A stretch of 64,000 bases of DNA from Kordiimonas laminariae. Its GTDB lineage: Bacteria > Pseudomonadota > Alphaproteobacteria > Sphingomonadales > Kordiimonadaceae. The DNA lies in NCBI RefSeq assembly GCF_023008165.1, contig NZ_JAKQZA010000005.1:62001-126000 (forward strand), in the 5' to 3' direction. Position numbers and translations under genes: made by a program. The number at the start of each line of letters is the position of its first letter. The stretch's first letter is position 1. The notes beneath the pieces were generated by a model. It was given only the letters and a program-made list of their open reading frames with translations, did no database searches and was not told the DNA's origin. Below are positions 1-64,000 of the stretch, in pieces.

Positions 1-1
1 C

Positions 2-949
2 GGTGCGGAACTGTTTGAACTGGTGGGCATGAAAGGTGATCTCGGGGCGCTGGCACTCGGGCTTCTTATTGCCTCCCACCCCAAAGCAGATGAAATGGCT
101 AAAACCATGCTTGGTTTCAAAGACCTGTTTCTGCTTGGCTTTTTCCTCGCTGTGGGCCTTTCGGGGCAACCAACTTTGATGGCGGTAACCGCTGGTGTCT
201 TGCTGGCGCCGCTTGTTTTCTTCAAATCTGCGCTGTTCTTCGCACTTTTAACCCGCTTCCGCTTGCGGGCGCGCACATCGCTGCTCGCATCTGTAAATCT
301 CACTAACTTCAGTGAATTTGGCCTTATCGTGGCGGCCATCGGCGTTGGAAACGGCTGGCTTGATAGCCAGTGGCTTATTGCCATTGCTACAGCGCTTTCG
401 CTTTCGTTCGCTATCGCAGCGGCGCTCACCACCATCTCCCGCAGAATATACAGGCAAAAACAGAGCTTCTGGAAATCGCTTCAGAAGGATGAACTTATTG
501 CGGATGACCAACCGCTGGATACCAAGGGTGCCACCATTGCCGTGATCGGCATGGGCGGCGTTGGCACCGGGGCCTATAACACCATGCGGGACAAATATGG
601 TGATACGGTTATCGGTATTGATATTGATCCGGTAACGGCCAAGAACCACAGAAAAGCCGGGCGCAATGTACTGCACGGCGATTCAAGTGATGCTGATTTC
701 TGGGACCGTATTCAGGCAGACCATTCCCTTGAACTAGTGATGCTTGCCATGCCCAAGTTCACCACCAATCTGGCTGTGCTGGAGCAGCTTAAACAAGTGT
801 CTTTTGAAGGCCGCGTAGCAGCCACTGCCAAATTTTCCGATGAAGCCACAGCCCTCAAACAAGCAGGCGCAGATACGGTGTTTAATATCTACACAGAAGC
901 AGGCGCAGGCTTTGCAGGCCATGTTGTTTCTCAGAAGAGAGAGGTCTGA
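2..949 (+). CDS. Cation:proton antiporter, KefB/CPA2 type with TrkA-N domain (5' end outside window)
   Basis: Monovalent cation/proton antiporter of the inner membrane. The reading frame is open from base 2, so the N-terminal half lies upstream; the GTG at 23 is an internal codon, not a start. What remains has the last hydrophobic helices of the exchanger (GLSG near the edge, then long Leu/Val/Phe-rich segments), a basic linker, and a C-terminal Rossmann-type TrkA-N regulatory domain beginning at IAVIGMGGVGTGAY, with the conserved acidic pair after the second strand (GIDIDP). In this family the NAD-binding domain gates transport. The TGA is followed by a convergent unknown gene. Certain as to family; the transported ion (K+ or Na+) cannot be told. 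Confidence 0.85.
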   Translation, partial: GAELFELVGMKGDLGALALGLLIASHPKADEMAKTMLGFKDLFLLGFFLAVGLSGQPTLMAVTAGVLLAPLVFFKSALFFALLTRFRLRARTSLLASVNLTNFSEFGLIVAAIGVGNGWLDSQWLIAIATALSLSFAIAAALTTISRRIYRQKQSFWKSLQKDELIADDQPLDTKGATIAVIGMGGVGTGAYNTMRDKYGDTVIGIDIDPVTAKNHRKAGRNVLHGDSSDADFWDRIQADHSLELVMLAMPKFTTNLAVLEQLKQVSFEGRVAATAKFSDEATALKQAGADTVFNIYTEAGAGFAGHVVSQKREV

Positions 950-985
950 TGTTTAAAGTTAAAGATGTTTGAATCTTTCATTCGT

Positions 986-1513
986 TTACCAAATCATATT
1001 CACAATCCATGATACAATAGTAACAAAGCCAACAGCCAATGAGCTAAAGAATAACCCGACAATTCCCCACACAATGAGACTGCGAAGCCAATCTCTGACT
1101 GGCTCTGTCAGATCCTTAGATTTTTCCGTTTTAACTTTAATCTGGGAAGGGTCAAATTTTAGGTGCCACAGTTCAACCTTTACATTCTCTGGAAAATCCT
1201 CAAACGCTGTTCTGCGAGCCATGGAAGGAAAAGCACTATAAATTTGTTGAATATCCCTTTTTCTATACCCTTCGACAAAGAGATTGATAGCACCTGAATA
1301 TTCAGGTTTGCGGATTCCCGATAAAAAGAGATATTTCCCTGCCTCTAAATTATCTTTCATACTCAGTAGAAGGCTTCCATACGCTTCAAGAAGCATGGAG
1401 TCATATGCACGAGCTCTGATATTCCCTTGCAAAATCTGCTTGGCCCGCCATGGTTCGTGCTGGCTTACAATATCTGCCCAACTATTTTCTGGTAAAATGT
1501 CCACTGTCCCCAA
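986..1513 (-). CDS. Hypothetical protein with C-terminal membrane anchor, DUF6584-like
   Basis: A 175-residue protein of unknown function. The N-terminal two thirds is soluble and helical, with a region around the AGKYLFLSG motif that resembles DUF6584-type proteins (tentative). After a charged Lys/Asp/Glu stretch, the last 30 residues form one or two membrane-spanning segments ending in IVSWIVNMIW. It lies 22 bp downstream of another small membrane-protein gene on the same strand, so the two are probably cotranscribed. This stretch is visibly more AT-rich than its flanks, which suggests acquisition or weak codon selection. The product may be tethered to the inner membrane with its bulk in the cytoplasm. 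Confidence 0.6.
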   Translation of the reverse strand: MGTVDILPENSWADIVSQHEPWRAKQILQGNIRARAYDSMLLEAYGSLLLSMKDNLEAGKYLFLSGIRKPEYSGAINLFVEGYRKRDIQQIYSAFPSMARRTAFEDFPENVKVELWHLKFDPSQIKVKTEKSKDLTEPVRDWLRSLIVWGIVGLFFSSLAVGFVTIVSWIVNMIW

Positions 1514-1535
1514 TCCAATTTGCTGTAACCACTAG

Positions 1536-1748
1536 CTATCGTTCTTCATTTCTTTTACTGGGAAAGGTAACTTTCCAATCATTCCTAAAAGCTAAAATCA
1601 GGGAAACAACACCAAGAACCACAAAGATTACGTTTTTGAATTCAATCAAATCATAATAATCCGACTGGTGACCAATCACTGCTAATATGGTTAGAAAAAC
1701 AGCAACCGACGCAAGCAAAGTGATCACTAAGAACTTCACAAAGCGCAT
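1536..1748 (-). CDS. Small membrane protein, two predicted helices
   Basis: A 70-residue protein with a short basic N-terminus, a first hydrophobic helix (about residues 5-26), a polar loop with HQSDYYDL, a second helix (about 38-56) and a basic tail ending in KRNEER. This is the pattern of a small inner-membrane hairpin protein. I do not recognise a family. It is the first gene of a likely two-gene unit with the DUF6584-like gene 22 bp downstream. The base composition is AT-rich like its partner and unlike the metabolic genes on either side. Confidence 0.5.
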   Translation of the reverse strand: MRFVKFLVITLLASVAVFLTILAVIGHQSDYYDLIEFKNVIFVVLGVVSLILAFRNDWKVTFPSKRNEER

Positions 1749-1769
1749 ATATCCCCCATCACACTCAAC

Positions 1770-3059
1770 CTACTGCGACAATCTATAAATCAGCAGCGCT
1801 GCCTTTTCTGTGTTGCGTTTGAAGCTTTCCATATCCGCGGTTTCATCTTTGGTGTGGCCGTCCATGCCCATAAGGCCAAGACCATCAAGCGCCATTTCCA
1901 CATGATCAGCCGCGAAGGAGATATCAGCAGCCCCCGCCCGGCGCGGGTTCACGGCGATGACTTCACCGTAGCCTAAATCCTCGCTTACTTTGCTGTAGAG
2001 CGACAGGAGCTTATAGTTGCCCTCCGTTGGGGCCATTGGCGGATAGCCATCCCCGAACACCAGCTTGGCACTGGTATGCGCCAGATTTTCACTGGCGATT
2101 TTATGCATTTCAGCTTTCGCGGCCTCTAGCTGCTCCGGCGACAGGGCACGAATACCGCCTGTAACCCTAAGCGTTTTTGCCACCACATTATTTTTACCAA
2201 AGGCCGTGCCTGTAGCCGTGGCTGCATCTTCTGTAGTGCGTGTGCCGCCCACAATGCGGCCCGGGTTGAAGGTGAGGTTTTCAACGGTTGAAAGCTTTTC
2301 CCGGAAACCGTTCAGGATACGGGCGGCTTCAAACACAGCGCCGTAACCTACTTCATCAGTGAAAATCTGGGAGCTGTGGGCCGCACGGCCTGTAACGTCT
2401 AAGGACCAGTTCACACTGCCTCGGCGCGCCACAACAGCTGTTTTAACATTACCGTCCCCGTCTTCGAAACCCAGCGCGATATCTGCCCAGATAGCAGCAT
2501 CCACCAATGCTTTCTTAGACGCGGTAAGCGGGCGGCCACTTGCTTCTTCATCCCCTGTCATCACAATGCGGATGCTGACATCATCGAGCACGCCAGCGGC
2601 CTTAAGCGCCCGCATGGCAGCGATGATGATAACATCCCCACCTTTCATATCCGTGATGCCGGGGCCTTTCACTTTGCCTTCCCCAAGCGGTTCAAATTTC
2701 TGGAAAGCATCGCCTTTCGCGAACACAGTGTCCAGATGCCCGATCATAAGAATTTTAGGCCCCTTGGTGCCGCGAGAAGCCACAAGATGCCCTGCGCGGT
2801 TGAAGCTTTCACCCGGTGCCCATTCAGTTTTGAAGCCCAGTTCATCAAGCTCTTTTATGAAAACATCGCCCACCGCACGCACGCCAGCGAAATTCATGGT
2901 GCCGCTGTTGATGTTCACCGCTTTTTCTAAGGTACTGAGGGCCTGCGGCATGCCTGCTTCCACCGCCTTCAAAATGGCAGCTTCGGTTTTATCATCCGCT
3001 TTTGCAGCCGTTACCACACATAGAACAGCCGTAAGTAGAACAAGAATTTTATTGAGCAT
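1770..3059 (-). CDS. M20 family metallopeptidase (glutamate carboxypeptidase-like), exported
   Basis: Zinc-dependent exopeptidase of the M20 family, likely releasing C-terminal glutamate or cleaving small amide substrates in the periplasm. The ATG at 3059 is chosen because a GAGGG ribosome site precedes it and it opens directly into a signal peptide (MLNKILVLLTAVLC, cleavage after AKA); an earlier in-frame start at 3140 would bury that signal. Metal-site motifs are visible in order: GHLDTVF (His and Asp), the bridging-Asp segment DMKGG, the catalytic EE of GDEEASG, and later Asp and His ligands near GFEDGDG and MDGHTKDE. The dimerisation domain lies between. About 429 residues, normal for the family. 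It diverges from the histidine kinase gene across a roughly 200-bp spacer. Confidence 0.85.
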   Translation of the reverse strand: MLNKILVLLTAVLCVVTAAKADDKTEAAILKAVEAGMPQALSTLEKAVNINSGTMNFAGVRAVGDVFIKELDELGFKTEWAPGESFNRAGHLVASRGTKGPKILMIGHLDTVFAKGDAFQKFEPLGEGKVKGPGITDMKGGDVIIIAAMRALKAAGVLDDVSIRIVMTGDEEASGRPLTASKKALVDAAIWADIALGFEDGDGNVKTAVVARRGSVNWSLDVTGRAAHSSQIFTDEVGYGAVFEAARILNGFREKLSTVENLTFNPGRIVGGTRTTEDAATATGTAFGKNNVVAKTLRVTGGIRALSPEQLEAAKAEMHKIASENLAHTSAKLVFGDGYPPMAPTEGNYKLLSLYSKVSEDLGYGEVIAVNPRRAGAADISFAADHVEMALDGLGLMGMDGHTKDETADMESFKRNTEKAALLIYRLSQ

Positions 3060-3258
3060 ACTATCCCTCATCACCTTAAATCGCCTCAGTACGTTAACTG
3101 CCTGCCTTAATAGGACAAGTAAAAAACATGCGATTTTCAAGAAATTAGATACAATTTTAGGAATTGGATAACGAATCAGCTATAGTGTGATCTTGTTCAG
3201 GGAGAATTTTTCTATCTGTATTGGGGGAGTGGGGTGTATTCTACGAGGGAGCCACACG

Positions 3259-4995
3259 ATGCAGGACGGCATTTATAGCAAACATCTGGGCGATGATCCC
3301 CACCCGGTCATTGATATCGGGAAATGGAAGCAAACTGCCAATATTCTTTCGCGCCTGTATGGGGCTTCCTGCGGTACGATTGTTCAGCTTTATGAAGGGG
3401 AATTTAAAACCGTTGTCGTAAGCGATAACGAGGATAATTTCCTGAAAGAAGGGGATAGTTGGTCCCTTAAAATTGAAAGCTTTTGCCGGCGCATTATGGA
3501 AACCGGTGAAGGGCTTTATGTGGAAAATGCCCCCTGCATTGAAGAATGGAAACATATCCCCCCAGTGGCAGACGGGCCTGTGGTTTCCTATCTCGGGCTT
3601 CCGATTTACTGGCCGGATAACACGCTTTTTGGCACTATCTGCGTGATTGATACCAAAGGCACCGAGTATGACGATACACTTGTTGATCTGATGGAGCAGT
3701 TCCGCGACCTGATTTCAAAAGACCTGCAGCTTATCGAGAATTTCGAACGCATTCTTTCGCTTGCTGTGAAAGTGGCGGGGGATGCGACCCTTGAGGAGAT
3801 CCTCACACTCTTGACCCGCGCACAGGAAGCAACTGCTATTGATAAAGGCATGCGCTGTTCCGTGCTGCTGCTTGAAGATGGGCGGTATCTGCGCACAGGC
3901 GCAGGGCCAAGCCTGCCGCAGTTTTATATGGATGCGATAGACGGGGTGGAAATTGGCCCCAATGTGGGGTCTTGCGGCGCGGCCGCTTATAGCGGTGAGA
4001 TGGTGATTGTAGATAATCTCAACACTCATCCAAATTGGGAACCATTTAGGGAGCTTACACAAGAGGCCGGGCTTCACGCCTGCTGGTCTTTCCCTATTCT
4101 GTCCTCCAAAGGTGAAGTGATGGGGGTTTTCGCGGCTTATTTCCCTGAACCTAAAACACCTTCCGAACAGCAGATTGAAAATATTCAGGCAACCACCTTT
4201 AACCTGAGAATTGCCATTGAGCATCACCGGATGCTGGATGAGCTTGAGGAAGCTAAAAAAGTGGCTGAAGTTGCCAACCAGGCCAAGCTCGATTTCCTCA
4301 ACAATATGAGCCATGAGCTTAGAACGCCGCTTAATGCCATCATCGGGTTTTCTTCCATTATGGAGGAAGGCATTATGGGCCCGCTCAATAATGCAAAATA
4401 CGAAGAATATATCCATGATATCAAAACATCCGGCCAGTTCCTTCTGGATATGGTGAATGATATCCTCAAGATTTCAAAGATTGAAGCTGATGATATGTCT
4501 CGTACACCGCAGCCGGTGGAAATTAAGGAAATTATTGAAGAATGCGTACATATCCTGCGGCCGATCACTGCGGAAAAATCCCTCACCTACAGTTCTGAAA
4601 TTCCAGAGGCAACACCAACCATTTATGCTGATCCACGCCACCTGAAACAGGTAACACTAAACATCCTTACAAACGCCGCGAAATACACCTCTGAAGGTGA
4701 TACCATTACTATTTCAGCAGCAGAGACAGAGGATGCTGTAAAATTATTGATCACTGATCATGGCCCCGGGATTTCCGAAAAACATCTGGAAGAGATTTTC
4801 GTACCCTTCAAGCAGTTTAATGATGGCTATATTTCATCAGCCGGCGGTGTTGGGCTCGGGCTTCCGCTCGCGAAAGCACTTATGGAGAAAAACGGCGGCG
4901 GGCTAGAGATTGAAAGTGATGTGGGTAAAGGCACGCAGGTGGTTATCCACGTGCCTCAAATCGTTGCTGCCAAGCAGAAAACCTACGGAAATTAA
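3259..4995 (+). CDS. Sensor histidine kinase with two GAF domains
   Basis: Soluble sensor kinase of 578 residues. The ATG at 3259 is preceded by an ACGAGGGA ribosome site; an in-frame start at 3187 lacks one. Order: GAF domain (about 20-165), second GAF domain (about 180-330, with GSCGAAAYSG and the SFPILSS core), HisKA with phospho-acceptor His352 in NMSHELRTP, then HATPase_c with the N box (TNAAKYTSEG), G1 (DHGPGIS) and G2 (GVGLGLPLAKA). No membrane segment or receiver domain is present, so it should sense a cytosolic ligand or redox cue. No response regulator lies nearby, so the partner is unknown. Its end overlaps the convergent ABM-domain gene by 4 bp. Confidence 0.88.
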   Translation: MQDGIYSKHLGDDPHPVIDIGKWKQTANILSRLYGASCGTIVQLYEGEFKTVVVSDNEDNFLKEGDSWSLKIESFCRRIMETGEGLYVENAPCIEEWKHIPPVADGPVVSYLGLPIYWPDNTLFGTICVIDTKGTEYDDTLVDLMEQFRDLISKDLQLIENFERILSLAVKVAGDATLEEILTLLTRAQEATAIDKGMRCSVLLLEDGRYLRTGAGPSLPQFYMDAIDGVEIGPNVGSCGAAAYSGEMVIVDNLNTHPNWEPFRELTQEAGLHACWSFPILSSKGEVMGVFAAYFPEPKTPSEQQIENIQATTFNLRIAIEHHRMLDELEEAKKVAEVANQAKLDFLNNMSHELRTPLNAIIGFSSIMEEGIMGPLNNAKYEEYIHDIKTSGQFLLDMVNDILKISKIEADDMSRTPQPVEIKEIIEECVHILRPITAEKSLTYSSEIPEATPTIYADPRHLKQVTLNILTNAAKYTSEGDTITISAAETEDAVKLLITDHGPGISEKHLEEIFVPFKQFNDGYISSAGGVGLGLPLAKALMEKNGGGLEIESDVGKGTQVVIHVPQIVAAKQKTYGN

Positions 4996-5291
4996 GCGTG
5001 CTCAAACAGATCATAATGATCGAGCCATACTTCTTCCATAAAAGTATCCATACCTGACGGGATAAGTGGTTCTTGCCAGTCATCGCCTGCAAACGCTTTT
5101 ACATGTTCAAGGCTTTCCCAATTGGTAACCAGCATAAAATCATGGTCAGCATCATCAGGCAGGCGCCCTGCTGAAAGCGATAATAACCCGTCGTGTGATT
5201 TGATCAGCGGTAGTGCAATTTTCCGAAAATTCACCTGAAAATCGCTATATCTTCCGTCTGCTATTTTGGCTTTAAATACCCGTGAAATCAT
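4992..5291 (-). CDS. Antibiotic biosynthesis monooxygenase (ABM) domain protein
   Basis: Small 99-residue ferredoxin-like fold protein of the ABM superfamily, which includes quinol monooxygenases, haem-degrading enzymes and stress proteins. Visible features are the first strand MISRVFKAKI, the helix that follows, the strand around FMLVTNWES and the SLEHVKAF helix typical of ABM proteins. It follows the PhnA-like gene on the same strand after 71 bp and may share its transcript. The 3' end overlaps the stop of the histidine kinase by 4 bp. The substrate cannot be inferred. Confidence 0.65.
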   Translation of the reverse strand: MISRVFKAKIADGRYSDFQVNFRKIALPLIKSHDGLLSLSAGRLPDDADHDFMLVTNWESLEHVKAFAGDDWQEPLIPSGMDTFMEEVWLDHYDLFEHA

Positions 5292-5362
5292 AGTGTGATG
5301 TCCTCCCCACTTGGCACCCTAATGCGTGTCGTTTCGGGAGGGTAATCACAAAACTGTGCAGC

Positions 5363-5698
5363 TTAAATCTTCTTCACAAACTTAGATTTGAGGCCCATGG
5401 AGCCAATGCCGTCGATCTTGCAGTCAATATCATGGTCACCATCCACAAGGCGGATGCTTTTCACCTTGGTTCCTACTTTCACCACAGAGGACGAACCTTT
5501 GACTTTCAAATCCTTGATCACTGTTACCGCATCACCATCCTGAAGGATGTTGCCAACCGCATCACGCACCACATTTTCATCCGCTGCTTCAGCCGCATTC
5601 GGGTTCCATTCATGGGCACATTCAGGGCACACCAGAAGGGCGCCATCCTCATAGGCATAAGGGCTTGCACATTTTGGGCACGGCGGTAGATCGCTCAT
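5363..5698 (-). CDS. yjdM: PhnA/YjdM family zinc-ribbon protein
   Basis: A 111-residue protein with an N-terminal zinc ribbon (Cys7-x2-Cys10 and Cys24-x2-Cys27) followed by the PhnA/YjdM C-terminal domain ([15 protein letters not shown], then [19 protein letters not shown]). Despite the historical name PhnA it is not a phosphonoacetate hydrolase; the cellular role of the family is poorly defined. It sits between the acylase gene upstream and the ABM-domain gene downstream on the same strand, with short spacers compatible with one transcript. Length and Cys spacing match the family. Confidence 0.85.
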
Positions 5699-5760
5699 CA
5701 GGTAATCCTTTTACTATTCACACGCGGGTATAAGCCGCTGCCCCTTATTCCACAAGCTTC

Positions 5761-7884
5761 TTAAAGCCTTCGGTCGGATGTTTTCTCGGCTTCAAGTGCC
5801 TCAAGCGTCATGGGGAGCTTGCGTTCTTTCTCTGCCGTAAACAGCGGTGCCTGATCCGCATAATGAGGAGAGCTGCTATCAAGGGTCGCACTGCCAAAAT
5901 TATGGATGCTGGTTGAATTCACAGTGCCGTCCGGTGCCCAATCAACAAACATGATATAGCTGTCACCCGCCGTGGCCTTAAGTTTGCCTGTGTCTGCGTT
6001 GATATCACTATAAACGGCCCTCAGCACATCAGGGGCACCAGATATAGGCCACGTGAAATCACCTCGTACCAGTTTGCTCACTTCTCCCCACTCCGGGTTC
6101 AAAACACCGTAAAATTTACTGATGAAAGCCACCACACCTTCAAAAGTTTCACGCACATCAGGTTTTGGTTCACCGCGCATTTCCGCAAGAATAAACGGTG
6201 TGGCGGTTAACACACCAAGAGCTGCCTGACGGTTTTCTTTCCCGGTGGAAAGATCCCACTTGGTGAGTATTTTTTGGGCCTCAGCTACTTCACTGCCTTC
6301 GGGGAGCTGAAGCGCCAACACCTCAGCCAGCACTTTCGCCGCCACTGAATCCCTGTGGTAACTGTTGTTATATTTGTATGTTTTGAATTCCTCAGCCGTG
6401 ATGCTCTCATCCGCACCAAACAGGTCCCTGATCATCAGCGCTCGGTTCGTCATACCAGTTTCAATGCCCATGCTCGGCGTGAAATCACCTGGCTGCGCCT
6501 GTCCTTCGCCCACACTTGCAACAAACGGTGTGTTGTTCGCGTTGAAAACAAAGCCTGAAGGTGGGTTCACCGTGCGCGGTGTTTTACTGAAAGGATGATA
6601 TTCCCGCCAGATAAGATCTGAGCGGTCCCCCGGCAGCAAACCGCGCCAATCCACACCTTCAATACGCTTCGGCATCATAGCGTTATAGTAATGGGCGATA
6701 TTGCCGTCCTTATCCGCATAAATATAATTGATACTAGGCATCGCGCCCATACCAAGGGCGGCTTCAAAATCTGCCTGCGTACGGGCTTTATTAAGCCGGA
6801 TATTCATATCAAGTGTACGCACTTCATCCATCCCTGCCCAGCGGAGCGCAAACGCCCCTTTTTTGTTCCTGAATACCGGACCATGTTCTGAATAATAAAT
6901 CGGCTCTTCAAATGTCCAGCGGATAGGGCCGAGGAAATAAATTTCAATCTCCGCTGTGCGGATTTCAAAATCACTCCACTCGCCATCAAGCCTATACTGA
7001 TTGGGGTTATCAGGGTTTATCACCAGCTTATATACATCAACCAAATCCGGCTTGTTCACCGTGTTTGACCACCCGAGGGTGGGGCCATGCCCATGAAGAA
7101 TAACAGGGGAACCGGGGAAGGTACTGCCAGCCATATCCCAGCCTTCGTTTGATTTCACCCTGGCTTCATACCAGGCCACAGGGCCAGTGAGCGGCTGGTG
7201 GGAATTAACCAGCAAGCGCGTGTGTCCATCCGCTGAACGAGAAGGTGCCACCGCAATACCCTGGCTGCCAATATCAGGCTGTGGTTTTTCCGTTGGCTCA
7301 AGCGCTGAAGATTTATCAAGTCCAGTGCCGTAGCTGCCATCCGCCGCCGCAGCCACTGTCTGATCAAAGCCGTAAAACAGTGGGGTTTTAAAGGTGAAGC
7401 CTGCCACCACATCCTTGCCTGTTACAGGCAGAAGGTATGGCGATATAAGCCCCGGGTTTTCAGAAGCAAAATAATTAAGGCCGTCCGCATAGGCTTCAGC
7501 GTGCGCACGTGCCTCTGCGCTCAGGCGGGTATCATAGCCTGCGTTTACAACGTCCCAAACCCGCATCATCTGGATCAGATAATCGGTTTTTGAGGCTTCC
7601 ACCCCTTTAAGGGTCGCAAGCTTGCCGCGAGTGGCAAGAAGCACATCCTGCATGGTGGCAAAATCATCTTCCGCATGAGCGAAGGCAAGGCCAAAGGCCA
7701 CATCAATATCCCGGTCACCGTAAATATGCGGCACGCCGTAAGCATCCCGAATAATGCGGACATCGTATTTTTCGTGAAGGTTAGAGAAAGAAGCCGGATC
7801 AACAGAGCTGCGCATGGTAAGAGCAAAGCCCGCATACACCACAACGAATAGGATCAAAACCACCCCAAGGATTTTCTTCAGCAT
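5761..7884 (-). CDS. Penicillin acylase family protein (possible acyl-homoserine lactone acylase)
   Basis: N-terminal nucleophile hydrolase exported across the inner membrane. The first 23 residues (MLKKILGVVLILFVVV and on) form a signal peptide or anchor. The alpha-chain region carries the usual RDAYGVPHIYG and AFAHAEDDFATMQ motifs. Autocleavage is predicted at Gly206/Ser207 in DIGSQGIAVAPSRS, making Ser207 the nucleophile of the beta chain; NSHQP follows, as in acylases that take long acyl chains. In the family, substrates include beta-lactam side chains, aculeacins and N-acyl-homoserine lactones; the NSHQP signature favours acyl-amide or AHL substrates, but this is inference. A GGGAGCAGG site precedes the ATG. 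At 707 residues it is full length. Confidence 0.85.
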   Translation of the reverse strand: MLKKILGVVLILFVVVYAGFALTMRSSVDPASFSNLHEKYDVRIIRDAYGVPHIYGDRDIDVAFGLAFAHAEDDFATMQDVLLATRGKLATLKGVEASKTDYLIQMMRVWDVVNAGYDTRLSAEARAHAEAYADGLNYFASENPGLISPYLLPVTGKDVVAGFTFKTPLFYGFDQTVAAAADGSYGTGLDKSSALEPTEKPQPDIGSQGIAVAPSRSADGHTRLLVNSHQPLTGPVAWYEARVKSNEGWDMAGSTFPGSPVILHGHGPTLGWSNTVNKPDLVDVYKLVINPDNPNQYRLDGEWSDFEIRTAEIEIYFLGPIRWTFEEPIYYSEHGPVFRNKKGAFALRWAGMDEVRTLDMNIRLNKARTQADFEAALGMGAMPSINYIYADKDGNIAHYYNAMMPKRIEGVDWRGLLPGDRSDLIWREYHPFSKTPRTVNPPSGFVFNANNTPFVASVGEGQAQPGDFTPSMGIETGMTNRALMIRDLFGADESITAEEFKTYKYNNSYHRDSVAAKVLAEVLALQLPEGSEVAEAQKILTKWDLSTGKENRQAALGVLTATPFILAEMRGEPKPDVRETFEGVVAFISKFYGVLNPEWGEVSKLVRGDFTWPISGAPDVLRAVYSDINADTGKLKATAGDSYIMFVDWAPDGTVNSTSIHNFGSATLDSSSPHYADQAPLFTAEKERKLPMTLEALEAEKTSDRRL

Positions 7885-8008
7885 ACCTGCTCCCGTTTTT
7901 AATGCTCCCGCAAATGATATAGCGCGCTAAGAGACGAAGAAAAACAAGGGGAAAATATAGATCATCACCATCACTTGAGCTAAGCTCCTCATAAAACGGG
8001 AGGCAGCG

Positions 8009-8515
8009 ATGAAAAAAACACTAATCCTATCCGCGCTTATGGCAGTAAGCCTGAGCACGGCGGCGACAGCTGAAATTGTAGAAGCAAAATCAGATCGCTA
8101 TGTACTGAAGCAAGAAGCAACCTCCAGCATGTCAGCGGAAGACCTATGGGCACGGCTCGTTAAGCCAGAAACCTGGTGGCACCCGGATCATACTTATTCT
8201 GGCAGTTCAGAAAACCTATCGCTGGATCTTCAAGCTGGTGGCCTGTGGCGCGAAGACTGGGATGGTGGCTCTGTTTCCCACGGCACGGTGATTTATGTGA
8301 AGCCCGGCAGCACGCTCCGCATGAACGCACCTTTTGGCCCCTTACAGGAAATGGCTGTGAATGTGGTGTGGACCATCACCCTCACCCCAACAGAAGGTGG
8401 CACCAAAGTAACCTTCGATGAAATCGCTAATGGCACTGAAGGCGCGGCCTTAGATAAGCTTGCCCCCGCTGTTGATTTTGTGAAAACCGAAGCCATCAAA
8501 CGGCTAACCCAATAG
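8009..8515 (+). CDS. Exported SRPBCC (START-like) domain protein
   Basis: A 168-residue protein with a clear signal peptide (MKKTLILSALMAVSLSTA, cleavage around ATA-EI) followed by an SRPBCC/polyketide-cyclase-like helix-grip domain. Supporting features are the opening helix SAEDLWARLVKPETWWHPD, the strands GGLWREDW and GTVIYVKPGSTLRM, and the long C-terminal helix DFVKTEAIKRL. Such domains bind hydrophobic ligands; a periplasmic version is less common. A GGGAGGC ribosome site lies 7 bp before the ATG, and a strong intrinsic terminator follows. It is divergent from the acylase gene with a 124-bp shared spacer. Confidence 0.72.
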   Translation: MKKTLILSALMAVSLSTAATAEIVEAKSDRYVLKQEATSSMSAEDLWARLVKPETWWHPDHTYSGSSENLSLDLQAGGLWREDWDGGSVSHGTVIYVKPGSTLRMNAPFGPLQEMAVNVVWTITLTPTEGGTKVTFDEIANGTEGAALDKLAPAVDFVKTEAIKRLTQ

Positions 8516-8525
8516 CAGTTTTATG

Positions 8526-8554
8526 AGCCAGCGCTTTTGCGCTGGCTTTTTTTT
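8526..8554 (+). terminator. Intrinsic terminator of the SRPBCC gene
   Basis: Perfect 9-bp stem AGCCAGCGC / GCGCTGGCT with a TTTT loop, followed by an eight-T run on the plus strand. It lies 10 bp after the SRPBCC stop and just before the convergent CoA-ligase gene ends. Confidence 0.9.
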
Positions 8555-10172
8555 ATTCTTCCCGCAGCTTAAAGCGCTGCAGTTTACCAGACTGGGTTTT
8601 CGGCAAACTGTCTCGGAATTTTACCGAGCGCGGATATTTATAGGGTGCGATGGTGTTTTTCACGAAGGTCTGGATATCAAGGGCAAGAGTATCCTCTGCC
8701 TCAACACCACTCTTTAAAACGATGTGCGCTTCTACAAGCTGGCCACGTTCTTCATCAGTGGCACCCACCACCGCACACTCTGCCACCGCTTCATGCTTTA
8801 AGATCGCCTCTTCCACCTCTGGGCCAGAGATATTATACCCCCCTGACTGGATCATATCATCCACCCGCGCCACATAGATGAAACAACCATCATCACTGCG
8901 GGTAAAAGCATCCCCTGTGATATTCCAGCCGTCTTTCACATATTTCTGCTGGCGATCATCCGACATATAGCGGCAGCCGGTTGGCCCCTTAACCACAAGC
9001 CTGCCTACAGTGCCATTTGGCACTTCAAGGAAGTTTTCATCCATAATTTTTGCACTGTAACCAGAGACGCACATGCCCGTGCAGCCGGGCTTGGCATCTT
9101 CCATCCGGTTGGAGATAAAGATATGAAGCAGTTCTGTGGCGCCAATACCGTCTACGATCGGCACCTTCATTAGGCTATGCCACAGATTATAAACATCCGC
9201 AGACAGGGTTTCCCCCGCTGATACCGCAACCCTTAATGAGCGCATCTGGTAAGCACTGTCTTTCTCAGAAAGCATCACCCGGTATGCTGTTGGAGCCGTA
9301 AAGCAGATGGTAGCCTGATACTGCTCAATATATTTGATGAGATTGAGCGGAGATGCATCTTCAAGCAGCACCGCAGATGCCCCAAACCGGAGCGGGAAAA
9401 CCGCCAAACCGCCAAGCCCAAAGGTGAAGGCAAGCGGTGGGGAGCCAATAAATACATCACTTTCCTTCACCTGAAGGACTTCATCCGCATAGCCGTCCGC
9501 AATGATCAGCAGGTCCCGGTGGAAATGCATGGTCGCTTTCGGTGCCCCTGTTGTGCCCGAGGTAAAGCCCAGAAGCGCTACATCATCACTTGCGGTTTCT
9601 ACCGCATTAAATGTTACAGGTTTGCAGAGCGCCAACCTATCCAACTGGCCTTCGTGCCCTGTCATGCCGTCAAAGCTGATCACGCTTTCAAGCATTTCTG
9701 ATGCTGCGTGGCAGAGGTTCATTTCTTCAATGATACGCATTTCGCAGAGCGCCAGTTTAATCTCTGCTCTCTCAACAATCTTCGCAAGCTCACCAGCTCT
9801 CAGCATCGGCATGGTGTTCACTGCCACTGCACCCACTTTGGTAACCGCAAGCCACACCGCCACCATAGCCGGATTATTCTGCGAACGAATAAGCACACGG
9901 TTCCCTGGTTTCACCCCAAAATCATCCACCAGTGTGTTAGCGATACGGTTCGACCAGTCCGCCAGTTCTTTATAGGTGCGCATCCGTCCGTGCCCGATAA
10001 GAGCGATACGGTCGCCAAAACCTTTTTCCACCATACGGTCCGTTAGCTCATAAGCCGCATTCAGTTTTTCCGGATACTGGAATTTAGTCTCATCCAGCAC
10101 CAAATCTGGCCACTGATCCTGAGGCGGCAGATTATCCCGCGTGAAAGTATCGGTATGTCCCGTATATGACAT
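8553..10172 (-). CDS. 2-aminobenzoate (anthranilate)-CoA ligase, benzoate-CoA ligase family
   Basis: ATP- and CoA-dependent aryl-CoA synthetase of the ANL superfamily, proposed to activate anthranilate to 2-aminobenzoyl-CoA. Visible motifs: the ATP-binding loop TSGTTGAPK (around residue 205), the GIGATEL motif A5, the hinge region (YVARVDDMIQSGGYNI) and the catalytic Lys530 in KTQSGKLQR. Length 539 residues, standard. It is the last gene of the operon that starts at about 14.3 kb, and the downstream monooxygenase/reductase and kynureninase lie in the same locus, which is why anthranilate rather than benzoate or another aryl acid is favoured. A GGGGAG ribosome site sits right after a small intercistronic hairpin. 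Substrate assignment is contextual. Confidence 0.82.
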   Translation of the reverse strand: MSYTGHTDTFTRDNLPPQDQWPDLVLDETKFQYPEKLNAAYELTDRMVEKGFGDRIALIGHGRMRTYKELADWSNRIANTLVDDFGVKPGNRVLIRSQNNPAMVAVWLAVTKVGAVAVNTMPMLRAGELAKIVERAEIKLALCEMRIIEEMNLCHAASEMLESVISFDGMTGHEGQLDRLALCKPVTFNAVETASDDVALLGFTSGTTGAPKATMHFHRDLLIIADGYADEVLQVKESDVFIGSPPLAFTFGLGGLAVFPLRFGASAVLLEDASPLNLIKYIEQYQATICFTAPTAYRVMLSEKDSAYQMRSLRVAVSAGETLSADVYNLWHSLMKVPIVDGIGATELLHIFISNRMEDAKPGCTGMCVSGYSAKIMDENFLEVPNGTVGRLVVKGPTGCRYMSDDRQQKYVKDGWNITGDAFTRSDDGCFIYVARVDDMIQSGGYNISGPEVEEAILKHEAVAECAVVGATDEERGQLVEAHIVLKSGVEAEDTLALDIQTFVKNTIAPYKYPRSVKFRDSLPKTQSGKLQRFKLREE

Positions 10173-10186
10173 TGGCTAACTCCCCT

Positions 10187-10256
10187 GCCGCACCCTGCGG
10201 CGTATTTCCCAGAAGCTAATCGGTACAGTTACTTACCCAGCAAACCGATTAATCGG
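10187..10256 (-). promoter_or_regulatory. Intercistronic inverted repeats between RidA and CoA-ligase genes
   Basis: Two structures lie in the 76-bp spacer. One is a tight hairpin GCCGCA-CCC-TGCGGC (10187-10201) directly upstream of the ligase ribosome site. The other is an 8-bp inverted repeat (10217-10224 with 10244-10251) whose distal arm belongs to a 12-bp perfect palindrome CCGATTAATCGG (10245-10256) overlapping the RidA stop. No T-run follows, so this is more likely an RNA-processing or translation-tuning element, or a binding site, than a terminator. Confidence 0.4.
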
Positions 10257-10647
10257 CGCTGATTACACAAGTGGTTTCGATTTCAATCTTTGCGCGGTCT
10301 TCCATAAGGCCGGAGACCTCAACACATGCCATAGCCGGATAGTTTTTCCCCATCACATCCCGGTATGCCTGCCCCACTTCACGGAGCCGCGTGAGATATT
10401 CCTGTTTGTCGGTTATATACCAGGTCATGCGCACCATATGCTCAGGCCCGGCGCCACCTTCAGCCATGATAGCCTTGGTATTCAGAAGCACCTGCCGAAA
10501 CTGCTCAACAAGATCATCAGACTGGAATTCTTCATTTTCATCCCAACCCACAACGCCTGCAACAAACACCATATCACCTGAAGCTTTGATACCGTTTGAA
10601 TAACCTTTGGGGCGCACCCAACCTTCTGGCAAAAGCGTTTTCATCAT
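10249..10647 (-). CDS. RidA/YjgF family protein, putative enamine/imine hydrolase
   Basis: A 132-residue RidA-fold protein. Conserved elements are SGDMVFVAGVVGWDE, the helix LVEQFRQVLLNTKAIM, and the C-terminal MACVEVSGLMEDRAKIEIE strand pair. RidA enzymes hydrolyse enamines and imines. The position of the catalytic arginine in archetypal RidA (the R of PAR-xCVEV) is Met106 here, so this is a divergent subgroup. The context is telling: the monooxygenase/reductase of this pathway is expected to yield 2-amino-5-oxocyclohex-1-ene-carboxyl-CoA, an enamine, and this protein could release its amino group as ammonia. That is inference. It overlaps the upstream thioesterase gene by 4 bp, indicating translational coupling. 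Confidence 0.8.
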   Translation of the reverse strand: MMKTLLPEGWVRPKGYSNGIKASGDMVFVAGVVGWDENEEFQSDDLVEQFRQVLLNTKAIMAEGGAGPEHMVRMTWYITDKQEYLTRLREVGQAYRDVMGKNYPAMACVEVSGLMEDRAKIEIETTCVISAD

Positions 10648-11084
10648 ATCATCTCCGTCTCGCCAGTATCCACCACATACTCAGCGAGCATTACCCGCAT
10701 GGGGCCGCTGAACGGTATGGATTTCATGGTCTCAAGATTGGTCTGCACAATTGTAAGGATAGCGGACAGGCGCACTTCACCGCCACACAGCGCTTTCACG
10801 CAGATGGTCGCGGATGATGTACCAAGCCGCTCGATCACCAATCCCATATCAAGCATATCATCGCAGTAACTGGGTTTCTGGAACTCCACCGCGATTTGCA
10901 CCGTGGGCACGCCGACCTTCTCAATCGTATGCATCTGCCCGAAAGGGCGCTCCATTGCTTCTCGGAAGAAATCCTCTACGGTATCATTGATCATTTCAAA
11001 ATAGCGCGGGTAATAGACAATGCCCACCGGGTCTGTGTGCCCGTGGCGGATCAATTGTTTGCGTGTAAATATCCGGCCTGCCAT
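10644..11084 (-). CDS. Acyl-CoA thioesterase, 4-hydroxybenzoyl-CoA thioesterase (4HBT) family
   Basis: Hot-dog fold thioesterase of 146 residues. The ATG at 11084 is preferred because it has an AGGA ribosome site 8 bp upstream and sits 4 bp after the stop of the acyl-CoA dehydrogenase gene. The active-site segment HGHTDPVGIVYYPRYFEM carries the family Asp in the DPxGIVxxPxY signature of 4-hydroxybenzoyl-CoA thioesterases, followed by the long central helix. In this operon it could hydrolyse a dead-end aryl-CoA or release a late pathway acid from CoA. The stop overlaps the RidA start by 4 bp. Confidence 0.82.
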   Translation of the reverse strand: MAGRIFTRKQLIRHGHTDPVGIVYYPRYFEMINDTVEDFFREAMERPFGQMHTIEKVGVPTVQIAVEFQKPSYCDDMLDMGLVIERLGTSSATICVKALCGGEVRLSAILTIVQTNLETMKSIPFSGPMRVMLAEYVVDTGETEMI

Positions 11085-11088
11085 AATT

Positions 11089-12270
11089 CTATCCTGCCGC
11101 TTCAGCAATATGAGCGCGGGCAATCACCACTTTCTGCACCTCTGATGCCCCTTCATAAATGCGGAGCGCCCGGATTTCCCGATATAATTCTTCCACCTTC
11201 ACGCCGGAGACCACACCCATGCCGCCAAAGATCTGCACTGCCCGGTCAATCACCTGCTGGGCCTGATCAGTGGCATGCAGTTTCGCCATTGCGGCCTCGC
11301 GGGTTACCCGTGGCTGGCCGCTGTCTTTTGCCCATGCAGCGCGGAAAATCAGCAGTGCTGACGCATCAATATCAAGGGCACTTTCACCTATCATGGCCTG
11401 CACGAGCTGAAGATTATGGAGCGGCGCGCCAAACAGTTCGCGGCTGTCTGCCCGCTTCACGGCTTCATCAAGCGCGCGGCGTGCAAACCCAAGGGCCGCT
11501 GCACCCACGGTAGAACGGAAAATATCAAGGGTCGCCATCGCTGCCTTAAAACCGCCACCCAACTCACCCAGCTGGTTCCTTGCTGGCACGCGGCAGTTGT
11601 TGAATTTAAGGGTAGCAAGTGGGTGCGGTGCTATCACATCAATACGCTCGCTGGCATCAAGCCCTTCGGTATCCGCATCGAGCACAAAAGCTGTCAGGCC
11701 GCGTGCACCCTCACCGGGGCCAGTGCGCGCGAACACTACATATTGGTCTGCAATACCACCGTTCGAGATAAAGGTTTTTGCCCCGCTGATGATATAGTGA
11801 TCACCGTCCAGTTCCGCCGTGGTGCGGGTTGCCGCCACATCTGAACCAGATTCCGGTTCCGTAAGCGCAAAAGCTGCGCAAAGCCGGCCTTCACCAACGC
11901 CCGTAAGATAGTGCGCCTTCGTTTCCTCAGAACCGTATAGCGAGATTGTGCCAGAACCCAGCCCCTGCATGGCAAAAACAAAATCTGCAAGCCCGGAATA
12001 ATACGCAAGCGTCATCCGGATAAGGCATAAGGAACGCACATCAAGGCCATCATGAACGCCGCCATAAGCTTTCGGCACCGCATAGCGAGTGAAACCACCC
12101 TCTGCCAGAAGGGTAAGGATCGCCCTGCAGCTGCCGTCCAGGTCGTGATGTACATCTCGGCTTTCCACAAATGGCACCAATACTTCCTGGCACCATGCAT
12201 CCAAACGGCGGGCTAAATCACGGTGGTGGTCTTCAAGAAACGGCCAGTTGAGAAAGCTCATATCCGCCAT
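11089..12270 (-). CDS. Acyl-CoA dehydrogenase family flavoprotein
   Basis: FAD-dependent alpha,beta-dehydrogenase of 393 residues. The ATG at 12270 is chosen because GAAGGG lies 8 bp upstream; it begins 2 bp after the crotonase stop. Family signatures in order: the N-terminal helical domain, [22 protein letters not shown] (flavin/substrate loop), [17 protein letters not shown], the C-terminal helical domain, QIFGGMGV, and the catalytic-base segment [10 protein letters not shown]. In the aerobic 2-aminobenzoyl-CoA pathway an acyl-CoA dehydrogenase is expected for oxidation of the alicyclic or ring-opened CoA ester; the exact substrate is unknown. Confidence 0.87.
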
Positions 12271-12272
12271 GA

Positions 12273-13088
12273 TCAATTCCCTTCAAACACCGGTTTTTCT
12301 TTGGCAACAAAAGCGTGGTAGGCGCGCTCAAAATCCTTGGTTTGCATGCAAATGGCCTGCGCCTGTGCTTCTGCCTCAATGGCTGTATCGAGGCTCATAT
12401 CCCATTCCATATTCAACTGGTTCTTGGTCATACTGTTGGCAAAGGTTGGGCCGCTGGCGATTGAACCCGCCAGCTTATAAGCTGCTTCCATCAACTCGCC
12501 TGCTTCCACCACGTCATTGAAATATCCCCACGCCAAGCCTTCATCAGGGGACATGCCTTTCCCGGTATAGAGAAGCTGTGACGCTCGGCCTTGACCGATA
12601 ATGCGCGGCAGGACCGCACATGCGCCCATATCGCAGCCCGCAAGACCAACCCGGTTAAAGAGGAAATATGTTTTCGAAGCCTCTGAGGAAATACGGAGAT
12701 CAGCGCACATAGGAATGATAGCACCTGCGCCCGCTGAGATACCGTCTACTGCCGCAATAACCGGCTGCGGGCAACTACGGATCGCTTTCACCAAATCGCC
12801 TGTCATGCGGGTGAAATCCATCAGTTCGGTCATATCCATGCCCACAAGCGGGCCGATAATATCATGCACATCACCGCCAGAACTGAAGTTACCGCCGTTC
12901 GGTGCAAACACCACAACCTTCACTTCCTTAACGTAGGTAAGGGCGCGGAATGTATCCCTTAGTTCCGCATAAGACTGGAATGTTAAAGGGTTTTTCCGCT
13001 CAGGGCGATCAAGCCTTACTGTCGCAATACCATCTTCAAATTCCCACAGGAAATGTTCCGGCTTATAAGTTTGCGGATCAAAGCTCAT
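12273..13088 (-). CDS. Crotonase-fold protein (enoyl-CoA hydratase family) without the hydratase glutamates
   Basis: A 271-residue crotonase-superfamily enzyme acting on a CoA ester. The ATG at 13088 has a GAGGAG site 7 bp upstream; the earlier frame start at 13130 lies inside the MarR gene. The oxyanion-hole strands ([10 protein letters not shown] and [12 protein letters not shown]) are present. Measured against rat enoyl-CoA hydratase, the Glu144 position is Ile124 and the Glu164 position falls at Phe144, so both hydratase glutamates are absent. An Asp (Asp153, GLAGCDMGA) occupies the site used by 4-chlorobenzoyl-CoA dehalogenase Asp145. A hydrolytic or ring-cleaving role is more likely than plain hydration (inference). 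It overlaps the upstream MarR stop by 11 bp. Confidence 0.85.
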
Positions 13089-13563
13089 CGTCTGTCTCCT
13101 CGGTGCCCCCCATGTCGGCGGCATACTCAATTTTGGATAATAAGGTCAGCAGCTGTGCCAGTTCTTCATCTTTGAAGTTTTTGAAAAACTCACCCACCCA
13201 TGCTTCATGTTCCTTGGCCATTTCTTCAAACCGGCTTTTACCTTCACGGGTGATATAAAGAAGGTGCGTACGCTTGTCTGTCGGCATTGGCGCCTTCAGG
13301 ATCAAACCATCCTGCTGCAACCGGTTAGCAAGCCCCGTGAGGTTTCCGTTGGAAACCATCAACATGCTGGATAGTTCCCCCATGGTTACGCCGTTTGGGC
13401 GGCGGTAAAGTTCCGCCAGCACATCAAAACGAGGAAGCGTGGTTTCAAAATCTTCCCTGAGGCGCGAACGCACATGTTTTTCCACCTTACCAGTGGATGA
13501 TAGCATCTTAAGCCAGATACGGAGATTCTGTTTTTCCCGTCGGCGGGTGCGCGGCTGTTCCAT
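13078..13563 (-). CDS. MarR family transcriptional regulator
   Basis: Winged-helix repressor of about 161 residues, probably sensing an aryl-CoA or aromatic pathway intermediate. A basic N-terminus (RTRRREKQN) precedes the dimerisation helices; the DNA-recognition helix region is [26 protein letters not shown], then the wing around [15 protein letters not shown], and an acidic C-terminus. The ATG at 13563 shares its A with the SDR stop (TGATG), so translation is coupled to the SDR gene, and the gene ends inside the start of the crotonase gene. Being inside the operon it probably controls, it is likely autoregulatory; the palindrome at 14332-14349 is the obvious candidate operator. Confidence 0.88.
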
Positions 13564-14312
13564 CACATCACTTCCCCACCTGCAACATTAATGCTTTGTC
13601 CGGTGATAGACCTGCTTTCATCACGGCAAAGCCAAAGTGCTGCATTTGCGACTTCTTCCGGCTCAATAAGGCGCTTTTGCGGGTTACCTTTCACCAGTTC
13701 ACCGAGGGCTTCTTCTTCGCTGCGCCTGGTTTTTGTGGTGATATTCTCAATAGCATCCGCCACAATTTGAGTATCTGTAAAACCAGGGCACACACAGTTA
13801 GCAGTGATGCCTGTGCCCGCAAGTTCAAGCGCTAAGGCCTTAGTCATCCCCACCACGCCGTGCTTGGCCGCACAGTAAGCCGAGGTGTAGGCATAGCCTT
13901 TGTGCGCCGCCGTGCTGGCAATATTGATAATTCGGCCCCAGTTTTTCACTTTCATGGGCGCAAGTGCTGCCTGCGTACAGAGGAAAGTGCCGGTGAGATT
14001 CACACCGAGCATCTGCGACCAGATTTCTTCAGACATTTTATGGAAAGGCGCCGTTAATGCAGCACCTGCATTATTGATCAGGATATCCACATCACCAAGA
14101 CCCGCGAATACTTCAGTGACATGCCCGGCATCTGTCACATCAAGGGAAATGGCTGAGATATTATCGCTGGTGGAGGCAAATTTCTGAAGGCGGTCCAGAT
14201 TACGGCTGGCAATAGTAACACTGGCGCCTGCATGTGCGAGAGACTGTGCAATAGCAGCACCAATACCTGTGCCACCACCTGTTACCAGTACATGTTTTCC
14301 ATCTAGCGCCAC
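13563..14312 (-). CDS. SDR family NAD(P)-dependent oxidoreductase (3-hydroxyacyl-CoA dehydrogenase-like)
   Basis: Classical short-chain dehydrogenase of about 249 residues. Motifs: the cofactor loop TGGGTGIG, the NNAG strand (LINNAGAALTAPF), the Ser of the triad in INIASTAAH, Tyr and Lys in YTSAYCAAKHG, and PGFTDTQ after the active site. In this operon it most likely oxidises a hydroxyacyl-CoA or alicyclic alcohol intermediate. The GTG at 14312 is preferred: a GGAGGGG site lies just upstream and the predicted transcription start falls near 14328, so the ATG at 14330 cannot serve; the ATG at 14324 remains possible. It is the first gene of the seven-gene minus-strand operon reaching to 8553. 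Confidence 0.85.
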   Translation of the reverse strand: MALDGKHVLVTGGGTGIGAAIAQSLAHAGASVTIASRNLDRLQKFASTSDNISAISLDVTDAGHVTEVFAGLGDVDILINNAGAALTAPFHKMSEEIWSQMLGVNLTGTFLCTQAALAPMKVKNWGRIINIASTAAHKGYAYTSAYCAAKHGVVGMTKALALELAGTGITANCVCPGFTDTQIVADAIENITTKTRRSEEEALGELVKGNPQKRLIEPEEVANAALWLCRDESRSITGQSINVAGGEVM

Positions 14313-14331
14313 GAACCCCTCCATTTTCATA

Positions 14332-14363
14332 TATTTTATATATAAAATAATAATAGCTGTCAA
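14332..14363 (-). promoter_or_regulatory. Near-consensus sigma-70 promoter with palindromic operator for the aminobenzoyl-CoA operon
   Basis: On the minus strand a -35 box TTGACA (14363-14358), a 17-bp spacer and a -10 box TATAAA (14340-14335) precede the SDR gene. An 18-bp perfect palindrome, TATTTTATATATAAAATA (14332-14349), covers the whole -10 box. A transcription start near 14328 would leave a leader of about 16 nt holding the GGAGGGG ribosome site. This is the expected architecture for repression by the operon's own MarR protein; the pairing is inferred, the sequence elements are seen. Confidence 0.7.
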
Positions 14364-14418
14364 TTTACCCTTATAATTCAATAAATTTATTCATTAACCA
14401 TACTACATTCTATTTTTA

Positions 14419-14483
14419 GTTTAAGCTTAAACATTGTGTTTTCCTGTAATCTACGGTACGCCTTATACGTAGGAAAAGCGTAC
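14419..14483 (+). promoter_or_regulatory. Palindromes upstream of the 2-aminobenzoyl-CoA monooxygenase gene
   Basis: Within the divergent spacer lie a 14-bp perfect palindrome GTTTAAGCTTAAAC (14419-14432) and two nested inverted repeats built on TACG: CTACG at 14451-14455 with CGTAG at 14468-14472, and GTACGC at 14456-14461 with GCGTAC at 14478-14483. They sit 30-95 bp before the GTG start and could be operators for the LysR, the MarR or another regulator. No clear -35/-10 pair is visible on this strand. Confidence 0.4.
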
Positions 14484-14512
14484 TCACTTTAATGACGCAG
14501 GGAGAATAAACG

Positions 14513-16897
14513 GTGAAAATCTCCATTATCGGTGGCGGGCCGGGTGGGCTCTATTTCGCGTTACTCACTAAAAAAGCACGCCCCAACTGGGATATTGAGC
14601 TTTATGAGCGAAACCGCGCCGACGATACCTTTGGTTTTGGCGTTGTATTCTCTGATGCTTCCCTTGATGAATATGAAAGTCGGGACAAAGAGACCTACAC
14701 CCGCATGCGGGAAGAGTTTGCTTATTGGGATGACATCAATATCGCCTTCAAGGGCGAGATGATGACCTGTGAAGGTAATGGCTTTTGCGGCACATCCCGC
14801 GTGCATCTCCTGAATGTATTCCAGGATCGCTGCCGCGAGTTGGGTGTGAAAATGTATTTCGAGGAAACCATTGATCCAGTCACGATTGAGACTCGGTTTG
14901 CTGATTCTGATATGATTCTTGTATCCGACGGCATTGGCTCCGCCATACGCGAAGCCCATAAAGGGCCTGAAGGCTTTGATGTCAGCGTTTCCATGAAAAG
15001 CAACCGCTTCTGCTGGATGGGCTCCACCCGTCCGCTTTCTGATTTTACGTATTTCTTTAAAGAGACCGAACACGGCGCCATTTGCGCGCACACCTACCAG
15101 TACGAAGACAAGCACTCCACCTGGATTTTTGAAATGTCTGATGCCTGCTGGCAAGCGCAAGGGTTTGAGGAATTTGATGAAGAAGGCAGCGCTAAAAAAC
15201 TGGAAGCCCTTTTTGCAGACGAACTTCAAGGCCATCCTCTGATCCTGAACCGGTCCCATTGGCGGCAGTTCCCTCGTATTTTCTGTAACAACTGGTCTGT
15301 GGGCAAAATGGTAATTTTGGGAGACGCAAAAGCTTCCGCCCATTTCTCAATCGGTTCCGGCTCCAAGCTGGCGATGGACTGCGCCATCGGCCTTTATGAA
15401 GCTGTGATCAAACACCTTGAGACAGACGGGCATGAAGCAGCCTTTGCCGCTTATGATAAAAGCCGCAGAGTGCCAGCCCAGATCGTACAGCATAATGCGG
15501 ATGTATCACTTGCATGGTTCGAGCATATGGACCGCTCGTGGGATATGGACCCCTACCAGTTCGCCATGGTGGTAATGTGCCGGGCAAAATCAGTGACATA
15601 TGATAATCTGATCGTGCGGGACCCAGTCTTTATCGAAGCCGCAGATACCGAATGGTATGAACGGTATTTCCGTGAAAGCGGTTATGATTACCGCAAAAGT
15701 CGCCCTACACCCATGTTCACCAAATTTAAATTACGGGATATGGAACTGAGGAACCGCACGGTTATGTCCCCCATGGCGCAATATAGCGCTGATGAAAACG
15801 GCAATCTGACCGACTGGCATTTTGTGCATTATAGCGGCGCAGCGCGCGGCGGCATGGGTATGATGTTCACAGAAATGACCTGCCCATCGCCTGATGCCCG
15901 CATCACCCTTGGTTGCCCCGGCATGTGGTCAGACGAGCAAGAAGCCGGGTGGAAGCGGATTGTGGATTTTGTGCACGAAAACACAGGCACCAAAATCTGT
16001 ATGCAGCTGGGGCATTCAGGCAGGAAAGGCTCCACCCAGTTAGGGTGGGAGAAAATGGATTACCCCATTGAAGATGGGAGCAAAAACTGGCCGCTGGTCT
16101 CTGCGTCTCCTATTCCATATTTTGATGGTATCAGCCAAACACCCAAGGAACTTGATGAAGCTGGCATGGCAGCCATCACAGCTGATTTCGTGCAGGCAGC
16201 AGAGCGGGCGAACCGTGCTGGGTTTGATATGCTCGAGCTTCACTGTGCCCACGGCTATCTACTCGCCAGTTTCCTGTCACCGCTTACCAACACCCGCACG
16301 GACAATTATGGCGGCAGCATAGAAAACCGGATGCGGTTTCCTCTTCAACTATTCAAAGCAATGCGCGCGGTATGGCCCGAGGAAAAACCAATGTCTGTAC
16401 GTATATCAGCCAGTGACTGGAAAGAAGGCGGCATCTCCGAGGCCGATACCTTCGCTATCGCTGACGCCTTTTCTGAAGCGGGTTGCGATTTGATCGATGT
16501 ATCAGCCGGGCAAACAGTGCCAGACCAGAAGCCCATTTATGGCCGCATGTTTCAAGCCGGTTTTTCTGAGGCGATCCGCAATGTGCCAAAAGTGGCAACC
16601 ATGGCGGTTGGGGCTATCACGGATGCTGGGCAGATCAACACCCTTCTTCACACCCGCAGGGCTGACCTGGTTGCCATGGGCAGGCCCTTTATGTGGAACC
16701 CCTTCATTGTGCGGCAGGCAGCGGCCTGGTACGGCGTAAAGCTAGAGAATGATGACTGGGAAAAACAGTATCAAGCCGGGCAGGCGCAAGCTTATTCCGT
16801 ACAGCCTAAAGCGCGCATACAGCAACTTGAATGGCAGCACAAAGCAAGGCCAAAGCGGCATCACAGCTTTGCAAAAAACATTGAAGATCAGGCATAA
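14513..16897 (+). CDS. 2-aminobenzoyl-CoA monooxygenase/reductase (FAD monooxygenase fused to an old-yellow-enzyme domain)
   Basis: A 794-residue fusion. Residues 1 to about 390 are a class A flavin monooxygenase: GxGxxG loop IGGGPGGLY (7-14), the VVFSDASLDEYE region, and the second FAD motif VILGDAKASAHFSIGSGSK. From about 398 an FMN-dependent old-yellow-enzyme domain follows (FTKFKLRDMELRNRTVMSPM, then ELHCAHGYLLASFLSPLTN and NYGGSIENR). This arrangement matches 2-aminobenzoyl-CoA monooxygenase/reductase known from Azoarcus evansii, which hydroxylates and then reduces the ring; salicylyl-CoA 5-hydroxylase-type fusions are the main alternative. Context (kynureninase, CoA ligase) favours anthranilate. 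GTG start with AGGGAG upstream; a strong terminator follows. Confidence 0.88.
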   Translation: MKISIIGGGPGGLYFALLTKKARPNWDIELYERNRADDTFGFGVVFSDASLDEYESRDKETYTRMREEFAYWDDINIAFKGEMMTCEGNGFCGTSRVHLLNVFQDRCRELGVKMYFEETIDPVTIETRFADSDMILVSDGIGSAIREAHKGPEGFDVSVSMKSNRFCWMGSTRPLSDFTYFFKETEHGAICAHTYQYEDKHSTWIFEMSDACWQAQGFEEFDEEGSAKKLEALFADELQGHPLILNRSHWRQFPRIFCNNWSVGKMVILGDAKASAHFSIGSGSKLAMDCAIGLYEAVIKHLETDGHEAAFAAYDKSRRVPAQIVQHNADVSLAWFEHMDRSWDMDPYQFAMVVMCRAKSVTYDNLIVRDPVFIEAADTEWYERYFRESGYDYRKSRPTPMFTKFKLRDMELRNRTVMSPMAQYSADENGNLTDWHFVHYSGAARGGMGMMFTEMTCPSPDARITLGCPGMWSDEQEAGWKRIVDFVHENTGTKICMQLGHSGRKGSTQLGWEKMDYPIEDGSKNWPLVSASPIPYFDGISQTPKELDEAGMAAITADFVQAAERANRAGFDMLELHCAHGYLLASFLSPLTNTRTDNYGGSIENRMRFPLQLFKAMRAVWPEEKPMSVRISASDWKEGGISEADTFAIADAFSEAGCDLIDVSAGQTVPDQKPIYGRMFQAGFSEAIRNVPKVATMAVGAITDAGQINTLLHTRRADLVAMGRPFMWNPFIVRQAAAWYGVKLENDDWEKQYQAGQAQAYSVQPKARIQQLEWQHKARPKRHHSFAKNIEDQA

Positions 16898-16924
16898 AAA
16901 AGGGCGCGTTCAGCGCCCTTTTTT
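16896..16924. terminator. Bidirectional terminator between monooxygenase/reductase and kynU
   Basis: A stem GGGCGC / GCGCCC with a GTTCA loop is flanked by six A on the left and six T on the right, so it works in both directions. It serves the two convergent genes and starts within the stop codon of the upstream gene. Confidence 0.92.
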
Positions 16925-16941
16925 ACATGATAAGGCGGAGC

Positions 16942-18186
16942 TTAAGTCACCTTATTCACTGTCTGGTATTTTTCCTGCTGATAAGATTTGCTTTTAAGAA
17001 TATCCCGCAAAATTTCCACCGCATGATAAAGGTTTTCAAACGACATAAAGAGCGGCGAGAAACCAAACCGCATTCGGTCTGGCGCACGGAAATCACCAAT
17101 CACACCCATATCAATCAGGTTCTGCATGATGGCGTAACCGTCTTTGTGTCTGAAAGAGATATGCGCCCCACGGTCGGACGCATCTTGGGGTGACACCACT
17201 TCAAGGCCCAACCCACCGCATTCCTGCAATACAAGCGCTTGGAAGGTAGCGTTAAGCTTCTGCTGCTTCTGAAACCGCACGCTATTTTCAGTTTCCAACA
17301 TGAGATCAAGCCCTGCTTCAAGCGCTGAACCACCCAGCACAGCGGTAGTCCCTGTAAGCATACGGCCAATGCCTTCTGTTGGCTCAAACTCATCTACGAA
17401 CTGAAACGGGGCCTTGTGACTGAACCACCCGCTGATGGGGTTTTTCATCGCCGCATGATGGCGTTTGGCTGCAAACAAAAAAGCCGGCGCCCCGGGGCCA
17501 CCATTTAAGTGCTTGTAGCCGCAGCCCACCGCAAAATCAGCCTTCGCTGCATTCAGTTCAGTTTCCACAGCCCCCACCGAATGGCTCAGGTCCCATACCG
17601 TCAAAGCACCGCATGCATGGGCTTTTTCCGTGATTTCAGCCATTGGAAATATCTCACCAGAGACATAATGCACATGGGTGAGCAGAACCACAGCGGTATC
17701 ATCACCGATGGCATCCATAATGTCGGCGCGCTCATGGGTCTCAACGGTATAGTGCTCACCGGTTAACTGGCGCACACCATCAATGATGTATAGGTCCGTC
17801 GGGAAATTCCCCTTCTCGCTGATGATTTTTCTGCGGCCGGGGTTCAGGTGCAATGCGGAGACAAGGGTTTTAAAAAGATTTACAGACGTGCTGTCAGCAA
17901 GCACCACTTCCCCATCATCCACGCCGATCAGCTTAGCGATTTTATTCCCCACACGGTGGGACATATCGTACCATCCGGCTGTGTTCCAGCCTCGGATCAG
18001 CTCATTGCCCCATTCATTTTCCACAGCACTTGCCATCCGCTTTTTCGCATCTTTCGTGAGCGGCCCAAGCGAATTACCGTTCATATAAATAACGCCCTCA
18101 GGGATAAGGAACCTGTCTGCATATTCTTTGAGAGGATCAGCCGCATCCATGGCTTTCAGAGCATCAAGTGTGAGTTTTTCAGCCAT
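16942..18186 (-). CDS. kynU: Kynureninase
   Basis: PLP-dependent hydrolase cleaving L-kynurenine to anthranilate and L-alanine in the cytoplasm. At 414 residues it is typical. Diagnostic segments: MNGNSLGPLTKDA near the N-terminus, the WNTAGWYD motif, the cofactor-binding VWDLSHSVGAVE, and the Schiff-base Lys225 in GCGYKHLNGGPGAP. The ATG directly abuts the kynB stop (TAAATG) with GAGGAG upstream, so the kynA-kynB-kynU order forms a tight operon. The product is the substrate of the CoA ligase at 8553-10172. Confidence 0.96.
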   Translation of the reverse strand: MAEKLTLDALKAMDAADPLKEYADRFLIPEGVIYMNGNSLGPLTKDAKKRMASAVENEWGNELIRGWNTAGWYDMSHRVGNKIAKLIGVDDGEVVLADSTSVNLFKTLVSALHLNPGRRKIISEKGNFPTDLYIIDGVRQLTGEHYTVETHERADIMDAIGDDTAVVLLTHVHYVSGEIFPMAEITEKAHACGALTVWDLSHSVGAVETELNAAKADFAVGCGYKHLNGGPGAPAFLFAAKRHHAAMKNPISGWFSHKAPFQFVDEFEPTEGIGRMLTGTTAVLGGSALEAGLDLMLETENSVRFQKQQKLNATFQALVLQECGGLGLEVVSPQDASDRGAHISFRHKDGYAIMQNLIDMGVIGDFRAPDRMRFGFSPLFMSFENLYHAVEILRDILKSKSYQQEKYQTVNKVT

Positions 18187-18819
18187 TTATTTGCTCCTCA
18201 AAACAGCGCGAACAGGGCTGGCATCCGCCCCTTTTATCTTAAGTGGCAGCGCGATAAGTTCATATTCGCCTTCAGGCACATCATCCAAGACAAGGCCTTC
18301 AAGAATGGCCATTCCGTTTTCCTTCATCGCCATATGGGCATGCAGCTCTTTTGATGTTTCAGGATCAAGAGACGGGGTATCAACACCGATAAGGCGGCAA
18401 CCATTTTCGGCCAGATACCGGATAAGCCCGGCATCTACCGCACGGAACCCTTCAGGCCAGCGGCGGTGTGGGAATGTTTCAAAAGTTCGGATCAGCACAC
18501 GCTCAAGCGTTCCAGCCTTATTGAGTTGCGGCTTGAGTTCTTCAAGCGTGATATCCCCCGTGCCGTCCAAAGCATATACAAGCACACAGTCACCCATATA
18601 AGTTTCGAGCGGTGCTTCAGCGATATCTTTCCCAGCTTTATCATAGTGGGAAGGCGCGTCTGCATGAGCCCCTGAATGGGTGGAAAGCGTGAGCTTTGAC
18701 ACAAGCACAGGACAGCCATCTTCAATTTCCCACGTCGCTTCAATACCGAAAGGCGTGTCTCCCGGCCACATGGGTGTCTCTGCGCTCAGGGTCTGGCTGA
18801 TATCATATGTTTTCGTCAT
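18187..18819 (-). CDS. kynB: Arylformamidase (kynurenine formamidase, cyclase-like family)
   Basis: Metal-dependent hydrolase converting N-formyl-L-kynurenine to kynurenine and formate. The 210-residue length and the metal signature His48-xxx-His52-x-Asp54 (STHSGAHADAPSHY) identify the bacterial KynB family; a second conserved segment is LIGVDTPSLDP, with the C-terminal LIALPLKIKGADASPVRA closing the fold. It is the middle gene of the kyn operon, starting 8 bp after the kynA stop and touching kynU. Confidence 0.95.
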   Translation of the reverse strand: MTKTYDISQTLSAETPMWPGDTPFGIEATWEIEDGCPVLVSKLTLSTHSGAHADAPSHYDKAGKDIAEAPLETYMGDCVLVYALDGTGDITLEELKPQLNKAGTLERVLIRTFETFPHRRWPEGFRAVDAGLIRYLAENGCRLIGVDTPSLDPETSKELHAHMAMKENGMAILEGLVLDDVPEGEYELIALPLKIKGADASPVRAVLRSK

Positions 18820-18827
18820 ACCGTTTC

Positions 18828-19673
18828 CTAAAGGCCTGTACGCACATTCCAGAGCTCAGGGAAGAAGCGGAGATCAAGCGCTTTCACAAGGAAAGAAACA
18901 CCGCCTGTGCCGCCCGTACCTTTGCGGTATCCGATGATCCGCTCCACGGTTTTCATATGGCTGAAACGCCACATCTGAAATTGGTGCTCAAGATCCACAA
19001 GCTTCTCTGCAAGCTCATATAATTCCCAATATTTACCCGTTTCGCGGTAAACAGTCGCCCACGCGGCTTCCACCGCATCCGAAGGCTCATAAGGCAGGGA
19101 CCAATCCCTGTTCAGGCATTCTTCAGGGATATTAAAACCGCGCTTTGAAAGCAGCTCGATACAGAGATCATAAATGCTTGGTGCTTCAAGCGTTGCTTTT
19201 AAAGGCTCATAACGCTCAGGCTTACTGCGGTGCACTTCAAGAAGCTTGGCGTTTTTATTGCCGAGCGCAAATTCGATGGCTCGGTACTGGAAAGACTGAA
19301 AGCCCGAACTTTGGCCCAGTTTATCTCTGAAACTGGAGTAATCAGACGGCGTCATGGTGGAAAGCACATCCCAGCTTTGCCGCAATTGTCCCTGAATACG
19401 GGAGATACGCGCCAGCATCTTAAACGATGCCCCTAGATTATCGTTTTTGATATGCTCCATAGCCGCCGCAAGCTCATGGATACAGAGCTTCATCCACAGC
19501 TCAGATGCCTGATGGATCACCAGAAACAGCATTTCATCATGGCTATCAGTGCGTGGGTTCTGGCAATCAAGCAGCTTGTCCAGATTCAGATAGCCGCCAT
19601 AGCTGATATCCTGATCCCAGTGAATGTTTTCACTTTCCACAGCCCGAAGGTCTGATTTTCCCGTCTCTGTCAT
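18828..19673 (-). CDS. kynA: Tryptophan 2,3-dioxygenase
   Basis: Haem dioxygenase that opens the indole ring of L-tryptophan, the first and committing step of the pathway. The ATG at 19673 is selected because AGGAG lies 8 bp upstream and the N-terminus then matches the family; a longer frame to 19742 would enter the divergent regulator's promoter region. Motifs: YGGYLNLDKLLDCQ, the substrate pocket HQASELWMKL, SGFQSFQYR, and the haem-ligand His239 in FSHMKTVERIIGYRKGTGG. About 281 residues. First gene of kynABU, divergent from a LysR gene. Confidence 0.96.
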   Translation of the reverse strand: MTETGKSDLRAVESENIHWDQDISYGGYLNLDKLLDCQNPRTDSHDEMLFLVIHQASELWMKLCIHELAAAMEHIKNDNLGASFKMLARISRIQGQLRQSWDVLSTMTPSDYSSFRDKLGQSSGFQSFQYRAIEFALGNKNAKLLEVHRSKPERYEPLKATLEAPSIYDLCIELLSKRGFNIPEECLNRDWSLPYEPSDAVEAAWATVYRETGKYWELYELAEKLVDLEHQFQMWRFSHMKTVERIIGYRKGTGGTGGVSFLVKALDLRFFPELWNVRTGL

Positions 19674-19727
19674 ACGCTTAACTCCTGCAGTTTCTCTAAA
19701 AATAGCAAAAGCACCATTTGAAGGCAT

Positions 19728-19753
19728 TTCATAAATATGCATGATATAATGAA
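19728..19753. promoter_or_regulatory. Candidate LysR operator between kynA and the LysR gene
   Basis: An inverted repeat TTCAT-N16-ATGAA with an ATGCAT centre lies in the 107-bp divergent spacer, about 55 bp before the kynA start and 28 bp before the regulator start. LysR regulators typically bind an imperfect dyad in such a position. The site is AT-rich and the fit is loose. Confidence 0.35.
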
Positions 19754-19780
19754 TTTATTTAATACCTAATGGAGAAAAGC

Positions 19781-20680
19781 ATGATCCGGCTGGGATTGCA
19801 TCATCTGGCAATGATCAAAAGCCTGAATGCCACGGGGAATGTTTCTGCCACCGCGAGAGAGTTAGGGCTTACGCAGTCAGCCATCAGCCACCGGATGAAA
19901 GAAGCAGAACGCCGGATAAATACACAGATTTTCCACCGGGACAGCCACTCAATTGTGCTAACACAAGCGGGTAAACGGCTTCTTAGGTCTGCCGAGATTA
20001 TTCTTGAAGAAGCTACTGCGGCGGAACGTGATCTGGATCATCTTTCCACGGGCCACCGGATGGTATTAAGGATGGGGGCTACTTGCTATATGGGTTTTGA
20101 TTGGTACCCCTCTTTCCTGCATGCACTCGAAAAGAAACTGCCAGACTACATGGTGGAAATAGCACCCACTATTGATGAAAACCCAGCAAACCTTTTGAAT
20201 GATCAAGTAGCAGATTTTGTATTGATGGCCGGAACGCTTGAGCAGCCAGACCTGAAAAACACTCCACTATTTACTGATGAACTTGTTGCTGTTCTTCCGC
20301 CAAATCATCCACGCTGTGGAGAAGCTTTTCTGGAACCTGATATGTTCCGTAAAGAAGTATATGCAACCCACCATACCCTGCCAGAGACAGGGCGGGAATA
20401 TGAAACCCTTTTTAAGCCCGCAGGTATTTACCCCAAGGAAGTTATCTCTGCAGGCCAAACTCAGGCTATTTTTGAACTTATTCTGGCGGGTCGTGCCAGT
20501 ACAATTTTACCTCGGTGGTCCGCGCAGGTTCACGCAAAAAGACTGGGGCTGACCCTAAAACCAATTGGCTCTAAAGGAACCCTCATACAGTGGCACGCAA
20601 CTTACAAAAAATCTTCAAAACAGGAGGCATCTATCCAGCAAATACTGGAGATATTAAAGGAAACTACCAAAAGAGAATAA
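19781..20680 (+). CDS. LysR family transcriptional regulator, probable kyn regulator
   Basis: A roughly 299-residue LysR protein. The N-terminal winged helix-turn-helix is clear (NVSATARELGLTQSAISHRM), followed by the linker helix and a periplasmic-binding-protein-like effector domain (VLRMGATCYMGFDWYPSF, later ADFVLMAGTLEQ). The start at 19781 is taken because GGAG sits 6 bp upstream; the ATG at 19769 would place that ribosome site inside the gene. The N-terminus MIRLGLHHLAMIKSLNATG resembles MetR-like members. Divergence from kynA suggests it activates the kyn operon in response to tryptophan or kynurenine, which is inference from position only. Confidence 0.88.
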   Translation: MIRLGLHHLAMIKSLNATGNVSATARELGLTQSAISHRMKEAERRINTQIFHRDSHSIVLTQAGKRLLRSAEIILEEATAAERDLDHLSTGHRMVLRMGATCYMGFDWYPSFLHALEKKLPDYMVEIAPTIDENPANLLNDQVADFVLMAGTLEQPDLKNTPLFTDELVAVLPPNHPRCGEAFLEPDMFRKEVYATHHTLPETGREYETLFKPAGIYPKEVISAGQTQAIFELILAGRASTILPRWSAQVHAKRLGLTLKPIGSKGTLIQWHATYKKSSKQEASIQQILEILKETTKRE

Positions 20681-20685
20681 AATGG

Positions 20686-20762
20686 TGGTGACCCCAACTG
20701 GATTCGAACCAGTGGCCTACAGATTAGGAATCTGTCGCTCTATCCTGCTGAGCTATGGGGCC
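20686..20762 (-). tRNA. tRNA-Arg (anticodon CCT)
   Basis: The minus strand folds as a standard 77-nt tRNA: acceptor GGCCCCA paired with TGGGGTC (one G-T), D arm around GCTCAGCAGGATAGAGC, anticodon stem ACAGA/TCTGT with loop TTCCTAA giving CCT, T arm CTGGTTCGAATCCAG, discriminator A and encoded CCA. It reads AGG codons. Its 3' end lies 6 bp from the LysR stop. No integrase or repeat copy of its 3' end is seen nearby. Confidence 0.97.
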
Positions 20763-20791
20763 ATCACATATGTCCTCTTAACACGGTGTTT

Positions 20792-21232
20792 CTAAAGCTT
20801 CAATTCCATATCAACACGGTGCATGCCCTTACCCCAACCATCTTTGATATTACGAATTTCTATGGCACCAAACTTGGCAAAAAACTGATCAGCATGCTGG
20901 CTGGTGGCAATATCAATAGCGGTTGCTTTCATCTCTCTTGCGCCACTTATTACTGCTTCCATCATCTGACGCCCAATACCCGCACCTTGGCCCGATGTGC
21001 TTACAATAATCCAGGTAACCCGCGCCCTATTCATTTCCTCAATATAGGCCAATCCATAAGCTGCAACCACAGCACCTCCTGTGTTTTGAAGCACCATGTA
21101 CGTATCCTGATTAGCCTTCAGATACGTTGCGTAATCTTCTTTTTCATTTTCCGCAAAATAGGCAGGGCAGTTCTCATCGAACAGCGCCATACAGGCTTCG
21201 AAATACTTAGCTTGATACGGAATAAAGTGCAA
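20792..21232 (-). CDS. GNAT family N-acetyltransferase
   Basis: Acetyl-CoA-dependent acetyltransferase of 146 residues. The GNAT core is visible: strand VVAAYGLAYIEE, strand RARVTWIIVS, the pyrophosphate loop with the Q/RxxGxG/A motif variant SGQGAGIGRQMMEAV, and motif B ATSQHADQFFAKFGAI. The acceptor substrate cannot be predicted. It stands alone on the minus strand between the tRNA and a divergent kinase gene. Confidence 0.85.
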   Translation of the reverse strand: MHFIPYQAKYFEACMALFDENCPAYFAENEKEDYATYLKANQDTYMVLQNTGGAVVAAYGLAYIEEMNRARVTWIIVSTSGQGAGIGRQMMEAVISGAREMKATAIDIATSQHADQFFAKFGAIEIRNIKDGWGKGMHRVDMELKL

Positions 21233-21365
21233 AATAAGTGTCCTTTCTACGCCAAGGTCCTTCTCTCATCATAGAGGAGTATCCCCTAACATACCAAAAT
21301 TTAACCATTTTCCGTTGTAATTATAGTAGCGAATTTCGGGGGGCTGAAAGCAGGAGTATTTCTTC

Positions 21366-22904
21366 TTGAAGCTGACGAAACTTCTTATTCCGGTTTTTGC
21401 CGTTGTAATCATCAGTGTTACAGCGATTACTGGCCTTGTTTCCTTCATGGTAAAGAAAGAAGACACAGCGGCGCTCAAAGAAGAACGCGCTATCCTTACT
21501 CATGAATTGGAAACATTTAATAACCAGTTAGCCGCACTCGCAGAAGATAATGCCGAATGGGATAAAGCTGTCGAGAACCTCTATCTTAGCGAAAACCTAG
21601 TTTGGCTAAGACACACCGTTGCATCCACCATTCACGGGAAAAACGAGACAGAAGGTATCGCCGTTATCAGGCCCGATGGTACTATTTTGTATGCAGAATT
21701 TGAAAATAATTACCCAGCTCCAGATCAACTTTTATCGGAAAACTTGATAGTTACCATCAATAGTCCGCGCCCGGCACAGCCGCTCACTGCTGCAGTTCAG
21801 GGAACTGGCATGTTTATTACGGAAAACCGGATATTCGGGTATGCGTTTCATGAAATATCCTCTGATACCACTATGGACATTGAGGGCGTCCCTTCTTTAG
21901 GTCCACGGCCTATCCTGGTATTTTTCAGGGAACTGAATGCACAATCCATTACAAACCTCAAACTTGGCAATGCCATTAAGAATCCTCGTATTCAAAATGA
22001 TTTACCAACGGTACTACCTAGTGTTTCCATTGTCGGCACAAACGGCCCAATTGCATATCTGGTTTGGGAGCCATTTAAGCCGGGCAGTGATATAGTAGCA
22101 GCCGTTGGCATACCTATCTTTTTCCTGGGGTTGGTGATTTTTATCTCACTGATATTTTTCACAAGAAATGCTTTTACGCTCATCAGGGAACTGGAACGAG
22201 CCAACAAATCAAAATCAGCTTTTCTTGCTTCCATGAGCCATGAAGTAAGGACACCGCTTAATAGCATTATCGGGTTTACTGAGCTTTTATCTCTTGAATT
22301 ATTTGGAAAGGTAGAAGGCGAGAAAAACAAAGAGTATCTCAGCCTTATCAAGGGGAGCGGCGAGCATCTGCTGGCTATCATCAATGATATCCTTGATATC
22401 TCCAAGCTTGAAGCGGGGAAATATGATGTTCTCTCTGAACCTATTGAAACAGATGCACAGATACGTAGCTGCTTGAAACTTCTGGAGCCTGCCGCCCTTG
22501 ATAAAGCCATTACCATCACAAGCAGCTGCGCACCCACAAAAATCATCACAGATGCGCGTATCTTCCGGCAGATACTAATTAATATTCTTTCGAACGCGAT
22601 TAAATTTACAGGGAAAGAGGGTAGCATTCATATAAGCGCCAAACCTGTTGACGATAGATTCCGAATTCGTGTTGTAGATACCGGGATTGGTATGTCACCT
22701 GAAGATCTGGAAAAAGCTCTTGTTCTTTTTGGGCAGGCATCTGGCGCACAGCAACAAGATATAAAAGGTACAGGACTTGGTCTTCCTCTCGTGAAACGGT
22801 TTATGCAGCTGCTTGATGGCGAGATGGATATAACCTCCGCCCGAAATAAAGGCACTACGGTTTCTCTTTGTTTTCCCATGAAAAATAAAGGGAAACGGCT
22901 TTAA
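21366..22904 (+). CDS. Membrane sensor histidine kinase with CHASE4-type periplasmic domain
   Basis: A 512-residue kinase. It starts at a TTG with AGGAG 9 bp upstream. TM1 spans about residues 7-28; a large periplasmic domain (about 40-240) with the EDNAEWDKAVENLY motif is characteristic of CHASE4 sensors; TM2 spans about 243-265; then HisKA with His292 in SMSHEVRTPLN, and HATPase_c with SNAIKFTGKEG, DTGIGMSPED and GTGLGLPLVKRF. There is no HAMP, PAS or receiver domain and no cognate regulator nearby. It belongs to the PdhS/PleC-like pattern of kinases, but the signal is unknown. Confidence 0.86.
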   Translation: MKLTKLLIPVFAVVIISVTAITGLVSFMVKKEDTAALKEERAILTHELETFNNQLAALAEDNAEWDKAVENLYLSENLVWLRHTVASTIHGKNETEGIAVIRPDGTILYAEFENNYPAPDQLLSENLIVTINSPRPAQPLTAAVQGTGMFITENRIFGYAFHEISSDTTMDIEGVPSLGPRPILVFFRELNAQSITNLKLGNAIKNPRIQNDLPTVLPSVSIVGTNGPIAYLVWEPFKPGSDIVAAVGIPIFFLGLVIFISLIFFTRNAFTLIRELERANKSKSAFLASMSHEVRTPLNSIIGFTELLSLELFGKVEGEKNKEYLSLIKGSGEHLLAIINDILDISKLEAGKYDVLSEPIETDAQIRSCLKLLEPAALDKAITITSSCAPTKIITDARIFRQILINILSNAIKFTGKEGSIHISAKPVDDRFRIRVVDTGIGMSPEDLEKALVLFGQASGAQQQDIKGTGLGLPLVKRFMQLLDGEMDITSARNKGTTVSLCFPMKNKGKRL

Positions 22905-22946
22905 TTTTCTCTTTGCAGTTTACTGATTCTCTGGCTTACTGGCTCT

Positions 22947-23786
22947 ATGACTGGGGGCTCTATACATACATTTTTCATGCTAGCTTATTTCTGGCTTTCT
23001 GCACCGCCGGAAATTGATTTCGACACAACAGATTTAGGGCTATCCAAGTGCGGCAATGCCGTTATCGCAGAAGCCATTTCTGGTGATACAGTCAGGCTGT
23101 CCTCGGGTGAAGATATTCAACTAGCTGATATTAAAGCTCCAGAATATTGGCCGGCACCTTCCCAATATAAAAGCTGGCCGTATGCTGCTATTTCCAAAGA
23201 TATTCTGCATGAGATGGTAAGCGGAAAGGCAGCAGATTTTTATTGCAGCAAAAAGCATATGAATTTTCAGGGCACAAAAGTTGCCCATATACTCATAGAA
23301 AATAACATGTGGCTCCAGCAGAAACTTCTCTCCGAAGGTACAGTGTTTTTCTATCCTGGCGCTCTATCAAAGCCAGCCGTTAAATCTCTCTATATACAGG
23401 AGCAAACGGCACGCGAAAGCGGCAAGGGTATTTGGGAAAAAAGTATCTACGGCCCTAAGACAGCGCTCGATACCGACCTCAAATCTGGTTGGTTTCATAT
23501 TGTCCGCGGCACTGTGGTTTCCGCAAAAAAAGTGCGCCAAACTATTTATTTGAATTTCGAGGAGAACTGGCGGGAAGATTTCACTATAGAAATCCCAGCG
23601 AAAACAGCGCGAGCCATGAAAAAAGCGGGTCTAAACCCGCTTGATATGGAACATAAATCTGTTGAAGTGAGAGGTATTATTGAATGGGGCGGAGGCCCTA
23701 AAATCATCCTCACATCCCCAAACCGGTTGAGGCTACTACCGAATCAGCCTTCTGCAAGGCCTGCCATTACGGGATCACCTACCTGA
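22947..23786 (+). CDS. Thermonuclease (SNase-like) family protein, active site degenerate
   Basis: A 279-residue protein. A short hydrophobic N-terminus (FFMLAYFWLS) may be a signal or anchor. An SNase OB-fold follows: ISGDTVRLSSGEDIQLADIKAPEYW (Ca-binding Asp and APE kept), the LHEMVSGKAADFYC strand, VAHILIENNMWLQQKLLSEG and ARESGKGIWE. The usual Arg of the IRL segment is Gln here and the DRYGR catalytic segment reads NFQGT, so nuclease activity is doubtful. A second beta domain (GTVVSAKKVRQTIYLNF) occupies the C-terminal third. The last 43 bp overlap the convergent rpoH gene. Confidence 0.72.
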   Translation: MTGGSIHTFFMLAYFWLSAPPEIDFDTTDLGLSKCGNAVIAEAISGDTVRLSSGEDIQLADIKAPEYWPAPSQYKSWPYAAISKDILHEMVSGKAADFYCSKKHMNFQGTKVAHILIENNMWLQQKLLSEGTVFFYPGALSKPAVKSLYIQEQTARESGKGIWEKSIYGPKTALDTDLKSGWFHIVRGTVVSAKKVRQTIYLNFEENWREDFTIEIPAKTARAMKKAGLNPLDMEHKSVEVRGIIEWGGGPKIILTSPNRLRLLPNQPSARPAITGSPT

Positions 23787-24625
23787 TTGATAAGCGCTTG
23801 CTTCAACTTACCAAGAGCTTGAGCTTCAAGCTGGCGTACCCGTTCTTTGGAAATACCAAGCTGACCACCAAGAACCGCAAGAGTTACACCCTCTTCCTTA
23901 AGCTGACGCTCACGGATAATGAAGGTTTCACGCTCGGTTAGGTTTTCCATTGCCTTTTCAATAAGTGCTGCTTTCTTCGAGCTATCATGGGTTTCCATGA
24001 TTTCCTGCTCTGGCGCGGGCGATTCTGAAACGAGCAAATCCTGCCATTCCTGTGCAGACTCGTCAGCAACAGGTGCATTAAGCGAACGATCATTAGCCGT
24101 CATACGGCCTTCCATCGCTTCTACATCCACAAGGCGCACACCCATTTCTTCAGCAATCTGGGTTCTGGCAATGAAAGAAAGCGGACGGTCAGGGTCAACC
24201 CCCATGCGGGCTTTAAGGCGTTTCAGGTTAAAGAAGAGCGCTTTATGTGCTGATGTCGTGCCCGTACGTACAATCGACCAGTTGCGGAGCACGTAATCCT
24301 GCACAGCAGCACGAACCCACCAGCTGGCATATGTGGAAAAACGAACATCGCGTGATGTCTCGAACCGGTAAGCTGCTTCCATCAGGCCCACTGTGCCTTC
24401 CTGAATAAGGTCTGAAACCGGTAATCCATAGTGGCGGTATTTGCTGGCTGCTGCAATCGCAAGCCTAAGGTGTGCTTCGGTAAGTTTCTTGAGCGCATAT
24501 TCATCGCGTTCCTGCTGCCACGCAAGAGCAAGGTCACCCTCTTCTTCACGTTCAAGCATCGGAGCCTTCATCGCAAAACGAATAAGCCTACGGTCTTCTG
24601 TCGTCGCCCAATTTCCTCGCGCCAA
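23744..24625 (-). CDS. rpoH: RNA polymerase sigma factor RpoH (sigma-32)
   Basis: Heat-shock sigma factor of 293 residues. Region 2 includes DLIQEGTVGLMEAAYRFE and FSTYASWWVRAAVQDYVLRNW; the RpoH box is KALFFNLKRLKAR; region 4 has EGVTLAVLGGQLGISKERVRQLEAQALGKLK. The start is a TTG with GGGAGG 5 bp upstream, which may keep basal translation low. The 3' end overlaps the SNase-like gene on the other strand by 43 bp, so antisense transcription could occur. The upstream spacer contains three AATGCAT copies of unknown meaning (24661-24704). Confidence 0.94.
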   Translation of the reverse strand: MARGNWATTEDRRLIRFAMKAPMLEREEEGDLALAWQQERDEYALKKLTEAHLRLAIAAASKYRHYGLPVSDLIQEGTVGLMEAAYRFETSRDVRFSTYASWWVRAAVQDYVLRNWSIVRTGTTSAHKALFFNLKRLKARMGVDPDRPLSFIARTQIAEEMGVRLVDVEAMEGRMTANDRSLNAPVADESAQEWQDLLVSESPAPEQEIMETHDSSKKAALIEKAMENLTERETFIIRERQLKEEGVTLAVLGGQLGISKERVRQLEAQALGKLKQALINQVGDPVMAGLAEG

Positions 24626-24768
24626 ATCACCCTCCCAGTTGACAGTGCCAGTACTATGGTCAATGCATCATTGATTTTAATGCATTCGATTAATGGAATG
24701 CATTATGAAGGATTTTTTCGCAATTGCAGCATTTTTTTTAAGGAAAGGTTAAAAAAGTTTGTGAGCAT

Positions 24769-24802
24769 AAAAAAACCCACCTGAAAAATCAGGCGGGTTT
24801 TT
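24769..24802 (-). terminator. Intrinsic terminator downstream of carD
   Basis: Read on the minus strand, AAAACCCGCCTGA pairs with TCAGGTGGGTTTT around a short T loop and runs into a seven-T tract. It lies 27 bp after the carD stop. Confidence 0.88.
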
Positions 24803-24828
24803 CGCAGAAATCATTGGAGTCGCAGGGA

Positions 24829-25329
24829 TTAAGCAGCTAGCTCTTTCTCTAGCTTCACCATTGCTGCTTCTTCGTCGATATCCTCAACTGCAGCAAGTTC
24901 ACGAGCCAAACGACCAAGCGCTGATTCGTAAATCTGGCGCTCACTGTACGACTGTTCAGGTTGATCAGCACCACGGTGCAAATCACGTACAACTTCGGCA
25001 ATTGAAACCAGATCACCACTGTTGATCTTGGCTTCATATTCCTGTGCACGGCGGCTCCACATTGTACGCTTGATGCGCGCCTTACCTTTAAGTGTTGTGA
25101 AAGCTTCTTTCAGTGTAGCATCAGAAGACAAACGGCGCATACCGCTTTGCTCTGCCTTGTTTGTAGGCACGCGGAGTGTCATCCGTTCCTTTTCAAAGCG
25201 AACTACATAAAGCTCTAGCTTCATACCAGCGATTTCCTGAGCCTCAAGCTCAGTAATTTTACCAACGCCATGTTTTGGATAAACGATGTAATCACCAACG
25301 GAAAAAGGATTTTTATTTGCTTTAGCCAT
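24829..25329 (-). CDS. carD: CarD family transcriptional regulator
   Basis: A 166-residue RNA-polymerase-binding protein. The N-terminal Tudor-like RNAP interaction domain (about 8-70) shows FSVGDYIVYPKHGVGKI and LRVPTNKAEQSGMRRL; the rest is the helical DNA-binding domain with the conserved MWSRRAQEYEAKINSGDL. CarD stabilises open promoter complexes, mainly at housekeeping and rRNA promoters. It follows fdxA on the minus strand after a 450-bp spacer that ends in a structured leader, and has its own terminator. Confidence 0.94.
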   Translation of the reverse strand: MAKANKNPFSVGDYIVYPKHGVGKITELEAQEIAGMKLELYVVRFEKERMTLRVPTNKAEQSGMRRLSSDATLKEAFTTLKGKARIKRTMWSRRAQEYEAKINSGDLVSIAEVVRDLHRGADQPEQSYSERQIYESALGRLARELAAVEDIDEEAAMVKLEKELAA

Positions 25330-25361
25330 TCTGGTCTATTGTCCTTCTCTATATACTCAAA

Positions 25362-25408
25362 CTGTTCAAACCCCATAACCCCCATCGGTTATAAACCCGT
25401 CTGAACAG
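25362..25408 (-). promoter_or_regulatory. Hairpin in the carD leader
   Basis: Outer arms CTGTTCA (25362-25368) and TGAACAG (25402-25408) enclose inner arms ATAACC (25375-25380) and GGTTAT (25387-25392). It begins 33 bp upstream of the carD start, so it would lie in the mRNA leader. Function unknown. Confidence 0.4.
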
Positions 25409-25548
25409 AAAAATGGTTTCACACGCAACCAGTTTGGCTTTAGGTCGCGGAAACCCCTGAGGAAATATCACTTGATTTTCCCCATAAAAATGCTTCAAAC
25501 TCAAATCGCGAGCTATCGAGAAATGCGTTTGCAGCTTCATTAAATTGT

Positions 25549-25610
25549 GGTGGTGCCAGCCACCCGTGAAAAGGCTCAGCCAGTTACGGTTTGCCTAGAG
25601 ACCATTCACG
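25549..25610. ncRNA. Candidate structured RNA in the fdxA-carD spacer
   Basis: A hairpin GGTGG-TGCCAG-CCACC (25549-25564) is followed directly by a second stem, CGTGAA (25565-25570) with TTCACG (25605-25610), enclosing AGGC/GCCT (25572-25575 with 25593-25596). Two adjacent stems in a gene-free region suggest structured RNA. I recognise no known family, and the transcribed strand is not decided. Confidence 0.25.
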
Positions 25611-25705
25611 TCATTGAGAATGACTATAACATAAATTTCATAAAAAAAGTAGCCCTAAGGCCAGCTTTTCTGCGTTTTTTGAGCATTTACTCATAAAAAC
25701 ACAAA

Positions 25706-25728
25706 AGCCGAAGAAATACTCTCCGGCT
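25706..25728 (-). terminator. Intrinsic terminator of fdxA
   Basis: On the minus strand AGCCGGAGA pairs with TCTTCGGCT (one G-T pair) around a 5-nt loop, then TTTTGTGTTTTT follows. It lies about 50 bp after the fdxA stop. Confidence 0.75.
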
Positions 25729-25779
25729 TTTTTTGTAATAATATTAGCCTGTTAACAGACGCGCTCAAACCTTTGTGAT

Positions 25780-26115
25780 TTAATCGCCTTCCCCAGGGTT
25801 TTCTGAAAGTAATTCAGTTTTACCGTCTTTTTTGGCCCAATCGTCAGCATCTGGCATCGGATCTTTCTTAACGGTGATATTTGGCCATTCTTCAGAGAAC
25901 TTAGTATTAACTTCCAGCCAATATTCCAAACCATCTTCTGTATCAGGCAAAATAGCTTCCGCAGGGCATTCTGGCTCACACACCCCACAATCGATACATT
26001 CGTTCGGATTAATCACCAATGTGTTCTCACCCTCATAGAAACAGTCTACAGGACACACTTCTACACAGTCAGTATATTTACAGTTGATGCAGGCCTCAGT
26101 GACAATATAGGTCAC
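25780..26115 (-). CDS. fdxA: Ferredoxin FdxA (7Fe, 3Fe-4S/4Fe-4S)
   Basis: A 111-residue electron carrier. Cysteines at 9, 12, 17, 21 and 25 and at 40, 43, 46 and 50 give the alphaproteobacterial seven-iron pattern ([18 protein letters not shown] and [13 protein letters not shown]), followed by the long acidic C-terminal extension with the conserved [12 protein letters not shown] segment. It acts in the cytoplasm; the specific partner is unknown. In many alphaproteobacteria it sits beside the S4/SUV3 genes and carD, as here, except that a plus-strand gene now separates it from the S4 gene. A terminator follows. Confidence 0.95.
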
Positions 26116-26430
26116 GGGGTTTCTCCTTCATTATTCCTAAAACCATCAAGGGTTGGTTTCAGGGCAGTATATGCCTAAAACTGGCTAAAACAGCAATGCC
26201 TTTAGTCAAATATTCCAATCAACTATATGACATATGCCTTTTATTTAAGGCTCTTTTGCTGACTTAACAGGGAAAAAGCAAGCATCTTGCGGCTCATTTT
26301 TTCTTAACTGTCACACCATAAAACCCAGATATATTCGAAACTTCAGATTGAGGTCCGATAGTGGCCAGCGCCCAGAGATAGACTCACTTACGAAAGGAAA
26401 GCAACTAAACCACCAAACTGGAATTCAAGT
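26116..26430. other. 315-bp divergent spacer between fdxA and the ICL/PEP-mutase-family gene
   Basis: No coding frame of note. A short inverted repeat AAACCA/TGGTTT lies about 25-45 bp upstream of fdxA, and a TATACT -10-like hexamer is present on the minus strand without a good -35. The rest is AT-rich and shows nothing I can name. Confidence 0.5.
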
Positions 26431-27195
26431 ATGACACATGCACTAAAATATCATCACTTCAAAACCCTACATCAACAAGAGCAACCATTTCAGCTCTATA
26501 ATATATGGGATGCAGGAAGTGCTAAGGCACTTGAAGCCACAGGTACGCAGGCTATTGCCACAAGCAGCGCCGCAGTTGCCATGGCGCAAGGATATGAAGA
26601 CGGCGAATATATGCCCTTTGCGGACCTTCTTAGAACAGCACAACAAATTGCCACATGTAGTGATCTGCCATGTTCCGTTGATTTTGAAGCTGGTTACACA
26701 CAATCTGACAAAGAACTCGCAGCAAATACTAAAGCTCTTCTTGAAGCTGGTATCATCGGCATTAATTTTGAGGACTGGGATAAATCTGAAAGTAAATTAA
26801 GGCCCGCTGAAGAACAAATCTCCAGAATCCGTGCCATCAAACAAACATCCGACAAGCTTGACCTACCCCTTTTCATCAACGCCCGAACGGACTTATTTCT
26901 CAGGGAGAGTAATCCAAACAATCATCAAAACCTGTTAGAGGAAGCAATTGAACGCGCTCATGCTTACAAGGAGGCTGGTGCTGAATGTTTCTTCGCGCCC
27001 TGCCTGAATGACCCAGCGCTGATTAAAGAGCTATGCGAAAAAAGCCCCATCCCCATAAACATCATGATGATGGAGGGTGCCCCAACAAAAGTCGAGCTAG
27101 CGGAATTAGGAGTGAAGCGTATCAGCTTTGGATTCGCACCTTATCTGGAGGCTATGGCTGGCATTAAGAAAGCTGCGAGAGCTTTTATGGCCTAA
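26431..27195 (+). CDS. Isocitrate lyase/PEP mutase family protein
   Basis: A 254-residue TIM-barrel protein of the isocitrate lyase/phosphoenolpyruvate mutase superfamily. The opening FQLYNIWDAGSAKALEATG, the metal-binding SVDFEAGYTQ and GINFEDWD segments and INARTDLFL identify it. The catalytic KKCGH loop of true isocitrate lyases is absent, so the protein belongs to the short, mostly uncharacterised group that probably cleaves or forms a C-C or P-C bond in a 2-oxo acid. It stands alone on the plus strand; its last 4 bp overlap the convergent S4 gene. Confidence 0.85.
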   Translation: MTHALKYHHFKTLHQQEQPFQLYNIWDAGSAKALEATGTQAIATSSAAVAMAQGYEDGEYMPFADLLRTAQQIATCSDLPCSVDFEAGYTQSDKELAANTKALLEAGIIGINFEDWDKSESKLRPAEEQISRIRAIKQTSDKLDLPLFINARTDLFLRESNPNNHQNLLEEAIERAHAYKEAGAECFFAPCLNDPALIKELCEKSPIPINIMMMEGAPTKVELAELGVKRISFGFAPYLEAMAGIKKAARAFMA

Positions 27196-27584
27196 CGATC
27201 CATCAGTTTATCAATAGCACGCCGTTCGGCTTTTGTCGGGCGGCCAGCGCCTGCTTCCCGTGTTGCGCCCTGCGGCTCAAAAGCTTGCTGTTCTTTTGGT
27301 ATGGGTGGCGGAGTGAGATCTTCGTAAAGCGCTTGTGCTTCTGGTGCAGGACCACGACGTACACCAGGCGCGATCATTTTAATGACCTTAATCTCATTCT
27401 CTTTTGGGAATGTCAGCACATCGCCAGTTTTGATGGTAACGCTGGCTTTCGAGATATGAGAACCATTCAGGCGCACTTTACCAGTTTTACAAACCTTGCC
27501 GGCCAAAGTGCGGGTTTTAAAAAAACGGGCGTGCCACAGCCATTTATCAAGCCGTATCTTTTCGCCCGTTTCTTCAAAATTCAT
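27192..27584 (-). CDS. S4-domain RNA-binding protein (HslR/Hsp15-like)
   Basis: A 130-residue protein. The N-terminal S4 domain spans about residues 9-70 (IRLDKWLWHARFFKTRTLAGKVCKTGKVRLNG in part), the pattern of the heat-shock protein Hsp15, which binds stalled 50S subunits carrying nascent chains. The C-terminus is Pro-rich then basic (GRPTKAERRAIDKL), as in Hsp15. It follows the SUV3-like helicase gene by 12 bp, so an RNA-metabolism operon is likely. Confidence 0.87.
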   Translation of the reverse strand: MNFEETGEKIRLDKWLWHARFFKTRTLAGKVCKTGKVRLNGSHISKASVTIKTGDVLTFPKENEIKVIKMIAPGVRRGPAPEAQALYEDLTPPPIPKEQQAFEPQGATREAGAGRPTKAERRAIDKLMDR

Positions 27585-27596
27585 TATGCGCCAGAC

Positions 27597-30455
27597 TTAC
27601 TTTTTAGTCAGAGCGTCTTTAAGGCCTGCAAGTGCCGCAAACGGCGAATCAGGGTCTGCCTGCTTTTCACGCTTAGGCGGACGTGCTGAATGAGTGCGTG
27701 GGCCAGATGGCTTACCACCTTTGCCTTTACCCTTAGGACCACGGCCTTTACCTTGAGGTTTACCGCCGTCGCGGTTGCCTTGAGGGCGACCACCAGCACG
27801 CGGCTTGCGCTTCGGTGCCCACTGGAAGAAAAAGCGTTCAACCAGTTCTTCTTCAACGGATACTTCCTCAGTGTTTTCCTCAGCAGGCGCTTCAGCAGTT
27901 TCAGCTTTTGCTTCTTCAGCCGGAGCCTCTACCGCCTCAGGAGCAGTTTCCTCAGCAGGCTTTTCTTCGCCTTCTACAGGCGTTTCTGCATCCGCTTCAG
28001 CTTTTGGCTCTTCAGCTTTCGGCTCAGGCGCGATTTTACGAACTTCATGCTTATAGCCAGCCGCCTTCATCACATCTGCGAAATCTTCACCCGACAGGCC
28101 AACAAGGCCCATAATCTCAGGTGTTACTTCAAACCATTCAACATTCTGGCCAAGCGGGCGCACAGCATCAGCCAAACGCTCAAGCATATCCATGCGAACA
28201 GCTTTTTTGCCAACCGGCACGAAACCAGCAAGTTCATAGAACTCATCAGGTGCTGTTGTTTCTGTTTCCACCCAAACCATGCCCGGTGTCGGGATTGTAG
28301 GCAGTGCAGAAATTTTACCAGCCATTGCCCACATCAGCAGGCGCAGCTCTGTTGCATGTGGCTTCATCACAAGCGGCATATAAAGGCTGGATGCACCAAT
28401 ACGAATACCAAAACGGCGAAGTCCTTTACGAGCTTCCTGATCAAGCTGACGCAGATCACCATCCACATTCTTACGAGACATTACACCGTAATTCTCTAGA
28501 AGGCGGAAAGCCACACCTCGCGCAAGGCCAGTAAGCGGCGCTGCATCTTCAGGCGCTTCCACTTCACCGTTCAGTTCCTGTGCAAGCTTCACAAGCGGCT
28601 CAAGCTTTTCAGCGATCCGCGTATCCAGCCATTCCTGCGTTTTGGAGAGAACAAGTTCAGCGTTTTCACCAGTTAGCAACGTGTTTGCCACAAGCTTCAC
28701 ACGCGGGCCGAAAAGAGCACCACTATCATGAACAGTTGCAACAGGTGCGCCTTCCCACATTAGCTTCGGGAATGCGAGGCCTTCCTCAAAATTGAACTCA
28801 AGTGTTTTCACACCGATGTTTGCAAACAGTTTTGCACGGCGTGTCAGTTCAGCCTGCAGTGCCTGCTCGGCAGCTGCTTTGAGGGTCTTCTGGTCGTCAC
28901 GAGCTGCGCCCGGTTCAACACGGAAAGAGAAACCATTTAGTTCACCGATTTCGTGTCCTTCGACAGAAACCTTATTTGTATCGTTATCGATGCTCACGCT
29001 GAGTTCGCCCCTTTGCCTGAGCGAGCGCATGAGGACAGCCGTACGGCGATCCACAAAACGCTGGGTTAATTTTTCATGCAGCGCATCAGATAATTTATCT
29101 TCCACACTACGCGTTACATGTGCCCAGTGGGCACTATCCTGTAGCCAGTTTTTCCGCTGAGAAACATATGTCCAGATGCGGATACTAGCGATTCGACCGG
29201 CCAAGGTATCTATATCACCGTGGCAGTTGTCAAGCCGCTTAACCTGCTTAGCGACCCAATCATGCGGAATTCTGCCCGCCGGGCCCATTAAATCCACATA
29301 AATTCGTCTGAGCAGGCTTATATGATCTTCTTGTGACAATTTTCTGAAATCAGGAATTTGGCAAACATTCCAAAGCCTTTCCACAGATTCCGGATTATTG
29401 GCGAGCCGTGCAATCTCTTCATCTTCACCGAGAACCTTCAGTGCCCGATAATCTGTAGCTTCACGGGTTCTATGAAGGCCATCTGTCGTCGCAGGTTCAT
29501 CAAGAGAGCGTAAAAGCCGGGGAATCGACGCATAGCTAAGCCTGTGATTACGCCAGAAAATTCGCTTAACAGGTTCAAACTGATGCTCTTCGATCTGGGC
29601 AACCATCATTGGGTCCATGGCGTCGCCCTCACCACCGCCGAGAGTAGAGAACGTGCCGTCTTTCTTATAGCGGCCTGCACGACCTGCTATCTGGCCAGCC
29701 TCTGCCGCTGTCAGGTCCCGGAACGTGCGGCCATCAAATTTTTGTAATCCAGCGAAGGCCACATGACCTACATCAAGGTTCAGCCCCATACCAATGGCGT
29801 CAGTTGCCACCAAATGATCCACTTCGCCTGACTGGTACATTTCCACCTGCGCATTTCGGGTACGCGGGCTAAGCGCACCCATCACAATTGCAGCCCCACC
29901 TTTTTGACGCTTAATAAGCTCTGCCATGCCGTACACATCACTTGAGGAAAACCCGACAATTGCACTGCGGCGTGGCATCCGAGTGATTTTTGTTGGTCGG
30001 ATATGAGACAAGTTAGAAAAGCGCGGGCGCGTAAGAATTTCTGCTTCCGGGATCAGCCGCTGAATAAGATGGCGCATTGTCTCAGCACCCAAAAACAGCG
30101 TTTCATGTTTGCCCCGGGAATGAAGAAGATGTTCGGTGAAAATATATCCACGCTGCGGATCAGCGGCCATTTGTATCTCATCAATGGCAACAAAATCAGT
30201 AGTGCTGTAACGCGGCATTGCCTCCGCCGTACACATAAAGTAACGAGCGCCTTCCGGTACAATTCGTTCTTCCCCGGTTAGAAGCGCAACCTGATTCTTA
30301 CCTTTAACGGCCACCACACGGTCATAAACTTCACGCGCGAGCAGTCGCAGCGGGAAGCCCATGACACCGCTGGAGTAAGCAAGCATACGCTCCACCGCAT
30401 AGTGGGTTTTCCCTGTATTCGTAGGCCCAAGAACCGCTTTGATAATGCCTGCCAT
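27597..30455 (-). CDS. SUV3-like ATP-dependent RNA helicase with acidic and basic C-terminal tail
   Basis: A 952-residue superfamily 2 helicase related to mitochondrial SUV3. The ATG at 30455 opens with the core (MAGIIKAVLGPTNTGKT, Walker A at 10-17) and has GAGAG upstream; an earlier TTG-type frame start has no support. Motif II is DEIQM (92-96), motif VI QIAGRAGRYKKDG. After the SUV3-type middle region comes a long low-complexity part: alternating Glu/Ala/Pro (about 800-875), then a basic Gly/Lys/Arg tail (RAGGRPQGNRDGGKPQGKG and on). SUV3 helicases unwind RNA 3'-5' for degradation. Downstream is the S4 gene. Confidence 0.88.
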   Translation of the reverse strand: MAGIIKAVLGPTNTGKTHYAVERMLAYSSGVMGFPLRLLAREVYDRVVAVKGKNQVALLTGEERIVPEGARYFMCTAEAMPRYSTTDFVAIDEIQMAADPQRGYIFTEHLLHSRGKHETLFLGAETMRHLIQRLIPEAEILTRPRFSNLSHIRPTKITRMPRRSAIVGFSSSDVYGMAELIKRQKGGAAIVMGALSPRTRNAQVEMYQSGEVDHLVATDAIGMGLNLDVGHVAFAGLQKFDGRTFRDLTAAEAGQIAGRAGRYKKDGTFSTLGGGEGDAMDPMMVAQIEEHQFEPVKRIFWRNHRLSYASIPRLLRSLDEPATTDGLHRTREATDYRALKVLGEDEEIARLANNPESVERLWNVCQIPDFRKLSQEDHISLLRRIYVDLMGPAGRIPHDWVAKQVKRLDNCHGDIDTLAGRIASIRIWTYVSQRKNWLQDSAHWAHVTRSVEDKLSDALHEKLTQRFVDRRTAVLMRSLRQRGELSVSIDNDTNKVSVEGHEIGELNGFSFRVEPGAARDDQKTLKAAAEQALQAELTRRAKLFANIGVKTLEFNFEEGLAFPKLMWEGAPVATVHDSGALFGPRVKLVANTLLTGENAELVLSKTQEWLDTRIAEKLEPLVKLAQELNGEVEAPEDAAPLTGLARGVAFRLLENYGVMSRKNVDGDLRQLDQEARKGLRRFGIRIGASSLYMPLVMKPHATELRLLMWAMAGKISALPTIPTPGMVWVETETTAPDEFYELAGFVPVGKKAVRMDMLERLADAVRPLGQNVEWFEVTPEIMGLVGLSGEDFADVMKAAGYKHEVRKIAPEPKAEEPKAEADAETPVEGEEKPAEETAPEAVEAPAEEAKAETAEAPAEENTEEVSVEEELVERFFFQWAPKRKPRAGGRPQGNRDGGKPQGKGRGPKGKGKGGKPSGPRTHSARPPKREKQADPDSPFAALAGLKDALTKK

Positions 30456-30594
30456 AATACTCTCGCTGGCTGAAAACTGAAGCGTCGTTGATATCGTTCC
30501 ACGGATAGATTGCCAAGCCAAGAATCACCAAAGCGTGATTCTCATAACGGTTTATTTATGTATGATAGCGTCAGTTATTTCAGGGGAGGGAAAT

Positions 30595-32334
30595 ATGTCA
30601 GTTAAGAAACACACACCTAAAACGCTTGATCGCCGTGCTTTTCTGCGCTCTGCAGCCGCAACGGGCGCTGTTGCCGCTACTGGGGCTGTGCTTGCCCAAG
30701 AAGGGAATGCACCGCTTGAGAAGCCGGCAGACCTCAATTACGCAGAGAAAATACTCGGCCTCACATATACTGACGACGAACGCGCCACGATTTATGATGG
30801 TCTGGAAGGCGTAGTAGACCGTGTACGCCTACGCCGGGCCAATGCACCACTACAAAATGAAGATGCCCCGGCGCTGACATTTGACCCACGCCTGCCAGGG
30901 AAAACCTACCCAGCACAGGAAAATAAGATAGCGCTCGCTAATAGAAGCGCAGGTAATCTGCCTAAAAAAGATGAAGATATCGCCTTCGCTCCACTCTGGA
31001 AGCAATCAGAATGGATACGTACTGGCAAAATTTCTTCCGTACGCCTAACAGAGATTTACTTAAAGCGTATCAATGAGCTAGCACCTAAGCTCGAATGCTT
31101 TGTAACCGTAATGGCAGATACAGCTCGTAAAGAAGCCCAAATGGCTGACAGAGAAATGTCCGCAGATCAATACCGCGGGCCGCTTCATGGTATTCCTTAT
31201 GCGCTTAAAGATCTCGCAGATACCAAAGGTGTGAAGACAACATGGGGCGCAGAACCATATAAAAACCGCGTACCTGATGAAGATGCTGAGTTGGTAATAC
31301 GCCTGAGAAACGCTGGTGCAGTGCTCCTCGGAAAAACAACACTTGGCGCCCTTGCTTATGGCGACCGCTGGTTTGGTGGCCTCACCCGCAACCCATGGAA
31401 CCTGGAAGAAGGGTCTTCTGGTTCAAGTGCGGGTTCTGCATCTGCCACCGGAGCTGGTCTATGCGGCTTCTCTATTGGTACGGAAACGCTGGGCTCGATT
31501 GTCTCTCCGTCCACGCGCTGTGGTGTAACCGGCCTGAGACCTACCTTCGGCCGCATCCCGCGTTCTGGCGCAATGGCGCTTTGCTGGTCTCTGGATAAGT
31601 TTGGGCCTATCTGCCGAAGTACAGAAGATACTGCACTGGTACTAGCTGCCCTTAACGGGAAAGATGCCGGGGATCCAAGTTCTCTTGATCACGGCTTTAA
31701 CTATAATGCCGAGACTGCCGCTAAAGGTCTAAGAATTGGCTATAATCCTGCCTGGTTTGAAAATGCTACGGACACCGATAAAGCCGTACTCAAAGCCATA
31801 AAAGATATGGGTTTTGAAATGGTTGAAGTAAGCTTGCCGGATATGCCGTATGGCAGCCTGATCACCACCCTCGAAGTGGAAGGTGCCGCAGCCTTTGAAG
31901 AACTGACGCTTACAGACCGAGATAATCTTCTGAAATGGCAAGCACCACAAGCTTGGCCAAATACCTTCCGCGGCGCACATTTCCTGTCAGCTGTAGAAGC
32001 ATTGCAAGTAGACCGTTTCCGCAGGCAGGTAATGGAGATGATGGATGGTATCTATGAAAAAGTAGATGTGATCATCTCACCAAACTTCGCGGCTGGTCTG
32101 CTCCTGATCACCAACTATACAGGCACACCGTCACTTACACTGCCAATCGCCATGGAAAAACGCCAGGTTACGCAGCGTATCCACGGTCCTGAACTAGCAG
32201 AGGATCGTGCTCCGGTTGATCTACCACACACCATTACAATGTGGGGGAATATGTTCCGTGAAGATCAAATCATCGCGCTTGGCCGGTTGCTCGAAGAAAA
32301 ATTCCGTTTCGATAAAAACCGGCCTTCGCTTTAA
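30595..32334 (+). CDS. Amidase (amidase signature family), Tat-exported
   Basis: A 579-residue Ser-cisSer-Lys hydrolase. The ATG at 30595 follows a strong GGGGAGGG site and starts a twin-arginine signal (LDRRAFLRSAAATGAVAATGAVLA). Catalytic elements: Lys205 in YALKDLADTKG, the Gly/Ser loop GSSGSSAGSASATGAG (about 273-288) and nucleophile Ser301 in GTETLGSI. The usual GTDTGGSIR motif is slightly altered (Leu for Gly, Val for Arg). Tat export implies folding before transport and action outside the cytoplasm. The substrate is unknown. It diverges from the SUV3-like gene and ends at a bidirectional terminator. Confidence 0.88.
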   Translation: MSVKKHTPKTLDRRAFLRSAAATGAVAATGAVLAQEGNAPLEKPADLNYAEKILGLTYTDDERATIYDGLEGVVDRVRLRRANAPLQNEDAPALTFDPRLPGKTYPAQENKIALANRSAGNLPKKDEDIAFAPLWKQSEWIRTGKISSVRLTEIYLKRINELAPKLECFVTVMADTARKEAQMADREMSADQYRGPLHGIPYALKDLADTKGVKTTWGAEPYKNRVPDEDAELVIRLRNAGAVLLGKTTLGALAYGDRWFGGLTRNPWNLEEGSSGSSAGSASATGAGLCGFSIGTETLGSIVSPSTRCGVTGLRPTFGRIPRSGAMALCWSLDKFGPICRSTEDTALVLAALNGKDAGDPSSLDHGFNYNAETAAKGLRIGYNPAWFENATDTDKAVLKAIKDMGFEMVEVSLPDMPYGSLITTLEVEGAAAFEELTLTDRDNLLKWQAPQAWPNTFRGAHFLSAVEALQVDRFRRQVMEMMDGIYEKVDVIISPNFAAGLLLITNYTGTPSLTLPIAMEKRQVTQRIHGPELAEDRAPVDLPHTITMWGNMFREDQIIALGRLLEEKFRFDKNRPSL

Positions 32335-32337
32335 TAC

Positions 32338-32369
32338 AAAAAGGGCAGCCTTAATCGGCTGCCCTTTTT
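32338..32369. terminator. Bidirectional terminator between amidase and AhpD-like genes
   Basis: Stem GGGCAGCC / GGCTGCCC, loop TTAATC, with five A before and five T after. It serves the convergent amidase and carboxymuconolactone-decarboxylase-like genes. Confidence 0.92.
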
Positions 32370-32371
32370 GA

Positions 32372-32950
32372 TTACCCTCTTAACGTAGGTTTTTTCCACG
32401 CCTTGGCTTGTGCAGCTTGATCAAGCGGTGTCTGTGCAATCGCATTTGTGTAATTGCTCATCATCTTAACAGCCAGCCCCAGCACCACTTCAAGGGCGTG
32501 TTTTTCACTGTAACCTGCATCAAAAAAAGCCTTCAATTCAGCTGGCGCCAGGCTTCCTTTTGTACGCACCATATCCCGGGCAAAAATTCTCAGCGCTTCA
32601 TGCTTGGCGTTTGAAAGAGCCCCACCATTTCTAAGCGCTTCAACATCAACCTCCGGCAAGCCTGAGTTTTCAACCAGAATCGTATGCCACGGCATGCAAT
32701 ATTCACAGTTATTTTCAAAGTTTGCAGCTTGGTAGACAATTTGTTGCTCGGCGGCGGTAAAACTACTTTCTCCAAAGGCATCCCAGCCAGCCATATAAGT
32801 TGCAAGCAACCCTTGTGACTGCGCCATTACTTTTTCAACATTCGGAATCAGACCAAAAGCGGCTTTAGCAGCTAACAGATGTTCCTTTGATGCCTCAGGC
32901 GCCGTTGTTTCATCAAAACGGGCAAAAGGTTTAACTTCATAATCAGACAT
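32372..32950 (-). CDS. Carboxymuconolactone decarboxylase family protein (AhpD-like)
   Basis: A 192-residue all-helical protein of the CMD/AhpD superfamily. The redox motif is Cys-x-x-Cys followed by His in NNCEYCMPWH, typical of alkylhydroperoxidase-like members rather than true decarboxylases. The surrounding sequence (AAEQQIVYQAANFENNCEYC and MSNYTNAIAQTPLD) fits the family. It is divergent from an HxlR regulator with a 112-bp spacer, a common arrangement in which the regulator senses electrophiles or quinones and controls the detoxifying CMD protein. Confidence 0.87.
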   Translation of the reverse strand: MSDYEVKPFARFDETTAPEASKEHLLAAKAAFGLIPNVEKVMAQSQGLLATYMAGWDAFGESSFTAAEQQIVYQAANFENNCEYCMPWHTILVENSGLPEVDVEALRNGGALSNAKHEALRIFARDMVRTKGSLAPAELKAFFDAGYSEKHALEVVLGLAVKMMSNYTNAIAQTPLDQAAQAKAWKKPTLRG

Positions 32951-33062
32951 ACATTTATCCTTCTCGGAATTAATAGAGAAACTCTTGTGTTTTAAACCTG
33001 ATCATGAGATTACTTTTATGCAAGTACGCACCTTTTGGTAACTATGAAAAAGGTAAAAGATT

Positions 33063-33452
33063 ATGTATGAGATGCCAAAATCAAAATCTGATGTTGCTGG
33101 CGATGTCTTTTGTGCAAAATGTCCCGCCCGATATCTTATTACCAAGCTCTCCAGCAAGTGGAGCCTGCTCATTATTGATGCGCTGAAAGATGGGCCTATG
33201 CGTAATGGTGAACTTATGAGGTTTATTGACGGCATTTCTCAGAAGATGCTGACCCAGACCATCAAAGAACTTGCGGAAATGAAGCTTGTACACAGAGAAG
33301 ATCACCAAACTATACCGCCTCATGTGGTATATAGCCTGACGCCGCTTGGAGAAGGCTTACAGGAGAAAATCTGCTCGCTTGACCGATGGATCGAAGAGAA
33401 TGTCATTGCGATGGTCGAAGATAATAACTCTATTCCGTTGAAGCTAATCTAG
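33063..33452 (+). CDS. HxlR family transcriptional regulator
   Basis: A 129-residue winged-helix regulator. The HxlR signature is complete: FCAKCPARYLITKLSSKWSLLIIDALKDGPMR in part, then GISQKMLTQTIKELAEMKLVHRE and VVYSLTPLGEGL. Two cysteines (CAKC near residue 17) precede the DNA-binding domain, where sensing cysteines of this family lie. It is divergent from the AhpD-like gene and probably controls it. A candidate operator with ACC-TTTT-GGT core lies at 33022-33045. Confidence 0.9.
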   Translation: MYEMPKSKSDVAGDVFCAKCPARYLITKLSSKWSLLIIDALKDGPMRNGELMRFIDGISQKMLTQTIKELAEMKLVHREDHQTIPPHVVYSLTPLGEGLQEKICSLDRWIEENVIAMVEDNNSIPLKLI

Positions 33453-33481
33453 GCTTAGCACGCTAAAAGGCGCAATAAACC

Positions 33482-33510
33482 TTGACCCTGCTTGGCGAAT
33501 CACATAAGTA
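33482..33510 (+). promoter_or_regulatory. Probable rpmB promoter
   Basis: TTGACC at 33482-33487, a 17-bp spacer and TAAGTA at 33505-33510. Transcription would begin near 33517, leaving a leader of about 85 nt before rpmB that contains the hairpin at 33565-33580. Confidence 0.5.
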
Positions 33511-33564
33511 GCGCGCTATCCGTGCTGATTTTAGCATGTGAGATGTAAACGATCATAAAGATTC

Positions 33565-33580
33565 CAGCGCATAAGCGCTG
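33565..33580 (+). promoter_or_regulatory. Hairpin in the rpmB leader
   Basis: Perfect stem CAGCGC-ATAA-GCGCTG ending 21 bp before the rpmB ATG and just ahead of its GAAGGA ribosome site. It may modulate L28 translation; no known riboswitch or L28 leader motif is recognised. Confidence 0.4.
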
Positions 33581-33601
33581 AGAAAAAGAAGGATAAAGAT
33601 C

Positions 33602-33889
33602 ATGGCTCGCGTATGTGAACTAACTGGTAAAAAAGTAATGACTGGTAACAACGTGTCTCACGCACACAACAAAACTCGTCGTCGCTTTCTACCGAACCTA
33701 ACAAATGTAACTCTTCTTTCTGACACTCTAGGCCGCTCCGTGCGTCTGCGCATTTCTACACACGCGCTACGTTCTGTTGAGCACAACGCTGGCCTGGATA
33801 ACTTCCTTCTTAAAGCTCGCGACGCTGATCTTTCAGCTACAGCGCTGAAGCTGAAGAAAGAAATCAAGAAGAAGCAAGCTGCTGCATAA
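33602..33889 (+). CDS. rpmB: 50S ribosomal protein L28
   Basis: A 95-residue basic ribosomal protein of the large subunit. The N-terminus [21 protein letters not shown] and [11 protein letters not shown] are the L28 signatures; the alphaproteobacterial type lacks the zinc-binding Cys pairs and has a longer basic C-terminus ([14 protein letters not shown]). It is monocistronic between a probable promoter and a strong terminator. Codon choice is strongly biased, as expected for a highly expressed gene. Confidence 0.98.
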
Positions 33890-33914
33890 TCAGCACCTTA
33901 CTTTAAGGTTTCAT

Positions 33915-33947
33915 AAGCGCTGCGATGGCAACATCGCGGCGCTTTTT
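33915..33947 (+). terminator. Intrinsic terminator of rpmB
   Basis: A 13-bp stem AAGCGCTGCGATG / CATCGCGGCGCTT with one G-T pair and a GCAA tetraloop, then TTTTT. The plus-strand U-run assigns it to rpmB. Confidence 0.92.
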
Positions 33948-33968
33948 ATTTGTGCAAAGCAAAGATGA

Positions 33969-34961
33969 CTAAGAAGGCTGCCAGTCAAAGACCATCAGAA
34001 GGGTACGTTGGCGCAGGCTGAAGTTGTCGTCTGACATCATATAGATGCGGATACGGCCATCCTGCAGCGGTACGATATCCATCGCTTCCATATTATCGAC
34101 ACTGTAAGGCGGTTCTATATGCGCAAGCTCACGGCCTTTGAGTTCACCTGCCGCTGTTATATCTTCCGCTTTTAGAAGCATAATCTTCGCAGAAACACCA
34201 TCAAGCGGTGAATAATGGCGCATCAGAAGCAGAACATCCCCGTTCGGAAGTGCTGCAGCATCTGTAGGAGAATAATTTTGTGGCGGAATAAAACTGATAC
34301 GGCGGGAAGTTTCCTTACTTGTTACCCAAGCAGGTAGTGCCCCTTTGGCATCCTGTCCATGCTCGGCAAATAATAGAAGATCACCACTTGGAAGCTGAGC
34401 GATTGCCTCCATACCACTATTTGACGCCATCTCCGAATAATCCGCAGCAACAGGATACACAACTGGTTCACCAGCGATTGTATCTGTTGTCATCAAACGG
34501 TGGTCCTGTTCAAAGCTGATCAGATACTTTCCAGCCTGCGTCCGAATAATACTTTCGGCATCAAAGGAAGCTTTAGCCAGAAGGCCTACTCCCGGGAAAC
34601 TATTGATACTCCCTGGGCTAGTGAACAGCGTATCTTTACCAGCATCAATGTGAGCTGCGAACCAATCACCTTTGTCGTTCACGGCAATCAGTTTCTTACC
34701 ATCATCCTCCACAACCATGCCAGAGAAACCGCCGAAATCATCATTATCAGCAGTTAGGGCCCAACCTCGCATGTAGGTAAGCTCACCTACTTTAAACAAG
34801 CCCGGGTCTTCTTCATTCAACGGCAATTTTTCCACGCGTACATTAAAGGGCACGCCTTTGCCTTCCAGTTCAGCAGCCAAATGCTGGCGCCCGAAATAAC
34901 TGGAAACACCAGCAAGCAAGGAAAATACAATGATTCCAATAACCAAAAGTTTGTTACGCAT
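33969..34961 (-). CDS. Esterase-like activity of phytase family protein, membrane-anchored or exported
   Basis: A 330-residue protein. The N-terminus MRNKLLVIGIIVFSLLAGVSSYFG is a signal peptide or anchor. The rest is a beta-propeller of the phytase-like esterase family: GFSGMVVEDDGKKLIAVNDKGDW at the start, EAIAQLPSGDLLLFAEHG, then DNMEAMDIVPLQDGRIRIYMMSDDNFSLRQRTLLMVF at the end. The ligand is unknown. In many alphaproteobacteria this gene is found near rpmB and cobT as here. It follows cobT after 25 bp on the same strand. Confidence 0.82.
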   Translation of the reverse strand: MRNKLLVIGIIVFSLLAGVSSYFGRQHLAAELEGKGVPFNVRVEKLPLNEEDPGLFKVGELTYMRGWALTADNDDFGGFSGMVVEDDGKKLIAVNDKGDWFAAHIDAGKDTLFTSPGSINSFPGVGLLAKASFDAESIIRTQAGKYLISFEQDHRLMTTDTIAGEPVVYPVAADYSEMASNSGMEAIAQLPSGDLLLFAEHGQDAKGALPAWVTSKETSRRISFIPPQNYSPTDAAALPNGDVLLLMRHYSPLDGVSAKIMLLKAEDITAAGELKGRELAHIEPPYSVDNMEAMDIVPLQDGRIRIYMMSDDNFSLRQRTLLMVFDWQPS

Positions 34962-34986
34962 GTGCCGTAAACCTATTTAACTGCAA

Positions 34987-36846
34987 CTACCGAATTTTTC
35001 GTGGTGTTGGTACTATATCTGCGAACAAGGCTGCAAGCTGTTCTGTCATCGCGCCGCCCAATTGCTCTGCATCAAGTATGGTAACCGCCCGCTGATAATA
35101 GCGTGTTACATCATGGCCGATACCAATGGCGATCAATTCCACAGGAGATGCTTTTTCAATCCATTTGATCACCTGTCGCAGGTGATTTTCAAGGTACGTA
35201 CCTGTGTTCACTGAAAGCGTGCTATCATCCACTGGCGCACCATCAGAGATAACCATAAGAATACGGCGTTCTTCAGGGCGGGAAATAAGCCGGTGATGAG
35301 CCCACAAAAGCGCTTCACCATCAATGTTTTCCTTCAGGAGCCCTTCTCGCATCATAAGCCCCAAATTGCGGCGCGCTCGGCGCCATGGGCTGTCTGCAGT
35401 TTTATAAACAATATGCCTTAGGTCGTTGAGGCGGCCCGGCTTTTCAGGACGCGATGCCTGCAGCCATTTCTCGCGGGATTGTCCACCTTTCCACGCCTTT
35501 GTAGTAAAGCCGAGAATCTCTACTTTCACACCACACCGTTCAAGTGTACGAGCAAGAATATCAGCTGAAATCGCTGCAATAGAAATCGGCCTGCCGCGCA
35601 TAGAACCTGAGTTATCAAGTAACAGTGTTACCACCGTATCCTTAAATTCGGTTTCTGATTCGAGCTTGTAAGAAAGCGGTCTTAAAGGGTCTGTCACCAC
35701 CCGGGAAAGACGCCCTGAATCAAGAAGGCCTTCTTCAAGATCAAAATTCCAATGACGACGCTGCTGCGCAAGTAAGCGGCGCTGCAAACGATTTGCAAGC
35801 TTGGACACAGCACCCGACAAATGCGCCATCTGCTGATCGAGATATTTCCTCAGACGTTCAAGCTCTTCAGTGTCACACAGCTCTTCCGCTTTGATAATTT
35901 CATCAAATTCTTCAGTGAAGACCTTGTAAAAATGTCCTTCAGGAAGTTGATCAAGCGGGCGGTTTGGCCGCCAAGGCATTGCGCCTTCATGCTTGCCTTC
36001 CCCGGCCTCAGCTTCGGTATCGTCTGTATCTTCAACACCCGCCTCAGATGATGCTTCATCATCATCCGCTTCGCCTTCACTATCTTCCGTGCCTTCAGCG
36101 CCGTCGGCATCACCCGCTTCATCTTGGCTGGATTCTGCTTCCTGTTCTTCAGGCGCATCGGGGGCGGTTTCCTCTGGGCTTTCGGATGTTTCTTCCTTGT
36201 CTACCTGCTCGCCCTCACCTTCGCCAACAAGTGCGGAAATGATAGTGCGGCTAATCACAGACAGACCGCGCTGGTCGTCCACCTTATCCTCAAGCGTATC
36301 GAGAAGATGGCCAATGCTTTCTTCAAGCCATTTACGCTGACCTTCCACCGCAAGAGTTGCCTCTTCTGGGGGTGCCATACCTGTCAAACGTTCACGGGCT
36401 AGAAGCCCCACAACATTCGCGAGCTTTGCCTGCTCATCATCTGATGGGCGCATAAGGCCGCTTTCAAAAGCACGCTTGCTTTCAAGCACAGCCATATTGG
36501 CTTTCATACCCGGCATTTGCCGAGCACCAATTGCTTCAAAGCGCGCTTGCTCCACCGCATCAAATATCGCTCGAGACACAGCACCGCCCGGCGCCAGCTT
36601 TTGGTGAAGCGCAGCATCATGATGACGGTGCTTCATAGCCATACTGTCGGCGTGTCCGCGCACTTCAGAAATATCTTTCATCTGAATTTTGTGCGGCAGC
36701 GTCGGCACACGGGCTTCATTCCCAACAAGGCCTGGTATATCTGCTGTGAACTTGACCTCAAGATCACGATCACCGGCAGCGGCCTTGGTGGTAGAGATTA
36801 CAGCCTGCTCAAAGACTTCGCGGTTTTTCTGGCTTCCATCAGCCAT
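34987..36846 (-). CDS. cobT: Aerobic cobaltochelatase subunit CobT
   Basis: A 619-residue chelatase subunit. The N-terminal region ([19 protein letters not shown]) and the central long acidic stretch of Glu/Asp/Ser (about 205-290) are typical; the C-terminal von Willebrand A-like domain begins near residue 400 and carries the metal-ion-dependent adhesion site DNSGSMRG. With CobS it forms the AAA+ motor that, with CobN, inserts cobalt into hydrogenobyrinate diamide. No other cobalamin gene is in the window. It starts 18 bp after the cobS stop. Confidence 0.95.
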
Positions 36847-36864
36847 GAAGCGTCCTCTCCGGGC

Positions 36865-37860
36865 TTAACCAACAAGCAGATTTGTTGCAGATTCTTTCAG
36901 TTCATCACCAAAAGCCCGCTGATAATATTCAGCGACAATTGCGCGCTCAGCTTCATCACATTTGTTAAGGAAACTTACACGGAAAGCAAAACCAACATCG
37001 CCGAAAATCTGCGTATTTTGTGCCCATGTGAGAACCGTACGCGGGCTCATCACCGTAGAGATATCACCAGCCATGAAGCCTGTGCGTGAAAGATCAGCCA
37101 CCCGAACCATATTTTCAATGGTCTTGCGGCCTTCTTCGCTACCATATTCAGGCAACTTCGCCACCATAATATCGGTTTCTGTACTGTGCGGCAGATAATT
37201 AAGCGTAGATACAATATTCCAGCGGTCCATCTGGCCCTGGTTAATTTGCTGCGTACCGTGGTAAAGGCCTGTGGTATCACCAAGGCCAACCGTGTTTGCT
37301 GTTGCAAAGATACGGAATGCCGGGTGCGGACGAATGACACGGTTCTGATCTAGAAGGGTAAGCTTGCCTTCAACTTCAAGAACACGCTGGATTACAAACA
37401 TCACATCCGGGCGGCCAGCATCATATTCATCAAACACAATCGCCGTTGGGTTCTGAAGCGCCCAAGGCAGAATACCTTCCTGGAACTGAGTAACCTGCTT
37501 GCCATCCTTAAGGACAATGGCATCTTTACCAACCAGATCAATACGGCTGATATGGCTATCAAGGTTCACGCGGATAGTGGGCCAGTTAAGGCGTGCTGCA
37601 ACCTGCTCGATATGCGTTGATTTACCTGTACCGTGATATCCCTGGATCATCACACGGCGGTTGTGACTGAAGCCTGCAAGAACCGCAAGTGTGGTGTCTG
37701 GATCAAACACATAACTGCTGTCCACATCCGGCACATGTTCTGTATGCTCAGCAAACGCTGGCACTTCCATATCAATATCAATACCGAAAGTTTCACGAAC
37801 CGAAACTTTGGTTTCAGGCATATCCAAACTTGGCAACTTATCGGCCGCAGCTGCGGTCAT
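36865..37860 (-). CDS. cobS: Aerobic cobaltochelatase subunit CobS
   Basis: A 331-residue MoxR-like AAA+ ATPase. Walker A is GYHGTGKS (74-81), Walker [10 protein letters not shown] (Asp144, Glu145), sensor segment [14 protein letters not shown], and the C-terminal domain has [13 protein letters not shown]. First gene of the cobS-cobT pair. The divergent neighbour is bolA; the J-domain gene that often lies between cobS and bolA in relatives is absent here. Confidence 0.96.
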
Positions 37861-38011
37861 ATCACATCCTTTTCCCGTGACTTACAATCTGGCACTTGCC
37901 AAATAGAAATTGATCACCATCCTAAGAGGTGAGGGGCAAGTTTTAGCAGATACGCAAATTCCTGCCACCCCGATTATAGGTAATATTATTTTATGTGAGA
38001 GTAAGGCAAAA

Positions 38012-38275
38012 ATGGGTGAAGTCACTAAACGAATTGAAAAAAGGCTAAATGACGCACTTTCCCCGCTGCATCTTGAGATTATAGACGACAGCGAAATGCA
38101 CCGAGGGCACGGTGGTTATAGGGAAGGCGGCGAGAGCCATTTCACTGTTGTGATAAAAGCAGAAGCCTTCACAGGCAAAAACCGCGTAGCCATGCAGCGC
38201 ATGGTGATGGATGCTCTTAAGGAAGAACTAAAAGGCCCTGTTCACGCGCTTTCCATTAAAGCAAGCGCTCCATAA
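38012..38275 (+). CDS. bolA: BolA family protein
   Basis: An 87-residue BolA-fold protein. The ATG at 38012 is used because AAGG lies just upstream and the family begins there; the frame open to 37910 is upstream noise. Motifs: RIEKRLNDALSPLHLEIIDDS, MHRGHGGYREGGESHFTVVI (HxGH and the conserved His for Fe-S binding with glutaredoxins) and the helix NRVAMQRMVMDAL. BolA proteins form [2Fe-2S]-bridged pairs with monothiol glutaredoxins or act in stress and envelope regulation. It is divergent from cobS. Confidence 0.93.
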   Translation: MGEVTKRIEKRLNDALSPLHLEIIDDSEMHRGHGGYREGGESHFTVVIKAEAFTGKNRVAMQRMVMDALKEELKGPVHALSIKASAP

Positions 38276-38362
38276 AACAGAGCCCGAACAATCTTTTTAC
38301 ATTAATTATTAGTATATTTGCGCTATAATGCATGCGGGGTTGAGAGTGAAGGAAGCAAAAGC

Positions 38363-38914
38363 ATGAAGTTTTTAGTACCTTTATCAATGCTCTTAGCGCT
38401 CATTTGGAATAGTCCCGTTGTTGGCCTTCAAGAGCAACAAGCGCAAACAACCCCAAAAGAGGATACTCTTCAGGTTCCAAACCTTCAGACACCTATCAAG
38501 GGCCTACTCGTTGGCGGTCAGCCTGAAAAAATGGACATAGCTAAAATCAAAGCACTTGGCTTTGATACCATTATAACGCTGCGCCCTTATACGGAGGAAA
38601 CAACCGCCATAGGTTATAACGAAGAAATGGTGGTTGAAGATTTGGGTATGACCTTCGTGCGCATTCCCATTCAGACAGAAATTGATCTTAATGACAGAAA
38701 TTTGGCGCTTCTAAACCAGGCACTTGAAGCCGCTGGGGGCAAAGCCTTCGTTCATTGCCGTACGGGTAACAGGGTTGGTGCCATGCTCGCGCTCCGCGCC
38801 TTTAAAATGCAGAGGGTGCCATTTGCAGAAGCGATGGAGCTTGGCAGAAAGGCGGGCCTGAACACATGGACAGACGCTACAGAAAAACGCCTTAAAGGCG
38901 AAGCTGATCAGTGA
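38363..38914 (+). CDS. Exported protein-tyrosine-phosphatase-like protein (DSP/DUF442 type)
   Basis: A 183-residue protein starting at the ATG at 38363 (GAAGGAAG upstream). A signal peptide (MKFLVPLSMLLALIWNS) precedes a dual-specificity-phosphatase-like fold: LVGGQPEKMDIAKIKALGFDTIITLRP, then the Cys loop AFVHCRTGNRVGAMLAL. The loop is the HCxxGxR form typical of the DUF442/beta-lactamase-hydrolase-like group. An exported phosphatase of this group could act on periplasmic phosphate esters; the substrate is not known. Confidence 0.82.
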   Translation: MKFLVPLSMLLALIWNSPVVGLQEQQAQTTPKEDTLQVPNLQTPIKGLLVGGQPEKMDIAKIKALGFDTIITLRPYTEETTAIGYNEEMVVEDLGMTFVRIPIQTEIDLNDRNLALLNQALEAAGGKAFVHCRTGNRVGAMLALRAFKMQRVPFAEAMELGRKAGLNTWTDATEKRLKGEADQ

Positions 38915-38923
38915 TCAACCTTA

Positions 38924-39037
38924 TTACCTTCCAACCTGACTTCGCTTCAATTGCATAGAGCTGTGGCGCAAGCCTGCGATGGTAATGGCCATTAAACTCA
39001 GGGCCACTAGAAATTCTGCTGTCGTAAATTCAGTCAT
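38924..39037 (-). CDS. Small membrane protein, 37 residues
   Basis: A short frame below usual gene-finding limits. The ATG at 39037 has AAGGA 7 bp upstream. The product has a single hydrophobic helix (FLVALSLMAITIAGL) and a basic tail (HSSMQLKRSQVGR), the shape of small inner-membrane proteins. It is convergent to the phosphatase-like gene and fills the otherwise empty 327-bp spacer before acnA. Codon spacing alone cannot prove expression. Confidence 0.4.
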   Translation of the reverse strand: MTEFTTAEFLVALSLMAITIAGLRHSSMQLKRSQVGR

Positions 39038-39113
39038 TGTATTTTTCCTTCTTTGACCTACATAAAATTATATCCAAATAAGGCGCAAACATGGAGAAAA
39101 TGGGGAGTCTTCG

Positions 39114-39142
39114 TTGCAAATTGGGCCACTTTGCGTCATAAA
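39114..39142 (+). promoter_or_regulatory. Possible acnA promoter
   Basis: TTGCAA (39114-39119), a 17-bp spacer and CATAAA (39137-39142) precede acnA, giving a leader of roughly 90 nt. A moderate match to sigma-70 hexamers. Confidence 0.35.
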
Positions 39143-39241
39143 CGCTTTGTCAGAACAAACAGCTTTATGTGGTGCAACACACCCTATCCCTGCTCTTCCA
39201 TGTGATGCGCCCCAACCCCTTGATATGGAGGTCTTCGTCGC

Positions 39242-41926
39242 ATGGCATCAGTTGGACAGGACACACTAAATACCCGCCGTACACTTTCCGTTGGTGGTAA
39301 AGATTATGATTATTTCAGCTTAAAAGCCGCGGAAGCACATGTGGGTGATATCTCTCGTCTGCCTTATACGCTGAAAGTGCTCCTTGAAAATCTCTTGCGC
39401 CATGAAGACGGTACATCTGTTAAAACTGAAGACATTCAGGCACTGGCTGATTGGCAAAAAGAACGGAAAATTTCCCACGAAATCGCTTATCGCCCTGCGC
39501 GGGTATTGATGCAGGATTTCACTGGTGTCCCTGCTGTTGTAGATTTGGCTGCAATGCGTGCGGCAATGGTGGAAATGGGCGGTGACCCTGAACTTATTAA
39601 CCCACTGGCGCAGGTTGACCTCGTGATCGACCACTCTGTGATGGTAGATAAGTTCGCCACCAAATTTGCCTTCAAGGAAAACGTTGATTTGGAGATGAAA
39701 CGGAATGCCGAGCGGTATGAGTTTCTTAAATGGGGCCAGAACTCGCTGGATAATTTTAATGCTGTGCCGCCCGGCACTGGCATCTGCCACCAAGTAAACC
39801 TTGAATATATCGCCGACACTGTCTGGACCACCGAGGACGATAGCGGTAATACGCTTGCTTATCCTGATACCTGTGTGGGAACAGACAGCCATACCACCAT
39901 GATAAACGGCCTTGCAGTGCTCGGCTGGGGCGTAGGCGGTATTGAGGCGGAAGCGGCCATGCTTGGGCAGCCCGTTTCCATGTTGATCCCAGAAGTGGTT
40001 GGCTTCAAGCTCACAGGTAAACTTCTTGAAGGCATTACAGCTACAGATCTGGTGCTTACAGTTGTTCAGATGCTACGTGAGAAAGGCGTGGTAGGTAAGT
40101 TTGTTGAGTTTTACGGGGACGGCCTTGATGAGCTTACACTGGCAGATCAGGCAACCATCGCCAACATGGGCCCTGAATACGGTGCCACCTGCGGTTTCTT
40201 CCCCATTTCCCAGCAAACACTGGATTATTTAACCTTCACAGGCCGAGATGAAGAAACGGTGGCACTTGTTGAAGCCTATGCCAAAGAGCAAGGTATGTGG
40301 CGCGGCCCCGGCTCTGAAGAACCAATTTTCACCGATACTCTGGAGCTGGATATAGCCACCGTTAAACCGTCGCTCGCAGGCCCAAAACGCCCGCAAGACC
40401 GAGTTGAGCTTGCCATCGCAGATACAGCCTTTGAAGACGTACTTGAAAGCTTTGGAAAAGCGGGTGATGATACGGATTACAGCGTTGAAGGTGAAGATTT
40501 CAGCCTGAACCACGGTGATGTTTGCATCGCGGCAATTACCAGCTGTACGAATACATCAAACCCCGGTGTTCTTGTGGCGGCAGGCCTTGTTGCCAAAAAA
40601 GCAAATGAACTGGGTTTAACAAGAAAACCATGGGTTAAAACTTCCCTTGCCCCCGGCTCACAGGTAGTAACGGACTATCTGGACAAAGCTGGCCTTACAG
40701 AGCATCTGGATGCTCTTGGTTTTAACCTTGTAGGATACGGCTGCACCACCTGTATCGGTAATTCAGGCCCACTGGCACCACCAATTTCCAAAACCATCAA
40801 TCAGTGCGATCTGGTTTGCACCAGCGTATCTTCAGGTAACCGAAACTTTGAAGGCCGCATTAGCCAGGATATCAAAGCCAACTATCTGGCAAGCCCTCCG
40901 CTTGTGGTGGCTTATGCTATCGCTGGTTCTATGAAAATTAATGTCGCCACGGATGCTATCGCACAGGATAAAGACGGCAGCGATGTTTTCCTGAAGGATC
41001 TATGGCCCACGAACGCAGAAGTTCAGGCAGCCATCAACGCCGCTCTTACCCGCGATATGTTTATTGAGCGCTATGCCAATGTATTTGAAGGCACACCAGA
41101 GTGGCAGGAAGTACCGGTTTCGGAAGGCAAAACCTATAACTGGAATGAAAAAAGTACTTATATCCAGCACCCACCTTTCTTCCAAGGTATGGGGCATGAT
41201 GTTAAGCCAACAGAAAACATTATTGGCGCACGTCCACTTGCACTTCTGGGCGATAGCATCACAACAGACCATATCTCACCTGCTGGTGCTATTAAGGCAG
41301 ATAGCCCGGCAGGAGAATATCTTCAGTCCAAAGGTGTGGAAAAACGGGATTTTAATAGCTACGGCTCTCGCCGCGGCAACCATGAAATTATGATGCGCGG
41401 TACGTTTGCCAACATTCGCCTTAGAAACCTGATGGCGCCAGGCACTGAAGGAGGGTGGACCACACACCAACCATCTGGTGATGTGATGAGTATTTTCGAT
41501 GCTTCCATGCGATATCAGGAGGCTGGTGTCCCACTTGTGGTAGTTGGCGGCAAAGAATATGGAACAGGTTCTTCTCGCGACTGGGCAGCTAAAGGCACAA
41601 ACCTTCTTGGTGTGAAAGCTGTATTGGTGGAAAGCTTTGAACGTATTCACCGCTCAAACCTTGTGGGCATGGGGGTCCTCCCGCTCCAGTTTAAAGACGG
41701 TGTCAACAGAGAAACCCTGAATCTTACAGGAACGGAAACTTTCGATATCACAGGCATAGAAGGGACGATAGAACCCCGGCAAGACGTGAGCGTTACTATT
41801 CATTATGAGAATGGCTCTTCGAAAGCCATCACGGCGCTTTGCCGGATAGATACCGAGAATGAAGTCGATTACTTCAAAAATGGCGGTATTCTACATTATG
41901 TACTGCGCCGACTGGCATCAAATTAA
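39242..41926 (+). CDS. acnA: Aconitate hydratase AcnA
   Basis: TCA-cycle enzyme interconverting citrate and isocitrate in the cytoplasm. At 894 residues it matches the AcnA/IRP1 type. The [4Fe-4S] ligands are Cys435 ([11 protein letters not shown]), Cys501 and Cys504 ([17 protein letters not shown]). Other signatures are [21 protein letters not shown], the C-terminal swivel domain with [15 protein letters not shown] and [23 protein letters not shown] ribosome site lies upstream. Monocistronic, followed by a hairpin. Confidence 0.97.
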
Positions 41927-42224
41927 CAGAATCAAATCGAAGATTCGGTCACGATGGGTAGCTTAAATGGTTACCCATCGCCTTATAAAACCATACTTTT
42001 TCATAAAAAATGAGATATTTTCACAAAAAAACAAACCCTTTAAACTTTAGGTTTTTCGAAGAAAACCACTCTTAAATCGCTTATATACCCTTGCTTTTCC
42101 ATACAGAAACCGCATAGAAGAGAAAAATTTTACTATTAAGGCGTGTTTCAAGGCGTTGCCTCAGCAACTATTCACACACAGGTGATTGGTTAGTTACGAA
42201 GCAACATCATACATAATAGTGGTT
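41927..42224 (+). other. 298-bp spacer after acnA with terminator-like hairpin
   Basis: It contains a 9-bp perfect hairpin CGATGGGTA / TACCCATCG at 41952-41980 without a U-run, and a weaker AAACC/GGTTTTT repeat near 42026-42056 that does have a short T-tract; either may end acnA transcription. The remainder is AT-rich and presumably holds the DUF1223 gene promoter, though no clear hexamers stand out. Confidence 0.5.
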
Positions 42225-42944
42225 ATGAAAAAACTGTTGTTACCATTGTTGTTTGTTTTGTTTGCTTTCAGCCCGGCAAAGGCTGAGGAGCCACGCTTAA
42301 CTGTGCTTGAGCTATTTACCAGCCAAGGCTGTTCAAGTTGCCCACCTGCTGACGCGATCCTCAAAACCATGCGTGATCGCCCTGGTATTTTAACTCTTTC
42401 ATGGCCGGTTGATTATTGGGATCGTCTTGGTTGGGAAGATACTTTCGCAGCCCCATATAATACTATGCGCCAGACAGCTTATAATAAGCGCTTTGGTCGT
42501 GGCGGTGTTTTCACACCACAGCTAATCCTTGATGGCTCTGTTCAGTGTATTGGTTCCAAGATGGAAAAAGTGCGCAAGAATGTCGCGAAAGCAAGAGCCC
42601 GCACACGCATTGATATCACACCGGAAATGTCGATCTCGGGTAATCAACTTACTGTAACATTACCAGAAGACGCCAACGCAGAAATGATTGCTGTTCGTGT
42701 TGTATGGTATCTATCGGATGCTGAGGTGGCTATTGGCGAAGGCGAAAATGAAGGCCGCACACTCCATTATACTAATGTGGTACGTGCGACAGACCTTCTT
42801 GATGAATGGAAAGGCCGGCAGCGCACTTATACCATTGATCTAGGCACAGGTATTGATGCCGGTGCAGATAATGTCGCAATTCTTCTACAGGAAGAATATG
42901 GTCACGGCGCTATCATCGGCGCGAACCATATGCCAATTTCATAA
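42225..42944 (+). CDS. DUF1223 domain-containing thioredoxin-like protein, exported
   Basis: A 239-residue protein. The ATG at 42225 starts a clean signal peptide (MKKLLLPLLFVLFAFSPAKA). The family hallmark is LTVLELFTSQGCSSCPPADAIL, a thioredoxin-like strand-helix with a Cys-Ser-Ser-Cys pair, then WPVDYWDRLGWEDTFA and GGVFTPQLILDG. DUF1223 proteins are periplasmic and presumed redox-active, with no settled function. The ribosome site is weak. No obvious operon partner. Confidence 0.9.
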   Translation: MKKLLLPLLFVLFAFSPAKAEEPRLTVLELFTSQGCSSCPPADAILKTMRDRPGILTLSWPVDYWDRLGWEDTFAAPYNTMRQTAYNKRFGRGGVFTPQLILDGSVQCIGSKMEKVRKNVAKARARTRIDITPEMSISGNQLTVTLPEDANAEMIAVRVVWYLSDAEVAIGEGENEGRTLHYTNVVRATDLLDEWKGRQRTYTIDLGTGIDAGADNVAILLQEEYGHGAIIGANHMPIS

Positions 42945-42996
42945 GCTGATAGCGATACAGCTTATCCTCTAAAAACGGAATCTTCTTGACTCCTTA

Positions 42997-43022
42997 CCGC
43001 GCGCCAGATAAACAGCGCGCGG
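42997..43022. promoter_or_regulatory. GC-rich inverted repeat upstream of the DEAD-box gene
   Basis: Perfect 8-bp arms CCGCGCGC / GCGCGCGG with a 10-nt loop, 50 bp after the DUF1223 stop and 215 bp before the helicase start. No T-run follows. It could be a Rho-type or transcript-end structure of DUF1223, or part of a long helicase leader. Confidence 0.4.
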
Positions 43023-43236
43023 CGAAAGAGCCGGCCTGCCTTCTGTTTGAACGCTTTCCGAAGGATTATTCAGGCCAGAAAGAACGAAGTTTCCGCGTGA
43101 TGTCACGCTACCCATTTGATTTGAACGGTCAGCCGTTCCCCTCATCAGGTTAAGGAAAAAGCGTTCCCGCCACATTGTTAAAAGTTTTGACCTGCAGCAG
43201 GAGCCTGTAGGCCTTGACCTATTGATTGGAAATAGA

Positions 43237-45207
43237 ATGACCAAATTTGCTGAGCTTGGCCTGAGCGCGCCGATTCTTGATGCGCTGACTCGCCTTGAGT
43301 TCGAAAATGCTACTGAAATTCAGGCAGCATCAATCCCACATCTTCATGAAGGCCACGATCTTACGGGTATTGCACAAACAGGTAGCGGTAAAACAGCTGC
43401 GTTTGTAATCCCCGCGCTTGAGCGTATCCTGCAGAAAGAAGAACGTGCGAAACCAGGTATGCCGCGTGCGCTTATCCTTGCACCAACCCGCGAGCTTGCT
43501 ATCCAGATCACTGAAACGGTAAAGGAACTGTCTTCCTGCATGCGCGCCAGCTGCTGCACTATTTATGGCGGTGCCCCATACCGCACGCAGACGCACATCC
43601 TGCGCCGCGGTGTTGACATTCTTGTGGCAACTCCTGGCCGCCTCAAGGACCATATGAAGCGTGAAAACATCTTCCTTGATGAAGTTGAATATTTCGTTCT
43701 CGATGAAGCTGACCGCATGCTGGATATGGGGTTCATTGATGATGTACGTGATATTGCGAAACAAATCCGTGGCTATCACCAATCTATCATGTTCTCTGCA
43801 ACCATGAACCCGCGCATCCGCGACCTTGCAGAAACACTTCTGAACGAACCAGTGAATGTTGAAGTTGCCACACAGGCAACCATTGCTGATAATCTTTCAC
43901 ACTCGGTTATGTATGTGCCTGGCCACCAGAAGAAAGACCTTCTTCTACACATGCTGGAAACCAAACAGCCTCATAAATCACTCGTATTTGTTCGCACTAA
44001 AAAAGATGCTGAAGAATATTGTGAATTCCTCAAAGAAGAAGGGTTCACAGCTGATACACTCCATGGTGATAAGGTTCAGAAAATCCGCCAGCGCACCATC
44101 CGTGATTTTAAAGCAGATAAGTTTGATTTCCTTGTGGCAACAGATGTTGCAGCACGTGGGCTTGATGTGAAAGATATCACGCACGTTTTCAACATTGATG
44201 TACCGGTTGATCCTGAGAGTTATGTACACCGTATTGGCCGTACCGCTCGCGGCGGTGCCCACGGCGAAGCTTATACATTCTGTGGCAAGAATGACATGGG
44301 TAAACTGCGTGCCGTTGAAGCTCTTATTAAAATGGAAATCTGGGTTGATGCAGATCACCCATACCCACTGACTTTCAACAAATCTAAAACCAAACGCGGT
44401 GATTTCCTCAAATCACGCGGTAAAGGCAAACCGGGTGATCGCAGAGGCCGCAGTGATAACCGTGGTGACCGTGGCGGCAGAAACGATCGCCCACGTCGTG
44501 ATCGGGATGATCGCCCTCAACGCCGAGATAGAGATGAGTTCTCAGCTCGCGGTGAACGTAATAGCCGTCCAAACCGTGATGAACGCCCTCGTCGCGATAG
44601 AGACGATCGCCGTCCACAGCGTAGAGACCGTGAAGACTATAATGCGCGCAGTGACCGTAATGAATGGTCAGACCGCCCTCGCCGCGATAGAGACGACCGT
44701 CCACAACGCAGAGAACGTGGTGACTATAGCGCACGCAGCGACCGCAACGATTGGTCAGACCGTCCACGCCGTGACAGAGATGATCGTCCTCAACGCAGAG
44801 ATCGGGATGACCGTCCGCAACGCGACAATTGGAAAAGCGAAAAACCACGTCGCGAACGGGAAGATCGCCCACAGCGTCGCAATCGTGATGAACGTAAAGA
44901 ACGTGGCAGCTGGGATGAAAAACCAGCCTTCCGTAAAGCACGGGATGACCGTGACGAACGTAAACCACGCGGTGAAAGAACAGAGCGTTCTGAACGCCCA
45001 AATCGCAGCGAGACGCCTGAAGTTAAGAAAGACAAGAATTTCGGCAAGCCAAACAGCAAAGCGAAAGCAAAGGTTAAAGGTGGTAAACGCCCTGCAGTTG
45101 CCGCACGTAAGGCCGCAAAGAAAGCAGCAGCGATGAAAAGCAGCACACCACGCCGCGGCGCTGCAAGAAACGCTGGCGGTAATCAACCGCTGCGCCGTCG
45201 TGGATAA
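43237..45207 (+). CDS. DEAD-box ATP-dependent RNA helicase with Arg/Asp-rich repeat tail
   Basis: A 656-residue helicase. The ATG at 43237 follows GGAAAT; an in-frame start at 43222 is less likely. The core (about 1-380) has the Q motif (FENATEIQAASIP), AQTGSGKT, PTRELAIQ, DEADRMLDMGF, SAT, HRIGRTARGG. The rest is an unusually long basic/acidic low-complexity tail with about four copies of a 29-31-residue unit (RPRRDRDDRPQRRDRD core), then a Lys/Ala-rich end. It belongs to the RhlE-like group; tails of this kind bind RNA and can drive condensate formation. It probably functions in ribosome assembly or cold adaptation. Confidence 0.9.
   Translation: MTKFAELGLSAPILDALTRLEFENATEIQAASIPHLHEGHDLTGIAQTGSGKTAAFVIPALERILQKEERAKPGMPRALILAPTRELAIQITETVKELSSCMRASCCTIYGGAPYRTQTHILRRGVDILVATPGRLKDHMKRENIFLDEVEYFVLDEADRMLDMGFIDDVRDIAKQIRGYHQSIMFSATMNPRIRDLAETLLNEPVNVEVATQATIADNLSHSVMYVPGHQKKDLLLHMLETKQPHKSLVFVRTKKDAEEYCEFLKEEGFTADTLHGDKVQKIRQRTIRDFKADKFDFLVATDVAARGLDVKDITHVFNIDVPVDPESYVHRIGRTARGGAHGEAYTFCGKNDMGKLRAVEALIKMEIWVDADHPYPLTFNKSKTKRGDFLKSRGKGKPGDRRGRSDNRGDRGGRNDRPRRDRDDRPQRRDRDEFSARGERNSRPNRDERPRRDRDDRRPQRRDREDYNARSDRNEWSDRPRRDRDDRPQRRERGDYSARSDRNDWSDRPRRDRDDRPQRRDRDDRPQRDNWKSEKPRREREDRPQRRNRDERKERGSWDEKPAFRKARDDRDERKPRGERTERSERPNRSETPEVKKDKNFGKPNSKAKAKVKGGKRPAVAARKAAKKAAAMKSSTPRRGAARNAGGNQPLRRRG
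44485..44828 (+). repeat. In-frame tandem repeats coding the Arg/Asp-rich helicase tail
   Basis: About four degenerate direct repeats of roughly 87-93 bp encode RPRRDRDDRPQRR-type units separated by YxARSDRNxWSD segments. The copies differ at many third positions, so they are old rather than recent duplications. Not a CRISPR or mobile element. Confidence 0.75.
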
Positions 45208-45249
45208 TAATCCTAAGTTTACCTAAGGTTTATTGCCTAAACGAATAAC

Positions 45250-46542
45250 ATGCCTAGTATGATGTTCATGAAACATCTGCTAGGCATTTTTATATCTTCG
45301 TCCATCGTGGCTGGCGCCGCGCTGGCCTCCGATTCCATTATCTATGAAACAGAGAAGGCTTTTGACCGCAGTCAGGCTCTTAGGGGCGAAGGCGTTGCGG
45401 CATTTCGCACGGGTAATGTGGAACTTGCACTGGAAAAACTTCAAGCGGCGCTTAAAGAGCGGCCAAATCACCCGGTTCTTCTTAACTATCTTGCATATAT
45501 TGGTGCACAGCAAAGCGATGAGGCCTTAACAAAACAAGCAGCAGAAGGCTTTTTAAAAGTTGGGCTACAGCCACCAGCAAACATTCTTGGCGCTATGGCA
45601 GAACGAACACCAGATAACAAAGCCCTGTATGATAAACTGAAGCAGTCCGGGGCCTCAAAAGGCAAGCCAGAAATTGCTTTTACCGTTGGTACTGAAGCTG
45701 GTTTGGTTGAAGGTGTGGCGATCAAAGATGCCTCAACTGCTTTCCTGTCTACTGTGGCAACTGGCACCATCTTTAAAAAGGAAAATGATACGCTCATTCC
45801 TTTCTTTAAAGCGACGGAGTTAGGAGCCAGAAATTTCTTTGGTATTGCGTACAGTAAAAACACCGATAGCCTGTTTGCAACATACGCTACTCTTGATAAT
45901 TACGAATGCGGAACAAATTGCCCTACTGGGGTAATTGAGCTTGATGCCACCACTGGCAAGCTACGCAGAAATGCCTTTATAGATTCAAATAAGAAACAGC
46001 CACACCAAATTGCAGATATCGTCATAGGGCCTGATGATGAGGTTCTTTTAAGCGATGCCCAAGGTAAAGCAGTTTATAAGTTGAAAGACGACAAGCTTGA
46101 CGAGATAGAAGCCCTCCCAACCAGTATGAGCCCACAAGGTATTGTGAAACTGGGTAATGGTGACATTCTTGTTGCAGATTATGGCCGGGGTATCTGGCTT
46201 CTGAAAAATGGTAAAAAGCAATTACTCGGCACACCTGATAATTTGATGCTGATTGGCCTTGATGGTCTGTATCTTAAGAATGGTAAACTGATTGCGATCC
46301 AAAACGGTACCAACCCAAACCGCATTTTATCACTCACTCTTGCAAATGATCTTAGCCATATCAAAAGCTATGAAATTATGGTGCAAGGATCAGAGGTCAT
46401 GACGGAGCCCACATTAGGTACATTCTACAAAGATAGCTTCTATTTCGTCGGTAACAGCCAATGGGCCAAATACCCGAACGGACACAATATCAAAGAAGGT
46501 ATGCAACAAGAACCAACGAACATCGCCAAGATTAGATATTAA
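45250..46542 (+). CDS. Exported protein with TPR-like N-terminus and beta-propeller (SMP-30/NHL-like) domain
   Basis: A 430-residue protein of unknown function. Several ATGs cluster at the start (45250, 45259, 45262, 45268) and none has a good ribosome site; MKHLLGIFISSSIVAGAALA from 45268 forms the signal peptide. Residues about 25-110 look like a pair of tetratricopeptide helices (LRGEGVAAFRTGNVELALEKLQAAL). The rest has repeated strands such as VEGVAIKDASTAFLSTVATGTIFK and QGIVKLGNGDILVADYGRGIWLL, a six-bladed propeller pattern. Cys pair ECGTNCP could be a disulphide. It overlaps the convergent small gene by 4 bp. Confidence 0.68.
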   Translation: MPSMMFMKHLLGIFISSSIVAGAALASDSIIYETEKAFDRSQALRGEGVAAFRTGNVELALEKLQAALKERPNHPVLLNYLAYIGAQQSDEALTKQAAEGFLKVGLQPPANILGAMAERTPDNKALYDKLKQSGASKGKPEIAFTVGTEAGLVEGVAIKDASTAFLSTVATGTIFKKENDTLIPFFKATELGARNFFGIAYSKNTDSLFATYATLDNYECGTNCPTGVIELDATTGKLRRNAFIDSNKKQPHQIADIVIGPDDEVLLSDAQGKAVYKLKDDKLDEIEALPTSMSPQGIVKLGNGDILVADYGRGIWLLKNGKKQLLGTPDNLMLIGLDGLYLKNGKLIAIQNGTNPNRILSLTLANDLSHIKSYEIMVQGSEVMTEPTLGTFYKDSFYFVGNSQWAKYPNGHNIKEGMQQEPTNIAKIRY

Positions 46543-46823
46543 TTTGCAACAACATAAAAAGTTGTGCCGCGCAATATGTGTGAATATTCGGCGATATTGA
46601 TAGGGTAACCTATACGAAAAAAGAAGGGGGAGTATGTTTCAACCCACATGCTTTCCCCTGTGGGCATTTTAACCTGAATACGCCGAAGCCCATTACTGTC
46701 TTCTACATCTTCAAGAGCTATTACCTCAGCTTTAACGGTTACAACAAGTTTAGGCGGCAGGTTATAGAAATAAAAATAGGCGAGAACCCCCAGAAACACA
46801 GCAAAACCGATAATCCTCAGCAC
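46539..46823 (-). CDS. Small single-helix membrane protein, unknown function
   Basis: About 94 residues. The GTG at 46823 is preferred over the GTG at 46841, which lies inside the purine-rich ribosome site (GGAGGGAGAGGGG). One N-terminal helix (LRIIGFAVFLGVLAYFYFYN) anchors a small beta-rich domain (LVVTVKAEVIALEDVEDSNGLRRIQVKMPTG), probably periplasmic. No family recognised. It diverges from the M50 protease gene and overlaps the propeller-protein gene at its 3' end by 4 bp. Confidence 0.55.
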   Translation of the reverse strand: MLRIIGFAVFLGVLAYFYFYNLPPKLVVTVKAEVIALEDVEDSNGLRRIQVKMPTGESMWVETYSPFFFRIGYPINIAEYSHILRGTTFYVVAN

Positions 46824-46919
46824 TAGCCCCTCTCCCTCCACTCACTCTCAAAAGCTTGTGTAATACAATATTTGCTTTCCTTGAAGCTTCTGGGTTAACT
46901 GAAACGGGAGGACGAGTCA

Positions 46920-48038
46920 TTGAATAAAATCGTGAAATCAATACTTAAGCTAAGCGCCTTTGCGGTAGTAGGTGCTGTTATCGGAGCAAGTGCCGCCGCC
47001 TTTGCTGATTTCCAAATGCCTGATCTGGGATTAAGTAAAACGGTTACAGTTATTTCCTTAATTCTGGCGATACCAATTGGTTTATTCACCTCTATTTTGT
47101 TTCACGAACTCGGCCATATGCTTTTTGGTGTGCTGGCTGGAATGAAAGCTCATGCATTTATCGTAGGCCCCTTTCAGTGGACCTTCGAAGACAACAGACG
47201 CCTACCATCATTTGAGTTAACAGCAAGCTTCAATGGCGGCATGGCGCTCTGCAAACCGTCCAGCCCTGATGCACCTGCCCGAGAATTTACACTGTTGATC
47301 ATCGGCGGACCTGTTGCCTCTTTCCTGTTAACCGGGGTTTGCATATTGGCTCTTCCTTATACAGATCCGGTCACAACGATATTCCTTGGTATGACCGCTG
47401 GTATTTCGTTCTTTCTCGGAACCGTGAATCTTTACCCGCAAACCATCGGCAACCTTCATACAGATGGGGGCAGGCTTTTAATCAACCTCAAAGGCGGAAA
47501 GAAAGCTGCGGAAATGAACGCTCAAGTCCAGATGTCCAGCTATCTGTTTACGCCGGGGTCACCAAAGGATTGGCCTGAAACACTCATTAAAACATTACAA
47601 AACGCAGAAGAACACAGCCCTGAATGGTTGGCCGGGCAATATTATGGTTATACTTTATCGGTACTTAACCAAAATTGGAAAGAGGCGCGCACGTATCTGG
47701 ACAAACTTTTGGAAAAAATAGAGGACAGGCCAGCCTACGAACAGGTTTCTTACCAACAAGAAGAGGGGCTTTTTCTTGCCATCAGTACATTCGATTTTGA
47801 AGCGGCAAAGGCGAAACTGAATCTGAGAGAGAAAACACTTTTCACATCAAAGCATACCAAAGAAATCTATCATGCTATTCACTACGTTGCAGATGCTAAT
47901 TATGAAGATGCTCTATTAAGCCTGCAAAAAGCTGAAGATTTAATTCCTCAAGGCCACTTTAAAGGTTTGAGGGAGCTTTCTGAAATAGAGATTAAGATTA
48001 TTAGAGGGTATATTGAAGAACAACGAAAAGCTGCTTAG
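46920..48038 (+). CDS. M50 family membrane metallopeptidase with C-terminal helical-repeat domain
   Basis: A 372-residue protein starting at a TTG 8 bp after GGGAGG. A first membrane segment is followed by a helix with the zinc motif His62-Glu-Leu-Gly-His66 (LFHELGHMLFG). Further helices follow (LLIIGGPVASFLLTGVCILAL and ITAGISFFLGTVNLYP-like), with a second metal motif including Asp in NLHTDGGRLL. The C-terminal 180 residues are soluble and TPR-like (ARTYLDKLLEKIEDRP, YEDALLSLQKAEDL). M50 proteases cleave within or near the membrane; no PDZ domain is present. The 3' end overlaps queG by 4 bp. Confidence 0.78.
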   Translation: MNKIVKSILKLSAFAVVGAVIGASAAAFADFQMPDLGLSKTVTVISLILAIPIGLFTSILFHELGHMLFGVLAGMKAHAFIVGPFQWTFEDNRRLPSFELTASFNGGMALCKPSSPDAPAREFTLLIIGGPVASFLLTGVCILALPYTDPVTTIFLGMTAGISFFLGTVNLYPQTIGNLHTDGGRLLINLKGGKKAAEMNAQVQMSSYLFTPGSPKDWPETLIKTLQNAEEHSPEWLAGQYYGYTLSVLNQNWKEARTYLDKLLEKIEDRPAYEQVSYQQEEGLFLAISTFDFEAAKAKLNLREKTLFTSKHTKEIYHAIHYVADANYEDALLSLQKAEDLIPQGHFKGLRELSEIEIKIIRGYIEEQRKAA

Positions 48039-49072
48039 CTAAGTTCTTCCAGCGCCCACCGGGCTGCATCCACCACTTCTTCCGCATCATCCGCCAAGAG
48101 CGTTCTAACTTGAGGCAAATATGCTTTATTTGCGCTATTTCCAATGGCGTAAAGCACGTTGCGTACAAACCTGTCCCGCCCAATACGCTTAATTGGGCTG
48201 CCGGAAAACACTTCCCTGAATGATTTGTCGTCTAAGCCAACTAAATCACCTAATTCGGGGGCATTAAGTTCCACACGAGCATGGAAAGCTGCTTCAGAAG
48301 AAGCTTGGGCAAACTTATTCCAGGGGCATGCAGCCAAACAATCATCACAGCCATAAATGCGGTTGCCCATCGGTTTGCGAAATTCTTCCGGAATGGGCCC
48401 TTTATGCTCAATCGTCAGGTAACTGATACAGCGGGCGGCATCCAGTTCATAAGGTTGCGGGAAAGCATCTGTCGGGCATGCAGCAATGCAGGCAGAACAA
48501 CTACCGCACTGATCCCTGTGAGGGTTATCTGCCGGCAATTCCATATCCGTGTAGATAGCACCAAGGAACACCCAGCTACCAAATTCTGGCGATACCATGT
48601 TAGTATGCTTACCCTGCCAGCCAAGGCCCGCAGCAGCCGCAAGCGGCTTTTCCGGCACCGGGGCTGTATCCACAAACACTTTTAAATCACAGTTAAATTC
48701 TGGCACAATCCAACGGGCAAAGGCCTTAAGCCGCTTCTTTACCAGATCATGATAGTCCTTACCGCGCGCATAAACAGAAATATTTGCGCGATCTTTTTTG
48801 TCCAAAAGTAAACGCGGGTCATCTTTTGGTCCATAATTGACCGACAACATAATGACCGATTTAGCTTCTGGCCACAGATTTTGCGGATGCTCACGTTGAT
48901 GCATACGTTCAGCCATCCACTCCATGGAAGCATAACGTTTCAGTTCAACAAATTTTCTAAAGCCTGCAATAATTTGCTCAGAAGTAGCTGCTTCCGTGAT
49001 CCCGAATTGATCAAAGCCGAGCTCAAATGCTTTTGCTTCAAGCCGCTGGCGGATATCTGCATCCGCCGACAT
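48035..49072 (-). CDS. queG: Epoxyqueuosine reductase
   Basis: Cobalamin- and Fe-S-dependent enzyme for the last step of queuosine synthesis, reducing epoxyqueuosine in tRNA. At 345 residues it is standard. Motifs: SVNYGPKDDP, DTAPVPEKPLAAAAGLGWQGKHTN (cobalamin/substrate region, in part), two ferredoxin-type clusters CGSCSACIAACPTDAF and CDDCLAACPWN, and a C-terminal HEAT-like repeat. Cobalamin use is consistent with cobST in the same window. Its start follows the GST stop by 1 bp (TGATATG), so the genes are translationally coupled. Confidence 0.96.
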   Translation of the reverse strand: MSADADIRQRLEAKAFELGFDQFGITEAATSEQIIAGFRKFVELKRYASMEWMAERMHQREHPQNLWPEAKSVIMLSVNYGPKDDPRLLLDKKDRANISVYARGKDYHDLVKKRLKAFARWIVPEFNCDLKVFVDTAPVPEKPLAAAAGLGWQGKHTNMVSPEFGSWVFLGAIYTDMELPADNPHRDQCGSCSACIAACPTDAFPQPYELDAARCISYLTIEHKGPIPEEFRKPMGNRIYGCDDCLAACPWNKFAQASSEAAFHARVELNAPELGDLVGLDDKSFREVFSGSPIKRIGRDRFVRNVLYAIGNSANKAYLPQVRTLLADDAEEVVDAARWALEELS

Positions 49073-49073
49073 A

Positions 49074-49742
49074 TCAGAAATCCAGTTCGGAATAATGCTC
49101 AGCAGGTGCTAAGCCATTGATTTTGTCAGATAAAAGCGACCGTACAGACCGGCGGCACTTCACGCGCATATACCATTCTTTTACCTGCGGCCATTCCTGC
49201 CAATAGATATTACCAAAATAATCCGCCACAGAGATATGCGCCGCTGCTGCCGCATCCGCCATGGTGAACTGGCTACCGGCTAGATAATGCCTACGCTCCA
49301 CAAGAAACGAAACATATTTCAGGTGGGTTTTGAGGTTATGGGCCGCACAGCGAATTGCCTGCGAATCCGGCTCGCCCATACCAAAGAAACGCTTATAGAG
49401 CTTTTCCTGCACCAAATGGCGCGTCACTTCAGAACCAAGCTTGGTATGAAACCAACCCACAAGCCGCCGGGTTTCATAGCGTTCATCAGCATCACCAAAC
49501 AGCATTGGTGGTTCAGGTACGATTTCTTCAAGGAATTCAGCGATTGCCATTACGCCTGAATAAGCTTTGCCATCATCCATCACCAGAACCGGAACTTCAC
49601 CGGCGGGGTTAAGCGCCAAAAACTGGGGCCTGCGCTCCCACTCTTTTTCAATGCGCAACGTGAAATCAATGCGCTTTTCACTAAGAAGCACACGAACAAA
49701 ACGGGCGGCAGGACTGAGCCAGTGATGATAAAGTACGGGCAT
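49074..49742 (-). CDS. Glutathione S-transferase-like protein, FzlA-like
   Basis: A 222-residue GST-fold protein: thioredoxin-like N-domain (LYHHWLSPAARFVRVLLSEK, NPAGEVPVLV with the cis-Pro, then a degenerate SGVMAIAEFLEE) and an all-helical C-domain (FTMADAAAAAHISVADY). The N-terminal Ser in SPAAR could be the catalytic residue. The conserved C-terminal end (AEHYSELDF) and coupling to queG recall FzlA, the alphaproteobacterial GST-like FtsZ-binding protein. That identification is from memory of the family, so moderate. Confidence 0.75.
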   Translation of the reverse strand: MPVLYHHWLSPAARFVRVLLSEKRIDFTLRIEKEWERRPQFLALNPAGEVPVLVMDDGKAYSGVMAIAEFLEEIVPEPPMLFGDADERYETRRLVGWFHTKLGSEVTRHLVQEKLYKRFFGMGEPDSQAIRCAAHNLKTHLKYVSFLVERRHYLAGSQFTMADAAAAAHISVADYFGNIYWQEWPQVKEWYMRVKCRRSVRSLLSDKINGLAPAEHYSELDF

Positions 49743-49878
49743 AATCGGTATTTGTAATCAGTATGGATTAATAGAAACTAAAAGCAGTTTAGAACTAAAA
49801 ATTCCAAAAGGAAATATCTAGTCGCCTGCTTTTGTTCTTAGCCCTATAAATACTAAAAATAAAGCCCAGAAAATATGG

Positions 49879-49901
49879 AAAAGCCCGGAAAAACCGGGCT
49901 T
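49879..49901 (-). terminator. Terminator of the gltD-gltB operon
   Basis: Perfect 8-bp stem AAGCCCGG / CCGGGCTT with a 5-nt loop, followed on the minus strand by a short T stretch. It lies 8 bp after the gltB stop. Confidence 0.75.
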
Positions 49902-49908
49902 CACACAT

Positions 49909-52900
49909 TTATGCGATATTTGCCTCAGCGGCGCTATCATCCGTTACCGGATGATCAAGCTTATCAATCATTTCCTTTGGCACCACCTGCCAGAAGTTTT
50001 GGAGCTTCGTTTCCCAGTTTGAAAGGATAGTTGCCCCCCAGCGGGAATGGGTCTCGCGGGTATGTTCTTCAATGGCAGCCTTGAGATCAGCTTCCCAATG
50101 AGCTGAAGACAAACGGTTATAAAGAAGGCTTTCGGTATTAATGTGTTCTTCAAATTTACCATCTTCATCATAAACAAAAGCCATACCACCCGTCATTCCG
50201 GCACCGAAATTATCCCCAACAGCACCAAGGATGATGGCTTTACCGCCTGTCATATATTCACAGCCGTTCGCCCCGCAGCCTTCAACTACCACAGTTGCGC
50301 CAGAATTGCGCACAGCGAAACGCTCACCCGCCTGGCCTGCTGCAAACAGCTTTCCTGACGTAGCACCATAAAGAACCGTGTTACCGATGATGGTATTAGA
50401 TTGCGAATTAAATGATGCCCGATTTGACGGCCGTACAACAATAGTACCGCCAGAAAGACCTTTACCCACATAATCATTGGCATCACCCGCCACCTCAATC
50501 TTAAGGCCCTGCACCGCAAACGCCCCAAGGGACTGCCCAGCAGAACCGCGCAAACGCACGGTCACATGATCAGGCTTCAAGCCTGTCATACCAAAATGCT
50601 GGGTGATCTCGCTTGAGAAACGGGTTCCAATAGCCCTCAGCGTATTCTGTACACTGTAGGTAAGCTGCATCTTCTCACCTTTGCTGAATACAGCTTTCGC
50701 ATCCTCAAGCATCTGCGCATCAAGCGTATCCGGCACTTCATTGCGGCCTTCAAGGGTACAGATGCTTTGGTGGTTCCTGCCACCTACCTGCACAAGGAGC
50801 GGGTTCAAATCCAGATCATCAAGGTGATCCGCACCGCGACTTACCTGATGAAGAAGATCCGTACGGCCAATGATATCATCCAGCTTCTCGACGCCAAGTT
50901 CAGCGAGAATTTCTCGGGTTTCCTCGGCAATAAAGCTGAAGAGATTCACTACTTTCTCTGGCGTGCCATCAAATTTGGCACGCAGCTTTTCATCTTGCGT
51001 ACACACGCCAACCGGGCAGGTGTTTGAATGGCACTGACGCACCATAATACAGCCCATTGCAACGAGCGAAGCCGTGCCTACACCGTATTCTTCAGCGCCC
51101 AGCATCGCGGCTATCACAACATCACGGCCGGTTTTAATTCCGCCGTCTGTGCGGAGCTTCACCCGGTGACGCAGTCCATTCAGTGTCAGAACCTGGTTAA
51201 CCTCTGCAAGGCCAATTTCCCAAGGGGTGCCAGCATATTTAATACTGGTTTGCGGGCTTGCACCTGTGCCGCCGTTATGGCCCGAAATCAGGATGACATC
51301 CGCATGCGCTTTCGCAACACCCGCTGCGATCGTACCAATCCCCGCGGAAGACACCAGCTTCACACACACCTGAGCGCGCGGGTTGATCTGCTTCAAATCA
51401 TAAATCAGCTGTGCCAGATCTTCGATGGAATAAATATCGTGGTGTGGCGGCGGTGAAATAAGCGTTACGCCCGGTGTTGAATGCCGTAGTTTCGCAATCA
51501 TCTCGGTTACTTTAAAGCCAGGCAACTGCCCGCCCTCACCGGGTTTTGCACCTTGCGCCACTTTAATTTCAAGCTCTTCACAGGCGTTCAGATACTCAGC
51601 CGTTACACCAAAACGACCAGAAGCAATCTGCTTAATCGGGCTGTTGGCGTTATCACCATTTTCATAAGGCGTATAACGTTTGCTATCCTCTCCGCCTTCA
51701 CCAGAAACAGACTTGGCACCAATACGGTTCATCGCAATGGCCAGCGTTTCGTGTGCTTCCACTGAAAGCGCCCCAAGTGACATACCCGGCGTGATAAAAC
51801 GTTTCCTGATCTGGGTGATCGATTCCACGGTATCAAGCGCTGTACCTTCCTCTGGCCTGCGGAAATCAAGGAGATCACGCAAGTTCACAGGCGGCATTGC
51901 TGCAAGACCCTTGGAATAGGTCAGATACTTGGAATAATTGTCTGACCCCACCGCGCTCTGAAGTAAGTGAATAAGCTGGCCATCATGGCTGTGCACTTCT
52001 TCACCACGGCGGAAGCGGTAGAGGCCACCAATTGGCAGAACCTGTTTGCTGCTTTCAAAGGCTTTCGCATGTTGTTCCAGCACTTTCTGCTGAACACCCA
52101 CAAGACCAATCCCAGAGATTTTGGTTGGCATACCCGGGAAAAACTCTGCCACCAAAGAGCGAGACAGCCCTAGCGCCTCAAAGTTATTGCCGCCACGATA
52201 GCTGGAGATAATGGAAATGCCCATCTTAGACATGATCTTTAGAAGGCCTTGATCAATAGCTTCTGTAGCGCGCACCACACATTCAGTGAGATCATAATCA
52301 CCAAACAGCCCCTTTGCCTGCCGTTCGGCAATCATATCCTGCGCAAGGTAAGCATTTACAGTGGTCGCGCCTGCACCAATAAGCACAGCAAAATAATGCG
52401 GATCAAGACACTCAGACGAGCGAACATTCAAACTTGTAAAGGTTCTAAGCCCTTCACCAACCAGATAAGTATGAAGGCCACCTGTCGCAAGAATCATCGG
52501 CACAGGTGCACGTTCCGCACTGATGTTTTCATCGGTCAGGAACAAATGGCCCCTGCCTTCGCGCACTGCATCTTCTGCTTCACGGCGAATACGGTTCAGC
52601 GCTTCACGTAGCGCCCCCTGCCCACCGTTTACATCAAACGTACAGTCGATTACCTCAGCTTCATCACCAAAGTGAGAAATAAGTGTTTTCCATTCCCGGT
52701 TTGAAACCACAGGACTATCAAGCACAATAGCGCCTGCCTGCGTATGGCCTTCATCAAGCACGTTCGCAAAGTTACCGAAACGGGTTTTAAGGCTCATCAC
52801 CCGGCTTTCACGCAAACTATCAATCGGCGGGTTAGTTACCTGTGAGAAATTCTGGCGGAAATAATGTGAAAGGTTCCGGTACTGGCTTGAAAGAACCGCA

Positions 52901-54417
52901 AGCGGGGTATCATCCCCCATTGAACCAATAGCTTCCTTGGCTGTCATCACCTGCGGCTGAAGGATCAGCTCAAGATCTTCATGGGTGAAGCCAGCAGCAA
53001 TTTGCCTGCGGCGCAGGTCTTCCCCCTCATAAGACGGGAATTCTTCACCCCGGTAGCCCGGCAGATCATCAATCCCCCGAAGATCATTTACCCAATCCTC
53101 AAACGGCTGTGATGCGGCAAGCTCATCCTTAACCTCACCGTCGTGGTAGAACTTACCTTCCTGAAGATCGAGCGCCACCATCTGTCCTGGGCCAAGGCGG
53201 CCTTTCTCTAACACATCATCTTCGTCCACAACAACCATACCGGTTTCTGAACCAACGATAAGGAAGCCATCCTTGGTAACCGTAAAGCGCATTGGGCGTA
53301 GGCCATTCCGGTCCACCGCCGCCATAATCCAGCGGCCATCTGTAGCTGCAAGCGCGGCCGGGCCATCCCACGGCTCCATCACACTGTTGGTGTAGGCATA
53401 CATATCCCGGTGGGCTTTCGGCATGCTTTCCTTGTTGGACCAGGCCTCAGGCACCAGCATAGTTTTTGCCATCGGTGCATTTCGGCCTGCGCGCACCATC
53501 ACTTCAAACACCGCATCAAGGGCGGCACTATCAGATGCCCCTTTTGGTACCACTGGCTTGATATCTTCAGAACTATCACCAAAAGCGATAGACGCCATCC
53601 TGATCTGGTGGCTTTTCATCCAGTTCACATTACCCCGGATGGTATTGATCTCACCATTATGAGCAAGCATACGGAACGGCTGCGCAAGCCACCACTGCGG
53701 GAAAGTGTTTGTTGAATAACGCTGGTGATAAATCGCGTAGCTGGAGGTATATTTCTCGTCCTGCAGATCAGGATAGAAAACAGATAACTGCTCCGCGAGA
53801 AACAAGCCTTTGTAAATCACATTCCGGCAGGAAAGCGAACACATGTAGAAATCACCTACCTGTGCAGCCACCACCGCACGTTCAATCCGGCGGCGGATGA
53901 TATAAAGCTCACGCTCAAAAGTTTCATCATCCACGCCTTTAGAATTAGCGATCATGATCTGCTCGATTTCAGGGCGGGTTGCCTCTGCTTTCTCACCGAT
54001 CACAGAAATATCCACTGGCACCTGACGCCAGCCGTAAATTGTATATCCGAACTTCAGGATTTCTGTTTCTACGATTGTGCGGCACGTTTCCTGCGCAGAA
54101 AGATCAACCCTCGGCAAGAAGGCCATGCCAACAGCCAAGCGACCAGCAGATGGCTCATGGCCTGTGGCACGCACATGCTCTTTGAAAAATTCCTGCGGGA
54201 TTTCAAGCATAATGCCTGCGCCGTCACCGGTTTTACCGTCAGCATCAACCGCACCCCGGTGCCAGATCGCACGAAGCGCTTCAATACCGCGCAATACAAC
54301 GTCGCGAGAAGCTTTTCCGTCCATCGCGGCAACAAGACCAACTCCACAGCTGCTGCGCTCATCCTCTGGGTTATAAAGCCCGATTGGGCCCGGAACATGT
54401 TCATTATAACTATTCAT
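49909..54417 (-). CDS. gltB: Glutamate synthase large subunit (NADPH-GOGAT)
   Basis: Makes two glutamates from glutamine and 2-oxoglutarate. The 1502-residue protein has the class II amidotransferase domain with nucleophile Cys24 ([13 protein letters not shown], preceded by a short propeptide), the central domain, the FMN/2-oxoglutarate domain ([47 protein letters not shown] with the 3Fe-4S cysteines) and the C-terminal beta-helix ([17 protein letters not shown]). It follows gltD by 14 bp, so the order gltD-gltB is the reverse of that in enterobacteria. Confidence 0.97.
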   Translation of the reverse strand: [1502 protein letters not shown]

Positions 54418-54431
54418 TGTCTGGCCCTCGA

Positions 54432-55859
54432 TTATGCTGCGTCTTGCTGTTTTGCAGTGAGATAGGATTTGATGTTTTCAGCGGCATCACAGCCATCACG
54501 GATCGCCCACACCACAAGAGATGCACCGCGCACAATATCGCCAGCCGCGAACACACCCGGCAGGTTGGTCATCATGGATGCATGATCAACGGTTACCGTA
54601 CCCCAGCGGGTTACCCGCAACTCTGGCGATCCAAAGAGCGCTGGCAGATCTTCAGGCTCAAACCCAAGGGCGAGGATCGCAAGATCACAATCAATATTGA
54701 AAGTGCTATCCGGCACAGGCTCAGGTGCTTGTCTGCCTGTGGCATCCGGCGCGCCGAGACGCATACGGTATGCCCGCACAGCTTCAACATTTTCACCGCC
54801 AAGGAAAGCTTCAGGGCCGCAAAGCCACTCAAATTCCACACCTTCTTCCTCGGCGTTTTGCACTTCGCGTACACTGCCCGGCATATTTGCGCGGTCACGG
54901 CGGTAAAGGCATTTTACTGATTTCGCCCCCTGGCGAACAGCAGTACGCACACAGTCCATCGCCGTATCTCCACCGCCGATAACCACAACATTTTTGCCTT
55001 CAGCGTTTAAGGCACCGCTTTCATATTCTGGTACACTGTCACCAAAACCAACTTTGTTGGAGGCTGTAAGATAATCAAGCGCTTCCCGAATATTACCAAG
55101 GCCGACACCTGGAGCTTTCAGGCCGCGCGCGCGGTAGACACCGGTGGCGATCAAAAGCGCATCATGTTTCTCGCGAAGTTCAGAAAGCGTTGCTTCCCGG
55201 CCAATTTCATAATCGAGATGAAAGGTGATGCCTGATTGCTCTAACCGCCCTGTTCTGCGGCCAACCACATCTTTTTCAAGCTTGAAACCCGGGATACCGT
55301 ATACCAGCAACCCGCCTGCACGGTCATGCCTGTCATAGATATGTACCTGAAAGCCATCTTTTCTGAGCTCTTCAGCGGCAGCGAGGCCAGCGGGACCAGC
55401 ACCAATAATGCCGATGCTTTCTTTGCGTTCAGCCGCTGGTGTAATAGGCTTGATCCAACCATTTTCCCACGCGGTATCTGCAATATATTTCTCAACACTG
55501 CCGATGGTAACGCTATCAAAATCCTTCTCAATAACGCAGTTACCTTCACAGAGGCGGTCCTGCGGGCAGATACGGCCGCAAATTTCAGGCATATTGTTTG
55601 TGCTGGATGCCATTTCGTATGCATCCTCAAGGCGGCCTTCTGCTGTCAGGCGCAACCAATCAGGAATGTTATTCCCTAGCGGACAATGGATATGGCAGAA
55701 AGGCACGCCACACTGGGAACAACGGCTCGCCTGTTCTTTCGCGCCTTCCGTATCAAACTCATCATAAATTTCATCAAAATCAGCTTTACGATCACCTGCC
55801 GTACGCTTGGTTGGCATTTGCTGGTTAATCGAAACAAATTTTAAAAGGTCGTCGGCCAT
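54432..55859 (-). CDS. gltD: Glutamate synthase small subunit
   Basis: The 475-residue beta subunit that passes NADPH electrons to GltB. The N-terminal Fe-S part carries CSQCGVPFCHIHCPLGNNIPDWL and CGRICPQDRLCEGNC; then come the FAD loop GIIGAGPAGLAAAEELR, the NADPH loop VVVIGGGDTAMDCVRTAVRQGAKSV and the closing GVFAAGDIVRGASLVVWAI. The ATG at 55859 is taken since AAGGG is 6-7 bp upstream; an ATG also exists at 55865. First gene of the operon. Confidence 0.96.
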   Translation of the reverse strand: MADDLLKFVSINQQMPTKRTAGDRKADFDEIYDEFDTEGAKEQASRCSQCGVPFCHIHCPLGNNIPDWLRLTAEGRLEDAYEMASSTNNMPEICGRICPQDRLCEGNCVIEKDFDSVTIGSVEKYIADTAWENGWIKPITPAAERKESIGIIGAGPAGLAAAEELRKDGFQVHIYDRHDRAGGLLVYGIPGFKLEKDVVGRRTGRLEQSGITFHLDYEIGREATLSELREKHDALLIATGVYRARGLKAPGVGLGNIREALDYLTASNKVGFGDSVPEYESGALNAEGKNVVVIGGGDTAMDCVRTAVRQGAKSVKCLYRRDRANMPGSVREVQNAEEEGVEFEWLCGPEAFLGGENVEAVRAYRMRLGAPDATGRQAPEPVPDSTFNIDCDLAILALGFEPEDLPALFGSPELRVTRWGTVTVDHASMMTNLPGVFAAGDIVRGASLVVWAIRDGCDAAENIKSYLTAKQQDAA

Positions 55860-56197
55860 GATCATCCCTTTTCCTGACAGTCACGAAAGGGCGCTCGGCC
55901 ATAAGATGGAACATCTTTCAAGGTCGGCTGAAATGGCGCCACAGTTTCGTGAAATAATCGTGCTTACGAATCTATTTGTACGCACTATATGTTCAATTCT
56001 TGGAAATATCACTAAAAAAATTGCATTTAGGTCAATGTGACTGACCAATTAAAACCTACATCATTGGTTTCCAACAGCTTGTTAAGGAAAAATTAGGTAT
56101 TTTTAGTACCGATTTGATACTAAATTGTTCCTCGCGCGAAAAATCAAGGCCTGATATATGTGGTTTTATTCTTTTAATCCTTACTCAGGAGCCTAGC
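55860..56197. other. 338-bp divergent spacer between gltD and uppP
   Basis: No protein-coding frame is convincing. It contains an inverted repeat TTTAGTA-N9-TACTAAA at 56102-56124, partly overlapping a GGTA-TTTTTAG-TACC repeat, about 75-95 bp before uppP. It presumably carries the promoters of both genes; no strong hexamer pair is evident. Confidence 0.5.
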
Positions 56198-57031
56198 GTG
56201 ACCGCCCTTCAGCTCTTTATTCTTGCCCTCGTACAAGGCATCACAGAATTCCTGCCGATCAGCTCCTCTGGGCATTTGATTTTAATCCCCGCCCTCACAG
56301 GCTGGGCTGATCAGGGTGCAATGATGGATGTGGCTGTGCATGTAGGCACGCTCACCGCTGTGCTTCTCTATTTCAGGCAGGATACAAAGGGCCTTACGCT
56401 TGCGGGGCTTGGCAGTATCGGGATCGCCCCCGCCCGCCGTGCTGTTGAAGGCACACTTTACATGAAGTTATTCTGGGGGCTGATTATCGGCACCATTCCA
56501 ATGGTGATTGTCGGCGGCCTGATGGTAGCCACAGGCGTGAATGATATACTACGCACCGCAGAGGTGATCGCCTTCACTTCTATTTTCTTCGGTATCCTTC
56601 TTTATATCGCAGACAAAAAGGGAGCGACTGAGAAAACCATGGAGCGTATGGCCATTAAGCCCGCGCTGATGATTGGTGTTGCACAGGTTTTTGCGCTTAT
56701 CCCCGGCACCAGCCGCGCTGGTGTTACCATGACAATGGCCCGCTATCTGGGCTTCACTCGGCAGGAAGCAGCTCGCTTTTCCATGCTGCTTTCCATTCCT
56801 GCGATTATCGCCTCAGGTGCCGCCACTGCCCTTGATGCGTTTGAAGAAACAAGCAGCCAGCAGTGGGTGGATGCAGGGATTGCCGCAGGTCTCGCATGCC
56901 TCACGGCCCTAGCTGCTATCCATTTCCTGATGAAATGGTTAGAGCGTGCCAACATGACCATCTTTGTGGTCTACCGCGTTCTCTTAGGCATTATCCTTTT
57001 TGGCCTTATTGGTACGGGATATATCAACTGA
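56198..57031 (+). CDS. uppP: Undecaprenyl-diphosphatase UppP (BacA)
   Basis: Integral membrane phosphatase recycling undecaprenyl diphosphate for cell-wall synthesis; its activity also confers bacitracin tolerance. The GTG at 56198 has AGGAG 6 bp upstream and starts directly with the family N-terminus (ALQLFILALVQGITEFLPISSSGHL). The second catalytic motif is PGTSRAGVTMTMAR. About 277 residues with roughly eight membrane helices, as expected. Confidence 0.96.
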   Translation: MTALQLFILALVQGITEFLPISSSGHLILIPALTGWADQGAMMDVAVHVGTLTAVLLYFRQDTKGLTLAGLGSIGIAPARRAVEGTLYMKLFWGLIIGTIPMVIVGGLMVATGVNDILRTAEVIAFTSIFFGILLYIADKKGATEKTMERMAIKPALMIGVAQVFALIPGTSRAGVTMTMARYLGFTRQEAARFSMLLSIPAIIASGAATALDAFEETSSQQWVDAGIAAGLACLTALAAIHFLMKWLERANMTIFVVYRVLLGIILFGLIGTGYIN

Positions 57032-57262
57032 TCCCTGCCTCGCATAGAGAGTAATCTGAGGCTATCCGTCCTAATTTAAAACTCTATAACCACCTCATGA
57101 AATGGCGTGGTATAGCCCGTGTTATATGCAAGCTTCCTGATTCTCAATCATTACAAGCCTTGCTATTTTGCATGATCTGTGTTCTACGCTGCCGAAATGC
57201 TGTGTGTAGAAGATTTACATCAGCGGCATAAAATTCTCGACACTGGTCTTAAGATTACTGCC

Positions 57263-57290
57263 TTGAATAGCCAATTTTGGCACATAATAT
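57263..57290 (+). promoter_or_regulatory. Probable promoter of the DEAD-box/cold-shock pair
   Basis: TTGAAT (57263-57268), 16-bp spacer, TAATAT (57285-57290). A start near 57297 gives a leader of about 90 nt that includes the hairpin at 57335-57355. Confidence 0.5.
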
Positions 57291-57334
57291 ACTGGCAGTT
57301 GATCTACACTAGCTCCCAAAAATAAGCGCCTGAA

Positions 57335-57355
57335 ATGCTATCATGTTGATAGCAT
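57335..57355 (+). promoter_or_regulatory. Perfect hairpin in the leader of the second DEAD-box gene
   Basis: ATGCTATCA-TGT-TGATAGCAT, a 9-bp perfect inverted repeat with a 3-nt loop, ending 31 bp before the TTG start. It may be an operator or, as RNA, a temperature-sensitive structure near the ribosome site (GAAGAG). Confidence 0.5.
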
Positions 57356-57386
57356 AGAATGATTGCAGGCCGATTGAAGAGACTAT

Positions 57387-58730
57387 TTGACCAATTTCCA
57401 AGATCTCGGCTTAGCCGACCCTATCCTGAAAGCCGTTAATACAGCAGGATATAGAACACCAACACCAATCCAACGTGATGTTATTCCTGCTATAAATGCT
57501 GGCAAGGATGTGATTGGCATTGCCCAAACGGGAACCGGGAAAACTGCGTCCTTTGTTTTGCCTATTCTTAATAAGATAGCGGGTACCAGGAAAAAAATCT
57601 GGCCAAAAACATGCGGCGCACTCATTCTCACGCCAACGCGAGAACTGGCACAACAAATTGCCGAAGGTATCAAAACTTATAGCACGTTCATGAAAGTCAG
57701 CGCTCCGGTTATTGTTGGTGGTGTCAGCTCTAAACCCCAGATAAAGGCCTGCGCGCGTGGTGTTGATATTATTGTCGCCACCCCTGGTAGATTGCTTGAC
57801 CTTATAGAAGCGGATGCTATTCGTCTTGATCAAACATTTCAGGTGATCGCAGATGAAGCAGACCAAATGATGGATATGGGTTTTCTGCCCGCCATCCGTA
57901 AAATCATGCAGGCGCTCCCGAAAAAACGCCAGACAGTTCTCTTGTCCGCAACCATGCCACCTAAAATTCGCAGCTTGGCAAAAGATTTTATGTATAAGCC
58001 AACTGAAATCTCCGTTGCCCCAGCTTCAAAACCAATTGACCGTATTACTCAAACAGTAAAACGTGTTGAAAAAGCTGCAAAGAAAGCCGCGCTTCTGGAA
58101 ATCCTCTCAGATAAAGATGTCTCGAAAACAGTTGTCTTTACCCGAACGAAACACGGAGCGAACAAACTGGCTGTTTACCTTGATAAAGCGGGATACCCCG
58201 CCCTTGCTATACATGGTAACAAAAGCCAGTCTCAGCGGGAAAAAAGTTTGGCAAGCTTCAGAGCTGGAAAAACCAAAATTCTCGTCGCCACTGATATTGC
58301 TGCCCGCGGTATTGATATTGATGATGTATCACACGTTGTTAATTTTGAGCTTCCAAATGTTGCAGAATCGTATGTTCACCGTATTGGCCGAACAGCCCGT
58401 GCCGGCAGAAACGGCATTGCCATATCCTTCTGTGACCCTTCGGAAATGGAATATCTTCGCGATATTGAAAAGCTAACGGGCCAAAGCCTATTGCCCGGCT
58501 CACCGCGTGAAACCCAAAAACGCCGGAAGCCGCGACCATCAGGGAATTCAGGGAAAAAGAAAAATTCGGCGGCCTTACGAAAGGCGCGCGCTAACCAAAA
58601 AGGTAAACAGCCCTCTAAACACAAGGCACGCAAAAACCAACAAAAAACGCGAAAACCGGAGGGCGGTATGCCCAACGACGGACTGATGCGCACGCTTGGT
58701 AAGAGCAAACCTCAATCGGCTGCTGCTTAG
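57387..58730 (+). CDS. DEAD-box ATP-dependent RNA helicase, RhlE-like
   Basis: A 447-residue helicase starting at TTG (GAAGAG upstream). Motifs: Q motif (GYRTPTPIQRDVIP), AQTGTGKT, PTRELAQQ, motif II DEADQMMDMGF, SAT, ARGIDI, HRIGRTARAG. The C-terminal 75 residues are Lys/Arg-rich and disordered (RKPRPSGNSGKKKN and on), suited to RNA binding. It lies 54 bp upstream of a cold-shock protein gene, which suggests a joint role in RNA unfolding at low temperature. Distinct from the helicase at 43237, with a different tail. Confidence 0.92.
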   Translation: MTNFQDLGLADPILKAVNTAGYRTPTPIQRDVIPAINAGKDVIGIAQTGTGKTASFVLPILNKIAGTRKKIWPKTCGALILTPTRELAQQIAEGIKTYSTFMKVSAPVIVGGVSSKPQIKACARGVDIIVATPGRLLDLIEADAIRLDQTFQVIADEADQMMDMGFLPAIRKIMQALPKKRQTVLLSATMPPKIRSLAKDFMYKPTEISVAPASKPIDRITQTVKRVEKAAKKAALLEILSDKDVSKTVVFTRTKHGANKLAVYLDKAGYPALAIHGNKSQSQREKSLASFRAGKTKILVATDIAARGIDIDDVSHVVNFELPNVAESYVHRIGRTARAGRNGIAISFCDPSEMEYLRDIEKLTGQSLLPGSPRETQKRRKPRPSGNSGKKKNSAALRKARANQKGKQPSKHKARKNQQKTRKPEGGMPNDGLMRTLGKSKPQSAAA

Positions 58731-58784
58731 TAATTAGTACCCACATTAGTTTTAAAATAGTTTGTAAAATAAAAGGAAATACAA

Positions 58785-58994
58785 ATGACTACAGGAACAG
58801 TTAAATGGTTCAACAGCACTAAAGGCTACGGTTTTATCGCACCTGACGATGGTTCTGCTGACGTGTTTGTTCACATCAGTGCTGTTGAACGTTCTGGCCT
58901 ACAAGGTCTGAACGAAGGTGATGCAATTGGATTTGAAATCCGCGTTGACGAAGCACGCGGCAAATCTTCTGCTGAAAACCTTCAGCTACAGTAA
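58785..58994 (+). CDS. Cold-shock domain protein (CspA family)
   Basis: A 69-residue nucleic-acid chaperone. RNP1 is KGYGFIAP and RNP2 is VFVHISAV, both intact, with the opening [14 protein letters not shown]. The AAGGAAAT ribosome site is followed by ATG. It probably shares a transcript with the helicase or has its own AT-rich promoter in the 54-bp gap; a strong terminator follows. Confidence 0.97.
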
Positions 58995-59002
58995 ATGCTA
59001 TT

Positions 59003-59030
59003 GGTGAGGCAGCAATGCCTCACCGCTTTT
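59003..59030 (+). terminator. Intrinsic terminator of the cold-shock gene
   Basis: Stem GGTGAGGCA / TGCCTCACC, perfect 9 bp with GCAA tetraloop, then GCTTTTAT. It lies 8 bp after the stop. Confidence 0.85.
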
Positions 59031-59061
59031 ATGATCTACCACTAACTACCCCCCCTGAGCC

Positions 59062-60087
59062 TTAAACTGAAACATCATATGCTTTAGCTTTACCAGCGGT
59101 ATTTTTGTCATAGACTGTATTGTACAATCCATCTTTCAGGGACTTTGCTCCACCAAGGGTTAAATATGCCGGCCGGTCTTCTTCTGGCAGCATATCGAGA
59201 AGGTCATCCACCTGCGCATTACGGAGATAGGATTTAATCTCCGCTACATCTTGCGTTGGCAAACTTTGTAACAGTCTTTCATAGGCCATCAGGCCGCGTT
59301 TTTCATAATATACCCGGTGAGGTCCTTGATACCAGCAATCAAACGCGCGGCGGGCGGCTTCGGGTTCTGGCATACTGTCTATATCGGCAGCGTAGGCACG
59401 CGCTAGCTTGCCCCAATCAAGGGACGAGAGTGCCCCCAGCCATGCCGCATCATAACCTGCTTCCTTAAGGCGCCATGAAGCTCGAATTGCTTCCACTTCT
59501 GCCATTGCTTCAAGGAAACAGGTAACGCGCACTCTGCTTTCAGCATCCAGCATGATAGGAATTTTACCCTCCACCTGCATAGAATTCAGATAAAGACTGC
59601 GTTGATCCTGCCAGAAATGCATCAGTTCATGGAGGAAGTAGTGAGCCTGCTGCACACCGCCATAACGGGCGCTGAAAGTAAACCGTGCCTTCAGTTTCCC
59701 CGCAGCCTTGAGCGTATTTAAAGCTTCTGTAGGGTCACCTTCTTTTTTGAGTTTGATGGTATGAGGAATATAGGCACCGCTACGGCCGTAAAAACGGTGT
59801 TTGATATCATAACCGCTAGCTTCCAGCTCATCCACAATACGGCTGAAAAAAGCATCTTTCCGCACGAGACCAAACAACCACTTGGTTTTCTCAGTACCCG
59901 GCATCAGCACATACTGCATATAATGCTTCAGGCGTGATTTACCGTGAACGCTATAAGATAAGTTTTCTGCGCGTAGCATATCGCCGCCCATCACCTGCAT
60001 TATTTCATCATGGGGAAAACCGTATGGTTTTAACCCGTTAATGTAAATGCCCAATGCTGGAAACCGGAAGGTTAAGGCGGCACCCAT
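59062..60087 (-). CDS. Putative zinc metallopeptidase, DUF6782-like (HELMH motif)
   Basis: A 341-residue protein of unknown function. The ATG at 60087 with AGGCGG upstream is the likeliest start; TTG at 60129 and ATG at 60117 lack ribosome sites. The central motif HELMHFWQDQ fits an HExxH zinc site, and a following conserved acidic stretch (FLEAMAEVEAIRASWRL) could give the third ligand, as in DUF6782-type putative peptidases. No signal peptide, so cytoplasmic. It starts 48 bp after the stop of the PEP-carboxylase-like gene on the same strand, so cotranscription is likely. Confidence 0.62.
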   Translation of the reverse strand: MGAALTFRFPALGIYINGLKPYGFPHDEIMQVMGGDMLRAENLSYSVHGKSRLKHYMQYVLMPGTEKTKWLFGLVRKDAFFSRIVDELEASGYDIKHRFYGRSGAYIPHTIKLKKEGDPTEALNTLKAAGKLKARFTFSARYGGVQQAHYFLHELMHFWQDQRSLYLNSMQVEGKIPIMLDAESRVRVTCFLEAMAEVEAIRASWRLKEAGYDAAWLGALSSLDWGKLARAYAADIDSMPEPEAARRAFDCWYQGPHRVYYEKRGLMAYERLLQSLPTQDVAEIKSYLRNAQVDDLLDMLPEEDRPAYLTLGGAKSLKDGLYNTVYDKNTAGKAKAYDVSV

Positions 60088-60135
60088 ATAATACCGCCTA
60101 AATATTTGATGTTTCATGTGAAACGCCAAGGTGTT

Positions 60136-62949
60136 TTAACCAAAAGCACCTGCTTTCAGGGCAATCAAACCACTAAGCGTAAGGACCAGATCATAGGCTT
60201 TTTCGATTTCATCGAAAATCTGGCTATGCACTTTGCCGTACCCCGATGATGCACCTGATTTATAGGTAGATTCTTCACCAAATACATCGTCATCGCTTTG
60301 GGGGGGCGCTTCGGGGAAAATCTTCCTCAATTGCTCAAGCGTATCCGGCACTTCAAGGTGCAGCATCTCAACAAGCAGCTCCTCAAGTGAGAAATCAAAG
60401 CGCGTACTAAAGCGCGGGATTTCCATCGCCTTCATGAAGATATACTGGATAAGACCAATCCTGATCTGGTGAAATTCAAACAGTTCGCTATCCACACCTT
60501 CATCAAGAATAGTGAGGGCTGCATCATCCGTTAGGCAATCCGTAAGCATACCCGCATCCCGGCGAAGATCACGAATACAGGCATCCACCGTATCACTTTC
60601 AAAAAGCCCTTCCATAATACCAGACAAGCGGCGGAGCTGTTCCCGCTGTTTCCCAGAGTCCGTTTCATCGCAGCGATCAAGCCAGTAACCGGGGCTAAGG
60701 AGTTTGGCATAAGCTTCAATCACCCCCACATCCGAGCGTGCGAGCGCATTGAGCGCCATATTAGTGATCATCTGCAGACGGTTGCTTTCACCGCGAATAC
60801 GGTTGAATTTATCAGGCGAGAGACCGATGGCCGTGCCGAGCCCTGCGCAGCTGTTCGCCAGGTAACCAAGCTGCTGCAGAACCGCATTATGTGGGATCGC
60901 TCTAATTTGCGAGATACGCTCAAGCCGCTGGTGCACCGCACCACCGCTTTGGCGGCGAAGAGACCGCGAACCGGTTGGGAACAAAAGGCTGCGACCAATG
61001 CTGTCAATCAGGCGTACATAGCCTTTGTTATCCGTAAGCGTGTTTTGATATTCCACGAGTGTGAGGAAGAAATCCAGTGCCCAGCCCCGCTCTTCATAAA
61101 GCTTGTCATCGTCAGCCGAATAACTGTCAAACCGCACTTCAAGAAAATCCGTAAGGGTTGCGAGCGCGGTTTCTTCCGCTAGGAACCAGAGAAAACCTTC
61201 ACCACCCTGGAAGCTTACTTCATGCTTTTCTGCCTGCTTTAATTCAGACAGCCACTGCCGCACCCGTGGTGGGTGAGTATATAGGAACCGCTTCTTCAGG
61301 CTTTCAGGGAATGCACCACGGCCAATAGATTCGCCGTGAGTATCAAAGAACAATAGCTGCACATCACCGAGCCCGCGCTGTTTCCAGAGCCTTACCACCC
61401 GCAGTTTGAAGCGCTCAATGGCAAGTGACGCCGCCGGTTGACCGATATAGCGCCCGGAATCAGAGAAACCAAGCTGGATACAGAAACGGCCCTGCTGCTT
61501 GATGTAAGCGAGGAAATGCGGGTTATCCAGCACTTCAGCAATCACACGGTCACCACGTTCAAGCCCGATGGCTGTTTCAAAAAGCGGGGAGATTTCAACG
61601 TGATCATCCACCCCAAACAGTTTGGCATAATAAAGTGCGGTCAGAAGTGTGAAAGGTGTGTCGGATTCGGCCACCAGCATGCGAATACGGGTTGCCGCAT
61701 CAAAATGCTTCATAAACTGTGCCGCCAGCATAAACACCCTGCGCGCAGTTGTTTGCTCAGCAGCTAACGTACCGTAGTGGATAGACTGCTCTTCAACGCT
61801 ATCCAGCTTTTCTGTAACAGCTGCAAGGAAATGGCGGCGCACAGCACTTTGATCAGGCGCGTTAGTCATCTGTAGCTCGTGACCAATAGCATTGTGGAGC
61901 TGCTGAGCATTCAAGCGAAAATGGATATGGGAAAGCCCCATGCCCACTGTACGCCATTCTGTATAGAGCGTGGCAGCAGCACGCCACATATCATGCGGCA
62001 AATCTGTTTTGAGAAGGTCTTCAAACGCGCTGTTAATCGCATCCTTGGCCTTTTCCTTACGAGACATGTTTTCCACCGCAAGCTGGTTCAGCTTCCCAAG
62101 CCCTGTGGGGCTTTCCTTATGGGCTTGCAGCGCTTGTTCGCCCGCTTCGAAGCATTTACGGAGTTCCTGAAAACCTGCAGTTACACGAGCGGCAGCATCA
62201 GCACCCTCACCACCATAAGGAAGCGAGCGGCACAAACTGAGGCATTCATCAAGGCCTGCCAGCGCGGAGCGGTAACGGAAAATAAGCCCCAAAGACCAAT
62301 CAATATCAGTACGGCCATCAAGATCAAACCCAACCCAGCTCGCAACCGTCGCCACCCGTGGGCGCAGGTTTTTATAATCATCCGGGTAAAGTTCAGCGGC
62401 GCGATCAAAAACAACTTCATAGAAACGGCGGATAGAACGGCGAATATTTGAAACAGCAACCCGCGCATACTCAAGCTCTTCATAAAGCGTTGGGGAGGTT
62501 TGCGGCTGCACGCTATCAAGCGGCATATTTTCAGTGGCTTTTGCCGTATCCCCACCTTTTGCCAGCGCACAGAGATATTTCTCAGCATAAGCCCAGGCAT
62601 CTGTTGAAAGCGAAAAAGTTGGATGCGCGGTTACTACAAGCCCAGCCACATCATCTTCGATTTTGGCTTTAAAAGCTTCAAAAGGCAGTTTAGCGCCCTT
62701 GTCATCCACACCAAGGCCATCAACCAGCGCTTCAAGGCGGGTAATATTTTTATCCGCCACCAGTTCTGTCCATTGGCTGGACATACGCTTTAACCGATCA
62801 TCGAGGCAGCGACGGCCCCGATCTTTCAAATCTGCAGATAAATCTGCGAGCGTTTTTTCCCCACCAATCAGGCCTGAAGCTAAGCCATACGCTGCTGATA
62901 AATGTTGTCTTCTTGTTTCGCCTTTAAGCAAAGTTGCCTGTTCAGCCAT
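60136..62949 (-). CDS. Phosphoenolpyruvate carboxylase-like protein with altered active site
   Basis: A 937-residue protein recognisable as a PEP carboxylase homologue along its length (LVVTAHPTFS, WVGFDLDG, QLGFSDSGRYIG, ESIGRGAFP, LANSCAGLGTAIG, LVLTLSGLIALKAG). The catalytic His109 of TAHPT is kept. Compared with E. coli Ppc, the GDRDGNP loop reads FDLDGRT, Lys546 is Arg500, His579 is Asp536, Arg581 is His538, and the C-terminal RNTG is replaced by GAFG; Arg587 is kept (Arg544). Carboxylation is therefore doubtful; it may be a divergent or repurposed enzyme. The ATG at 62949 has GAGGA upstream. The putative metallopeptidase gene follows. Confidence 0.8.
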   Translation of the reverse strand: MAEQATLLKGETRRQHLSAAYGLASGLIGGEKTLADLSADLKDRGRRCLDDRLKRMSSQWTELVADKNITRLEALVDGLGVDDKGAKLPFEAFKAKIEDDVAGLVVTAHPTFSLSTDAWAYAEKYLCALAKGGDTAKATENMPLDSVQPQTSPTLYEELEYARVAVSNIRRSIRRFYEVVFDRAAELYPDDYKNLRPRVATVASWVGFDLDGRTDIDWSLGLIFRYRSALAGLDECLSLCRSLPYGGEGADAAARVTAGFQELRKCFEAGEQALQAHKESPTGLGKLNQLAVENMSRKEKAKDAINSAFEDLLKTDLPHDMWRAAATLYTEWRTVGMGLSHIHFRLNAQQLHNAIGHELQMTNAPDQSAVRRHFLAAVTEKLDSVEEQSIHYGTLAAEQTTARRVFMLAAQFMKHFDAATRIRMLVAESDTPFTLLTALYYAKLFGVDDHVEISPLFETAIGLERGDRVIAEVLDNPHFLAYIKQQGRFCIQLGFSDSGRYIGQPAASLAIERFKLRVVRLWKQRGLGDVQLLFFDTHGESIGRGAFPESLKKRFLYTHPPRVRQWLSELKQAEKHEVSFQGGEGFLWFLAEETALATLTDFLEVRFDSYSADDDKLYEERGWALDFFLTLVEYQNTLTDNKGYVRLIDSIGRSLLFPTGSRSLRRQSGGAVHQRLERISQIRAIPHNAVLQQLGYLANSCAGLGTAIGLSPDKFNRIRGESNRLQMITNMALNALARSDVGVIEAYAKLLSPGYWLDRCDETDSGKQREQLRRLSGIMEGLFESDTVDACIRDLRRDAGMLTDCLTDDAALTILDEGVDSELFEFHQIRIGLIQYIFMKAMEIPRFSTRFDFSLEELLVEMLHLEVPDTLEQLRKIFPEAPPQSDDDVFGEESTYKSGASSGYGKVHSQIFDEIEKAYDLVLTLSGLIALKAGAFG

Positions 62950-63161
62950 GGTCAATTCCTCAACTCAATTGCTGCTAATAAATGATGAACTTTATGGTGG
63001 GGCGTATTTGTGTTTTTTTATATGCCGCTCGTATAAATTATGTTGCGCAAAATAGCAAGTATTCAGCAACATAATTTCAAAATACTATCATAAAAATATC
63101 ATTACAACCATCAAGCAAACGGAATTTGACACTCTTCCCGCCACAGGCCTATAGATGCGCC

Positions 63162-63518
63162 ATGCAGATTTTCGAAGGCATCATATCAGACCGCGGCTCC
63201 AAATATGCGGTATCAGGCGCACCGTGCAAAAACGCTGATGAAGCAAAAGCTTTTATCAAACAGCTTTGCCGTAAAAAGAAGTTTGCCAAGGCAACCCATA
63301 ACACTTGGGGCCTCTTGTCCTCCGGTGAAGGCGCTATCAAGAATGATGACGGTGAAAGCGGTGCGGGCATGATTATTGTGCGTATGCTGGAGCGGGAAGA
63401 ACTGAAAGATCATATCATTGTAGTAACCCGCTGGTATGGCGGCAAACATTTGGGTGGTGACCGTTTCCGCCATGTGCAGGATGCGGTTCACTATTATATG
63501 GCACATGCTTTCAGCTAG
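63162..63518 (+). CDS. IMPACT/YigZ family protein (UPF0029 domain only)
   Basis: A 118-residue protein. The ATG at 63162 starts the fold (MQIFEGIISDRGSKYAVSGA); the frame open to 63126 is not supported. The family signature is AKATHNTWGLL, NDDGESGAGMIIVRMLE, then VVTRWYGGKHLGGDRFRHV. The last segment is closer to the eukaryotic IMPACT form (SRWYGGxxLGxDRFKH) than to E. coli YigZ, and the second YigZ domain is absent. The function in bacteria is unclear. No strong ribosome site. It lies 33 bp upstream of the methyltransferase gene. Confidence 0.83.
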   Translation: MQIFEGIISDRGSKYAVSGAPCKNADEAKAFIKQLCRKKKFAKATHNTWGLLSSGEGAIKNDDGESGAGMIIVRMLEREELKDHIIVVTRWYGGKHLGGDRFRHVQDAVHYYMAHAFS

Positions 63519-63550
63519 ACGCTTCCCCAAAAAGCCTGTACCTAGGCGCC

Positions 63551-64000
63551 ATGACTGCTGATTTAGAAATATTCCTCTCGACCGTACCGGGCTTAGAGAA
63601 TGCGCTCCTTGCTGAAGCTCTGGAAAAAAACTTCACAGATGCTGAAAAGACCAAGGGTGGTGTTACCGTACGTGGCAATTGGCCTGAAGTATGGCGCGCG
63701 AACCTGATGATGCGCGGTGCCAGCAAGGTTCTTGTGCGGCTTGGATCTTTCAAAGTTCAGCATCTGGCAAAGCTTGATAAGCAGGCACGCAAATTCCCGT
63801 GGGGGGATACATTACGCCCCGATGTGCCTGTACGTGTTGAAGTAAGCACGAAGAAATCCCGTATCTACCACTCTAAAGCTGCTGCAGAGCGGTTGGAGAC
63901 GGCCATCCGCGAAGAGCTGGGCGCTGAAATTTCAGCTGACGCCGACCTGTGTATCAAAATACGTATTGTAAACGATATCTGTACGATCAGCCTTGATACA
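63551..64000 (+). CDS. THUMP-domain class I RNA methyltransferase (3' end outside window)
   Basis: The first 150 codons of a gene that runs off the window. The N-terminus DLEIFLSTVPGLENALLAEAL, the GGVTVRGNWPEVWRANLMMRGASKVLVRL segment (in part) and SRIYHSKAAAERLETAI, then CIKIRIVNDICTISLD, match the ferredoxin-like and THUMP domains of RlmL/TrmN-type N2-guanine rRNA/tRNA methyltransferases. The SAM-binding domain would be downstream. It probably forms an operon with the IMPACT gene. Confidence 0.85.
   Translation, partial: MTADLEIFLSTVPGLENALLAEALEKNFTDAEKTKGGVTVRGNWPEVWRANLMMRGASKVLVRLGSFKVQHLAKLDKQARKFPWGDTLRPDVPVRVEVSTKKSRIYHSKAAAERLETAIREELGAEISADADLCIKIRIVNDICTISLDT

Follow-up and report, generated by a model that had tools for sequence, protein, structure and literature searches.

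A Rid-family gene in the window, by which we mean the whole 64,000-nucleotide stretch of Kordiimonas laminariae DNA analysed here, probably encodes a pathway-dedicated Rid-type deaminase of a CoA-bound cyclic enamine in the CoA-ester route of anthranilate degradation. The protein carries methionine (Met106) where archetypal RidA has arginine, and its gene nearly always occurs in genomes that encode the 2-aminobenzoyl-CoA monooxygenase/reductase (ACMR), a co-occurrence which suggests, at the level of sequence, that it supplies the missing nitrogen-removing step. The initial annotation had proposed it as a dedicated enamine hydrolase of this route; linkage supports its membership of the pathway well, but the deamination itself stays a prediction. 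For one clade of Rid proteins that lack the arginine, the analysis points to a main partner enzyme and to a candidate substrate that makes chemical sense. If the reading is true, the deamination step of the CoA-ester anthranilate route would be filled, and that of tryptophan as well where kynurenine genes feed it, the loss of the arginine would be explained, and the residue signature would let genome annotation name the gene.

The Rid gene and its operon

A RidA-fold gene had been placed at 10249-10647 with no strand given. It is an intact 132-aa open reading frame on the minus strand, running from an ATG at 10647 down to 10249, and the plus-strand reading of the same interval is interrupted by stops. 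Against Pfam PF01042 (YjgF/UK114 superfamily) it scores 76.4 bits (E 2.4e-21) with a cut-off of 27.3, and an AlphaFold2 monomer model built on an alignment of 58 sequences (mean pLDDT 96.5, pTM 0.90) finds its best Foldseek match among solved Rid structures at E 8.1e-13. Having passed the PF01042 gathering score and having a Rid fold, the window protein is a member of the Rid superfamily. The narrower label "RidA-family" holds as far as the superfamily and the conserved glutamate are concerned, but archetypal RidA identity was rejected, given the Met in the Arg105 column and a score of 60.3 bits (E 2.1e-16), below the cut-off of 106.25, with the NCBIfam model TIGR00004 ("Rid family detoxifying hydrolase"). 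The RutC model TIGR03610 gave 35.5 bits, under its cut-off of 169.1, and the NCBIfam scan of the window protein returned no model above its cut-off; for two more members of the clade the same scan gave no match at E<=1e-10 (L093) and TIGR00004 at 49.4 of 106.25 bits (L119). No solved structure lies near this clade, the best match of the clade profile, termed A2, being 5v4f (E 2.1e-22). The genome to which the window belongs holds four PF01042 genes; in the residue-106 column, Arg is found in two of the remaining three and Trp in one.

Translational coupling inside an operon, also claimed at the outset, can be read directly from the letters. The thioesterase gene ends in GAG ATG ATA TGA and the Rid gene begins with ATG ATG AAA, so that ATGA is common to both, and a GGAG lies just upstream of the Rid start. 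The minus-strand run comprises, in order, genes for a short-chain dehydrogenase/reductase, a MarR regulator, an enoyl-CoA hydratase, an acyl-CoA dehydrogenase, the thioesterase, the Rid protein and a benzoate-CoA-ligase-like protein, with the ACMR fusion divergent from it (Table 1). The true start of the thioesterase probably lies inside the listed frame, the ligase is presumed to be a 2-aminobenzoate-CoA ligase, and the enoyl-CoA hydratase possibly serves ring opening or a beta-oxidation step. ACMR was recognized by a FAD monooxygenase half (PF01494) and an old-yellow-enzyme half (PF00724) on a single chain of 794 aa; it stays below the cut-off of NF006101, a model named for a bifunctional salicylyl-CoA 5-hydroxylase/oxidoreductase. 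The locus is a 2-aminobenzoyl-CoA (abm) cluster placed to take anthranilate from tryptophan; because genes for kynureninase, kynurenine formamidase and tryptophan 2,3-dioxygenase (16942-19742) adjoin it, tryptophan probably feeds the abm route. Downstream of the operon lies a gene for a 707-aa protein (5761-7884, minus strand) that we take to resemble the penicillin-acylase family.

Table 1. Features of the abm cluster and the adjoining kynurenine genes, in window coordinates
Feature	Coordinates	Strand	Evidence
Benzoate-CoA-ligase-like acid-CoA ligase	8553..10172	-	TIGR02262 370.1 bits, just below cut-off 375.25; PF00501
Met106 Rid-family protein, 132 aa	10249..10647	-	PF01042 E 2.4e-21; model pLDDT 96.5; Rid fold; Met106 in the Arg105 column
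4HBT-type acyl-CoA thioesterase-like	10644..11123	-	PF13279 E 4.3e-07; stop overlaps Rid start (ATGA)
Acyl-CoA dehydrogenase	11089..12276	-	PF00441 E 9.2e-42
Enoyl-CoA hydratase/crotonase family (PRK08258)	12273..13130	-	NF006107 453.9 bits, above cut-off 330
MarR-family regulator	13078..13566	-	PF01047 E 7.7e-11
Short-chain dehydrogenase/reductase	13563..14381	-	PF13561 E 4.5e-55
ACMR: 2-aminobenzoyl-CoA monooxygenase/reductase-type fusion	14513..16897	+	NF006101 976.2 bits, below cut-off 1078; PF01494 + PF00724
Kynureninase (makes anthranilate)	16942..18186	-	TIGR01814 266.1 bits, above cut-off 246.4
Kynurenine formamidase (arylformamidase)	18187..18819	-	TIGR03035 260.6 bits, above cut-off 223.05
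Tryptophan 2,3-dioxygenase	18828..19742	-	PF03301 E 5.1e-68

Linkage of the Rid gene to ACMR

The tie between the Rid gene and the monooxygenase/reductase proved tight in two samples, which share at least one genome (G281, the genome of L177). The first consists of the best 80 matches of an ACMR alignment scanned against genome contigs, whose titles name Pseudomonadota, Actinomycetota, Gemmatimonadota, Myxococcota, Anaerolineae and others. Of these 80 records, 58 have a Rid gene no more than 10 kb from ACMR, as do 41 of the 49 with both flanks of at least 9 kb. Chance proximity was rejected, since about 3% would be expected from the PF01042 gene density of the class, applied here to records of several phyla. 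In each of the eight full-flank exceptions the window protein finds a match (E<=1.3e-26) elsewhere in the genome. Among the 22 of the best 80 records that have no near Rid, 20 come from genomes holding a Met-bearing Rid beyond the stretch examined, three of these being weak (G399, E 1.3e-26; G395, 3.5e-17; G403, 1.0e-13); for G389, where a stop interrupts the top-scoring copy, the Met reading comes from a weaker second one. A Met-bearing Rid was missing in two of the 80 ACMR genomes, both metagenome bins, namely that of L169, with only an Arg-type Rid, and that of L234, with no match.

The second sample covers 385 genomes of the class. The Rid (E<=1e-25) was found in 71 genomes and ACMR likewise in 71, with both present in 64 genomes from 40 families; ACMR was counted only with its monooxygenase half, and matches to the reductase half only (G210, G104, G378) were left out. 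Fisher's test on this co-occurrence gives 1.7e-56, a value computed without regard to relatedness that overstates independence because the sampled genomes are related. Where both genes are present, the distance between them is at most 12.1 kb in 37 genomes; they are farther apart on one contig in 6 and on separate contigs in 21, and the 27 pairs beyond 12.1 kb are due in part to fragmented assemblies. Seven genomes have the Rid without ACMR (G011, G067, G095, G125, G187, G196, G298), and in one of them, G196, abm genes stand beside the Rid on an 8.2-kb contig. Another seven have ACMR without the Rid (G025, G064, G224, G226, G231, G277, G351); in G277 a Rid gene is cut by the contig end 2.7 kb from ACMR. 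Weaker Met-bearing relatives, our group D, occur in four ACMR-less genomes (G358, G280, G359, G093) and, taken with the seven Rid-only genomes, indicate a clade wider than this pathway. Kynureninase is near only 7 of the 47 abm-linked Rids of the class sample; the link is therefore to the abm genes and not to this PLP enzyme, and a kynureninase-linked role against damage of the 2-aminoacrylate type was rejected.

Specificity was controlled with relatives of ACMR that have no reductase half. Eleven genomes of the class (G298, G102, G208, G376, G107, G093, G004, G033, G162, G260, G070) contain a single-domain relative of the monooxygenase half and no fusion; the relative in G070 is only partial, and five of the relatives are at 32-34% identity. 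The Rid (E<=1e-25) is present in one of the eleven, G298, as against 64 of the 71 fusion genomes (Fisher 9e-8, ignoring relatedness), and G093 has a weak Met-bearing relative (E 1.1e-16). Salicylyl-CoA 5-hydroxylase gives an aromatic product. If this holds for the single-domain enzymes as well, the Rid goes with the reductase half, which is the maker of the non-aromatic enamine.

Several other arrangements were seen. Weak, separate Met-bearing Rids (L143, L144, L145, L148, L149) come from five ACMR-less genomes, one of which, G187, has a closer Rid as well, and enolase-superfamily dehydratase-like genes lie near the weak Rids L145, L146 and L149. Four Rids away from the abm cluster (L078, L081, L094, L103) stand beside what we take to be branched-chain-type ABC transporter genes. 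A tandem Rid array was seen in L321 (G025:C9:14650-17260), where six PF01042 domains follow in a row in two long reading frames of three domains each.

Residue 106 and the proposed deamination

Met106 of the window protein aligns with Arg105 of E. coli RidA (PAMACVEV vs PARSCVEV), just as had been noted, and Glu122 falls in the column of RidA Glu120. Among the best 80 ACMR records, from several phyla, Met106 is present in all 57 near-ACMR Rids that could be read, and actinobacterial and Gemmatimonadota members keep it at only 31-42% identity to the window protein. Nine columns are invariant over the 58 aligned sequences of A2 (P7, G15, G31, Q49, Y84, M106, L114, A119, E122), from which L221, a cut Rid with residue 106 unread, was left out. 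With E122 and M106 both invariant, the proposed water-positioning acid appears to be kept and the carboxylate clamp swapped for one specific residue. We also surveyed PF01042 in 31 genomes of the class, which hold 117 such genes; 12 were left out and three more loci gave no aligned domain, leaving 102 distinct aligned domains. Adding three references from E. coli and two domains that were read twice gives 107 rows, in which the residue-106 column reads R 44, S 20, M 10, N 8, W 8, A 6, T 4, G 3, D 2, Q 1 and L 1. Every M row is a match of the window protein at E<=1.2e-31, so that Met is confined to this clade among the 102 domains of these 31 genomes; with the 57 of 57 near ACMR, this led us to reject Met as a random substitution.

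Residue-106 counts were taken from alignments throughout. In that of the class sample, the abm-linked Rids have M in 44 of 46 readable rows (T once, V once), group B in 28 of 29 (S once) and group C in three of five (I twice), and the 17 rows of the weak group D are divided into M 6, A 6 and S 5; Met is not absolute away from ACMR. A phylogeny of the Rids found beside such fusions, suggested in the initial annotation as a check, brings the abm-linked rows into one group of 59 rows (SH-aLRT 97), which contains all included abm-linked, second-paralogue, group B and group C rows and takes in five weak Met-bearing relatives besides. It is a quick tree of 156 rows and 122 columns, column 106 left in, and its rows are partial, covering 35 of the 58 in A2 and, of the 22 group B rows that do not belong to the second-paralogue set, 7.

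In RidA, Arg105 binds the carboxylate of the substrate, and neither RidA nor RutC is active once this Arg is lost (PMC4433059, PMC5619798, PMC8113886, each in part), the R104A replacement being the one that inactivates RutC (PMC8113886, in part). The portions available of PMC5619798 and PMC8113886 treat this residue as the determinant of deaminase activity and report none so far for Rids that lack it; one such protein is named there as tested (PMC5619798), and few have been tested overall. Glu120, in turn, is conserved across the Rid subfamilies (PMC4433059, in part). The Arg-less subfamilies, Rid4-Rid7, appear without known activity in the same portions of PMC4433059, PMC5619798 and PMC8113886, with Trp at 105 in Rid4 and Rid7 and a variable residue in Rid5 and Rid6 (PMC4433059, in part). 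In our clade the Arg is absent and Met nearly fixed; we compare it with these subfamilies by description and assign it to none of them. Met106 can be read against the earlier suggestion of a new substrate class as well as for it, because Arg-less Rids have so far come without reported deaminase activity and R104A kills RutC in the sources just cited.

As the initial annotation expected, the ACMR product is a CoA-bound enamine, named as 2-amino-5-oxocyclohex-1-ene-1-carbonyl-CoA in PMC4539516 and PMC3534580 (both in part). In the route that we propose, the ligase would convert anthranilate into 2-aminobenzoyl-CoA, which ACMR would hydroxylate and reduce to this enamine. The Rid protein, probably a trimer by analogy with its family, would then tautomerise and hydrolyse the enamine to 2,5-dioxocyclohexane-carbonyl-CoA and ammonia, with the invariant Glu122 predicted to position the water. 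A crotonase-type or thiolytic step could next open the ring of the resulting 2-keto thioester, with beta-oxidation to follow by other enzymes of the operon. Arg105 of RidA serves to hold the free carboxylate of 2-imino acids; since the carboxyl next to the enamine carbon would here be a CoA thioester, a carboxylate-binding Arg may be dispensable, and Met allowed or even preferred. A CoA ester of composition C7H8O4 was seen only in anthranilate-grown Arthrobacter and is possibly cyclohexanedione-carboxyl-CoA (PMC3534580, in part), and if so, deamination precedes ring opening in this organism. Formic acid was used to quench those samples, which were then run at pH 3.5 (PMC3534580, in part), so the ester could also be a product of the acid work-up.

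A different account would have the enamine hydrolyse fast enough unaided, leaving the Rid to damage control, that is, to clearing a reactive side product, be it the enamine or an over-hydroxylated by-product. RutC offers a precedent, as the step that it accelerates proceeds in water too, and rutC is dispensable for uridine use in vivo (PMC8113886, in part); moreover, a number of genomes have the Rid gene away from ACMR. We nevertheless consider damage control unlikely, since a Met-bearing Rid is found in 78 of the best 80 ACMR genomes (residue 106 of L221 unread), a tighter association than would be expected for an optional helper. The chemistry points the same way: the enamine is unstable below pH 5 (PMC3534580, in part), and as a beta-amino thioester, that is, a vinylogous carbamate, it would be expected to hydrolyse slowly at neutral pH.

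Sister group, known Rid systems and annotation

In seven genomes the abm-type Rid and ACMR are accompanied by a further, divergent Rid (L119, L128, L129, L130, L133, L134, L135), and these seven Rids group together with one from the ACMR-less genome G125 (SH-aLRT 99). A class I benzoyl-CoA reductase gene set is present at five of the eight sister-group loci (L119, L128, L129, L130, L134); L136 has a bcrC match only, and no genes of the set were found within the stretch examined at L133 and L135. At L128 the set scores above its cut-offs, given in brackets, with bcrC at 659 bits (421), dch at 393 (292.5), oah at 653 (464) and the 2-oxoacid:acceptor oxidoreductase at 556 (483). The sister Rid at this locus (L128:9751-10131), like those at L119, L129, L130 and L134, is divergent and carries Met. 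These neighbourhoods suggest a clade at work on dearomatised rings bound to CoA, in aerobic as well as anaerobic routes. A more general rule might follow, in which deaminase activity depends on Arg105 only where the substrate has a free carboxylate, and the Met clade deaminates CoA-bound alicyclic enamines, serving the aerobic (ACMR) as well as the anaerobic (benzoyl-CoA reductase) dearomatisation of aminobenzoyl-CoA; this we put forward tentatively, as a possibility on which we would not yet rely.

The same loci could be taken to mean that the Met-bearing Rid acts not on an amine at all, and is instead a tautomerase or hydration helper for CoA-bound alicyclic enols or ketones released by dearomatising enzymes. 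At five of its eight loci the sister sub-clade stands with bcrC, dch, oah and the 2-oxoacid oxidoreductase, genes of a pathway in which an amine is not obligatory, and the absence of a carboxylate-binding Arg would fit any CoA ester; seven of the eight members, however, come from ACMR-encoding genomes, so that aminobenzoyl-CoA may be their substrate too, and we regard an enol or ketone substrate as improbable. That the protein is a non-catalytic chaperone, regulator or ACMR scaffold, its lost Arg meaning lost catalysis, is most improbable, for although chaperone or ribonuclease activities are reported for other Rid proteins, an invariant Glu122, a Met106 fixed in 58 aligned sequences and a confident fold model suggest an active site that is conserved rather than decayed.

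As a probable deaminase, the window protein can be set beside three characterized Rid systems. It resembles RidA (E. coli/Salmonella RidA, TdcF; 2-iminobutanoate/2-iminopropanoate deaminase) in fold and in the glutamate (E120 = E122), and enamine/imine deamination, the chemistry of RidA, is here only proposed; RidA has Arg105, whereas the window protein has Met106, falls below the TIGR00004 cut-off and is tied to one catabolic gene set. A Rid enamine hydrolase for aromatic degradation already exists in 2-aminomuconate deaminase (AmnE/AmnD, NbaF), a Rid-fold deaminase dedicated to an enamine of such a pathway (PMC6742747, PMC6449761, both in part). This enzyme keeps the Arg (Arg117 in AmnE: PMC6742747, in part), where the window protein has Met in the RidA-Arg column. 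It acts on a free dicarboxylate arising after ring cleavage, in contrast to the CoA ester before cleavage that we propose, and is distant in sequence (6izh, E 1.6e-07 with the clade profile A2). RutC, the 3-aminoacrylate deaminase, is an operon-dedicated Rid that speeds one step of a pathway (PMC8113886, in part), which is likewise the role proposed here, but it keeps Arg104 (R104A is inactive), and the window protein, without the Arg, reaches 35.5 of 169.1 bits on the RutC model.

Among the literature found, the nearest earlier idea comes from PMC6449761 (in part), which predicts Rid genes in the regulons of BoxR and CatM/BenM and proposes that they help to use a benzoate derivative beside a CoA-dependent benzoate pathway. 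An example from the BoxR regulon is Tmz1t_3130 of Thauera sp. MZ1T (Betaproteobacteria); this gene was predicted from regulator sites with no substrate named, and we compare it with our clade by description only. Among the matches listed from open-licence literature, as titles and abstract openings, none assigns this deamination step to a Rid protein. In 2001, Schuehle et al. reportedly described aerobic 2-aminobenzoate clusters of Azoarcus (Aromatoleum) evansii with a CoA ligase, ACMR, beta-oxidation genes and a MarR regulator, and their abstract is said to name a "putative translation inhibitor protein". "Translation inhibitor" is an old name for the Rid family, and we take the Azoarcus gene to be probably this Rid.

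Public records name these genes in other ways. In the plasmid cluster L365 (S. meliloti pSmeAK21a) the Rid is annotated as "RidA family protein" and the ACMR-type fusion (2259-4580) as "bifunctional salicylyl-CoA 5-hydroxylase/oxidoreductase", and in a second plasmid cluster, L366, the corresponding labels are "Enamine/imine deaminase" and "NADPH dehydrogenase" (fusion at 5507-7792). Judged by length and context, both fusions are probably misnamed. The abm set is carried together on pSmeAK21a, and genes for a 3-hydroxyacyl-CoA dehydrogenase and a thiolase adjoin the Rid gene. This cluster (L365:1-12583) is seemingly a whole aerobic anthranilate (abm) set. An IS21 element lies directly past it, and the plasmid has been typed as conjugative.
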